64,000 nucleotides of DNA. Origin: Sipunculus nudus. Lineage: Eukaryota; Annelida; Sipuncula; Golfingiida; Sipunculidae. Made by a program: the position numbers and the translations under genes. The stretch spans positions 1-64,000 of the forward strand of contig CM049318.1 of the NCBI GenBank assembly GCA_026874595.1, read 5' to 3'. Shown in pieces: positions 1 through 64,000 of the stretch. The number at the start of each line of letters is the position of its first letter. The stretch's first letter is position 1. The notes below the pieces were generated by a model. It saw only the letters and a list, made by a program, of their open reading frames with translations, had not been told where the DNA came from and ran no database searches.

Positions 1-5
1 TCGCT

Positions 6-19
6 GTTACCATGGTTAC
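6..19 (+). promoter_or_regulatory. RFX-like X-box in unit A (recurs at the same phase in every unit)
   Basis: GTTACCATGGTTAC matches the X-box consensus GTTRCCATGGYAAC at 13 of 14 positions and is an imperfect palindrome. It recurs in each A unit 5 bases after the unit start used here. The diverged macrosatellite B carries the same 14-mer at 15578-15591. The match is seen directly; binding by an RFX protein is inference. Confidence 0.4.
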
Positions 20-144
20 GCAATTTTGGGGAGAAATCATGGAATTTCGTGATATTTTTCAAATTTGCAGCAATTTTACTGATTCTGAGATATTTTATGT
101 AACATAAGAATATCTCGAAACGGGTTTTTTCAGATTTTGGAAAT

Positions 145-165
145 GGCCGCCAGGGGGCGTTGCAG
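145..165 (+). promoter_or_regulatory. CTCF-like site A1 (first of two per A unit)
   Basis: TGGCCGCCAGGGGGCGTTG agrees with the vertebrate CTCF core TGGCCACCAGGGGGCGCTA at 16 of 19 positions, on the + strand. It lies about 125 bp after the X-box and recurs in all ten A units, including the partial last one (near 11627). CTCF and its motif are conserved across bilaterians, so the match is meaningful for an animal genome, but occupancy is not known. Confidence 0.45.
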
Positions 166-600
166 ATGAAAAAACATGAAAATTTGTTTTGGTGCTATAC
201 CTCCAGAACTATTAAACATTGGGCCATTTCCATCACAGCAACTTAAACTAGGGTCCATGGGCTTATTTTTGCGCATAGGTGCCAAAGTGCGCTATTGCCA
301 GATTTCTCTATTTTTGGGGGTAAAACCTTTGAATTTTGAAAATATGCAGTTTTCAGCTTCTTACTCTGTCAGTTTTTATGCTAGAGAGGTCAAAATTTTT
401 GCAACTTGTAGCCCTTGGTGAGTTCTCGGTGATCCAACCAAAAATCTTGCAAAATCTCGCACCGTTTCTCGTCGAATGAGATTTCCCCGATTTCACGGTG
501 ACATGCCCTACAGGCCACAGATATGCAGGCATCCTTTTGAAACTGATACATGTTACTTCATACATTATTACCTCGAAAGCAATTTTTCAGTTTTTGGAAA

Positions 601-624
601 ATTACCGCTAGGGGGCGCTGCACT
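601..624 (+). promoter_or_regulatory. CTCF-like site A2 (second per A unit)
   Basis: ACCGCTAGGGGGCGCTGCAC keeps the CTCF core (CGCTAGGGGGCGCT) in the same orientation as site A1, 458 bp downstream. It is present in the nine complete A units; the tenth is cut off before it. The flanking sequence (CTCGAAA, then a T-rich run, then TTTTGGAAA) matches the flank of A1, so A1 and A2 look like duplicated modules inside the unit. Confidence 0.42.
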
Positions 625-1131
625 GCAACCCCGTACCTACTATCATTGTTTAACCATATCTCCAAAACTACACATTTTTGGTACACAAACTGTACACCAT
701 ATGAATTGGCGTTTCATGGCCTTTCTGCCCATGGCCTCTTTTGTTTAATCATACACGGTCACCACAAATTTTAGCAACTTTTTAAAAATTAAAACCCGCA
801 TGCACCAATACATATGCCATCACGCATGCATGCACGCGTTTTAGTATGAAAGACAGACACGCTTTCCCGTGACTGCAAAAATTATAGCGTTCGCCGTATA
901 AAATAAGTGACCACAGGCACTCTTTGCGGGCCGGTTTGCCATTTCTGTCGCGTTATAGTTTATTGCTTGCCGGAATCAGAGATTTCGACAAGTATGTTGA
1001 TCAGTTCCGTTTGTTTGTTTGTCTGTATGTCCCCCGCTCTACAGGCCACAATTTTGCACCAATCGTCCTGAAACTTATAGATAGAGTGTATAATCGGTTC
1101 TTCTCGGAGCCTATTGTTTTTGGTCATGATC

Positions 1132-1157
1132 GGTCAAGGTTCAAGGTCAAGGTCACC
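1132..1157 (+). promoter_or_regulatory. AGGTCA half-site cluster in unit A
   Basis: Three overlapping GGTCA or AGGTCA-type half-sites stand head to tail, two of them as TCAAGGTCA, the extended half-site bound by ERR and NR5A-type nuclear receptors. The cluster occurs once per A unit, just after a TATTGTTTTTGG stretch also found in macrosatellite B. A regulatory role is inference; AGGTCA runs also occur in ordinary dispersed repeats in this window (13221-13640). Confidence 0.3.
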
Positions 1158-4100
1158 AAAAAGCTCAAAAACGGTTTTTTCTTCATACCTTCGTCAAAAA
1201 TAGCCGTAGGCACCTAATCTGTAGCCCTTTTATTTGCCACTGCATGGCCACTTCCAGCACTGCAAAATTGCCTCATTTCGCTGTTACCATGGTTACGCAA
1301 TTTTGGGGAGAAATCATGGAATTTCGTGATATTTTTCAAATTTGCAGCAATTTTACTGATTCTGAGATATTTTATGTAACATAAGAATATCTCGAAACGG
1401 GTTTTTCAGATTTTGGAAATGGCCGCCAGGGGGCGTTGCAGATGAAAAAACATGAAAATTTTGTTTTGGTGCTATACCTCCAGAACTATTAAACATTGGG
1501 CCATTTCCATCACAGCAACTTAAACTAGGGTCCATGGGCTTATTTTTGCGCATAGGTGCCAAAGTGCGCTATTGCCAGATTTCTCTATTTTTGGGGTATA
1601 ACCTTTGAATTTTGAAAATATGCAGTTTTCAGCTTCTTACTCTGTCAGTTTTTATGCTAGAGAGGTCAAAATTTTTGCAACTTGTAGCCCTTGGTGAGTT
1701 CTCGGTGATCCAACCAAAAATCTTGCAAAATCTCGCACCGTTTCTCGTCGAATGAGATTTCCCGATTTCACGGTGACATGCCCTACAGGCCACAGATATG
1801 CAGGCATCCTTTTGAAACTGATACATGTTACTTCATACATTATTACCTCGAAAGCAATTTTTCAGTTTTTGGAAAATTACCGCTAGGGGGCGCTGCACTG
1901 CAACCCCGTACCTACTATCATTGTTTAACCATATCTCCAAAAACTACACATTTTTGGTACACAAACTGTACACCATATGAATTGGCGTTTCATGGCCTTT
2001 CTGCCCATGGCCTCTTTTGTTTAATCATACACGGTCAACCACAAATTTTAGCAACTTTTTTAAAAATTAAAACCCGCATGCACCAATACATATGCCATCA
2101 CGCATGCATGCACGCGTTTTAGTATGAAAGACAGACACGCTTTCCCCGTGACTGCAAAATTATAGCGTTCGCCGTATAAAATAAGTGACCACAGGCACTC
2201 TTTGCGGGCCGGTTTGCCATTTCTGTCGCGTTATAGTTTATTGCTTGCCGGAATCAGAGATTTCGACAAGTATGTTGATCAGTTCCGTTTGTTTGTTTGT
2301 CTGTATGTCCCCGCTCTACAGGCCACAATTTTGCACCAATCGTCCTGAAACTTATAGATAGAGTGTATAATCGGTTCTTCTCGGAGCCTATTGTTTTTGG
2401 TCATGATCGGTCAAGGTTCAAGGTCAAGGTCACCAAAAAGCTCAAAAACGGTTTTTTCTTCATACCTTCGTCAAAAATAGCCGTAGGCACCTAATCTGTA
2501 GCCCGTTTTATTTGCCACTGCATGGCCACTTCCAGCACTGCAAAATTGCCTCATTTCGCTGTTACCATGGTTACGCAATTTTGGGGAGAAATCATGGAAT
2601 TTCGTGATATTTTTCAAATTTGCAGCAATTTTACTGATTCTGAGATATTTTATGTAACATAAGAATATCTCGAAACGGGTTTTTCAGATTTTGGAAATGG
2701 CCGCCAGGGGGCGTTGCAGATGAAAAAACATGAAAATTTGTTTTGGTGCTATACCTCCAGAACTATTAAACATTGGGCCATTTCCATCACAGCAACTTAA
2801 ACTAGGGTCCATGGGCTTATTTTTGCGCATAGGTGCCAAAGTGCGCTATTGCCAGATTTCTCTATTTTTGGGGTAAAAACCTTTGAATTTTGAAAATATG
2901 CAGTTTTCAGCTTCTTACTCTGTCAGTTTTTATGCTAGAGAGGTCAAAATTTTTGCAACTTGTAGCCCTTGGTGAGTTCTCGGTGATCCAACCAAAAATC
3001 TTGCAAAATCTCGCACCGTTTCTCGTCGAATGAGATTTCCCGATTTCACGGTGACATGCCCTACAGGCCACAGATATGCAGGCATCCTTTTGAAACTGAT
3101 ACATGTTACTTCATACATTATTACCTCGAAAGCAATTTTTCAGTTTTTGGAAAATTACCGCTAGGGGGCGCTGCACTGCAACCCCGTACCTACTATCATT
3201 GTTTAACCATATCTCCAAAAACTACACATTTTTGGTACACAAACTGTACACCATATGAATTGGCGTTTCATGGCCTTTCTGCCCATGGCCTCTTTTGTTT
3301 AATCATACACGGTCACCCACAAATTTTAGCAACTTTTTAAAATTAAAACCCGCATGCACCAATACATATGCCATCACGCATGCATGCACGCGTTTTAGTA
3401 TGAAAGACAGACACGCTTTCCCGTGACTGCAAAAATTATAGCGTTCGCCGTATAAAATAAGTGACCACAGGCACTCTTTGCGGGCCGGTTTGCCATTTCT
3501 GTCGCGTTATAGTTTATTGCTTGCCGGAATCAGAGATTTCGACAAGTATGTTGATCAGTTCCGTTTGTTTGTTTGTCTGTATGTCCCCGCTCTACAGGCC
3601 ACAATTTTGCACCAATCGTCCTGAAACTTATAGATAGAGTGTATAATCGGTTCTTCTCGGAGCCTATTGTTTTTTGGTCATGATCGGTCAAGGTTCAAGG
3701 TCAAGGTCACCAAAAAGCTCAAAAACGGTTTTTTCTTCATACCTTCGTCAAAAATAGCCGTAGGCACCTAATCTGTAGCCGTTTTATTTGCCACTGCATG
3801 GCCACTTCCAGCACTGCAAAATTGCCTCATTTCGCTGTTACCATGGTTACGCAATTTTGGGGAGAAATCATGGAATTTCGTGATATTTTTCAATTTGCAG
3901 CAATTTTACTGATTCTGAGATATTTTATGTAACATAAGAATATCTCGAAACGGGTTTTTCAGATTTTGGAAATGGCCGCCAGGGGGCGTTGCAAGATGAA
4001 AAAACATGAAAATTTGTTTTGGTGCTATACCTCCAGAACTATTAAACATTGGGCCATTTCCATCACAGCAACTTAAACTAGGGTCCATGGGCTTATTTTT

Positions 4101-6386
4101 GCGCATAGGTGCCAAAGTGCGCTATTGCCAGATTTCTCTATTTTTGGGGTAAAACCCTTTGAATTTTGAAAATATGCAGTTTTCAGCTTCTTACTCTGTC
4201 AGTTTTTATGCTAGAGAGGTCAAAATTTTTTGCAACTTGTAGCCCTTGGTGAGTTCTCGGTGATCCAACCAAAAATCTTGCAAAATCTCGCACCGTTTCT
4301 CGTCGAATGAGATTTCCCGATTTCACGGTGACATGCCCTACAGGCCACAGATATGCAGGCATCCTTTTGAAACTGATACATGTTACTTCATACATTATTA
4401 CCTCGAAAGCAATTTTTCAGTTTTTGGAAAATTACCGCTAGGGGGCGCTGCACTGCAACCCCGTACCTACTATCATTGTTTAACCATATCTCCAAAACTA
4501 CACATTTTTGGTACACAAACTGTACACCATATGAATTGGGCGTTTCATGGCCTTTCTGCCCATGGCCCTCTTTTGTTTAATCATACACGGTCACCACAAA
4601 TTTTTAGCAACTTTTTAAAAATTAAAACCCGCATGCACCAATACATATGCCATCACGCATGCATGCACGCGTTTTAGTATGAAAGACAGACACGCTTTCC
4701 CGTGACCTGCAAAAATTATAGCGTTCGCCGTATAAAATAAGTGACCACAGGCACTCTTTGCGGGCCGGTTTGCCATTTCTGTCGCGTTATAGTTTATTGC
4801 TTGCCGGAATCAGAGATTTCGACAAGTATGTTGATCAGTTCCGTTTGTTTGTTTGTCTGTATGTCCCCGCTCTACAGGCCACAATTTTGCACCAATCGTC
4901 CTGAAACTTATAGATAGAGTGTATAATCGGTTCTTCTCGGAGCCTATTGTTTTTGGTCATGATCGTCAAGGTTCAAGGTCAAGGTCACCAAAAAGCTCAA
5001 AAACGGTTTTTTTCTTCATACCTTCGTCAAAAATAGCCGTAGGCACCTAATCTGTAGCCCGTTTTATTTGCCACTGCATGGCCACTTCCAGCACTGCCAA
5101 AATTGCCTCATTTCGCTGTTACCATGGTTACGCAATTTTGGGGAGAAATCATGGAATTTCGTGATATTTTCAAATTTGCAGCAATTTTACTGATTCTGAG
5201 ATATTTTATGTAACATAAGAATATCTCGAAACGGGTTTTTTCAGATTTTGGAAATGGCCGCCAGGGGGCGTTGCAGATGAAAAAACATGAAAATTTGTTT
5301 TGGTGCTATACCTCCAGAACTATTAAACATTGGGCCATTTCCATCACAGCAACTTAAACTAGGGTCCATGGGCTTATTTTTGCGCATAGGTGCCAAAGTG
5401 CGCTATTGCCAGATTTCTCTATTTTTGGGGTAAAACCTTTGAATTTTGAAAATATGCAGTTTTCAGCTTCTTACTCTGTCAGTTTTTATGCTAGAGAGGT
5501 CAAAATTTTTGCAACTTGTAGCCCTTGGTGAGTTCTCGGTGATCCAACCAAAAATCTTGCAAAATCTCGCACCGTTTCTCGTCGAATGAGATTTCCCGAT
5601 TTCACGGTGACATGCCCTACAGGCCACAGATATGCAGGCATCCTTTTGAAACTGATACATGTTACTTCATACATTATTACCTCGAAAGCAATTTTTCAGT
5701 TTTTGGAAAATTACCGCTAGGGGGCGCTGCACTGCAACCCCGTACCTACTATCATTGTTTAACCATATCTCCAAAACTACACATTTTTGGTACACAAACT
5801 GTACACCATATGAATTGGCGTTTCATGGCCTTTCTGCCCATGGCCTCTTTTGTTTAATCATACACGGTCACCACAAATTTTAGCAACTTTTTAAAAATTA
5901 AAACCCGCATGCACCAATACATATGCCATCACGCATGCATGCACGCGTTTTAGTATGAAAGACAGACACGCTTTCCCGTGACTGCAAAAATTATAGCGTT
6001 CGCCGTATAAAATAAGTGACCACAGGCACTCTTTGCGGGCCGGTTTGCCATTTCTGTCGCGTTATAGTTTATTGCTTGCCGGAATCAGAGATTTCGACAA
6101 GTATGTTGATCAGTTCCGTTTGTTTGTTTGTCTGTATGTCCCCGCTCTACAGGCCACAATTTTGCACCAATCGTCCTGAAACTTATAGATAGAGTGTATA
6201 ATCGGTTCTTCTCGGAGCCTATTGTTTTTGGTCATGATCGGTCAAGGTTCAAGGTCAAGGTCACCAAAAAGCTCAAAAACGGTTTTTTCTTCATACCTTC
6301 GTCAAAAATAGCCGTAGGCACCTAATCTGTAGCCCGTTTTATTTGCCACTGCATGGCCACTTCCAGCACTGCAAAATTGCCTCATT

Positions 6387-9300
6387 TCGCTGTTACCATG
6401 GTTACGCAATTTTGGGGAGAAATCATGGAATTTCGTGATATTTTTCAAATTTGCAGCAATTTTACTGATTCTGAGATATTTTATGTAACATAAGAATATC
6501 TCGAAACGGGTTTTTCAGATTTTGGAAATGGCCGCCAGGGGGCGTTGCAGATGAAAAAACATGAAAATTTGTTTTGGTGCTATACCTCCAGAACTATTAA
6601 ACATTGGGCCATTTCCATCACAGCAACTTAAACTAGGGTCCATGGGCTTATTTTTGCGCATAGGTGCCAAAGTGCGCTATTGCCAGATTTCTCTATTTTT
6701 GGGGTAAAACCTTTGAATTTTGAAAATATGCAGTTTTCAGCTTCTTACTCTGTCAGTTTTTATGCTAGAGAGGTCAAAATTTTTGCAACTTGTAGCCCTT
6801 GGTGAGTTCTCGGTGATCCAACCAAAAATCTTGCAAAATCTCGCACCGTTTCTCGTCGAATGAGATTTCCCGATTTCACGGTGACATGCCCTACAGGCCA
6901 CAGATATGCAGGCATCCTTTTGAAACTGATACATGTTACTTCATACATTATTACCTCGAAAGCAATTTTTCAGTTTTTGGAAAATTACCGCTAGGGGGCG
7001 CTGCACTGCAACCCCGTACCTACTATCATTGTTTAACCATATCTCCAAAACTACACATTTTTGGTACACAAACTGTACACCATATGAATTGGCGTTTCAT
7101 GGCCTTTCTGCCCATGGCCTCTTTTGTTTAATCATACACGGTCACCACAAATTTTAGCAACTTTTTAAAAATTAAAACCCGCATGCACCAATACATATGC
7201 CATCACGCATGCATGCACGCGTTTTAGTATGAAAGACAGACACGCTTTCCCGTGACTGCAAAAATTATAGCGTTCGCCGTATAAAATAAGTGACCACAGG
7301 CACTCTTTGCGGGCCGGTTTGCCATTTCTGTCGCGTTATAGTTTATTGCTTGCCGGAATCAGAGATTTCGACAAGTATGTTGATCAGTTCCGTTTGTTTG
7401 TTTGTCTGTATGTCCCCGCTCTACAGGCCACAATTTTGCACCAATCGTCCTGAAACTTATAGATAGAGTGTATAATCGGTTCTTCTCGGAGCCTATTGTT
7501 TTTGGTCATGATCGGTCAAGGTTCAAGGTCAAGGTCACCAAAAAGCTCAAAAACGGTTTTTTCTTCATACCTTCGTCAAAAATAGCCGTAGGCACCTAAT
7601 CTGTAGCCCGTTTTATTTGCCACTGCATGGCCACTTCCAGCACTGCAAAATTGCCTCATTTCGCTGTTACCATGGTTACGCAATTTTGGGGAGAAATCAT
7701 GGAATTTCGTGATATTTTTCAAATTTGCAGCAATTTTACTGATTCTGAGATATTTTATGTAACATAAGAATATCTCGAAACGGGTTTTTCAGATTTTGGA
7801 AATGGCCGCCAGGGGGCGTTGCAGATGAAAAAACATGAAAATTTGTTTTGGTGCTATACCTCCAGAACTATTAAACATTGGGCCATTTCCATCACAGCAA
7901 CTTAAACTAGGGTCCATGGGCTTATTTTTGCGCATAGGTGCCAAAGTGCGCTATTGCCAGATTTCTCTATTTTTGGGGTAAAACCTTTGAATTTTGAAAA
8001 TATGCAGTTTTCAGCTTCTTACTCTGTCAGTTTTTATGCTAGAGAGGTCAAAATTTTTGCAACTTGTAGCCCTTGGTGAGTTCTCGGTGATCCAACCAAA
8101 AATCTTGCAAAATCTCGCACCGTTTCTCGTCGAATGAGATTTCCCGATTTCACGGTGACATGCCCTACAGGCCACAGATATGCAGGCATCCTTTTGAAAC
8201 TGATACATGTTACTTCATACATTATTACCTCGAAAGCAATTTTTCAGTTTTTGGAAAATTACCGCTAGGGGGCGCTGCACTGCAACCCCGTACCTACTAT
8301 CATTGTTTAACCATATCTCCAAAACTACACATTTTTGGTACACAAACTGTACACCATATGAATTGGCGTTTCATGGCCTTTCTGCCCATGGCCTCTTTTG
8401 TTTAATCATACACGGTCACCACAAATTTTAGCAACTTTTTAAAAATTAAAACCCGCATGCACCAATACATATGCCATCACGCATGCATGCACGCGTTTTA
8501 GTATGAAAGACAGACACGCTTTCCCGTGACTGCAAAAATTATAGCGTTCGCCGTATAAAATAAGTGACCACAGGCACTCTTTGCGGGCCGGTTTGCCATT
8601 TCTGTCGCGTTATAGTTTATTGCTTGCCGGAATCAGAGATTTCGACAAGTATGTTGATCAGTTCCGTTTGTTTGTTTGTCTGTATGTCCCCGCTCTACAG
8701 GCCACAATTTTGCACCAATCGTCCTGAAACTTATAGATAGAGTGTATAATCGGTTCTTCTCGGAGCCTATTGTTTTTGGTCATGATCGGTCAAGGTTCAA
8801 GGTCAAGGTCACCAAAAAGCTCAAAAACGGTTTTTTCTTCATACCTTCGTCAAAAATAGCCGTAGGCACCTAATCTGTAGCCCGTTTTATTTGCCACTGC
8901 ATGGCCACTTCCAGCACTGCAAAATTGCCTCATTTCGCTGTTACCATGGTTACGCAATTTTGGGGAGAAATCATGGAATTTCGTGATATTTTTCAAATTT
9001 GCAGCAATTTTACTGATTCTGAGATATTTTATGTAACATAAGAATATCTCGAAACGGGTTTTTCAGATTTTGGAAATGGCCGCCAGGGGGCGTTGCAGAT
9101 GAAAAAACATGAAAATTTGTTTTGGTGCTATACCTCCAGAACTATTAAACATTGGGCCATTTCCATCACAGCAACTTAAACTAGGGTCCATGGGCTTATT
9201 TTTGCGCATAGGTGCCAAAGTGCGCTATTGCCAGATTTCTCTATTTTTGGGGTAAAACCTTTGAATTTTGAAAATATGCAGTTTTCAGCTTCTTACTCTG

Positions 9301-11482
9301 TCAGTTTTTATGCTAGAGAGGTCAAAATTTTTGCAACTTGTAGCCCTTGGTGAGTTCTCGGTGATCCAACCAAAAATCTTGCAAAATCTCGCACCGTTTC
9401 TCGTCGAATGAGATTTCCCGATTTCACGGTGACATGCCCTACAGGCCACAGATATGCAGGCATCCTTTTGAAACTGATACATGTTACTTCATACATTATT
9501 ACCTCGAAAGCAATTTTTCAGTTTTTGGAAAATTACCGCTAGGGGGCGCTGCACTGCAACCCCGTACCTACTATCATTGTTTAACCATATCTCCAAAACT
9601 ACACATTTTTGGTACACAAACTGTACACCATATGAATTGGCGTTTCATGGCCTTTCTGCCCATGGCCTCTTTTGTTTAATCATACACGGTCACCACAAAT
9701 TTTAGCAACTTTTTAAAAATTAAAACCCGCATGCACCAATACATATGCCATCACGCATGCATGCACGCGTTTTAGTATGAAAGACAGACACGCTTTCCCG
9801 TGACTGCAAAAATTATAGCGTTCGCCGTATAAAATAAGTGACCACAGGCACTCTTTGCGGGCCGGTTTGCCATTTCTGTCGCGTTATAGTTTATTGCTTG
9901 CCGGAATCAGAGATTTCGACAAGTATGTTGATCAGTTCCGTTTGTTTGTTTGTCTGTATGTCCCCGCTCTACAGGCCACAATTTTGCACCAATCGTCCTG
10001 AAACTTATAGATAGAGTGTATAATCGGTTCTTCTCGGAGCCTATTGTTTTTGGTCATGATCGGTCAAGGTTCAAGGTCAAGGTCACCAAAAAGCTCAAAA
10101 ACGGTTTTTTCTTCATACCTTCGTCAAAAATAGCCGTAGGCACCTAATCTGTAGCCCGTTTTATTTGCCACTGCATGGCCACTTCCAGCACTGCAAAATT
10201 GCCTCATTTCGCTGTTACCATGGTTACGCAATTTTGGGGAGAAATCATGGAATTTCGTGATATTTTTCAAATTTGCAGCAATTTTACTGATTCTGAGATA
10301 TTTTATGTAACATAAGAATATCTCGAAACGGGTTTTTCAGATTTTGGAAATGGCCGCCAGGGGGCGTTGCAGATGAAAAAACATGAAAATTTGTTTTGGT
10401 GCTATACCTCCAGAACTATTAAACATTGGGCCATTTCCATCACAGCAACTTAAACTAGGGTCCATGGGCTTATTTTTGCGCATAGGTGCCAAAGTGCGCT
10501 ATTGCCAGATTTCTCTATTTTTGGGGTAAAACCTTTGAATTTTGAAAATATGCAGTTTTCAGCTTCTTACTCTGTCAGTTTTTATGCTAGAGAGGTCAAA
10601 ATTTTTGCAACTTGTAGCCCTTGGTGAGTTCTCGGTGATCCAACCAAAAATCTTGCAAAATCTCGCACCGTTTCTCGTCGAATGAGATTTCCCGATTTCA
10701 CGGTGACATGCCCTACAGGCCACAGATATGCAGGCATCCTTTTGAAACTGATACATGTTACTTCATACATTATTACCTCGAAAGCAATTTTTCAGTTTTT
10801 GGAAAATTACCGCTAGGGGGCGCTGCACTGCAACCCCGTACCTACTATCATTGTTTAACCATATCTCCAAAACTACACATTTTTGGTACACAAACTGTAC
10901 ACCATATGAATTGGCGTTTCATGGCCTTTCTGCCCATGGCCTCTTTTGTTTAATCATACACGGTCACCACAAATTTTAGCAACTTTTTAAAAATTAAAAC
11001 CCGCATGCACCAATACATATGCCATCACGCATGCATGCACGCGTTTTAGTATGAAAGACAGACACGCTTTCCCGTGACTGCAAAAATTATAGCGTTCGCC
11101 GTATAAAATAAGTGACCACAGGCACTCTTTGCGGGCCGGTTTGCCATTTCTGTCGCGTTATAGTTTATTGCTTGCCGGAATCAGAGATTTCGACAAGTAT
11201 GTTGATCAGTTCCGTTTGTTTGTTTGTCTGTATGTCCCCGCTCTACAGGCCACAATTTTGCACCAATCGTCCTGAAACTTATAGATAGAGTGTATAATCG
11301 GTTCTTCTCGGAGCCTATTGTTTTTGGTCATGATCGGTCAAGGTTCAAGGTCAAGGTCACCAAAAAGCTCAAAAACGGTTTTTTCTTCATACCTTCGTCA
11401 AAAATAGCCGTAGGCACCTAATCTGTAGCCCGTTTTATTTGCCACTGCATGGCCACTTCCAGCACTGCAAAATTGCCTCATT
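6387..11482 (+). repeat. Array A, units 6-9: 1274-bp copies with no difference seen
   Basis: Four successive units have exactly the same length, and I found no difference between them by eye. Such identity means either very recent amplification or conversion, or an assembler resolving several copies with one consensus. These units lie next to the only unique DNA in the window (from 12031). Confidence 0.85.
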
Positions 11483-12030
11483 TCGCTGTTACCATGGTTA
11501 CGCAATTTTGGGGAGAAATCATGGAATTTCGTGATATTTTTCAAATTTGCAGCAATTTTACTGATTCTGAGATATTTTATGTAACATAAGAATATCTCGA
11601 AACGGGTTTTTCAGATTTTGGAAATGGCCGCCAGGGGGCGTTGCAGATGAAAAAACATGAAAATTTGTTTTGGTGCTATACCTCCAGAACTATTAAACAT
11701 TGGGCCATTTCCATCACAGCAACTTAAACTAGGGTCCATGGGCTTATTTTTGCGCATAGGTGCCAAAGTGCGCTATTGCCAGATTTCTCTATTTTTGGGG
11801 TAAAACCTTTGAATTTTGAAAATATGCAGTTTTCAGCTTCTTACTCTGTCAGTTTTTATGCTAGAGAGGTCAAAATTTTTGCAACTTGTAGCCCTTGGTG
11901 AGTTCTCGGTGATCCAACCAAAAATCTTGCAAAATCTCGCACCGTTTCTCGTCGAATGAGATTTCCCGATTTCACGGTGACATGCCCTACAGGCCACAGA
12001 TATGCAGGCATCCTTTTGAAACTGATACAT
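11483..12030 (+). repeat. Truncated tenth A unit at the right edge of the array
   Basis: The first 548 bp of a unit match the 1274-bp form and then stop after ACTGATACAT at 12030. What follows is a macrosatellite-B-like fragment. The second CTCF-like site, TTTG run and half-site cluster of this unit are missing. Confidence 0.9.
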
Positions 12031-12207
12031 ACCACGAAGACACGTGCAATTGCCGCAAGTGGCGACAGGGTCCTTACGGTGGGCAGCCGGCGTGTGCAGC
12101 GGTCCGTGACGGCCTCTCCGGGCCCTATCTATGATCATACATGTTGGAGGCACAGTCCAGACTTTATTACTTGCCGGAAATCTTCGATTTTCGCAAGCAT
12201 GTTGGTC
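12031..12207 (+). repeat. Diverged fragment of macrosatellite B fused to the end of array A
   Basis: From ACCACGAAG to TGTTGGTCA this stretch aligns with B positions 15915-16093 with roughly ten substitutions over about 178 bp (about 94% by eye). It includes the GC-rich block (CCGCAAGTGG, GGCCTCTCCGGGCC) and the GCCGGAAATCTTCGATTTTC segment. It is clearly older than the units inside array B, which are identical to each other. A 132-aa minus-strand frame crosses the junction but mixes two repeats and has no support as a gene. Confidence 0.88.
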
Positions 12208-12870
12208 ACCCGTGTATGTTTGTTCCTTCATCTTATGTATTATACTAATATCTCAAAACATTTTTCATTTTCCCGATATGGCTGCTAGGCGGCGCTGCAC
12301 TTGACCCTTCCAAAAAATTCAGTTTTTGAACATATTTCCGTAAGAGTAAACCTATATTACACAAACTATAGCTTATTTTCTTTCTCTTGGTCTTCTTCAA
12401 AACATGGTCAAGTCATCTGGTCTCCATCTTGTGTCACTTTGTCAGTATGTCTGTCTGTTTGTCATTTATCCTCAAATTCGCCTGCTTGCTAGTTTTTGCA
12501 CTTTAGATATAGCAATCAACAAGTCAGATATGTGGACGATTCCTTTTGAAACTATTACATCTTATGTCATACAGTAATATCACGAAACGCATTTGTCGCC
12601 TTCAGGATATGTCCTCTAGAGGGCGCTGCAGTCGAACACCCCCAGTATATCATTATTTGGCCATATCTCCAAAATTATAAGCCTCAATTACATAAAGTAT
12701 AGCTTATTTTCTTCCTCTGAGTCTTCTCCATAACCTGGTTAAGTCATCTTGTCTCCATCTTGTGACCCTTTGTAAGTTTGTCTGTTTGTTTGTCGGTTGT
12801 CCTCAAATTCGCCGGCTTGTTGGTTCTTGAGTCTCACTGATAGCATTCTACAGGCCACCGTTTTGAAAGG
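12208..12870 (+). repeat. Degenerate dimer of a ~320-bp CTCF-like-motif repeat
   Basis: Two diverged copies share the order: an ATATCTC(A/G)AAA-type segment, a T-rich run, GATATG, a GGCGCTGCA core, CCATATCTCCAAAA, TTATTTTCTTYCTCTG, TGTCTGTTTGTC, then CTCAAATTCGCC. The GGCGCTGCA cores are near 12290 (CTGCTAGGCGGCGCTGCAC) and 12612 (CCTCTAGAGGGCGCTGCAG), 322 bp apart. The modules are related to those of the A and B units, so this looks like an old relative of both. No gene seen. Confidence 0.7.
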
Positions 12871-12876
12871 ATCATT

Positions 12877-12912
12877 TATAGCTCAGCTGACTTTCAGTCA
12901 TGCTGGGCTATA
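12877..12912 (+). repeat. 36-bp imperfect hairpin at the start of a dispersed repeat
   Basis: TATAGCTCAGC pairs with GCTGGGCTATA (one mismatch), and inside it TGAC pairs with GTCA around a short loop. It lies where similarity to the degenerate dimer stops and a different repeat (TTTGTCCGTCGTCC and onward) begins, so it may be the terminus of that element. No target-site duplication was identified. Confidence 0.45.
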
Positions 12913-13775
12913 GCGATGAGTCTTTGTCCGTCGTCCTTCCATCTGTCCATCCTGCTGACTGGCCGTCCGTCTGTTAGCAGGGCACAAATCGTAACTGTAC
13001 GGGCTAGGGTCATGGACCCTATGTAGTCTTAGAGGTTCTAAAATGATCTCCTTGCAAACCTAAAATTAGGTCACTGACCTATATTCTCGAAGTTACAGGG
13101 TGTGTATGCACCCCCGAGAAATAATTCTTTTAGCTAAAATTTTCATCCAAAACCTTCCATCTTTCACATACAGCTCATCTACCAACAGGGGAAGAACCAT
13201 AATTATTTTGAAGTCAACAGGTCAAAGGTCAAGGTCACAGGAGCCACTTTTTTAATGCCTGTGGTACATTTTAAGCCAAATCTTTCATCCCAATTCTTTG
13301 ATCTTTTACATATATTTCACCTACTAAGAGGGAGAAAAATCCTATAGATTTTTAAGTCACAAGGTCAAAGATCAGGGTCACAGGATTCAATTTTTTTAAA
13401 AGGTTGTGAAAACATTTCAAGCTAGACATTTCATTCCAAACTTTCCAGCACTGATATCGCTTCTCTGCCAACAGGGGAAAAGACCCCTTAATTTTGAGGT
13501 CAAAGGTGAAGTTCACTGCACCCATTTTTTGTGTGGGGTCATTTTCAGGAAACTTTTCAATTTATACCTTCCATTTGTCATATATGGCTTACCTACCAAT
13601 AGGGGAAGAAGCCTATCGATGTCGAGTTCAAAAGGTCAAAGGTCAAGGACACAACACTTAATTATTCTAAATGGTTGTGAACATTTTGCAAGTGAAACTG
13701 TTCAACCCAAACCTTCAGTCTTTCACATATGCCACATCTATGCATCACTCAATTTGATTCAAACTTCATATTTAT
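12913..13775 (+). repeat. Dispersed repeat with ~140-bp degenerate internal monomers
   Basis: A TCCGTCGTCC and TCCGTCTGTTAGCAGGGCAC leader is followed by at least four diverged monomers. Each runs roughly CTTTCACATA, CTACCAACAGGGGAA, then a GTCAAAGGTCAAGGTCAC-type segment and a T-rich run. The GTCAAAG markers fall at 13221, 13364, 13499 and 13635 (spacings 143, 135 and 136). The best open frame (123 aa from 13406) simply spans monomers and has no recognisable domain. Such AGGTCA-bearing non-coding repeats recall molluscan dispersed repeats, a low-confidence impression. Confidence 0.7.
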
Positions 13776-14050
13776 AAGCACCCGTTTCTCAATAATTCTT
13801 GCATGGATTTCCTTGATTTTTGCTATATATTTTGATCTTATAATTGCCCTTTGTGGTGTTTCTTTTGAGATTGACAGGTATCAAGCAAGCTATGGGAATA
13901 GTTACTGATAGCTTAACAATCGTACATTTTTCCTCAGACCATCCAGTCACTGTGTTATAACCAGACATAGGTGATATATATTTCTGTTGTCGTAGAAAAT
14001 TTCAACATATTGGCAAATTGGTTCTTCAAAATGTGACTGGAAGTTGTGAA
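13776..14050. other. Stretch with nothing recognised
   Basis: About 275 bp of AT-rich DNA without similarity, that I can see, to the neighbouring repeats and without a convincing open frame. Together with its flanks it is the closest thing to unique sequence in the window, and probably the anchor that let reads be placed in arrays A and B. Confidence 0.5.
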
Positions 14051-14640
14051 TCTCAGTCCATGATGTGGCAGGTCAAGCTTGCCAGCTGAGCGTCATGACC
14101 AATGGCTCACTTGTTAAACTAATACATCTTATATCTTACAGTAATATCTCGAAACAGATTATTCATTTTCCGGATATTGTCAATAGGTGGCGCTGCACTC
14201 GCCCCTCCCCTATATATATATTTTTGCCTATTTCTACAAAACTATAAACCTCAATTACAAACACTTATTGATTGTCTTCCTTTGAATCTACTCCATAATC
14301 TGAGTTAGTCATCTGGTCTTATTCTTGTGTCACATTTTCAGTATGTCTGTCTGTTTGTCAGTGATCCTCAATTTTGCCTGCTTGCTAGATCTTGCGTCTT
14401 ACACTCAGCAATCTTCAGGCCACAGTTTTCCAGGAATCCTTTTGGAATTGAAACATCTTATTTGTTATATTAATAGCTCAAAAGAAATTTTTAATATTTG
14501 GGATATGGCCGCTAGGAGATGCTGCAGTAGAGCCTCTACACCATATCATTTTTGGGCCATATCTCCGACATTATAAACTCTACCTACTAAAACTATAGCT
14601 CATTTTGCTTCTCTTTACGTTCCCCACTTTTTTCTGGTAT
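14051..14640 (+). repeat. Second degenerate dimer of the ~330-bp CTCF-like-motif repeat
   Basis: Two diverged copies in the order seen at 12208-12870: ATCTTATATCTTACAGTAATATCTCGAAAC, a T-rich run, a GGATAT segment, then the core near 14184 (CAATAGGTGGCGCTGCAC) and near 14515 (CCGCTAGGAGATGCTGCAG), 331 bp apart. TGTCTGTCTGTTTGTC and CCTCAATTTTGCCTGCTTGCTAG mark the joint. The cores are weaker CTCF matches than those in arrays A and B. Confidence 0.68.
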
Positions 14641-14848
14641 TCTGTTATCTCAGGTGTGTCAGTATATTTGTCTGTTTTGAGCTTAGTCTGCTTTCATGTT
14701 CTTTTGTGTAATATATGTCGTTCAACAGGCCAAGCTTTCCAGCAATCGCTTTAAAATTCATTCAGTTGATAGAAAACCGACAGTTTGTCATGTTTGTCCA
14801 ATCTGTATGTCATTTCGGTCCGGCAAGCTCTCGACCTATGGTCGTCTA
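14641..14848 (+). repeat. Degenerate repeat leading into array B
   Basis: Carries a GTCAGTATATTTGTCTG segment and CAACAGGCCAAGCTTTCCAGCAATCG, which echo the joint of the degenerate dimers and the CTACAGGTCGCAATTTTCATCC segment of B. It does not match the part of unit B that should precede the TTTG run, so the B array starts to its right. Confidence 0.5.
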
Positions 14849-14969
14849 GTTTGTTTGTTTGTTTGTCTGTCCAGTCCCTACAGGTCGCAATTTTCATCCC
14901 ATCGCTTTCAAACTTTCACAGTTTGTGTAGAATCAAAAATGCAAGAAGCCTATTGTTTTTGGGCAATAT

Positions 14970-14996
14970 AGGTCAAAGGTCAAGGTCAAGGTCATC
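14970..14996 (+). promoter_or_regulatory. AGGTCA direct-repeat cluster in unit B
   Basis: Four AGGTCA half-sites stand head to tail. The first pair is spaced by one A (a DR1 arrangement, the type bound by HNF4 or RXR dimers), and the following ones abut as TCAAGGTCA (ERR or NR5A-type). The cluster sits at the same place in the unit as the one in macrosatellite A and recurs in every B unit. Function is inference. Confidence 0.32.
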
Positions 14997-15292
14997 AAAA
15001 GTTCCTAAAGTGCTCTTTTCTTCATATCTCCATTACTATTTGTCATAGCCACTTCAAACAGGGCTCATTTTAATCGGCATTCCAAGGCCTTTCTTCTGAT
15101 ATATATGTTGCTGAAATCTGCTGTTTCTATGGTTACACATTTTGGGGGAAAACTCATGATTTTCGAAAATAAAAGGCCTACTTTTTCTAACTTTGTCATT
15201 TTCAAAGCTCGAGAGTTCTAGTTTTTTGCATCATATAGTACTAAATAAGCTTTTTATCATACAAGTAAAAGTCTCGTAAAATCTTGCACCAT

Positions 15293-15309
15293 TTCTCGTC
15301 AAACGAGAA
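15293..15309 (+). repeat. TTCTCGT hairpin, first copy in unit B
   Basis: TTCTCGT-CAA-ACGAGAA forms a perfect 7-bp stem with a three-base loop, preceded by CTTGCACCAT. It recurs in every B unit. A degenerate version (TCTCGTCGAATGAGA) lies in the same context in macrosatellite A near 468. Confidence 0.55.
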
Positions 15310-15428
15310 TTTTCGAGATTTCATTAAATATGGCTTACAGGTCGCATTTTTTAAACTATGACTTTGAAAATGACATATTTTGTGTTATTTAGAAATATCT
15401 CGAAACCAATTTTTCATTTTTTGGAAAT

Positions 15429-15448
15429 AGCCACCAGGGGGCGTGGTA
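15429..15448 (+). promoter_or_regulatory. CTCF-like site in unit B
   Basis: TAGCCACCAGGGGGCGTGG matches the CTCF core TGGCCACCAGGGGGCGCTA at 16 of 19 positions, including the whole CCACCAGGGGGCG heart. It recurs in 14 units at the unit period, always on the + strand, the last near 31937. In flank and position it corresponds to the duplicated A1 and A2 sites of macrosatellite A. Confidence 0.5.
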
Positions 15449-15577
15449 CATGAAACACTGTAACATATCATTTTTCTGCAATATCTCAAAAAATATTAAA
15501 CGTGACACCATTTTTTTGGTCGTATCTGAAACTAGGAACATTGGCTTATCCCTTCGCACATGTTGCTTTGTGCTGCC

Positions 15578-15591
15578 GTTACCATGGTTAC
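15578..15591 (+). promoter_or_regulatory. RFX-like X-box in unit B
   Basis: GTTACCATGGTTAC is the same 14-mer as in macrosatellite A (13 of 14 matches to GTTRCCATGGYAAC). It lies about 130 bp downstream of the CTCF-like site. A decayed version, GTTTCTATGGTTAC, is at 15123-15136 in the same unit. Confidence 0.4.
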
Positions 15592-15748
15592 CAAATTTTG
15601 GGGTAAAACTTGACAATCTGAAAATTCGGAGTTTTCCAGCTGCTATCTCTGTTGATATTTGCGATAGAAAGGTCTGGTTTTTGGCGTTAGACAGCATCCC
15701 TCCAGTTCTAAGCCATTCAATCGCAAGTCTCGTCATATCTCGCACCGT

Positions 15749-15765
15749 TTCTCGTGAAACGAGAA
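15749..15765 (+). repeat. TTCTCGT hairpin, second copy in unit B
   Basis: TTCTCGT-GAA-ACGAGAA, preceded by CTCGCACCGT, lies 456 bp after the first copy. The stem is unchanged while the loop differs (GAA versus CAA). The 456-bp spacing equals the spacing of the two X-boxes of the unit (15123 and 15578) to within a base, showing an old internal duplication. Confidence 0.55.
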
Positions 15766-15904
15766 CACGTGACCATTCAAAGAAATGCCTATAATTCTGT
15801 CATTTTTCACGCTACAGACACATGGCTTGCAGCGCCGGATAGCGGCTGACACTCGCAGTCACATTCAGGGGTCGCATTGTCAGTCTCGTCAAATCTCGCG
15901 CCGT

Positions 15905-16020
15905 GTTTCACCAAACCACGAAGTCACGTGCCGTCGCCGCAAGTGGCGGCAGGGTCCTTACGGTGGGCGGCCGGCGTGTGCAGCGGTGCGTGACGGCCTC
16001 TCCGGGCCCCATCTATGATC
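15905..16020 (+). other. GC-rich, CpG-rich block in unit B
   Basis: A GC-rich, CpG-dense segment in otherwise AT-rich DNA. It contains GCCGC-AAGTG-GCGGC, a 5-bp stem hairpin, a CACGTG E-box near 15924 (another is near 15767) and CTCCGGGCCCC. It has no counterpart in macrosatellite A units but occurs as a diverged copy at 12031-12207. I looked for Pol III A and B boxes and found none convincing, so I do not call it a SINE. Confidence 0.5.
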
Positions 16021-16100
16021 ATACATGTTGGAGGCACAGTCACAACTTTATTGCTTGCCGGAAATCTTCGATTTTCGCAAGCTGGTTGGTCAGTCGCGGA

Positions 16101-16140
16101 TGTCTGTTTGTCTGTTTGTTTGTTTGTTTGTTTGTCTGTC
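16101..16140 (+). repeat. TTTG/TCTG microsatellite in unit B
   Basis: A run of TTTG with TCTG at both ends, about 40 bp. Its length is the same in all later B units, which is unusual for a microsatellite and fits recent amplification or a copied consensus. The first run (14849-14870) is shorter and has different flanking DNA. Macrosatellite A has a shorter version near 1007-1026. Confidence 0.8.
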
Positions 16141-19100
16141 CAGTCCCTACAGGTCGCAATTTTCATCCCATCGCTTTCAAACTTTCACAGTTTGTGTAGA
16201 ATCAAAAATGCAAGAAGCCTATTGTTTTTGGGCAATATAGGTCAAAGGTCAAGGTCAAGGTCATCAAAAGTTCCTAAAGTGCTCTTTTCTTCATATCTCC
16301 ATTACTATTTGTCATAGCCACTTCAAACAGGGCTCATTTTAATCGGCATTCCAAGGCCTTTCTTCTGATATATATGTTGCTGAAATCTGCTGTTTCTATG
16401 GTTACACATTTTGGGGGAAAACTCATGATTTTCGAAAATAAAAGGCCTACTTTTTCTAACTTTGTCATTTTCAAAGCTCGAGAGTTCTAGTTTTTTGCAT
16501 CATATAGTACTAAATAAGCTTTTTATCATACAAGTAAAAGTCTCGTAAAATCTTGCACCATTTCTCGTCAAACGAGAATTTTCGAGATTTCATTAAATAT
16601 GGCTTACAGGTCGCATTTTTTAAACTATGACTTTGAAAATGACATATTTTGTGTTATTTAGAAATATCTCGAAACCAATTTTTCATTTTTTGGAAATAGC
16701 CACCAGGGGGCGTGGTACATGAAACACTGTAACATATCATTTTTCTGCAATATCTCAAAAAATATTAAACGTGACACCATTTTTTTGGTCGTATCTGAAA
16801 CTAGGAACATTGGCTTATCCCTTCGCACATGTTGCTTTGTGCTGCCGTTACCATGGTTACCAAATTTTGGGGTAAAACTTGACAATCTGAAAATTCGGAG
16901 TTTTCCAGCTGCTATCTCTGTTGATATTTGCGATAGAAAGGTCTGGTTTTTGGCGTTAGACAGCATCCCTCCAGTTCTAAGCCATTCAATCGCAAGTCTC
17001 GTCATATCTCGCACCGTTTCTCGTGAAACGAGAACACGTGACCATTCAAAGAAATGCCTATAATTCTGTCATTTTTCACGCTACAGACACATGGCTTGCA
17101 GCGCCGGATAGCGGCTGACACTCGCAGTCACATTCAGGGGTCGCATTGTCAGTCTCGTCAAATCTCGCGCCGTGTTTCACCAAACCACGAAGTCACGTGC
17201 CGTCGCCGCAAGTGGCGGCAGGGTCCTTACGGTGGGCGGCCGGCGTGTGCAGCGGTGCGTGACGGCCTCTCCGGGCCCCATCTATGATCATACATGTTGG
17301 AGGCACAGTCACAACTTTATTGCTTGCCGGAAATCTTCGATTTTCGCAAGCTGGTTGGTCAGTCGCGGATGTCTGTTTGTCTGTTTGTTTGTTTGTTTGT
17401 TTGTCTGTCCAGTCCCTACAGGTCGCAATTTTCATCCCATCGCTTTCAAACTTTCACAGTTTGTGTAGAATCAAAAATGCAAGAAGCCTATTGTTTTTGG
17501 GCAATATAGGTCAAAGGTCAAGGTCAAGGTCATCAAAAGTTCCTAAAGTGCTCTTTTCTTCATATCTCCATTACTATTTGTCATAGCCACTTCAAACAGG
17601 GCTCATTTTAATCGGCATTCCAAGGCCTTTCTTCTGATATATATGTTGCTGAAATCTGCTGTTTCTATGGTTACACATTTTGGGGGAAAACTCATGATTT
17701 TCGAAAATAAAAGGCCTACTTTTTCTAACTTTGTCATTTTCAAAGCTCGAGAGTTCTAGTTTTTTGCATCATATAGTACTAAATAAGCTTTTTATCATAC
17801 AAGTAAAAGTCTCGTAAAATCTTGCACCATTTCTCGTCAAACGAGAATTTTCGAGATTTCATTAAATATGGCTTACAGGTCGCATTTTTTAAACTATGAC
17901 TTTGAAAATGACATATTTTGTGTTATTTAGAAATATCTCGAAACCAATTTTTCATTTTTTGGAAATAGCCACCAGGGGGCGTGGTACATGAAACACTGTA
18001 ACATATCATTTTTCTGCAATATCTCAAAAAATATTAAACGTGACACCATTTTTTTGGTCGTATCTGAAACTAGGAACATTGGCTTATCCCTTCGCACATG
18101 TTGCTTTGTGCTGCCGTTACCATGGTTACCAAATTTTGGGGTAAAACTTGACAATCTGAAAATTCGGAGTTTTCCAGCTGCTATCTCTGTTGATATTTGC
18201 GATAGAAAGGTCTGGTTTTTGGCGTTAGACAGCATCCCTCCAGTTCTAAGCCATTCAATCGCAAGTCTCGTCATATCTCGCACCGTTTCTCGTGAAACGA
18301 GAACACGTGACCATTCAAAGAAATGCCTATAATTCTGTCATTTTTCACGCTACAGACACATGGCTTGCAGCGCCGGATAGCGGCTGACACTCGCAGTCAC
18401 ATTCAGGGGTCGCATTGTCAGTCTCGTCAAATCTCGCGCCGTGTTTCACCAAACCACGAAGTCACGTGCCGTCGCCGCAAGTGGCGGCAGGGTCCTTACG
18501 GTGGGCGGCCGGCGTGTGCAGCGGTGCGTGACGGCCTCTCCGGGCCCCATCTATGATCATACATGTTGGAGGCACAGTCACAACTTTATTGCTTGCCGGA
18601 AATCTTCGATTTTCGCAAGCTGGTTGGTCAGTCGCGGATGTCTGTTTGTCTGTTTGTTTGTTTGTTTGTTTGTCTGTCCAGTCCCTACAGGTCGCAATTT
18701 TCATCCCATCGCTTTCAAACTTTCACAGTTTGTGTAGAATCAAAAATGCAAGAAGCCTATTGTTTTTGGGCAATATAGGTCAAAGGTCAAGGTCAAGGTC
18801 ATCAAAAGTTCCTAAAGTGCTCTTTTCTTCATATCTCCATTACTATTTGTCATAGCCACTTCAAACAGGGCTCATTTTAATCGGCATTCCAAGGCCTTTC
18901 TTCTGATATATATGTTGCTGAAATCTGCTGTTTCTATGGTTACACATTTTGGGGGAAAACTCATGATTTTCGAAAATAAAAGGCCTACTTTTTCTAACTT
19001 TGTCATTTTCAAAGCTCGAGAGTTCTAGTTTTTTGCATCATATAGTACTAAATAAGCTTTTTATCATACAAGTAAAAGTCTCGTAAAATCTTGCACCATT

Positions 19101-22100
19101 TCTCGTCAAACGAGAATTTTCGAGATTTCATTAAATATGGCTTACAGGTCGCATTTTTTAAACTATGACTTTGAAAATGACATATTTTGTGTTATTTAGA
19201 AATATCTCGAAACCAATTTTTCATTTTTTGGAAATAGCCACCAGGGGGCGTGGTACATGAAACACTGTAACATATCATTTTTCTGCAATATCTCAAAAAA
19301 TATTAAACGTGACACCATTTTTTTGGTCGTATCTGAAACTAGGAACATTGGCTTATCCCTTCGCACATGTTGCTTTGTGCTGCCGTTACCATGGTTACCA
19401 AATTTTGGGGTAAAACTTGACAATCTGAAAATTCGGAGTTTTCCAGCTGCTATCTCTGTTGATATTTGCGATAGAAAGGTCTGGTTTTTGGCGTTAGACA
19501 GCATCCCTCCAGTTCTAAGCCATTCAATCGCAAGTCTCGTCATATCTCGCACCGTTTCTCGTGAAACGAGAACACGTGACCATTCAAAGAAATGCCTATA
19601 ATTCTGTCATTTTTCACGCTACAGACACATGGCTTGCAGCGCCGGATAGCGGCTGACACTCGCAGTCACATTCAGGGGTCGCATTGTCAGTCTCGTCAAA
19701 TCTCGCGCCGTGTTTCACCAAACCACGAAGTCACGTGCCGTCGCCGCAAGTGGCGGCAGGGTCCTTACGGTGGGCGGCCGGCGTGTGCAGCGGTGCGTGA
19801 CGGCCTCTCCGGGCCCCATCTATGATCATACATGTTGGAGGCACAGTCACAACTTTATTGCTTGCCGGAAATCTTCGATTTTCGCAAGCTGGTTGGTCAG
19901 TCGCGGATGTCTGTTTGTCTGTTTGTTTGTTTGTTTGTTTGTCTGTCCAGTCCCTACAGGTCGCAATTTTCATCCCATCGCTTTCAAACTTTCACAGTTT
20001 GTGTAGAATCAAAAATGCAAGAAGCCTATTGTTTTTGGGCAATATAGGTCAAAGGTCAAGGTCAAGGTCATCAAAAGTTCCTAAAGTGCTCTTTTCTTCA
20101 TATCTCCATTACTATTTGTCATAGCCACTTCAAACAGGGCTCATTTTAATCGGCATTCCAAGGCCTTTCTTCTGATATATATGTTGCTGAAATCTGCTGT
20201 TTCTATGGTTACACATTTTGGGGGAAAACTCATGATTTTCGAAAATAAAAGGCCTACTTTTTCTAACTTTGTCATTTTCAAAGCTCGAGAGTTCTAGTTT
20301 TTTGCATCATATAGTACTAAATAAGCTTTTTATCATACAAGTAAAAGTCTCGTAAAATCTTGCACCATTTCTCGTCAAACGAGAATTTTCGAGATTTCAT
20401 TAAATATGGCTTACAGGTCGCATTTTTTAAACTATGACTTTGAAAATGACATATTTTGTGTTATTTAGAAATATCTCGAAACCAATTTTTCATTTTTTGG
20501 AAATAGCCACCAGGGGGCGTGGTACATGAAACACTGTAACATATCATTTTTCTGCAATATCTCAAAAAATATTAAACGTGACACCATTTTTTTGGTCGTA
20601 TCTGAAACTAGGAACATTGGCTTATCCCTTCGCACATGTTGCTTTGTGCTGCCGTTACCATGGTTACCAAATTTTGGGGTAAAACTTGACAATCTGAAAA
20701 TTCGGAGTTTTCCAGCTGCTATCTCTGTTGATATTTGCGATAGAAAGGTCTGGTTTTTGGCGTTAGACAGCATCCCTCCAGTTCTAAGCCATTCAATCGC
20801 AAGTCTCGTCATATCTCGCACCGTTTCTCGTGAAACGAGAACACGTGACCATTCAAAGAAATGCCTATAATTCTGTCATTTTTCACGCTACAGACACATG
20901 GCTTGCAGCGCCGGATAGCGGCTGACACTCGCAGTCACATTCAGGGGTCGCATTGTCAGTCTCGTCAAATCTCGCGCCGTGTTTCACCAAACCACGAAGT
21001 CACGTGCCGTCGCCGCAAGTGGCGGCAGGGTCCTTACGGTGGGCGGCCGGCGTGTGCAGCGGTGCGTGACGGCCTCTCCGGGCCCCATCTATGATCATAC
21101 ATGTTGGAGGCACAGTCACAACTTTATTGCTTGCCGGAAATCTTCGATTTTCGCAAGCTGGTTGGTCAGTCGCGGATGTCTGTTTGTCTGTTTGTTTGTT
21201 TGTTTGTTTGTCTGTCCAGTCCCTACAGGTCGCAATTTTCATCCCATCGCTTTCAAACTTTCACAGTTTGTGTAGAATCAAAAATGCAAGAAGCCTATTG
21301 TTTTTGGGCAATATAGGTCAAAGGTCAAGGTCAAGGTCATCAAAAGTTCCTAAAGTGCTCTTTTCTTCATATCTCCATTACTATTTGTCATAGCCACTTC
21401 AAACAGGGCTCATTTTAATCGGCATTCCAAGGCCTTTCTTCTGATATATATGTTGCTGAAATCTGCTGTTTCTATGGTTACACATTTTGGGGGAAAACTC
21501 ATGATTTTCGAAAATAAAAGGCCTACTTTTTCTAACTTTGTCATTTTCAAAGCTCGAGAGTTCTAGTTTTTTGCATCATATAGTACTAAATAAGCTTTTT
21601 ATCATACAAGTAAAAGTCTCGTAAAATCTTGCACCATTTCTCGTCAAACGAGAATTTTCGAGATTTCATTAAATATGGCTTACAGGTCGCATTTTTTAAA
21701 CTATGACTTTGAAAATGACATATTTTGTGTTATTTAGAAATATCTCGAAACCAATTTTTCATTTTTTGGAAATAGCCACCAGGGGGCGTGGTACATGAAA
21801 CACTGTAACATATCATTTTTCTGCAATATCTCAAAAAATATTAAACGTGACACCATTTTTTTGGTCGTATCTGAAACTAGGAACATTGGCTTATCCCTTC
21901 GCACATGTTGCTTTGTGCTGCCGTTACCATGGTTACCAAATTTTGGGGTAAAACTTGACAATCTGAAAATTCGGAGTTTTCCAGCTGCTATCTCTGTTGA
22001 TATTTGCGATAGAAAGGTCTGGTTTTTGGCGTTAGACAGCATCCCTCCAGTTCTAAGCCATTCAATCGCAAGTCTCGTCATATCTCGCACCGTTTCTCGT

Positions 22101-23753
22101 GAAACGAGAACACGTGACCATTCAAAGAAATGCCTATAATTCTGTCATTTTTCACGCTACAGACACATGGCTTGCAGCGCCGGATAGCGGCTGACACTCG
22201 CAGTCACATTCAGGGGTCGCATTGTCAGTCTCGTCAAATCTCGCGCCGTGTTTCACCAAACCACGAAGTCACGTGCCGTCGCCGCAAGTGGCGGCAGGGT
22301 CCTTACGGTGGGCGGCCGGCGTGTGCAGCGGTGCGTGACGGCCTCTCCGGGCCCCATCTATGATCATACATGTTGGAGGCACAGTCACAACTTTATTGCT
22401 TGCCGGAAATCTTCGATTTTCGCAAGCTGGTTGGTCAGTCGCGGATGTCTGTTTGTCTGTTTGTTTGTTTGTTTGTTTGTCTGTCCAGTCCCTACAGGTC
22501 GCAATTTTCATCCCATCGCTTTCAAACTTTCACAGTTTGTGTAGAATCAAAAATGCAAGAAGCCTATTGTTTTTGGGCAATATAGGTCAAAGGTCAAGGT
22601 CAAGGTCATCAAAAGTTCCTAAAGTGCTCTTTTCTTCATATCTCCATTACTATTTGTCATAGCCACTTCAAACAGGGCTCATTTTAATCGGCATTCCAAG
22701 GCCTTTCTTCTGATATATATGTTGCTGAAATCTGCTGTTTCTATGGTTACACATTTTGGGGGAAAACTCATGATTTTCGAAAATAAAAGGCCTACTTTTT
22801 CTAACTTTGTCATTTTCAAAGCTCGAGAGTTCTAGTTTTTTGCATCATATAGTACTAAATAAGCTTTTTATCATACAAGTAAAAGTCTCGTAAAATCTTG
22901 CACCATTTCTCGTCAAACGAGAATTTTCGAGATTTCATTAAATATGGCTTACAGGTCGCATTTTTTAAACTATGACTTTGAAAATGACATATTTTGTGTT
23001 ATTTAGAAATATCTCGAAACCAATTTTTCATTTTTTGGAAATAGCCACCAGGGGGCGTGGTACATGAAACACTGTAACATATCATTTTTCTGCAATATCT
23101 CAAAAAATATTAAACGTGACACCATTTTTTTGGTCGTATCTGAAACTAGGAACATTGGCTTATCCCTTCGCACATGTTGCTTTGTGCTGCCGTTACCATG
23201 GTTACCAAATTTTGGGGTAAAACTTGACAATCTGAAAATTCGGAGTTTTCCAGCTGCTATCTCTGTTGATATTTGCGATAGAAAGGTCTGGTTTTTGGCG
23301 TTAGACAGCATCCCTCCAGTTCTAAGCCATTCAATCGCAAGTCTCGTCATATCTCGCACCGTTTCTCGTGAAACGAGAACACGTGACCATTCAAAGAAAT
23401 GCCTATAATTCTGTCATTTTTCACGCTACAGACACATGGCTTGCAGCGCCGGATAGCGGCTGACACTCGCAGTCACATTCAGGGGTCGCATTGTCAGTCT
23501 CGTCAAATCTCGCGCCGTGTTTCACCAAACCACGAAGTCACGTGCCGTCGCCGCAAGTGGCGGCAGGGTCCTTACGGTGGGCGGCCGGCGTGTGCAGCGG
23601 TGCGTGACGGCCTCTCCGGGCCCCATCTATGATCATACATGTTGGAGGCACAGTCACAACTTTATTGCTTGCCGGAAATCTTCGATTTTCGCAAGCTGGT
23701 TGGTCAGTCGCGGATGTCTGTTTGTCTGTTTGTTTGTTTGTTTGTTTGTCTGT

Positions 23754-26700
23754 CCAGTCCCTACAGGTCGCAATTTTCATCCCATCGCTTTCAAACTTTC
23801 ACAGTTTGTGTAGAATCAAAAATGCAAGAAGCCTATTGTTTTTGGGCAATATAGGTCAAAGGTCAAGGTCAAGGTCATCAAAAGTTCCTAAAGTGCTCTT
23901 TTCTTCATATCTCCATTACTATTTGTCATAGCCACTTCAAACAGGGCTCATTTTAATCGGCATTCCAAGGCCTTTCTTCTGATATATATGTTGCTGAAAT
24001 CTGCTGTTTCTATGGTTACACATTTTGGGGGAAAACTCATGATTTTCGAAAATAAAAGGCCTACTTTTTCTAACTTTGTCATTTTCAAAGCTCGAGAGTT
24101 CTAGTTTTTTGCATCATATAGTACTAAATAAGCTTTTTATCATACAAGTAAAAGTCTCGTAAAATCTTGCACCATTTCTCGTCAAACGAGAATTTTCGAG
24201 ATTTCATTAAATATGGCTTACAGGTCGCATTTTTTAAACTATGACTTTGAAAATGACATATTTTGTGTTATTTAGAAATATCTCGAAACCAATTTTTCAT
24301 TTTTTGGAAATAGCCACCAGGGGGCGTGGTACATGAAACACTGTAACATATCATTTTTCTGCAATATCTCAAAAAATATTAAACGTGACACCATTTTTTT
24401 GGTCGTATCTGAAACTAGGAACATTGGCTTATCCCTTCGCACATGTTGCTTTGTGCTGCCGTTACCATGGTTACCAAATTTTGGGGTAAAACTTGACAAT
24501 CTGAAAATTCGGAGTTTTCCAGCTGCTATCTCTGTTGATATTTGCGATAGAAAGGTCTGGTTTTTGGCGTTAGACAGCATCCCTCCAGTTCTAAGCCATT
24601 CAATCGCAAGTCTCGTCATATCTCGCACCGTTTCTCGTGAAACGAGAACACGTGACCATTCAAAGAAAATGCCTATAATTCTGTCATTTTTCACGCTACA
24701 GACACATGGCTTGCAGCGCCGGATAGCGGCTGACACTCGCAGTCACATTCAGGGGTCGCATTGTCAGTCTCGTCAAATCTCGCGCCGTGTTTCACCAAAC
24801 CACGAAGTCACGTGCCGTCGCCGCAAGTGGCGGCAGGGTCCTTACGGTGGGCGGCCGGCGTGTGCAGCGGTGCGTGACGGCCTCTCCGGGCCCCATCTAT
24901 GATCATACATGTTGGAGGCACAGTCACAACTTTATTGCTTGCCGGAAATCTTCGATTTTCGCAAGCTGGTTGGTCAGTCGCGGATGTCTGTTTGTCTGTT
25001 TGTTTGTTTGTTTGTTTGTCTGTCCCAGTCCCTACAGGTCGCAATTTTCATCCCATCGCTTTCAAACTTTCACAGTTTGTGTAGAATCAAAAATGCAAGA
25101 AGCCTATTGTTTTTGGGCAATATAGGTCAAAGGTCAAGGTCAAGGTCATCAAAAGTTCCTAAAGTGCTCTTTTCTTCATATCTCCATTACTATTTGTCAT
25201 AGCCACTTCAAACAGGGCTCATTTTAATCGGCATTCCAAGGCCTTTCTTCTGATATATATGTTGCTGAAATCTGCTGTTTCTATGGTTACACATTTTGGG
25301 GGAAAACTCATGATTTTCGAAAATAAAAGGCCTACTTTTTCTAACTTTGTCATTTTCAAAGCTCGAGAGTTCTAGTTTTTTGCATCATATAGTACTAAAT
25401 AAGCTTTTTATCATACAAGTAAAAGTCTCGTAAAATCTTGCACCATTTCTCGTCAAACGAGAATTTTCGAGATTTCATTAAATATGGCTTACAGGTCGCA
25501 TTTTTTAAACTATGACTTTGAAAATGACATATTTTTGTGTTATTTAGAAATATCTCGAAACCAATTTTTCATTTTTTGGAAATAGCCACCAGGGGGCGTG
25601 GTACATGAAACACTGTAACATATCATTTTTCTGCAATATCTCAAAAAATATTAAACGTGACACCATTTTTTTGGTCGTATCTGAAACTAGGAACATTGGC
25701 TTATCCCTTCGCACATGTTGCTTTGTGCTGCCGTTACCATGGTTACCAAATTTTGGGGGTAAAACTTGACAATCTGAAAATTCGGAGTTTTCCAGCTGCT
25801 ATCTCTGTTGATATTTGCGATAGAAAGGTCTGGTTTTTGGCGTTAGACAGCATCCCTCCAGTTCTAAGCCATTCAATCGCAAGTCTCGTCATATCTCGCA
25901 CCGTTTCTCGTGAAACGAGAACACGTGACCATTCAAAGAAATGCCTATAATTCTGTCATTTTTCACGCTACAGACACATGGCTTGCAGCGCCGGATAGCG
26001 GCTGACACTCGCAGTCACATTCAGGGGTCGCATTGTCAGTCTCGTCAAATCTCGCGCCGTGTTTCACCAAACCACGAAGTCACGTGCCGTCGCCGCAAGT
26101 GGCGGCAGGGTCCTTACGGTGGGCGGCCGGCGTGTGCAGCGGTGCGTGACGGCCTCTCCGGGCCCCATCTATGATCATACATGTTGGAGGCACAGTCACA
26201 ACTTTATTGCTTGCCGGAAATCTTCGATTTTCGCAAGCTGGTTGGTCAGTCGCGGATGTCTGTTTGTCTGTTTGTTTGTTTGTTTGTTTGTCTGTCCAGT
26301 CCCTACAGGTCGCAATTTTCATCCCATCGCTTTCAAACTTTCACAGTTTGTGTAGAATCAAAAATGCAAGAAGCCTATTGTTTTTGGGCAATATAGGTCA
26401 AAGGTCAAGGTCAAGGTCATCAAAAGTTCCTAAAGTGCTCTTTTCTTCATATCTCCATTACTATTTGTCATAGCCACTTCAAACAGGGCTCATTTTAATC
26501 GGCATTCCAAGGCCTTTCTTCTGATATATATGTTGCTGAAATCTGCTGTTTCTATGGTTACACATTTTGGGGGAAAACTCATGATTTTCGAAAATAAAAG
26601 GCCTACTTTTTCTAACTTTGTCATTTTCAAAGCTCGAGAGTTCTAGTTTTTTGCATCATATAGTACTAAATAAGCTTTTTATCATACAAGTAAAAGTCTC

Positions 26701-29700
26701 GTAAAATCTTGCACCATTTCTCGTCAAAACGAGAATTTTCGAGATTTCATTAAATATGGCTTACAGGTCGCATTTTTTAAACTATGACTTTGAAAATGAC
26801 ATATTTTGTGTTATTTAGAAATATCTCGAAACCAATTTTTCATTTTTTGGAAATAGCCACCAGGGGGCGTGGTACATGAAACACTGTAACATATCATTTT
26901 TCTGCAATATCTCAAAAAATATTAAACGTGACACCATTTTTTTTGGTCGTATCTGAAACTAGGAACATTGGCTTATCCCTTCGCACATGTTGCTTTGTGC
27001 TGCCGTTACCATGGTTACCAAATTTTGGGGTAAAACTTGACAATCTGAAAATTCGGAGTTTTCCAGCTGCTATCTCTGTTGATATTTGCGATAGAAAGGT
27101 CTGGTTTTTGGCGTTAGACAGCATCCCTCCAGTTCTAAGCCATTCAATCGCAAGTCTCGTCATATCTCGCACCGTTTCTCGTGAAACGAGAACACGTGAC
27201 CATTCAAAGAAATGCCTATAATTCTGTCATTTTTCACGCTACAGACACATGGCTTGCAGCGCCGGATAGCGGCTGACACTCGCAGTCACATTCAGGGGTC
27301 GCATTGTCAGTCTCGTCAAATCTCGCGCCGTGTTTCACCAAACCACGAAGTCACGTGCCGTCGCCGCAAGTGGCGGCAGGGTCCTTACGGTGGGCGGCCG
27401 GCGTGTGCAGCGGTGCGTGACGGCCTCTCCGGGCCCCATCTATGATCATACATGTTGGAGGCACAGTCACAACTTTATTGCTTGCCGGAAATCTTCGATT
27501 TTCGCAAGCTGGTTGGTCAGTCGCGGATGTCTGTTTGTCTGTTTGTTTGTTTGTTTGTTTGTCTGTCCAGTCCCTACAGGTCGCAATTTTCATCCCATCG
27601 CTTTCAAACTTTCACAGTTTGTGTAGAATCAAAAATGCAAGAAGCCTATTGTTTTTGGGCAATATAGGTCAAAGGTCAAGGTCAAGGTCATCAAAAGTTC
27701 CTAAAGTGCTCTTTTCTTCATATCTCCATTACTATTTGTCATAGCCACTTCAAACAGGGCTCATTTTAATCGGCATTCCAAGGCCTTTCTTCTGATATAT
27801 ATGTTGCTGAAATCTGCTGTTTCTATGGTTACACATTTTGGGGGAAAACTCATGATTTTCGAAAATAAAAGGCCTACTTTTTCTAACTTTGTCATTTTCA
27901 AAGCTCGAGAGTTCTAGTTTTTTGCATCATATAGTACTAAATAAGCTTTTTATCATACAAGTAAAAGTCTCGTAAAATCTTGCACCATTTCTCGTCAAAC
28001 GAGAATTTTCGAGATTTCATTAAATATGGCTTACAGGTCGCATTTTTTAAACTATGACTTTGAAAATGACATATTTTGTGTTATTTAGAAATATCTCGAA
28101 ACCAATTTTTCATTTTTTGGAAATAGCCACCAGGGGGCGTGGTACATGAAACACTGTAACATATCATTTTTCTGCAATATCTCAAAAAATATTAAACGTG
28201 ACACCATTTTTTTGGTCGTATCTGAAACTAGGAACATTGGCTTATCCCTTCGCACATGTTGCTTTGTGCTGCCGTTACCATGGTTACCAAATTTTGGGGT
28301 AAAACTTGACAATCTGAAAATTCGGAGTTTTCCAGCTGCTATCTCTGTTGATATTTGCGATAGAAAGGTCTGGTTTTTGGCGTTAGACAGCATCCCTCCA
28401 GTTCTAAGCCATTCAATCGCAAGTCTCGTCATATCTCGCACCGTTTCTCGTGAAACGAGAACACGTGACCATTCAAAGAAATGCCTATAATTCTGTCATT
28501 TTTCACGCTACAGACACATGGCTTGCAGCGCCGGATAGCGGCTGACACTCGCAGTCACATTCAGGGGTCGCATTGTCAGTCTCGTCAAATCTCGCGCCGT
28601 GTTTCACCAAACCACGAAGTCACGTGCCGTCGCCGCAAGTGGCGGCAGGGTCCTTACGGTGGGCGGCCGGCGTGTGCAGCGGTGCGTGACGGCCTCTCCG
28701 GGCCCCATCTATGATCATACATGTTGGGAGGCACAGTCACAACTTTATTGCTTGCCGGAAATCTTCGATTTTCGCAAGCTGGTTGGTCAGTCGCGGATGT
28801 CTGTTTGTCTGTTTGTTTGTTTGTTTGTTTGTCTGTCCAGTCCCTACAGGTCGCAATTTTCATCCCATCGCTTTCAAACTTTCACAGTTTGTGTAGAATC
28901 AAAAATGCAAGAAGCCTATTGTTTTTGGGCAATATAGGTCAAAGGTCAAGGTCAAGGTCATCAAAAGTTCCTAAAGTGCTCTTTTCTTCATATCTCCATT
29001 ACTATTTGTCATAGCCACTTCAAACAGGGCTCATTTTAATCGGCATTCCAAGGCCTTTCTTCTGATATATATGTTGCTGAAATCTGCTGTTTCTATGGTT
29101 ACACATTTTGGGGGAAAACTCATGATTTTCGAAAATAAAAGGCCTACTTTTTCTAACTTTGTCATTTTCAAAGCTCGAGAGTTCTAGTTTTTTGCATCAT
29201 ATAGTACTAAATAAGCTTTTTATCATACAAGTAAAAGTCTCGTAAAATCTTGCACCATTTCTCGTCAAACGAGAATTTTCGAGATTTCATTAAATATGGC
29301 TTACAGGTCGCATTTTTTAAACTATGACTTTGAAAATGACATATTTTGTGTTATTTAGAAATATCTCGAAACCAATTTTTCATTTTTTGGAAATAGCCAC
29401 CAGGGGGCGTGGTACATGAAACACTGTAACATATCATTTTTCTGCAATATCTCAAAAAAATATTAAACGTGACACCATTTTTTTGGTCGTATCTGAAACT
29501 AGGAACATTGGCTTATCCCTTCGCACATGTTGCTTTGTGCTGCCGTTACCATGGTTACCAAATTTTGGGGTAAAACTTGACAATCTGAAAATTCGGAGTT
29601 TTCCAGCTGCTATCTCTGTTGATATTTGCGATAGAAAGGTCTGGTTTTTGGCGTTAGACAGCATCCCTCCAGTTCTAAGCCATTCAATCGCAAGTCTCGT

Positions 29701-31981
29701 CATATCTCGCACCGTTTCTCGTGAAACGAGAACACGTGACCATTCAAAGAAATGCCTATAATTCTGTCATTTTTCACGCTACAGACACATGGCTTGCAGC
29801 GCCGGATAGCGGCTGACACTCGCAGTCACATTCAGGGGTCGCATTGTCAGTCTCGTCAAATCTCGCGCCGTGTTTCACCAAACCACGAAGTCACGTGCCG
29901 TCGCCGCAAGTGGCGGCAGGGTTCCTTACGGTGGGCGGCCGGCGTGTGCAGCGGTGCGTGACGGCCTCTCCGGGCCCCATCTATGATCATACATGTTGGA
30001 GGCACAGTCACAACTTTATTGCTTGCCGGAAATCTTCGATTTTCGCAAGCTGGTTGGTCAGTCGCGGATGTCTGTTTGTCTGTTTGTTTGTTTGTTTGTT
30101 TGTCTGTCCAGTCCCTACAGGTCGCAATTTTCATCCCATCGCTTTCAAACTTTCACAGTTTGTGTAGAATCAAAAATGCAAGAAGCCTATTGTTTTTGGG
30201 CAATATAGGTCAAAGGTCAAGGTCAAGGTCATCAAAAGTTCCTAAAGTGCTCTTTTCTTCATATCTCCATTACTATTTGTCATAGCCACTTCAAACAGGG
30301 CTCATTTTAATCGGCATTCCAAGGCCTTTCTTCTGATATATATGTTGCTGAAATCTGCTGTTTCTATGGTTACACATTTTGGGGGAAAACTCATGATTTT
30401 CGAAAATAAAAGGCCTACTTTTTCTAACTTTGTCATTTTCAAAGCTCGAGAGTTCTAGTTTTTTGCATCATATAGTACTAAATAAGCTTTTTATCATACA
30501 AGTAAAAGTCTCGTAAAATCTTGCACCATTTCTCGTCAAACGAGAATTTTCGAGATTTCATTAAATATGGCTTACAGGTCGCATTTTTTAAACTATGACT
30601 TTGAAAATGACATATTTTGTGTTATTTAGAAATATCTCGAAACCAATTTTTCATTTTTTGGAAATAGCCACCAGGGGGCGTGGTACATGAAACACTGTAA
30701 CATATCATTTTTCTGCAATATCTCAAAAAATATTAAACGTGACACCATTTTTTTGGTCGTATCTGAAACTAGGAACATTGGCTTATCCCTTCGCACATGT
30801 TGCTTTGTGCTGCCGTTACCATGGTTACCAAATTTTGGGGTAAAACTTGACAATCTGAAAATTCGGAGTTTTCCAGCTGCTATCTCTGTTGATATTTGCG
30901 ATAGAAAGGTCTGGTTTTTGGCGTTAGACAGCATCCCTCCAGTTCTAAGCCATTCAATCGCAAGTCTCGTCATATCTCGCACCGTTTCTCGTGAAACGAG
31001 AACACGTGACCATTCAAAGAAATGCCTATAATTCTGTCATTTTTTCACGCTACAGACACATGGCTTGCAGCGCCGGATAGCGGCTGACACTCGCAGTCAC
31101 ATTCAGGGGTCGCATTGTCAGTCTCGTCAAATCTCGCGCCGTGTTTCACCAAACCACGAAGTCACGTGCCGTCGCCGCAAGTGGCGGCAGGGTCCTTACG
31201 GTGGGCGGCCGGCGTGTGCAGCGGTGCGTGACGGCCTCTCCGGGCCCCATCTATGATCATACATGTTGGAGGCACAGTCACAACTTTATTGCTTGCCGGA
31301 AATCTTCGATTTTCGCAAGCTGGTTGGTCAGTCGCGGATGTCTGTTTGTCTGTTTGTTTGTTTGTTTGTTTGTCTGTCCAGTCCCTACAGGTCGCAATTT
31401 TCATCCCATCGCTTTCAAACTTTCACAGTTTGTGTAGAATCAAAAATGCAAGAAGCCTATTGTTTTTGGGCAATATAGGTCAAAGGTCAAGGTCAAGGTC
31501 ATCAAAAGTTCCTAAAGTGCTCTTTTCTTCATATCTCCATTACTATTTGTCATAGCCACTTCAAACAGGGCTCATTTTAATCGGCATTCCAAGGCCTTTC
31601 TTCTGATATATATGTTGCTGAAATCTGCTGTTTCTATGGTTACACATTTTGGGGAAAACTCATGATTTTCGAAAATAAAAGGCCTACTTTTTCTAACTTT
31701 GTCATTTTCAAAGCTCGAGAGTTCTAGTTTTTTGCATCATATAGTACTAAATAAGCTTTTTATCATACAAGTAAAAGTCTCGTAAAATCTTGCACCATTT
31801 CTCGTCAAACGAGAATTTTCGAGATTTCATTAAATATGGCTTACAGGTCGCATTTTTTAAACTATGACTTTGAAAATGACATATTTTGTGTTATTTAGAA
31901 ATATCTCGAAACCAATTTTTCATTTTTTGGAAATAGCCACCAGGGGGCGTGGTACATGAAACACTGTAACATATCATTTTT
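23754..31981 (+). repeat. Array B, units 8-14: copies with one-base homopolymer indels
   Basis: Extra bases appear only toward the gap: an A near 24667, a C near 25024, a T near 25533, a G near 25757, an A near 25... to 26727 region (CAAAACGAG), a T near 26940, a G near 28727, an A near 29459, a T near 29922 and a T near 31045, with a lost G near 31653. The extra A at 24667 fuses two otherwise separate frames into a 189-aa one, showing how little those frames mean. Confidence 0.82.
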
Positions 31982-32481
31982 NNNNNNNNNNNNNNNNNNN
32001 NNNNNNNNNNNNNNNNNNNNNNNNNNNNNNNNNNNNNNNNNNNNNNNNNNNNNNNNNNNNNNNNNNNNNNNNNNNNNNNNNNNNNNNNNNNNNNNNNNNN
32101 NNNNNNNNNNNNNNNNNNNNNNNNNNNNNNNNNNNNNNNNNNNNNNNNNNNNNNNNNNNNNNNNNNNNNNNNNNNNNNNNNNNNNNNNNNNNNNNNNNNN
32201 NNNNNNNNNNNNNNNNNNNNNNNNNNNNNNNNNNNNNNNNNNNNNNNNNNNNNNNNNNNNNNNNNNNNNNNNNNNNNNNNNNNNNNNNNNNNNNNNNNNN
32301 NNNNNNNNNNNNNNNNNNNNNNNNNNNNNNNNNNNNNNNNNNNNNNNNNNNNNNNNNNNNNNNNNNNNNNNNNNNNNNNNNNNNNNNNNNNNNNNNNNNN
32401 NNNNNNNNNNNNNNNNNNNNNNNNNNNNNNNNNNNNNNNNNNNNNNNNNNNNNNNNNNNNNNNNNNNNNNNNNNNNNNNNN
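31982..32481. other. Assembly gap of exactly 500 N
   Basis: 500 undetermined bases, the conventional fixed placeholder used by scaffolding programs, so the true distance is unknown. It lies inside a macrosatellite B unit on the left and satellite C on the right, two unrelated repeats. The join rests on scaffolding, not on sequence. Confidence 0.97.
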
Positions 32482-35400
32482 TGATATTTTACCAAGCAGC
32501 GTGTTTTGGCCTACTGGTCTGATATGCGGAGTTTCAGTTGATTCTGCAATGTTGACTCTAACAGTTTCTTTTCGGCAGAATGAATGTATAATATGCGTAT
32601 TATCAGGTGTATATACGAAGGCCGAATTTCGATCTCATATTTTACCAAGCAGCTTGTTTTGGCCTACTGGCCTGATATGCGAGGTTTCGGTTGATTCTGT
32701 AATTTTGACAAGAACAGCTCTTTTCGGACGCATTGATGTATAATATGCATATTAACAGGTGTATATACGAAGTTTGAATTTCGTTCTCATATTTTACCAA
32801 GCAGCGTGTTTTGGCCTACTGGCCTGATATGTAAGGAGTTTCACTTGATTCTGCAATGTTGACCCGAACAGCTCTTTTCGCCCGCACTGATGTATTATAT
32901 GCGTATAAACAGAGGTATATATGAGGTTCGAATTTCCATCTCATATTTTACCAAGCAGCGTGTTTTGGCCTACTGGTCTGATATGCGGAGTTTTAGTTGA
33001 TTCTGCCATGTTGACACGAACAGCTCTTTTCAGCCGCATTGATGGATAACATGCGTATAAACAGGTGTATATACGAAGTTCGAATTTCGATCTCATATTT
33101 TACCAAGCAGCGTGTTTTGCCATGCTGACCTGATATCCGGAGTATCAGTTGATTCAGCAATGTTGACCCGAACAGCTCTTTTCAGCCGCATTCATGTATA
33201 ATATGCGTATAAACAGGTGTATATTCGAAATTCGCATTTCGATCTCATATTTTCCCAAGCAGCTTGTTTAAGCCTACTGGTTTGATATTCGGAGTTTCAG
33301 CTGATTCTGCAATGTTGACCCGAAGATCTCTTTTCGGCTGCATTGCTGTATAATATGCGTATAAACAGGTGTATATACTAAGTTTAATTTTCCATCTCAT
33401 ATTTTACCAAGCAGCTTGTTTTGGCCTACTGGCCTGATATGCGGAGTTTCAGTTGATTCTGCAATTTAGACCCCAACAGCTCTTTTCGGCAACAAGAATA
33501 TATAATTTGCGTATAAAAAAGGTGTATATACAAAGTTCGAATTTCGATCTCATATTTTTTCAAGCAGCGTGTTTTGGTCTTCTGGCCTGATATGCGGAGT
33601 TTTAGTTGATTCTGCCATGTTGACCCGAACATCTCTTTTCGGCAGAATGAATGTATAATATGCGTATGAAAAGGTGTATATACGAAGGCCGAATTTCGAC
33701 CTCATATTTTACCAAGCAGCTTGTTTTGGCCTACTGGCCTGATATGCGGAGTTTCAGTTGATTCTGCAATTCTGACAAGAACAGTTCTTTTCGGCAACAT
33801 GAATGTATAATATACATATAAACAGGTGTCTATACGAAGTTTGAATTTCGTTCTCATATTTTACCAAGCAGCGTGTTTTGGCCTACTGGCCTGATATGTA
33901 AGGAGTTTCACTTGATTCTGCAATGTTGACCCGAACAGCTCTTTTAGCCCGCACTAATGTGTTATATGCGTATAAACAGATGTATATACGAGATTCGAAT
34001 TTCCATGTGATATTTTACCAAGCAGCGTGTTTTGGCCTGCTGGTCTGATATGCGGAGTTACAGTTGATTCTGCAATGTTGACTCTAACAGTTCTTTTCGG
34101 CAGAATGAATGTATAATATGCGTATTATCAGGTGTATATACGAAGGACGAATTTCGATCTCATATTTTACCAAGCAGCTTGTTTTGGCCTACTGGCCTGA
34201 TATGCGAGGTTTCGGTTGATTCTGCAATTTTGACAAGAACAGCTCTTTTCGGATGCATTGATGTATAATATGCATATAAACAGGTGTATATACGAAGTTT
34301 GAATTTCGTTCTCATATTTTACCAAGCAGCGTGTTTTGGCCTACTGGCCTGATATGTAAGGAGTTACACTTGATTCTGCAATGTTGACCCGAACAGCTCT
34401 TTTCGCCCGCACTGATGTATTATATGCTTATAAACAGAGGTATATATGAGGTTCGAATTTCCATCTCATATTTTACCAAGCAGCGTGTTTTGGCCTACTG
34501 GTCTGATATGCGGAGTTTTAGTTGATTCTGCCATGTTGACACGAACAGCTCTTTTCGGCCGCATTGATGGATAACATGCGTATAAACAGGTGTATATACG
34601 AAGTTCGAATTTCGATCTCATATTTTACCAAGCAGCTTGTTTTGCCATGCTGACCTGATATCCGGAGTATCAGTTGATTCAGCAATGTTGACCCGAACAG
34701 CTCTTTTCAGCCGCATTCATGTATAATATGCGTATAAACAGGTGTATATTCGAAATTCGCATTTCGATCTCATATTTTCGCAAGCAGCTTGTTTAAGCCT
34801 TCTGGTTTGATATTCGGAGTTTCAGCTGATTCTGCAATGTTGACCCGAAGATCTCTTTTCGGCTGCATTGCTGTATAATATGCGTATAAACAGGTGTATA
34901 TACTAAGTTTAATTTTCCATCTCATATTTTACCAAGCAGCTTGTTTTGGCCTACTGGCCTGATATGCGGAGTTTCAGTTGATTCTGCAATTTAGACCCCT
35001 ACAGCTCTTTTCGGCAACAAGAATGTATAATTTGCGTATAAAAAAGGTGTATATACAAAGTTCGAATTTCGATCTCATATTTTTCCAAGCAGCGTGTTTT
35101 GGTCTTCTGGCCTGATATGCGGAGTTTCAGTTGATTCTGCCATGTTGACCCGAACATCTCTTTTCGGCAGAATGAATGTATAATATGCGTATGAAAAGGT
35201 GTATATACGAAGGCCGAATTTCGACCTCATATTTTACCAAGCAGCTTGTTTTGGCCTACTGGCCTGATATGCGGAGTTTCAGTTGATTCTGCAATTGTGA
35301 CAAGAACAGCTCTTTTCGACAACATGAATGTATAATATACATATAAACAGGTGTCTATACGAAGTTTGAATTTCGTTCTCATATTTTACCAAGCAGCGTG

Positions 35401-35775
35401 TTTTGGCCTACTGGCCTGATATGTAAGGAGTTTCACTCGATTCTGCAATGTTGACCCGAACAGCTCTTTTAGCCCGCACTAATGTGTTATATGCGTATAA
35501 ACAGATGTATATACGAGATTCGAATTTCCATGTGATATTTTACCAAGCAGCGTGTTTTGGCCTACTGGTCTGATATGCGGAGTTACAGTTGATTCTGCAA
35601 TGTTGACTCTAACAGTTCTTTTCGGCAGAATGAATGTATAATATGCGTATTATCAGGTGTATATACGAAGGACGAATTTCGATCTCATATTTTACCAAGC
35701 AGCTTGTTTTGGCCTACTGGCCTGATATGCGAGGTTTCGGTTGATTCTGCAATTTTGACCCGAACAGCTCTTTTC
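32482..35775 (-). repeat. Left arm of the telomere-cored palindrome (satellite C, inverted)
   Basis: This arm is the reverse complement of 36402-39694. Matching points sum to 72177 along the arm, for example 35775 with 36402 and 33426 with 38751. One extra T at about 32565 shifts the outermost part by one. I found no substitution at the dozen diagnostic positions checked, including rare variants such as CCTGCTGG (34036) and TAGCCCGCACTAATG (33947). The arm is cut by the gap, so its true length is unknown. Confidence 0.93.
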
Positions 35776-35809
35776 AACCCTAACCCTAACCCTAACCCTA
35801 ACCCTAACC

Positions 35810-35869
<60 letters not shown>

Positions 35870-36014
35870 CCCTAACCCTAACCCTAACCCTAACCCTAAC
35901 CCTAACCCTAACCCTAACCCTAACCCTAACCCTAACCCTAACCCTAACCCTAACCCTAACCCTAACCCTAACCTAACCCTAACCCTAACCCTAACCCTAA
36001 CCCTAACCCTAACC

Positions 36015-36055
<41 letters not shown>

Positions 36056-36254
36056 CCCTAACCCTAACCTAACCTAACCCTAACCTAACCCTAACCTAAC
36101 CCTAACCTAACCTAACCCTCACCTAACCCTAACCCTAACCTAACCCTAACCCTAACCCTAACCCTAACCCTAACCCTAACCTAACCCTAACCCTAACCCT
36201 AACCCTAACCCTAACCTAACCCTAACCCTAACCCTAACCCTAACCTAACCCTAA
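35776..36254 (-). repeat. Telomeric repeat tract, (CCCTAA)n on the + strand
   Basis: About 479 bp, close to 80 repeats, with the G-rich TTAGGG strand on the minus strand. A few seven-base CCCTAAA units occur (about 35827, 35844 and 36035). Five-base CCTAA units and one CCTCA cluster at the right end (36064-36250). CCCTAA reading left to right is the orientation of a left chromosome end whose interior lies to the right. Confidence 0.97.
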
Positions 36255-36295
36255 CACCTTTTTTATACGCAAATTATACATTCTTGTTGCCGAAA
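36255..36295 (+). repeat. 41-bp satellite C fragment between two telomeric tracts
   Basis: CACCTTTTTTATACGCAAAT through GCCGAAA matches the satellite C monomer variant at 37130-37170. It is bounded by CCCTAA repeats on the left and TTAGGG repeats on the right. Confidence 0.9.
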
Positions 36296-36331
36296 GGTTA
36301 GGGTTAGGGTTAGGGTTAGGGTTAGGGTTAG
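36296..36331 (+). repeat. Short TTAGGG tract (36 bp, six repeats) on the + strand
   Basis: GGTTAGGG then repeats to GGTTAG, exactly 36 bp without a variant. It sits between satellite C sequence ending GCCGAAA and satellite C sequence starting AAAATATGAGATCG. In the intact higher-order repeat those two points (about 37172 and 37397) are about 225 bp apart, so the tract replaces roughly one and a half monomers. Its orientation is opposite to the 479-bp tract. Confidence 0.95.
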
Positions 36332-36401
36332 AAAATATGAGATCGAAATGCGAATTTCGAATATACACCTGTTTATACGCATATTATACATGAATGCGGC
36401 T
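36332..36401 (+). repeat. Satellite C between the short TTAGGG tract and the right arm
   Basis: About 70 bp (AAAATATGAGATCGAAATGC to GCGGCT) matching the variant at 37399-37468. It has no counterpart on the left side of the palindrome, where telomeric DNA abuts the arm directly. Confidence 0.85.
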
Positions 36402-36644
36402 GAAAAGAGCTGTTCGGGTCAAAATTGCAGAATCAACCGAAACCTCGCATATCAGGCCAGTAGGCCAAAACAAGCTGCTTGGTAAAATATGAGATCGAAA
36501 TTCGTCCTTCGTATATACACCTGATAATACGCATATTATACATTCATTCTGCCGAAAAGAACTGTTAGAGTCAACATTGCAGAATCAACTGTAACTCCGC
36601 ATATCAGACCAGTAGGCCAAAACACGCTGCTTGGTAAAATATCA

Positions 36645-38169
36645 CATGGAAATTCGAATCTCGTATATACATCTGTTTATACGCATATAACACATTAGTG
36701 CGGGCTAAAAGAGCTGTTCGGGTCAACATTGCAGAATCGAGTGAAACTCCTTACATATCAGGCCAGTAGGCCAAAACACGCTGCTTGGTAAAATATGAGA
36801 ACGAAATTCAAACTTCGTATAGACACCTGTTTATATGTATATTATACATTCATGTTGTCGAAAAGAGCTGTTCTTGTCACAATTGCAGAATCAACTGAAA
36901 CTCCGCATATCAGGCCAGTAGGCCAAAACAAGCTGCTTGGTAAAATATGAGGTCGAAATTCGGCCTTCGTATATACACCTTTTCATACGCATATTATACA
37001 TTCATTCTGCCGAAAAGAGATGTTCGGGTCAACATGGCAGAATCAACTGAAACTCCGCATATCAGGCCAGAAGACCAAAACACGCTGCTTGGAAAAATAT
37101 GAGATCGAAATTCGAACTTTGTATATACACCTTTTTTATACGCAAATTATACATTCTTGTTGCCGAAAAGAGCTGTAGGGGTCTAAATTGCAGAATCAAC
37201 TGAAACTCCGCATATCAGGCCAGTAGGCCAAAACAAGCTGCTTGGTAAAATATGAGATGGAAAATTAAACTTAGTATATACACCTGTTTATACGCATATT
37301 ATACAGCAATGCAGCCGAAAAGAGATCTTCGGGTCAACATTGCAGAATCAGCTGAAACTCCGAATATCAAACCAGAAGGCTTAAACAAGCTGCTTGCGAA
37401 AATATGAGATCGAAATGCGAATTTCGAATATACACCTGTTTATACGCATATTATACATGAATGCGGCTGAAAAGAGCTGTTCGGGTCAACATTGCTGAAT
37501 CAACTGATACTCCGGATATCAGGTCAGCATGGCAAAACAAGCTGCTTGGTAAAATATGAGATCGAAATTCGAACTTCGTATATACACCTGTTTATACGCA
37601 TGTTATCCATCAATGCGGCCGAAAAGAGCTGTTCGTGTCAACATGGCAGAATCAACTAAAACTCCGCATATCAGACCAGTAGGCCAAAACACGCTGCTTG
37701 GTAAAATATGAGATGGAAATTCGAACCTCATATATACCTCTGTTTATAAGCATATAATACATCAGTGCGGGCGAAAAGAGCTGTTCGGGTCAACATTGCA
37801 GAATCAAGTGTAACTCCTTACATATCAGGCCAGTAGGCCAAAACACGCTGCTTGGTAAAATATGAGAACGAAATTCAAACTTCGTATATACACCTGTTTA
37901 TATGCATATTATACATCAATGCATCCGAAAAGAGCTGTTCTTGTCAAAATTGCAGAATCAACCGAAACCTCGCATATCAGGCCAGTAGGCCAAAACAAGC
38001 TGCTTGGTAAAATATGAGATCGAAATTCGTCCTTCGTATATACACCTGATAATACGCATATTATACATTCATTCTGCCGAAAAGAACTGTTAGAGTCAAC
38101 ATTGCAGAATCAACTGTAACTCCGCATATCAGACCAGCAGGCCAAAACACGCTGCTTGGTAAAATATCA
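36645..38169 (+). repeat. 1525-bp higher-order repeat of satellite C, copy 1
   Basis: Ten ~152-bp monomers form a 1525-bp block. The mirrored copies on the left arm are at 34008-35532 and 32482-34007. Diagnostic variants (TTTTTTATACGCAAATTATA; GAAAATTAAACTTAGTATAT; GATACTCCGGATATCAGGTC) recur at this period. Confidence 0.88.
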
Positions 38170-39694
38170 CATGGAAATTCGAATCTCGTATATACATCTG
38201 TTTATACGCATATAACACATTAGTGCGGGCTAAAAGAGCTGTTCGGGTCAACATTGCAGAATCAAGTGAAACTCCTTACATATCAGGCCAGTAGGCCAAA
38301 ACACGCTGCTTGGTAAAATATGAGAACGAAATTCAAACTTCGTATAGACACCTGTTTATATGTATATTATACATTCATGTTGCCGAAAAGAACTGTTCTT
38401 GTCAGAATTGCAGAATCAACTGAAACTCCGCATATCAGGCCAGTAGGCCAAAACAAGCTGCTTGGTAAAATATGAGGTCGAAATTCGGCCTTCGTATATA
38501 CACCTTTTCATACGCATATTATACATTCATTCTGCCGAAAAGAGATGTTCGGGTCAACATGGCAGAATCAACTAAAACTCCGCATATCAGGCCAGAAGAC
38601 CAAAACACGCTGCTTGAAAAAATATGAGATCGAAATTCGAACTTTGTATATACACCTTTTTTATACGCAAATTATATATTCTTGTTGCCGAAAAGAGCTG
38701 TTGGGGTCTAAATTGCAGAATCAACTGAAACTCCGCATATCAGGCCAGTAGGCCAAAACAAGCTGCTTGGTAAAATATGAGATGGAAAATTAAACTTAGT
38801 ATATACACCTGTTTATACGCATATTATACAGCAATGCAGCCGAAAAGAGATCTTCGGGTCAACATTGCAGAATCAGCTGAAACTCCGAATATCAAACCAG
38901 TAGGCTTAAACAAGCTGCTTGGGAAAATATGAGATCGAAATGCGAATTTCGAATATACACCTGTTTATACGCATATTATACATGAATGCGGCTGAAAAGA
39001 GCTGTTCGGGTCAACATTGCTGAATCAACTGATACTCCGGATATCAGGTCAGCATGGCAAAACACGCTGCTTGGTAAAATATGAGATCGAAATTCGAACT
39101 TCGTATATACACCTGTTTATACGCATGTTATCCATCAATGCGGCTGAAAAGAGCTGTTCGTGTCAACATGGCAGAATCAACTAAAACTCCGCATATCAGA
39201 CCAGTAGGCCAAAACACGCTGCTTGGTAAAATATGAGATGGAAATTCGAACCTCATATATACCTCTGTTTATACGCATATAATACATCAGTGCGGGCGAA
39301 AAGAGCTGTTCGGGTCAACATTGCAGAATCAAGTGAAACTCCTTACATATCAGGCCAGTAGGCCAAAACACGCTGCTTGGTAAAATATGAGAACGAAATT
39401 CAAACTTCGTATATACACCTGTTAATATGCATATTATACATCAATGCGTCCGAAAAGAGCTGTTCTTGTCAAAATTACAGAATCAACCGAAACCTCGCAT
39501 ATCAGGCCAGTAGGCCAAAACAAGCTGCTTGGTAAAATATGAGATCGAAATTCGGCCTTCGTATATACACCTGATAATACGCATATTATACATTCATTCT
39601 GCCGAAAAGAACTGTTAGAGTCAACATTGCAGAATCAACTGAAACTCCGCATATCAGACCAGTAGGCCAAAACACGCTGCTTGGTAAAATATCA
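38170..39694 (+). repeat. 1525-bp higher-order repeat of satellite C, copy 2
   Basis: Same ten-monomer order as copy 1 with a few substitutions, for example AACTAAAACTCC at 38570 where copy 1 has AACTGAAACTCC. Marker frames at 38545 and 40070 are 1525 bp apart. Confidence 0.87.
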
Positions 39695-41600
39695 CATGGA
39701 AATTCGAATCTCGTATATACATCTGTTTATACGCATATAACACATAAGTGCGGGCGAAAAGAGCTGTTCGGGTCAACATTGCAGAATCAAGTGAAACTCC
39801 TTACATATCAGGCCAGTAGGCCAAAACATGCTGCTTGGTAAAATATGAGAACGAAATTCAAACTTCGTATAGACACCTGTTTATATGCATATTATACATT
39901 CATGTTGCCGAAAAGAGCTGTTCTTGTCAGAATTGCAGAATCAACTGAAACTCCGCATATCAGGCCAGTAGGCCAAAACAAGCTGCTTGGTAAAATATGA
40001 GATCGAAATTCGGCCTTCGTATATACACCTTTTCATACGCATATTATACATTCATTCTGCCGAAAAGAGATGTTCGGGTCAACATGGCAGAATCATCTGA
40101 AACTCCGCATATCAGGCCAGAAGACCAAAACACGCTGCTTGGAAAAATATGAGATCGAAATTCGAACTTTGTATATACACCTTTTTTATACGCAAATTAT
40201 ACATTCTTGTTGCCGAAAAGAGCTGTTGGCGTCTAAATTGCAGAATCAACTGAAACTCCGCATATCAGGCCAGTAGGCCAAAACAAGCTGCTTGGTAAAA
40301 TATGAGATGGAAAATTAAACTTAGTATATACACCTGTTTATACGCATATTATACAGCAATGCAGCCGAAAAGAGATCTTCGGGTCAACATTGCAGAATCA
40401 GCTGAAACTCCGAATATCAAACCAGTAGGCTTAAACAAGCTGCTTGGGAAAATATGAGATCGAAATGCGAATTTCGAATATACACCTGTTTATACGCATA
40501 TTATACATGAATGCGGCTGAAAAGAGCTGTTCGGGTCAACATTGCTGAATCAACTGATACTCCGGATATCAGGTCAGCATGGCAAAACAAGGTGCTTGGT
40601 AAAATATGAGATCGAAATTCGAACTTCGTATATACACCTGTTTATACGCATATAATACATCAGTGCGGGCGAAAAGAGCTGTTCGGGTCAACATTGCAGA
40701 ATCAAGTGAAACTCCTTACATATCAGGCCAGTAGGCCAAAACACGCTGCTTGGTAAAATATGAGAACGAAATTCAAACTTCGTATATACACATGTTTATA
40801 TGCATTAATATACATCAATGCGTCCGAAAAGAGCTGTTCTTGTCAACTTGGCAGAATCAACCGAAACCTTGCATATCAGGCCAGTAGGCCAAAACAAGCT
40901 GCTTGGTAAAATATGAGATCGAAATTCGGCCTTCGTATATACACCTGATAATACGCATATTATACATTCATTCTGCCGAAAAGAGATGTTCGGGTCAACA
41001 TGGCAGAATCAACTGAAACTCCGCATATCAGGCCAGAAGACCAAAACACGCTGCTTGGAAAAATATGAGATCGAAATTCGAACTTTGTATATACACCTTT
41101 TTTATACGCAAATTATACATTCTTGTTGCCGAAAAGAGCTGTTGGGGTCTAAATTGCAGAATCAACTGAAACTCCGCATATCAGGAGAGTAGGCCAAAAC
41201 AAGCTGCTTGGTAAAATATGAGATGGAAAATTAAACTTAGTATATACACCTGTTTATACGCATATTATACAGCAATGCAGCCGAAAAGAGATCTTCGGGT
41301 CAACATTGCAGAATCAGCTGAAACTCCGAATATCAAACCAGTAGACTTAAACAAGCTGCTTGGGAAAATATGAGATCGAAATGCGAATTTCGAATATACA
41401 CCTGTTTATACGCATATTATACATGAATGCGGCTAAAAAGAGCTGTTCGGGTCAACATTGCTGAATCAACTGATACTCCGGATATCAGGTCAGCATGGCA
41501 AAACAAGCTGCTTGGTAAAATATGAGATGGAAATTCGAACCTCGTATATACCTCTGTTTATACGCATATAATACATCAGTGCGGGCGAAAAGAGCTGTTC
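39695..41600 (+). repeat. Shortened higher-order repeats following the 1525-bp copies
   Basis: The ten-monomer order continues, but monomers are missing. At about 40636 the sequence jumps from one monomer type to another, and the next marker (40986) follows the previous one (40070) by 916 bp, six monomers instead of ten. This is the expected product of unequal exchange in register with the monomer. Confidence 0.75.
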
Positions 41601-44293
41601 GGGTCAACATTGCAGAATCAAGTGAAACTCCTTACATATCAGGCCAGTAGGCCAAAACACGCTGCTTGGTAAAATATGAGAACGAAATTCAAACTTCGTA
41701 TATACACCTGTTTATATGCATATTATACATCAATGCGTCCGAAAAGAGCTGTTCTTGTCAACATGGCAGAATCAACTAAAACTTCACATATCAGACCAGT
41801 AGGTCAAAACCCGCTGCTTGGCAAATATGAGATGGAAATTCGGCCTTCGTATATACACCTTTTCATACGCATATTATATATTCATGCTGCCGAAAAGAGC
41901 TGTTCGGATCAACATTGCAGAATCAACTGGAACTCCACATATCAGGCCAGTAGGCCAAAACAGGCTGCTTGGGAAAATATGAGATCGAAATTCGAACTTC
42001 GTATATACACCTGTTTATACGCATGTTATCCATCAATGCGGCCGAAAAGAGCTGTTCTAGTCAACATGGCAGAATCAACTAAAACTTCGCATATCAGACC
42101 AGTAGGTCAAAACCCGCTGCTTGGCAAATATGAGATGGAAATTCGATCCTCGTATATACGTCTGTTTATACGCATATAATACATCAGTGCGTGCGAAAAG
42201 AGCTGTTCGGGTCAACATTGCAGAATCAACTGAAACTCCTTGCATATCAGGCCAGTAGGCCAAAACACGCTGCTTGGTAAAATATGAGATCGAAATTCGA
42301 ATTTCGTATGTACACCTGTTTATTCGCATGTTATACATCAATGCGTCCGAAAAGAGCTGCTCTTGTGAAAATTGCAGAATCAACCGAAACTCCGCATATC
42401 AGGCCAGAAGACTAAAACACACTTTTTGGAAAAATATGAGATCGAAATTCGAACTTCGTATATACACCTGTTTATTCGCATATTATTACAGCAATGCAGC
42501 CGAAAAGAGCTGTTCGGGTCAACATTGCAGAATCAGCTGAAACTCCGAATATCAGACCAGTAGGCTTAAACAAGCTGCTTGGGAAAATATGAGATGGAAA
42601 TTAGAACTTCGTATAAACAACTGTTAATACGCATATTATACATCAATGCGTCCGAAAAGAGCTGTTCTTGTCAAAATTGCAGAATCAACCGAACTCCGCA
42701 TATCAGGCCAGTAGGCCAAAACACGCTGCTTGGTTAAATATGAGATCGAAATGCGAACTTCTTATATACACCTGTTCATACGCATAATATAATTCAATGC
42801 AGCCGAAAAGAACTGTTAGAGTCAACATTGCAGAATCAACTGAAACTCCGCATATCAGGCATTAGGCCAAAACACGCTGCTTGGAAAAATATGAAATCGA
42901 AATTCGAATTTCGAATATACACCTGTTTATACGCATATTATACATGAATGCGGCTGAAAAGAGCTGTTCGGGTCAACATTGCTGAATCAACTGAAACTCC
43001 TGATATCAGGTCAGTATGGCAAAACAAGCTGCTTGGTAAAATATGAGATCGAAATTCGAACTTCGTATATACACCTGTTTATACGCATGTTATCCATCAA
43101 TGGGGCCGAAAAGAGCTGTTCGTGTCAACATGGCAGAATCAACTAAAACTCCGCATATCAGATCAGAAGGCCAAAACACGCTGCTTGGTAAAATATCAGA
43201 TGGAAATTCGAACCTCGTATATACACCTGTTTATACGCATATAATACATCAGTGCGGGCGAAAAGAGCTGTTCTGGTCAACATTGCAGAATCAAGTGAAA
43301 CTCCTTACATATCAGGCCAGTAGGCCAAAACACGCTGCTTGGTAAAATATGAGAACGAAATTCAAACTTCGTATATACACCTGTTTGTATGCATATTATA
43401 CATCAATGCTTCCGAAAAGAGATGTTCTTGTCAAAATTGCAGAATCAACCGAAACCTCGCATATCAGGCCAGTAGGCCAAAACAAGCTGCTTGGTAAAAT
43501 ATGAGATCGAAATTCGGCCTTTGTATATACACCTTTTCATACGCATATTATACATTCATGCTGCCGAAAAGAGCTGTTCGGATCAACATTGCAGAATCAA
43601 CTGGAACTCCGCATATCAGGCCACTAGGCCAAAACAGGCTGCTTGGGAAAATATGAGATCGAAATTCGAACTTCGTATATACACCTGTTTATACGCATGT
43701 TATCCATCAATGCGGCCGAAAAGAGCTGTTCTTGTCAACATGGCAGAATCAACTAAAACTTCGCATATCAGACCAGTAGGTCAAAACCCGCTGCTTGGCA
43801 AATATGAGATGGAAATTCGATCCTCGTAAATACGTCTGTTTATACGCATATAATACATCAGTGCGGGCGAAAAGAGCTGTTCGGGTCAACATTGCAGAAT
43901 CAACTGAAACTCCTTGCATATCAGGCCAGTAGGCCAAAACACGCTGCTTGGTAAAATATGAGATCGAAATTCGAACTTCGTATGTACACCTGTTTATTCG
44001 CATATTATACATCAATGCGTCCGAAAAGAGCTGCTCTTGTGAAAATTGCAGAATCAACCGAAACTCCGCATATCAGGCCAGTAGGGCAAAACAAGCTGCT
44101 TGGTAAAATATGAGATCGAAATTCGAACTTCGTATATACACCTGATAATATGCATATTATACATCAATGCAGCCGAAAAGGGCTGTTCGAGTCAACATTG
44201 CAGAATCAGCTGAAACTCCGAATATCAGACCAGTAGGCTTAAACAAGCTGCTTGGTGAAATATGAGATCAAAATTCGAACTTCGTATATACAA
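41601..44293 (+). repeat. Satellite C, mixed monomer order
   Basis: Continuous ~152-bp monomers in the + direction with no simple higher-order period visible. Part of it, from about 43130, is duplicated 15.29 kb to the right. The longest frame (167 aa from 41676) spans three monomers and shows the same peptide twice, as expected of repeat DNA. Confidence 0.8.
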
Positions 44294-45965
44294 CTGTTTA
44301 TACGCATATTATACATCAATGCGTCCGAAAAGAGCTGTTCTTGTCAAAATTGCAGAATCAACAAAAACTCTGCATATCAGGCCATTTGGCCAAAACACGC
44401 TGCTTGGTCAAATATGAGATCGAAATGCGAACTTCTTATATACACCTGTTCATACAAATATAATACATCAATCCGGCCGAAAAGAGCTGTTGGGGTCTAA
44501 ATTGCAGAATCAACTGAAACTCCGCATATCAGGCCAGTAGGCCAAAACAAGCTGCTTGGTAAAATATGAGATGGAAAATTAAACTTCGTATACACATCTG
44601 TTTTTACGCATATTATTCATAAATGCGACCGATGAGAGCTGTTCAGGTCTAAATTGCAGAATCAACTGAAACTAGGCATATCAGGCCAGTAGGCAAAAAC
44701 AGGCTGCTTGGTAAAATATGAGATGGAAAATTAAACTTCGTATATACACCTGTTTATACGCATATTATACAGCAATGCAGCCGAAAAAGACTGTTCGGGT
44801 CAACATTGCAGAATCAGCTGAAACTCCGAATATCAGAACAGTAGGCTTAAACAAGCTGCTTGGGAAAATATGAGATGGAAATTACAACTTCCTTTATACA
44901 ACTGTTAATACGCATATTATACATCAATGCGTCCGAATAGAGCTGTTCTTGTCAAAATTGCAGAATCAACCGAAACTCCGCATATCAGGCAAGTAGGCCA
45001 AAACACGCTGCTTGGTCAAATATGAGATCGAAATCCGAACTTCTTATATACACCTGTTCATACAAATATAATACATCAATGCGGCCGAAAAGAGCTGTTC
45101 TGGTCAAAATTGCAGAATCAACTGAAACTCCAGATATCAGGCCAGTAGGTCAAAACACGCTGCTTGGTAAAATATGAGATGGAAAATTAAACTTCGTATA
45201 TACACCTGTTTATACGCATATTATACAGCAATGCAGCCGAAAAAGGCTGTTCGGGTCAACATTGCAGAATCAGCTGAAACTCCGAATATCAGACCAGTAG
45301 GCTTAAAAAAGCTGCTTGGGAAAATATGAGATGGAAATTAGAACTTCCTTTATACAACTGTTCATACGCATATTATACATCAATGCGTCCGAATAGAGAT
45401 CTTCGGGTCAAAATTGCAGAATCAACCGAAACTCCGCATATCAGGCCAGTAGGCCAAAACACGCTGCTTGGTCAAATAAGAGATCGAAATCCGAACTTCT
45501 TATATACACCTGTTCATACAAATATAATACATCAATGCGGCCGAAAAGAGCTGTTCTGGTCAAAATTGCAGAATCAACTGAAACTCCGCATATCAGGCCA
45601 GTAGGTCAAAACACGCTGCTTGGTAAAATATGAGATCGAAATTCGAATTTCGAATATACACCTGTTTATACGCATATTATACATGAATGCGGCTGAAAAG
45701 AGCTATTAGGGTCAACATTGCTGAATCAACTGAAACTCCGGATATCAGGTCAGTATGGCAAAACAAGCTGCTTGGTAAAATATGAGATCGAAATTCGAAC
45801 TTCGTATATACACCTGTTTATACGCATGTTATCCATCAATGCGGCCGAAAAGAGCTGTTCGTGTCAACATGGCAGAATCAACTAAAACTCCGCATATCAG
45901 ACCAGTAGGCCAAAACACGCTGCTTGGTAAAATATGAGATGGAAATTCGAACCTCGTATATACAT
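44294..45965 (+). repeat. 1672-bp direct duplication in satellite C, copy 1
   Basis: Eleven monomers. Marker frames at 44252 and 45924, and at 45326 and 46998, are all 1672 bp apart. Copies differ by only a few bases, for example GCGACCGATGAG (44626) against GCGGCCGATGAG (46298). Confidence 0.87.
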
Positions 45966-47637
45966 CTGTTTATACGCATATTATACATCAATGCGTCCGA
46001 AAAGAGCTGTTCTTGTCAAAATTGCAGAATGAACAAAAACTCTGCATATCAGGCCATTTGGCCAAAACACGCTGCTTGGTCAAATATGAGATCGAAATGC
46101 GAACTTCTTATATACACCTGTTCATACAAATATAATACATCAATCCGGCCGAAAAGAGCTGTTGGGGTCTAAATTGCAGAATCAACTGAAACTCCGCATA
46201 TCAGGCCAGTAGGCCAAAACAAGCTGCTTGGTAAAATATGAGATGGAAAATTAAACTTCGTATACACATCTGTTTTTACGCATATTATTCATAAATGCGG
46301 CCGATGAGAGCTGTTCAGGTCTAAATTGCAGAATCAACTGAAACTAGGCATATCAGGCCAGTAGGCAAAAACAGGCTGCTTGGTAAAATATGAGATGGAA
46401 AATTAAACTTCGTATATACACCTGTTTATACGCATATTATACAGCAATGCAGCCGAAAAAGACTGTTCGGGTCAACATTGCAGAATCAGCTGAAACTCCG
46501 AATATCAGAACAGTAGGCTTAAACAAGCTGCTTGGGAAAATATGAGATGGAAATTACAACTTCCTTTATACAACTGTTAATACGCATATTATACATCAAT
46601 GCGTCCGAATAGAGCTGTTCTTGTCAAAATTGCAGAATCAACCGAAACTCCGCATATCAGGCAAGTAGGCCAAAACACGCTGCTTGGTCAAATATGAGAT
46701 CGAAATCCGAACTTCTTATATACACCTGTTCATACAAATATAATACATCAATGCGGCCGAAAAGAGCTGTTCTGGTCAAAATTGCAGAATCAACTGAAAC
46801 TCCGCATATCAGGCCAGTAGGTCAAAACACGCTGCTTGGTAAAATATGAGATGGAAAATTAAACTTCGTATATACACCTGTTTATACGCAAATTATACAG
46901 CAATGCAGCCGAAAAAGGCTGTTCGGGTCAACATTGAAGAATCAGCTGAATCTCCGAATATCAGACCAGTAGGCTTAAAAAAGCTGCTTGGGAAAATATG
47001 AGATGGAAATTAGAACTTCCTTTATACAACTGTTCATACGCATATTATACATCAATGCGTCCGAATAGAGATCTTCGGGTCAAAATTGCAGAATCAACCG
47101 AAACTCCGCATATCAGGCCAGTAGGCCAAAACACGCTGCTTGGTCAAATAAGAGATCGAAATCCGAACTTCTTATATACACCTGTTCATACAAATATAAT
47201 ACATCAATGCGGCCGAAAAGAGCTGTTCTGGTCAAAATTGCAGAATCAACTGAAACTCCGCATATCAGGCCAGTAGGTCAAAACACGCTGCTTGGTAAAA
47301 TATGAGATCGAAATTCGAATTTCGAATATACACCTGTTTATACGCATATTATACATGAATGCGGCTGAAAAGAGCTATTGGGGTCAACATTGCTGAATCA
47401 ACTGAAACTCCGGATATCAGGTCAGTATGGCAAAACAAGCTGCTTGGTAAAATATGAGATCGAAATTCGAACTTCGTATATACACCTGTTTATACGCATG
47501 TTATCCATCAATGCGGCCGAAAAGAGCTGTTCGTGTCAACATGGCAGAATCAACTAAAACTCCGCATATCAGACCAGTAGGCCAAAACACGCTGCTTGGT
47601 AAAATATGAGATGGAAATTCGAACCTCGTATATACAT
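45966..47637 (+). repeat. 1672-bp direct duplication in satellite C, copy 2
   Basis: Immediately follows copy 1 in tandem. It ends at ACATCTG (47637-47640), the same point at which copy 1 ends at 45965. A rare variant in it, ACATTGAAGAATC near 46932, is reproduced at the right end of the window in inverted form. Confidence 0.87.
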
Positions 47638-47764
47638 CTGTTTATACGCATGTTATCCATTAATGCGGCCGAAAAGAGCTGTTCATGTCAACATATCAGA
47701 ATCAACTAAAACTTCGCATATCAGACCAGTAGGTCAAAACCCGCTGCTTGGTAAAATATGAGAT

Positions 47765-50700
47765 GGAAATTCGAACCTCGTATATACATCTGTTTTTACG
47801 CATATAATACATCAGTGCGGGCGAAAAGAGCTGTTCTGGTCAACATTGCAGAATCAACTGGAACTCCGCATATCAGGCCACTAGGCCAAAACAGGCTGCT
47901 TGGGAAAATATGAGATCGAAATTCGAACTTCGTATATACACCTGTTTATACGCATGTTATCCATTAATGCGGCCGAAAAGAGCTGTTCATGTCAACATAT
48001 CAGAATCAACTAAAACTTCGCATATCAGACCAGTAGGTCAAAACCCGCTGCTTGGCAAATATGAGATGGAAATTCGATCCTCGTAAATACGTCTGTTTAT
48101 ACGCATATAATACATCAGTGCGGGCGAAAAGAGCTGTTCGGGTCAACATTACAGAATCAACTGAAACTCCTTGCATATCAGGCCAGTAGGCCAAAACACG
48201 CTGCTTGGTAAAATATGAGATCGAAATTCGAACTTCGTATGTACACCTGTTTATTCGCATATTATACATTAATGCGTCCGAAAAGAGCTGATCTTGTGAA
48301 AATTGCAGAATCAACCGAAACTCCGCATATCAGGCCAGTAGGGCAAAACAAGATGCTTGGTAAGATATGAGATCGAAATTCGAACTTCGTATATACACCT
48401 GATAATACGCATATTATACATTCATTCTGCCGAAAAGAGATCTTCGGGTCAACATGGCAGAATCAACTAAAACTCCGCATATCAAGCCACAAGGCCAAAA
48501 CACGCTGCTTGGAAAAAGATGAGATTGAAATTCGAACTTCGTATATACACCTTTTTATACGCATATTATACATTCATGCTGCCGAAAAGAGCTGTTCAGG
48601 TCTAAATTGCAGAATCAACTGAAACTAGGCATATCAGGCCAGTAGGCAAAAACAAGCTGCTTGGTAAAATATGAGATCGAAATTCGAACTTCGTATATAC
48701 ACCTGATAATATGCATATTATACATCAATGCAGCCGAAAAGGGCTGTTCGAGTCAACATTGCAGAATCAGCTGAAACTCCGAATATAAGACCAGTAGGCT
48801 TAAACAAGCTGCTTGGTGAAATATGAGATCAAAATTCGAACTTCGTATATACAACTGTTTATACGCATATTATACATCAATGCGACCGAAAAGAGCTGTT
48901 CTTGTCAAAATTGCAGAATCAACAAAAACTCTGCATATCAGGCCATTTGGCCAAAACACGCTGCTTGGTCAAATATGAGATCGAAATGCGAACTTCTTAT
49001 ATACACCTGTTCATACAAATATAATACATCAATCCGGCCGAAAAGAGCTGTTGGGGTCTAAATTGCAGAATCAACTGAAACTCCGCATATCAGGCCAGTA
49101 GGCCAAAACAAGCTGCTTGGTAAAATATGAGATGGAAAATTAAACTTCGTATACACATCTGTTTTTACGCATATTATTCATAAATGCGGCCGATGAGAGC
49201 TGTTCAGGTCTAAATTGCAGAATCAACTGAAACTAGGCATATCAGGCCAGTAGGCAAAAACAGGCTGCTTGGTAAAATATGAGATGGAAAATTAAACTTC
49301 GTATATACACCTGTTTATACGCATATTATACAGCAATGCAGCCGAAAAAGACTGTTCGGGTCAACATTGCAGAATCAGCTGAAACTCCGAATATCAGAAC
49401 AGTAGGCTTAAACAAGCTGCTTGGGAAAATATGAGATGGAAATTACAACTTCCTTTATACAACTGTTAATACGCATATTATACATCAATGCGTCCGAATA
49501 GAGCTGTTCTTGTCAAAATTGCAGAATCAACCGAAACTCCGCATATCAGGCAAGTAGGCCAAAACACGCTGCTTGGTCAAATATGAGATCGAAATTCGAA
49601 CTTCTTATATACACCTGTTCATACAAATATAATACATCAATGCGGCCGAAAAGAGCTGTTCTGGTCAAAATTGCAGAATCAACTGAAACTCCGCATATCA
49701 GGCCAGTAGGTCAAAACACGCTGCTTGGTAAAATATGAGATCGAAATTCGAATTTCGAATATACACCTGTTTATACGCATATTATACATGAATGCGGCTG
49801 AAAAGAGCTATTGGGGTCAACATTGCTGAATCAACTGAAACTCCGGATATCAAGTCAGTATGGCAAAACAAGCTGCTTGGTAAAATATGAGATCGAAATT
49901 CGAACTTCGTATATACACCTGTTTATACGCATGTTATCCATCAATGCGGCCGAAAAGAGCTGTTCGTGTCAACATGGCAGAATCAACTAAAACTCCGCAT
50001 ATCAGACCAGTAGGCCAAAACACGCTGCTTGGTAAAATATGAGATGGAAATTCGAACCTCGTATATACATCTGTTTATACGCATATAATACATCAGTGCG
50101 GGCGAAAAGAGCTGTTCTGTTCAACATTGCAGAATCAACTGGAACTCCGCATATCAGGCCACTAGGCCAAAACAGGCTGCTTGGGAAAATATGAGATCGA
50201 AATTCGAACTTCGTATATACACCTGTTTATACGCATGTTATCCATTAATGCGGCCGAAAAGAGCTGTTCTTGTCAACATATCAGAATCAACTAAAACTTC
50301 GCATATCAGACCAGTAGGTCAAAACCCGCTGCTTGGCAAATATGAGATGGAAATTCGATCCTCGTAAATACGTCTGTTTATACGCATATAATACATCAGT
50401 GCGGGCGAAAAGAGCTGTTCGGGTCAACATTACAGAATCAACTGAAACTCCTTGCATATCAGGCCAGTAGGCCAAAACACGCTGCTTGGTAAAATATGAG
50501 ATCGAAATTCGAACTTCGTATGTACACCTGTTTATTCGCATATTATACATTAATGCGTCCGAAAAGAGCTGATCTTGTGAAAATTGCAGAATCAACCGAA
50601 ACTCCGCATATCAGGCCAGTAGGGCAAAACAAGCTGCTTGGTAAGATATGAGATCGAAATTCGAGCTTCGTATATACACCTGATAATACGCATATTATAC

Positions 50701-50930
50701 ATTCATTCTGCCGAAAAGAGATCTTCGGGTCAACATGGCAGAATCAACTAAAACTCCGCATATCAAGCCACAAGGCCAAAACACGCTGCTTGGAAAAAGA
50801 TGAGATTGAAATTCGAACTTCGTATATACACCTTTTTATACGCATCTTATACATTCATGCTGCCGAAAAGAGCTGTTCAGGTCTAAATTGCAGAATCAAC
50901 TGAAACTAGGCATATCAGGCCAGTAGGCAA
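47765..50930 (+). repeat. Satellite C with a 2281-bp-offset duplication
   Basis: About 0.9 kb at 47765-48650 recurs at 50046-50930, offset 2281 bp (fifteen monomers), carrying the same unusual variants (GTAAATACGTCTG, AACATTACAGAATC, AGAGCTGATCTTG). The DNA between (48650-50045) repeats blocks of the 1672-bp duplication. Confidence 0.8.
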
Positions 50931-53900
50931 AAACAGGCTGCTTGGTAAAATATGAGATGGAAAATTAAACTTCGTATATACACCTGTTTATACGCATATT
51001 ATACAGCAATGCAGCCGAAAAAGGCTGTTCGGGTCAACATTGCAGAATCAGCTGAAACTCCGAATATCAGACCAGTAGGCTTAAAAAAGCTGCTTGGGAA
51101 AATATGAGATGGAAATTAGAACTTCCTTTATACAAGTGTTCATACGCATATTATACATCAATGCGTCCGAATAGAGATCTTCGGGTCAAAATTGCAGAAT
51201 CAACCGAAACTCCGCATATCAGGCCAGTAGGCCAAAACACGCTGCTTGGTCAAATATGAGATCGAAATCCGAACTTCTTATATACACCTGTTCATACAAA
51301 TATAATACATCAATGCGGCCGAAAAGAGCTGTTCTGGTCAAAATTGCAGAATCAACTGAAACTCCGCATATCAGGCCAGTACGTCAAAACACGCTGCTTG
51401 GTAAAATATGAGATCGAAATTCGAATTTCGAATATACACCTGTTTATACGCATATTATACATGAATACGGATGAAAAGAGCTATTGGGGTCAACATTGCT
51501 GAATCAACTGAAACTCCGGATATCAGGTCAGTATGGCAAAACAAGCTGCTTGGTAAAATATGAGATCGAAATTCGAACTTCGTATATACACCTGTTTATA
51601 CGCATGTTATCCATCAATGCGGCCGAAAAGAGCTGTTCGTGTCAACATGGCAGAATCAACTAAAACTCCGCATATCAGACCAGTAGGCCAAAACACGCTG
51701 CTTGGTAAAATATGAGATGGAAATTCGAACCTCGTATATACACCTGATAATACGCATATTATACATTCATTCTGCCGAAAAGAGATGTTCGGGTCAACAT
51801 GGCAGAATCAACTGAAACTCCGCATATCAGGCCAGAAGACTAAAACACACTGCTTGGAAAAATATGAGATCGAAATTCGAACTTTGTATATACACCTATT
51901 CATACGCATATTATACATAAATGCGTCCGAAAAGAGCTGTTCTTGTCAAAATTGCAGAATCAACCGAATCTCCGCATATCAGGGCAGTAGGCCAAAACAA
52001 GCTGCTTGGTAAAATATTAGATCGAAATTCGGCCTTCTTATATACACCTGTTCATATAAATATAATACATCAATGCGGCCGAAAAGAGCTGTTCTGGTCA
52101 AAATTGCAGAATCAACTGAAACTCCGCATATCAGGCCAGTACGTCAAAACACGCTGCTTGGTAAAATATGAGATCGAAATTCGAATTTCGAATATACACC
52201 TGTTTATACGCATATTATACATGAATGCGGATGAAAAGAGCTATTGGGGTCAACATGGCAGAATCAACTAAAACTCCGCATATCAGATCAGAAGGCCAAA
52301 ACACGCTGCTTGGTAAAATATCAGATGGAAATTCGAACCTCGTATATACACCTGTTTATACGCATATAATACATCAGTGCGGGCGAAAAGAGCTGTTCTG
52401 GTCAACATTGCAGAATCAAGTGAAACTCCTTACATATCAGGCCAGTAGGCCAAAACACGCTGCTTGGTAAAATATGAGAACGAAATTCAAACTTCGTATA
52501 TACACCTGTTTGTATGCATATTATACATCAATGCTTCCGAAAAGAGATGTTCTTGTCAAAATTGCAGAATCAACCGAAACCTCGCATATCAGGCCAGTAG
52601 GCCAAAACAAGCTGCTTGGTAAAATATGAGATCGAAATTCGGCCTTCGTATATACACCTTTTCATACGCATATTATACATTCATGCTGCCGAAAAGAGCT
52701 GTTCGGATCAACATTGCAGAATCAACTGGAACTCCGCATATCAGGCCACTAGGCCAAAACAGGCTGCTTGGGAAAATATGAGATCGAAATTCGAACTTCG
52801 TATATACACCTGTTTATACGCATGTTATCCATCAATGCGGCCGAAAAGAGCTGTTCTTGTCAACATGGCAGAATCAACTAAAACTTCGCATATCAGACCA
52901 GTAGGTCAAAACCCGCTGCTTGGCAAATATGAGATGGAAATTCGATCCTCGTAAATACGTCTGTTTATACGCATATAATACATCAGTGCGGGCGAAAAGA
53001 GCTGTTCGGGTCAACATTGCAGAATCAACTGAAACTCCTTGCATATCAGGCCAGTAGGCCAAAACACGCTGCTTGGTAAAATATGAGATCGAAATTCGAA
53101 CTTGTTTTTGACAAGAACAGCTCTTTTCGGACGCATTGATGTATAATATGCGTATAAACAGTTGTATATACGAAGTTCGAATTTTGATCTCATATTTCAC
53201 GAAGCATATTATACATCAATGCGTCCGAAAAGAGCTGCTCTTGTGAAAATTGCAGAATCAACCGAAACTCCGCATATCAGGCCAGTAGGGCAAAACAAGC
53301 TGCTTGGTAAAATATGAGATCGAAATTCGAACTTCGTATATACACCTGATAATATGCATATTATACATCAATGCAGCCGAAAAGGGCTGTTCGAGTCAAC
53401 ATTGCAGAATCAGCTGAAACTCCGAATATCAGACCAGTAGGCTTAAACAAGCTGCTTGGTGAAATATGAGATCAAAATTCGAACTTCGTATATACAACTG
53501 TTTATACGCATATTATACATCAATGCGTCCGAAAAGAGCTGTTCTTGTCAAAATTGCAGAATCAACAAAAACTCTGCATATCAGGCCATTTGGCCAAAAC
53601 ACGCTGCTTGGTCAAATATGAGATCGAAATGCGAACTTCTTATATACACCTGTTCATACAAATATAATACATCAATCCGGCCGAAAAGAGCTGTTGGGGT
53701 CTAAATTGCAGAATCAACTGAAACTCCGCATATCAGGCCAGTAGGCCAAAACAAGCTGCTTGGTAAAATATGAGATGGAAAATTAAACTTCGTATACACA
53801 TCTGTTTTTACGCATATTATTCATAAATGCGGCCGATGAGAGCTGTTCAGGTCTAAATTGCAGAATCAACTGAAACTAGGCATATCAGGCCAGTAGGCAA

Positions 53901-54240
53901 AAACAGGCTGCTTGGTAAAATATGAGATGGAAAATTAAACTTCGTATATACACCTGTTTATACGCATATTATACAGCAATGCAGCCGAAAAAGACTGTTC
54001 GGGTCAACATTGCAGAATCAGCTGAAACTCCGAATATCAGAACAGTAGGCTTAAACAAGCTGCTTGGGAAAATATGAGATGGAAATTACAACTTCCTTTA
54101 TACAACTGTTAATACGCATATTATACATCAATGCGTCCGAATAGAGCTGTTCTTGTCAAAATTGCAGAATCAACCGAAACTCCGCATATCAGGCAAGTAG
54201 GCCAAAACACGCTGCTTGGTCAAATATGAGATCGAAATCC
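50931..54240 (+). repeat. ~3.35-kb direct duplication in satellite C, copy 1
   Basis: Matches 54357-57580. The offset is 3426 bp up to about 53100 and 3346 bp after it. The step of about 80 is accounted for by a 101-bp inverted insertion at 53104 that replaced 22 bp in this copy. Confidence 0.85.
53104..53204 (-). repeat. 101-bp inverted satellite C insertion making a 40-bp-stem hairpin
   Basis: Here satellite C runs backwards for 101 bp inside a + strand array. Its reverse complement matches 53459-53558 nearby. Compared with the intact paralogue at 56538-56559, 22 bp (CGTATGTACACCTGTTTATTCG) are replaced. The insertion creates an inverted repeat: 53111-53150 pairs with 53205-53244 with one mismatch, around a 54-bp loop. 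The shape is that of a templated insertion by replication template switching. Confidence 0.9.
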
Positions 54241-54356
54241 GAACTTCTTATATACACCTGTTCATACAAATATAATACATCAATGCGGCCGAAAAGAGCT
54301 GTTCTGGTCAAAATTGCAGAATCAACTGAAACTCCGCATATCAGGCCAGTAGGTCA

Positions 54357-57300
54357 AAACACGCTGCTTGGTAAAATATGAGATGGAAAATTAAACTTCG
54401 TATATACACCTGTTTATACGCATATTATACAGCAATGCAGCCGAAAAAGGCTGTTCGGGTCAACATTGCAGAATCAGCTGAAACTCCGAATATCAGACCA
54501 GTAGGCTTAAAAAAGCTGCTTGGGAAAATATGAGATGGAAATTAGAACTTCCTTTATACAACTGTTCATACGCATATTATACATCAATGCGTCCGAATAG
54601 AGATCTTCGGTTCAAAATTGCAGAATCAACCGAAACTCCGCATATCAGGCCAGTAGGCCAAAACACGCTGCTTGGTCAAATATGAGATCGAAATCCGAAC
54701 TTCTTATATACACCTGTTCATACAAATATAATACATCAATGCGGCCGAAAAGAGCTGTTCTGGTCAAAATTGCAGAATCAACTGAAACTCCGCATATCAG
54801 GCCAGTACGTCAAAACACGCTGCTTGGTAAAATATGAGATCGAAATTCGAATTTCGAATATACACCTGTTTATACGCATATTATACATGAATACGGATGA
54901 AAAGAGCTATTGGGGTCAACATTGCTGAATCAACTGAAACTCCGGATATCAGGTCAGTATGGCAAAACAAGCTGCTTGGTAAAATATGAGATCGAAATTC
55001 GAACTTCGTATATACACCTGTTTATACGCATGTTATCCATCAATGCGGCCGAAAAGAGCTGTTCGTGTCAACATGGCAGAATCAACTAAAACTCCGCATA
55101 TCAGACCAGTAGGCCAAAACACGCTGCTTGGTAAAATATGAGATGGAAATTCGAACCTCGTATATACACCTGATAATACGCATATTATACATTCATTCTG
55201 CCGAAAAGAGATGTTCGGGTCAACATGGCAGAATCAACTGAAACTCCGCATATCAGGCCAGAAGACTAAAACACACTGCTTGGAAAAATATGAGATCGAA
55301 ATTCGAACTTTGTATATACACCTATTCATACGCATATTATACATAAATGCGTCCGAAAAGAGCTGTTCTTGTCAAAATTGCAGAATCAACCGAATCTCCG
55401 CATATCAGGGCAGTAGGCCAAAACAAGCTGCTTGGTAAAATATTAGATCGAAATTCGGCCTTCTTATATACACCTGTTCATATGAATATAATACATCAAT
55501 GCGGCCGAAAAGAGCTGTTCTGGTCAAAATTGCAGAATCAACTGAAACTCCGCATATCAGGCCAGTACGTCAAAACACGCTGCTTGGTAAAATATGAGAT
55601 CGAAATTCGAATTTCGAATATACACCTGTTTATACGCATATTATACATGAATGCGGATGAAAAGAGCTATTGGGGTCAACATGGCAGAATCAACTAAAAC
55701 TCCGCATATCAGATCAGAAGGCCAAAACACGCTGCTTGGTAAAATATCAGATGGAAATTCGAACCTCGTATATACACCTGTTTATACGCATATAATACAT
55801 CAGTGCAGGCGAAAAGAGCTGTTCTGGTCAACATTGCAGAATCAAGTGAAACTCCTTACATATCAGGCCAGTAGGCCAAAACACGCTGCTTGGTAAAATA
55901 TGAGAACGAAATTCAAACTTCGTATATACACCTGTTTGTATGCATATTATACATCAATGCTTCCGAAAAGAGATGTTCTTGTCAAAATTGCAGAATCAAC
56001 CGAAACCTCGCATATCAGGCCAGTAGGCCAAAACAAGCTGCTTGGTAAAATATGAGATCGAAATTCGGCCTTCGTATATACACCTTTTCATACGCATATT
56101 ATACATTCATGCTGCCGAAAAGAGCTGTTCGGATCAACATTGCAGAATCAACTGGAACTCCGCATATCAGCCACTAGGCCAAAACAGGCTGCTTGGGAAA
56201 ATATGAGATCGAAATTCGAACTTCGTATATACACCTGTTTATACGCATGTTATCCATCAATGCGGCCGAAAAGAGCTGTTCTTGTCAACATGGCAGAATC
56301 AACTAAAACTTCGCATATCAGACCAGTAGGTCAAAACCCGCTGCTTGGCAAATATGAGATGGAAATTCGATCCTCGTAAATACGTCTGTTTATACGCATA
56401 TAATACATCAGTGCGGGCGAAAAGAGCTGTTCGGGTCAACATTGCAGAATCAACTGAAACTCCTTGCATATCAGGCCAGTAGGCCAAAACACGCTGCTTG
56501 GTAAAATATGAGATCGAAATTCGAACTTCGTATGTACACCTGTTTATTCGCATATTATACATCAATGCGTCCGAAAAGAGCTGCTCTTGTGAAAATTGCA
56601 GAATCAACCGAAACTCCGCATATCAGGCCAGTAGGGCAAAACAAGCTGCTTGGTAAAATATGAGATCGAAATTCGAACTTCGTATATACACCTGATAATA
56701 TGCATATTATACATCAATGCAGCCGAAAAGGGCTGTTCGAGTCAACATTGCAGAATCAGCTGAAACTCCGAATATCAGACCAGTAGGCTTAAACAAGCTG
56801 CTTGGTGAAATATGAGATCAAAATTCGAACTTCGTATATACAACTGTTTATACGCATATTATACATCAATGCGTCCGAAAAGAGCTGTTCTTGTCAAAAT
56901 TGCAGAATCAACAAAAACTCTGCATATCAGGCCATTTGGCCAAAACACGCTGCTTGGTCAAATATGAGATCGAAATGCGAACTTCTTATATACACCTGTT
57001 CATACAAATATAATACATCAATCCGGCCGAAAAGAGCTGTTGGGGTCTAAATTGCAGAATCAACTGAAACTCCGCATATCAGGCCAGTAGGCCAAAACAA
57101 GCTGCTTGGTAAAATATGAGATGGAAAATTAAACTTCGTATACACATCTGTTTTTACGCATATTATTCATAAATGCGGCCGATGAGAGCTGTTCAGGTCT
57201 AAATTGCAGAATCAACTGAAACTAGGCATATCAGGCCAGTAGGCAAAAACAGGCTGCTTGGTAAAATATGAGATGGAAAATTAAACTTCGTATATACACC

Positions 57301-57580
57301 TGTTTATACGCATATTATACAGCAATGCAGCCGAAAAAGACTGTTCGGGTCAACATTGCAGAATCAGCTGAAACTCCGAATATCAGAACAGTAGGCTTAA
57401 ACAAGCTGCTTGGGAAAATATGAGATGGAAATTACAACTTCCTTTATACAACTGTTAATACGCATATTATACATCAATGCGTCCGAATAGAGCTGTTCTT
57501 GTCAAAATTGCAGAATCAACCGAAACTCCGCATATCAGGCAAGTAGGCCAAAACACGCTGCTTGGTCAAATATGAGATCG
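54357..57580 (+). repeat. ~3.35-kb direct duplication in satellite C, copy 2
   Basis: Partner of 50931-54240. It overlaps the first copy of the 2738-bp tandem duplication, so the duplications are nested and happened in sequence. Confidence 0.83.
54838..57575 (+). repeat. 2738-bp tandem duplication in satellite C, copy 1
   Basis: Eighteen monomers. Marker frames at 55211, 55651, 56299 and 56802 recur 2738 bp downstream at 57949, 58389, 59037 and 59540. The crossover lies within about 57568-57583, where a monomer ending GGTCAAATATGAGATCG joins one continuing AAATTCGAATTTCG. Confidence 0.88.
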
Positions 57581-60313
57581 AAATTCGAATTTCGAATATA
57601 CACCTGTTTATACGCATATTATACATGAATACGGATGAAAAGAGCTATTGGGGTCAACATTGCTGAATCAACTGAAACTCCGGATATCAGGTCAGTATGG
57701 CAAAACAAGCTGCTTGGTAAAATATGAGATCGAAATTCGAACTTCGTATATACACCTGTTTATACGCATGTTATCCATCAATGCGGCCGAAAAGAGCTGT
57801 TCGTGTCAACATGGCAGAATCAACTAAAACTCCGCATATCAGACCAGTAGGCCAAAACACGCTGCTTGGTAAAATATGAGATGGAAATTCGAACCTCGTA
57901 TATACACCTGATAATACGCATATTATACATTCATTCTGCCGAAAAGAGATGTTCGGGTCAACATGGCAGAATCAACTGAAACTCCGCATATCAGGCCAGA
58001 AGACTAAAACACACTGCTTGGAAAAATATGAGATCGAAATTCGAACTTTGTATATACACCTATTCATACGCATATTATACATAAATGCGTCCGAAAAGAG
58101 CTGTTCTTGTCAAAATTGCAGAATCAACCGAATCTCCGCATATCAGGGCAGTAGGCCAAAACAAGCTGCTTGGTAAAATATTAGATCGAAATTCGGCCTT
58201 CTTATATACACCTGTTCATATGAATATAATACATCAATGCGGCCGAAAAGAGCTGTTCTGGTCAAAATTGCAGAATCAACTGAAACTCCGCATATCAGGC
58301 CAGTACGTCAAAACACGCTGCTTGGTAAAATATGAGATCGAAATTCGAATTTCGAATATACACCTGTTTATACGCATATTATACATGAATGCGGATGAAA
58401 AGAGCTATTGGGGTCAACATGGCAGAATCAACTAAAACTCCGCATATCAGATCAGAAGGCCAAAACACGCTGCTTGGTAAAATATCAGATGGAAATTCGA
58501 ACCTCGTATATACACCTGTTTATACGCATATAATACATCAGTGCAGGCGAAAAGAGCTGTTCTGGTCAACATTGCAGAATCAAGTGAAACTCCTTACATA
58601 TCAGGCCAGTAGGCCAAAACACGCTGCTTGGTAAAATATGAGAACGAAATTCAAACTTCGTATATACACCTGTTTGTATGCATATTATACATGAATGCTT
58701 CCGAAAAGAGATGTTCTTGTCAAAATTGCAGAATCAACCGAAACCTCGCATATCAGGCCAGTAGGCCAAAACAAGCTGCTTGGTAAAATATGAGATCGAA
58801 ATTCGGCCTTCGTATATACACCTTTTCATACGCATATTATACATTCATGCTGCCGAAAAGAGCTGTTCGGATCAACATTGCAGAATCAGCTGGAACTCCG
58901 CATATCAGGCACTAGGCCAAAACAGGCTGCTTGGGAAAATATGAGATCGAAATTCGAACTTCGTATATACACCTGTTTATACGCATGTTATCCATCAATG
59001 CGGCCGAAAAGAGCTGTTCTTGTCAACATGGCAGAATCAACTAAAACTTCGCATATCAGACCAGTAGGTCAAAACCCGCTGCTTGGCAAATATGAGATGG
59101 AAATTCGATCCTCGTAAATACGTCTGTTTATACGCATATAATACATCAGTGCGGGCGAAAAGAGCTGTTCGGGTCAACATTGCAGAATCAACTGAAACTC
59201 CTTGCATATCAGGCCAGTAGGCCAAAACACGCTGCTTGGTAAAATATGAGATCGAAATTCGAACTTCGTATGTACACCTGTTTATTCGCATATTATACAT
59301 CAATGCGTCCGAAAAGAGCTGCTCCTGTGAAAATTGCAGAATCAACCGAAACTCCGCATATCAGGCCAGTAGGGCAAAACAAGCTGCTTGGTAAAATATG
59401 AGATCGAAATTCGAACTTCGTATATACACCTGATAATATGCATATTATACATCAATGCAGCCGAAAAGGGCTGTTCGAGTCAACATTGCAGAATCAGCTG
59501 AAACTCCGAATATCAGACCAGTAGGCTTAAACAAGCTGCTTGGTGAAATATGAGATCAAAATTCGAACTTCGTATATACAACTGTTTATACGCATATTAT
59601 ACATCAATGCGTCCGAAAAGAGCTGTTCTTGTCAAAATTGCAGAATCAACAAAAACTCTGCATATCAGGCCATTTGGCCAAAACACGCTGCTTGGTCAAA
59701 TATGAGATCGAAATGCGAACTTCTTATATACACCTGTTCATACAAATATAATACATCAATCCGGCCGAAAAGAGCTGTTGGGGTCTAAATTGCAGAATCA
59801 ACTGAAACTCCGCATATCAGGCCAGTAGGCCAAAACAAGCTGCTTGGTAAAATATGAGATGGAAAATTAAACTTCGTATACACATCTGTTTTTACGCATA
59901 TTATTCATAAATGCGGCCGATGAGAGCTGTTCAGGTCTAAATTGCAGAATCAACTGAAACTAGGCATATCAGGCCAGTAGGCAAAAACAGGCTGCTTGGT
60001 AAAATATGAGATGGAAAATTAAACTTCGTATATACACCTGTTTATACGCATATTATACAGCAATGCAGCCGAAAAAGACTGTTCGGGTCAACATTGCAGA
60101 ATCAGCTGAAACTCCGAATATCAGAACAGTAGGCTTAAACAAGCTGCTTGGGAAAATATGAGATGGAAATTACAACTTCCTTTATACAACTGTTAATACG
60201 CATATTATACATCAATGCGTCCGAATAGAGCTGTTCTTGTCAAAATTGCAGAATCAACCGAAACTCCGCATATCAGGCAAGTAGGCCAAAACACGCTGCT
60301 TGGTCAAATATGA
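57576..60313 (+). repeat. 2738-bp tandem duplication in satellite C, copy 2
   Basis: Follows copy 1 directly. Both copies lack one base in the GGCC of ATATCAGGCCACTAGG, but as GCCAC at 56168 and GGCAC at 58907, so one or both may be consensus errors. Confidence 0.87.
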
Positions 60314-61542
60314 GATCGAAATCCGAACTTCTTATATACACCTGTTCATACAAATATAATACATCAATGCGGCCGAAAAGAGCTGTTCTGGTCAAAATTG
60401 CAGAATCAACTGAAACTCCGCATATCAGGCCAGTAGGTCAAAACACGCTGCTTGGTAAAATATGAGATGGAAAATTAAACTTCGTATATACACCTGTTTA
60501 TACGCATATTATACAGCAATGCAGCCGAAAAAGGCTGTTCGGGTCAACATTGCAGAATCAGCTGAAACTCCGAATATCAGACCAGTAGGCTTAAAAAAGC
60601 TGCTTGGGAAAATATGAGATGGAAATTAGAACTTCCTTTATACAACTGTTCATACGCATATTATACATCAATGCGTCCGAATAGAGATCTTCGGGTCAAA
60701 ATTGCAGAATCAACCGAAACTCCGCATATCAGGCCAGTAGGCCAAAACACGCTGCTTGGTCAAATAAGAGATCGAAATCCGAACTTCTTATATACACCTG
60801 TTCATACAAATATAATACATCAATGCGGCCGAAAAGAGCTGTTCTGGTCAAAATTGCAGAATCAACTGAAACTCCGCATATCAGGCCAGTAGGTCAAAAC
60901 ACGCTGCTTGGTAAAATATGAGATCGAAATTCGAATTTCGAATATACACCTGTTTATACGCATATTATACATGAATGCGGCTGAAAAGAGCTATTAGGGT
61001 CAACATTGCTGAATCAACTGAAACTCCGGATATCAGGTCAGTATGGCAAAACAAGCTGCTTGGTAAAATATGAGATCGAAATTCGAACTTCGTATATACA
61101 CCTGTTTATACGCATGTTATCCATCAATGCGGCCGAAAAGAGCTGTTCGTGTCAACATGGCAGAATCAACTAAAACTCCGCATATCAGACCAGTAGGCCA
61201 AAACACGCTGCTTGGTAAAATATGAGATGGAAATTCGAACCTCGTATATACATCTGTTTATACGCATATTATACATCAATGCGTCCGAAAAGAGCTGTTC
61301 TTGTCAAAATTGCAGAATCAACAAAAACTCTGCATATCAGGCCATTTGGCCAAAACACGCTGCTTGGTCAAATATGAGATCGAAATGCGAACTTCTTATA
61401 TACACCTGTTCATACAAATATAATACATCAATCCGGCCGAAAAGAGCTGTTGGGGTCTAAATTGCAGAATCAACTGAAACTCCGCATATCAGGCCAGTAG
61501 GCCAAAACAAGCTGCTTGGTAAAATATGAGATGGAAAATTAT
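58420..61542 (+). repeat. Satellite C block duplicated from 43130-46254, offset ~15.29 kb
   Basis: Marker frames at 43749, 44252, 45326 and 45924 recur exactly 15288 bp downstream at 59037, 59540, 60614 and 61212. The match stops at 61542, where the array turns over. Confidence 0.83.
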
Positions 61543-64000
61543 TGATTCTGCAATGTTGACCCGAACAGTCTTTTTCGGCTGCATTGCTGTATAATATGCG
61601 TATAAACAGGTGTATATACGAAGTTTAATTTTCCATCTCATATTTTACCAAGCAGCCTGTTTTTGCCTACTGGCCTGATATGCCTAGTTTCAGTTGATTC
61701 TGCAATTTAGACCTGAACAGCTCTCATCGGCCGCATTTATGAATAATATGCGTAAAAACAGATGTGTATACGAAGTTTAATTTTCCATCTCATATTTTAC
61801 CAAGCAGCTTGTTTTGGCCTACTGGCCTGATATGCGGAGTTTCAGTTGATTCTGCAATTTAGACCCCAACAGCTCTTTTCGGCCGGATTGATGTATTATA
61901 TTTGTATGAACAGGTGTATATAAGAAGTTCGCATTTCGAGCTCATATTTGACCAAGCAGCGTGTTTTGGCCAAATGGCCTGATATGCAGAGTTTTTGTTG
62001 ATTCTGCAATTTTGACAAGAACAGCTCTTTTCGGTCGCATTGATGTATAATATGCGTATAAACAGTTGTATATACGAAGTTCGAATTTTGATCTCATATT
62101 TCACCAAGCAGCTTGTTTAAGCTTACTGGTCTTATATTCGGAGTTTCAGCTGATTCTGCAATGTTGACTCGAACAGCCCTTTTCGGCTGCATTGATGTAT
62201 AATATGCATATTATCAGGTGTATATACGAAGTTCGAATTTCGATCTCATATTTTACCAAGCAGCTTGTTTTTGCCTACTGGCCTGATATGCCTAGTTTCA
62301 GTTGATTCTGCAATTTAGACCTGAACAGCTCTTTTCGGCAGCATGAATGTATAATATGCGTATAAAAAGGTGTATATACGAAGTTCGAATTTCAATCTCA
62401 TCTTTTTCCAAGCAGCGTGTTTTGGCCTTGTGGCTTGATATGCGGAGTTTTAGTTGATTCTGCCATGTTGACCCGAAGATCTCTTTTCGGCAGAATGAAT
62501 GTATAATATGCGTATTATCAGGTGTATATACGAAGTTCGAATTTCGATCTCATATCTTACCAAGCATCTTGTTTTGCCCTACTGGCCTGATATGCGGAGT
62601 TTCGGTTGATTCTGCAATTTTCACAAGATCAGCTCTTTTCGGACGCATTAATGTATAATATGCGAATAAACAGGTGTACATACGAAGTTCGAATTTCGAT
62701 CTCATATTTTACCAAGCAGCGTGTTTTGGCCTACTGGCCTGATATGCAAGGAGTTTCAGTTGATTCTGTAATGTTGACCCGAACAGCTCTTTTCGCCCGC
62801 ACTGATGTATTATATGCGTATAAACAGACGTATTTACGAGGATCGAATTTCCATCTCATATTTGCCAAGCAGCGGGTTTTGACCTACTGGTCTGATATGC
62901 GAAGTTTTAGTTGATTCTGATATGTTGACATGAACAGCTCTTTTCGGCCGCATTAATGGATAACATGCGTATAAACAGGTGTATATACGAAGTTCGAATT
63001 TCGATCTCATATTTTCCCAAGCAGCCTGTTTTGGCCTAGTGGCCTGATATGCGGAGTTCCAGTTGATTCTGCAATGTTGACCAGAACAGCTCTTTTCGCC
63101 CGCACTGATGTATTATATGCGTAAAAACAGATGTATATACGAGGTTCGAATTTCCATCTCATATTTTACCAAGCAGCGGGTTTTGACCTACTGGTCTGAT
63201 ATGCGAAGTTTTAGTTGATTCTGATATGTTGACATGAACAGCTCTTTTCGGCCGCATTAATGGATAACATGCGTATAAACAGATGTATATACGAGGTTCG
63301 AATTTCCATCTCATATTTTACCAAGCAGCGTGTTTTGGCCTACTGGTCTGATATGCGGAGTTTTAGTTGATTCTGCCATGTTGACACGAACAGCTCTTTT
63401 CGGCCGCATTGATGGATAACATGCGTATAAACAGGTGTATATACGAAGTTCGAATTTCGATCTCATATTTTACCAAGCAGCTTGTTTTGCCATACTGACC
63501 TGATATCCGGAGTTTCAGTTGATTCAGCAATGTTGACCCTAATAGCTCTTTTCAGCCGCATTCATGTATAATATGCGTATAAACAGGTGTATATTCGAAA
63601 TTCGAATTTCGATCTCATATTTTACCAAGCAGCGTGTTTTGACCTACTGGCCTGATATGCGGAGTTTCAGTTGATTCTGCAATTTTGACCAGAACAGCTC
63701 TTTTCGGCCGCATTGATGTATTATATTTGTATGAACAGGTGTATATAAGAAGTTCGGATTTCGATCTCTTATTTGACCAAGCAGCGTGTTTTGGCCTACT
63801 GGCCTGATATGCGGAGTTTCGGTTGATTCTGCAATTTTGACCCGAAGATCTCTATTCGGACGCATTGATGTATAATATGCGTATGAACAGTTGTATAAAG
63901 GAAGTTCTAATTTCCATCTCATATTTTCCCAAGCAGCTTTTTTAAGCCTACTGGTCTGATATTCGGAGATTCAGCTGATTCTTCAATGTTGACCCGAACA
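61543..64000 (-). repeat. Inverted duplication of satellite C (reverse complement of 46920-49377)
   Basis: All matching points sum to 110920 (61859 with 49061, 62606 with 48314, 63922 with 46998), so there is no net indel in 2458 bp. I found a single substitution (G at 61938 where the partner predicts T). Private variants of the source are reproduced, such as GAATATAAGACC (48780) and ACATTGAAG (46932). The arm runs off the window. The partners are separated by 12165 bp of + strand satellite. Confidence 0.92.

What the first reader, a model, noticed from the sequence alone, without database searches (positions are those of the whole stretch)
32482..39694. Nearly perfect 3.3-kb-arm palindrome with telomeric DNA at its centre
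Arms 32482-35775 and 36402-39694 are reverse complements, with one one-base indel as the only difference I found, around a 626-bp core of telomeric and satellite sequence. Neighbouring satellite copies in direct orientation differ more than the two arms do. The inversion is therefore very young, actively converted, or an artefact such as a fold-back read or a wrong path through an inverted repeat. If real, it records a sister-chromatid or end-joining event at a telomere.
Basis: partly seen in the sequence, partly recalled or inferred. Interest (0 to 1): 0.7.

Follow-up and report, generated by a model that had tools for sequence, protein, structure and literature searches.

The report
Young inverted repeat in subtelomeric satellite
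Near one end of a chromosome-sized sequence, a stretch of short repeated DNA is followed by an almost perfect mirror copy of itself across a small block of telomere repeats; the mirror copy stops at a gap in the assembly and resembles other mirrored copies nearby, so it is probably ordinary recent reshuffling of chromosome-end DNA, although a sequencing artefact cannot be ruled out without the reads.

Summary
The palindrome is in the sequence: 3,293 of 3,293 aligned bases match, plus one T-run indel. The left arm is the first 3,294 bp of a contig, so its length is a lower bound.

Near-identity is normal here: an inverted pair inside the same gap-free stretch is longer (3,942 bp, 3 mismatches), another is exact over 1,906 bp, and direct 1-kb windows reach 100%. 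The central tract also looks interstitial. At 480 bp with 16 of 81 odd units it resembles three other tracts whose flanks were read, all with non-telomeric DNA on both sides, more than the purer C2 tract. One flank type occurs at 32 tract junctions, all within 0.77 Mb of scaffold ends.

Best reading (0.55): a real, recent inverted duplication in a subtelomeric 152-bp satellite block, joined outside a short telomeric tract by end joining. Main rival (0.33): a fold-back or chimeric read kept at a contig end. A wrong path through an inverted repeat is unlikely: the left arm/tract junction occurs once in the genome.

The parts
31982..32481 (.). 500-N gap; a contig starts at 32482
   Evidence: exact run of 500 N; another 500-N run abuts the C2 telomeric tract, so 500 N is used as a gap elsewhere in this assembly
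32482..35775 (-). left arm: 152-bp satellite, inverted relative to the main array; first bases of the contig
   Evidence: arms; TRF period 152; gap
35776..36255 (+). (CCCTAA)n tract, 480 bp, 81 units of which 16 non-canonical (3 of 40 in the left half, 13 of 41 in the right half)
36256..36296 (+). satellite fragment between the two telomeric stretches
36296..36331 (-). (GGTTAG)6, 36 bp, opposite orientation to the main tract; its left junction occurs once in the genome at up to 2 mismatches
36332..36400 (+). satellite not present in the left arm's inner end
36401..39694 (+). right arm: start of the main satellite array
36332..61541 (+). main satellite array, 152-bp monomers
45436..49377 (+). 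arm of a second inverted pair; partner 61543-65484 in scaffold coordinates; 3 mismatches in 3,942 bp, spacer about 12.2 kb
53104..53203 (-). 100-bp inverted satellite piece inside the main array
59636..61541 (+). arm of a third inverted pair; exact partner 65883-67788 (scaffold) that ends at a TTAGGG tract
61543..64000 (-). inverted satellite block; continues to 67788 beyond the window, then a TTAGGG tract

Best explanation
A real, recent inverted duplication in a subtelomeric satellite block. Shown: the block 32482-67788 of scaffold C13 is built of 152-bp satellite in both orientations, is bordered by short telomeric tracts at 35776-36255 (with more inverted satellite beyond it) and about 67787-67998, and holds several near-identical multi-kb copies in both orientations. 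Inferred: a short telomeric tract, once at or near a chromosome end, lost protection and its tip was joined, with about 1 bp of overlap, to a broken copy of the same satellite (sister chromatid, homologue or the same molecule folded back). An end-to-end join of like ends is inverted by geometry, so the joined copy became the left arm. The tract then stayed as an interstitial relic in the spacer.
For: Arms 3,293/3,293 with one indel. Other inverted pairs lie inside gap-free sequence (no N in 32482-80000): 3,942 bp with 3 mismatches and 1,906 bp exact. In 32482-67788, exact repeats of 1 kb or more number 5 inverted and 4 direct. The tract matches interstitial tracts: 480 bp, 16/81 odd units, against C5 492 bp 13/82, C15 457 bp 8/78, C13-right 218 bp 5/36; the C2 tract, next to a gap, has 12 of 306 units read (3/13 + 9/293). 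Non-telomeric sequence outside telomeric tracts is common: 32 junctions of one element S with a tract, all within 766,754 bp of a scaffold end, 28 of 32 with the tract in telomere polarity and S outside. Junction overlap 1 bp.
Against: The left arm is seen only as the first 3.3 kb of a contig, where unsupported read ends survive. No reads or depth could be examined. The finding's exact stretch (3,211 bp) is the longest of the block. Its one difference is a homopolymer indel near the contig end, as expected of thin consensus. The left junction occurs once only, so no independent copy supports it. End joining is inferred from one junction with a 1-bp overlap, which chance often gives.
Confidence: 0.55

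Rival explanations
1. Fold-back or chimeric-read artefact: a molecule ending in the telomeric tract folded back, or its 3' end was joined to a recessed complementary strand, in the library; the read was kept because it lay at a contig end.
For: The arm is the contig's first 3,294 bp beside a 500-N gap. No substitution between arms and a single T-run indel 84 bp from the contig end. The G-rich strand of the centre can fold on itself through the reversed (GGTTAG)6 (z -8.8 against 20 shuffles). Inverted-repeat reads were reported at 0.18-7.33% of nanopore reads (PMC13141652, passages) and about 0.55-0.6% in ONT genomic data (PMC12870357, passages).
Against: The two breakpoints lie about 625 bp apart, outside the 200-bp definition of a fold-back read in PMC12870357, and that paper saw virtually none in its PacBio HiFi sample. 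The sequencing platform here is unknown. Folding through the reversed (GGTTAG)6 would start the copy at 36332, not at the observed 36401. Near-identical inverted pairs also occur away from any gap. A real palindrome would also tend to end a contig here, since the left arm gives no unique anchor (inference).
Confidence: 0.33
2. Older inverted repeat kept identical by ongoing gene conversion between the arms.
For: High identity among many copies in the block, direct and inverted, fits homogenisation in general.
Against: No gradient or patch of differences between the arms to show conversion: zero substitutions in 3,293 bp. Nothing here separates conversion from recent origin.
Confidence: 0.07
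3. Wrong path through an inverted repeat in the assembly graph.
For: The block is rich in inverted repeats of 1-4 kb.
Against: A wrong path switches inside shared sequence; here the satellite and the tract share 1 bp at the junction, and that junction occurs nowhere else in the assembly at up to 2 mismatches, so at least one read must have carried it.
Confidence: 0.05

Closest known systems
Interstitial telomeric sequences (PMC7215372 passages; PMC6410037 listing only)
   Same: Short telomeric tracts with other DNA on both sides; break-repair origin with deletions at the site is documented there
   Different: The main tract (480 bp) sits in the spacer of a near-perfect inverted satellite repeat close to a scaffold end
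Fold-back inverted duplications with a spacer (PMC3907307 passages incl. abstract; PMC10622511 passages)
   Same: Two inverted arms round an unduplicated spacer
   Different: Spacer about 625 bp against 766-70,466 bp there; 1 bp overlap against 2-8 bp at 13 of its junctions; the spacer here contains a telomeric tract
Sister-chromatid telomere fusions (PMC4864465 and PMC6411840, passages)
   Same: Head-to-head join of like chromosome ends with asymmetric loss on one side
   Different: 480 bp of telomeric repeats kept at the join; mean overlap there about 3 nt against 1 here; studied in cultured human cells
Fold-back read artefacts (PMC12870357, PMC13141652, passages)
   Same: Near-perfect inverted copies at a read or contig end
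   Different: Asymmetric spacer of about 625 bp
Yeast Y' subtelomeric elements with internal telomeric tracts (recalled, from no call)
   Same: Subtelomeric blocks separated by short telomeric tracts in fixed polarity, as element S shows here
   Different: The finding's outer flank is inverted satellite, not the recurring element

Membership tests
Interstitial telomeric sequence | telomeric repeats with non-telomeric sequence on both sides | tested here: met
   as assembled: satellite on both sides of 35776-36255; depends on the left arm being real
Interstitial telomeric sequence | short and degenerate compared with a terminal tract of the same genome | tested here: inconclusive
   16/81 odd units against 12/306 units read of the C2 tract; one comparator only, and that it is terminal is not shown
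Fold-back read artefact (PMC12870357 definition) | the two breakpoints within 200 bp | tested here: not met
   about 625 bp apart
Fold-back read artefact (PMC12870357 definition) | breakpoint near the read's midpoint; lack of independent reads | not testable with these tools
   no reads held
Fold-back inverted duplication | unduplicated spacer between inverted arms | tested here: met
   about 625-bp spacer
Fold-back inverted duplication | inverted microhomology of 2 bp or more at the junction | tested here: not met
   1 bp; 2-8 bp in 13 junctions of PMC3907307
Sister-chromatid telomere fusion | head-to-head join of like ends with telomeric remnant | tested here: met
   geometry only
Sister-chromatid telomere fusion | partner is the sister chromatid | not testable with these tools
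   homologue, sister and same-molecule origin look alike in one assembly

The most novel reading that the evidence does not exclude
On this chromosome end the satellite grows by recurrent inverted copying next to telomeric tracts: at both edges of the 35-kb block the satellite that touches a telomeric tract is an exact or near-exact inverted copy of a segment inside the main array (3,294 bp at the left tract, 1,906 bp at the right tract). Former telomeres would act as landing sites to which broken or folded-back ends of the same array are joined again and again.
Probability: 0.15. Interest if true: 0.5.

Novelty: new member of a known kind. Interest (0 to 1): 0.3.

Why it matters
If real, it is a young, readable join between a telomeric tract and an inverted copy of its own subtelomeric satellite, with comparators a few kb away, and could help date and order events at chromosome ends. 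If an artefact, it marks a faulty contig end, and the telomeric tract inside scaffold C13 marks a scaffold join to re-check. In either case the near-identity of the arms should not be read alone as a sign of something special, because this block is full of near-identical copies in both orientations.

Tried and rejected
Terminal telomere with DNA 'beyond the tip': my first reading, because the tract faces outward and its odd units crowd on the inner side (3/40 against 13/41; one-sided p 0.016 by 100,000 shuffles). Weakened when C5 and C15, which have other DNA on both sides, showed the same lean (4/41 against 9/41; 2/39 against 6/39), while C13-right did not (3/18 against 2/18). The lean may mean that the tracts are former chromosome ends.

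Snap-back priming at the reversed (GGTTAG)6: plausible fold but it predicts a copy from 36332; the copy starts at 36401.

Wrong graph path: see rivals. Rfam: 0 matches at the gathering threshold in the window. ORFs of at least 150 aa in 1-31981: 4, of which 2 lie mostly across the N run and 2 within the 1,269-bp unit array; none was searched against a protein library. The satellite pattern was absent from viral contigs and genome contigs, which hold viral and prokaryote sequence. Organism not identified: 17 chromosome-size scaffolds; the Littorina saxatilis paper (PMC11050657, outline and abstract) also has 17 but gives 1.35 Gb and N50 67 Mb, and I draw no identification. Paper search for a 152-bp mollusc satellite: 0 papers. 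Papers PMC10942973 and PMC10320752 (passages) show 500 N used as a join length. I did not look at other papers' full texts.

Limits: the genome search lists only top or first places, so satellite and tract surveys are partial. The satellite/TTAGGG junction at 67.8 kb could not be searched genome-wide.

Full report
Observation. The arms 32482-35775 and 36402-39694 are reverse complements with 3,293 identities, no mismatch and one gap; BLAST adds one base on each side of the centre, 35776 and 36401. The gap is one T in a T run about 84 bp from the left end. Between the arms lie a (CCCTAA)n tract at 35776-36255, a satellite piece, a reversed (GGTTAG)6 at 36296-36331 and about 70 bp of satellite. 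The left arm is thus the first 3,294 bp of a contig and its length is a lower bound. The same gap length abuts the C2 tract.

Where it lies. The window is the first 64 kb of C13, a 70.9-Mb scaffold of a 1.43-Gb genome with 17 chromosome-size scaffolds. From 32482 there is no N up to 80000. Order: inverted satellite 32482-35775; CCCTAA tract; satellite 36332-61541; inverted satellite 61543-67788; TTAGGG tract to about 67998; a subtelomeric element, S, from 68004. S is 99.9% identical to the left end of C5 over 10 kb and 99.7% to C15 over 8.4 kb.

Near-identity is ordinary in this block. Adjacent monomers average 85%, but the block is a mosaic of recent copies. Of 123 1-kb windows (32482-64000), 114 had a partner hit of at least 950 bp; 42 had a direct partner at >=99.5% and 16 at >=99.9%; 32 and 29 had inverted ones. 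In 32482-67788, exact repeats of 1 kb or more number 4 direct and 5 inverted, repeats of 500 bp or more 26 and 23 (direct pairs starting in the tract were left out). Two other inverted pairs lie inside the gap-free stretch: 45436-49377 / 61543-65484 with 3 mismatches in 3,942 bp and 59636-61541 / 65883-67788 exact over 1,906 bp. The finding keeps the longest exact stretch, 3,211 bp. A 100-bp inverted piece sits at 53104-53203.

The tract looks interstitial. It is 480 bp with 16 of 81 odd units. Three other tracts whose two flanks I read are alike: C5 492 bp, 13/82; C15 457 bp, 8/78; C13-right 218 bp, 5/36. The C2 tract, which starts at a 500-N gap and whose inner flank I did not see, has 12 odd units of 306 read. 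The S/tract junction occurs 32 times on 13 scaffolds at up to 2 mismatches, at most 766,754 bp from a scaffold end; in 28 of 32 the tract has the polarity of a terminal telomere and S lies outside it; the four exceptions are two on C13 and two on C11. So DNA outside telomeric tracts is common here. Odd units lean to the inner half at C13-left, C5 and C15 but not C13-right, which may mean that the tracts were once ends (inference).

How it may have arisen. The join of left arm and tract has a 1-bp overlap and occurs once in the genome; the reversed (GGTTAG)6 junction also occurs once. A wrong graph path would need a shared stretch, so at least one read carried the join (inference). The left arm matches this locus best by far: the best other place found is C13:496-504 kb at 85-87% (only top candidates scored). 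A join between a tract tip and a broken copy of the same satellite, on a sister, a homologue or the same molecule, gives an inverted copy by geometry. Fold-back duplications in PMC3907307 have spacers of 766-70,466 bp and 2-8 bp overlaps at 13 junctions (passages); sister-chromatid fusions in PMC4864465 average about 3 nt (passages). The present 625 bp and 1 bp fall a little outside both.

Artefact. The contig-end position, the absence of substitutions and the one T-run indel near the contig end fit a fold-back read. Against it: the breakpoints are about 625 bp apart, where PMC12870357 sets 200 bp (passages); and near-identical inversions occur away from gaps. A real palindrome would also stop an assembler here. 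Polishing with reads of the other arm could have erased differences, so identity gives no age (inference). Reads are needed.

Verdict. Real inverted duplication in subtelomeric satellite 0.55; fold-back or chimeric read 0.33; conversion of an older repeat 0.07; wrong path 0.05. Interest 0.3: a tidy example of a known kind, with an assembly caution.

Noticed in passing
C13:68004-79079 (outside the window); C5:1-11069; C15:1-8386: A subtelomeric element S shared at 99.7-99.9% between chromosome ends, with one fixed end against a telomeric tract; 32 such junctions on 13 scaffolds, all within 0.77 Mb of scaffold ends, 28 of 32 in one polarity. Only low-complexity ORFs of 150 aa or more were listed in L005 and of 120 aa or more in L024.
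   Followed up: partly
window 1-12030 and 14849-31981: Two tandem arrays with units of about 1,277 bp (copies about 99.5% alike) and 1,269 bp (about 99.9% alike); related units fill or touch the left ends of C2, C7 and C9 and the small contigs C19 and C21. Their contig is placed outside the telomeric tract, so its position deserves a check.
   Followed up: partly
C13:67987 and C13:148104 (outside the window): S/tract junctions of opposite polarity to 28 of 32; the contig starting at 32482 may be placed the wrong way round, or is really inverted.
   Followed up: no
C2:404079 onward (L031, L032): Much purer CCCTAA tract that starts right after a 500-N gap, about 404 kb inside the scaffold.
   Followed up: no
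window 36296-36331: Perfect reversed (GGTTAG)6 that seems to replace about 80 bp of a satellite monomer, like a repair insertion of telomeric repeats.
   Followed up: partly
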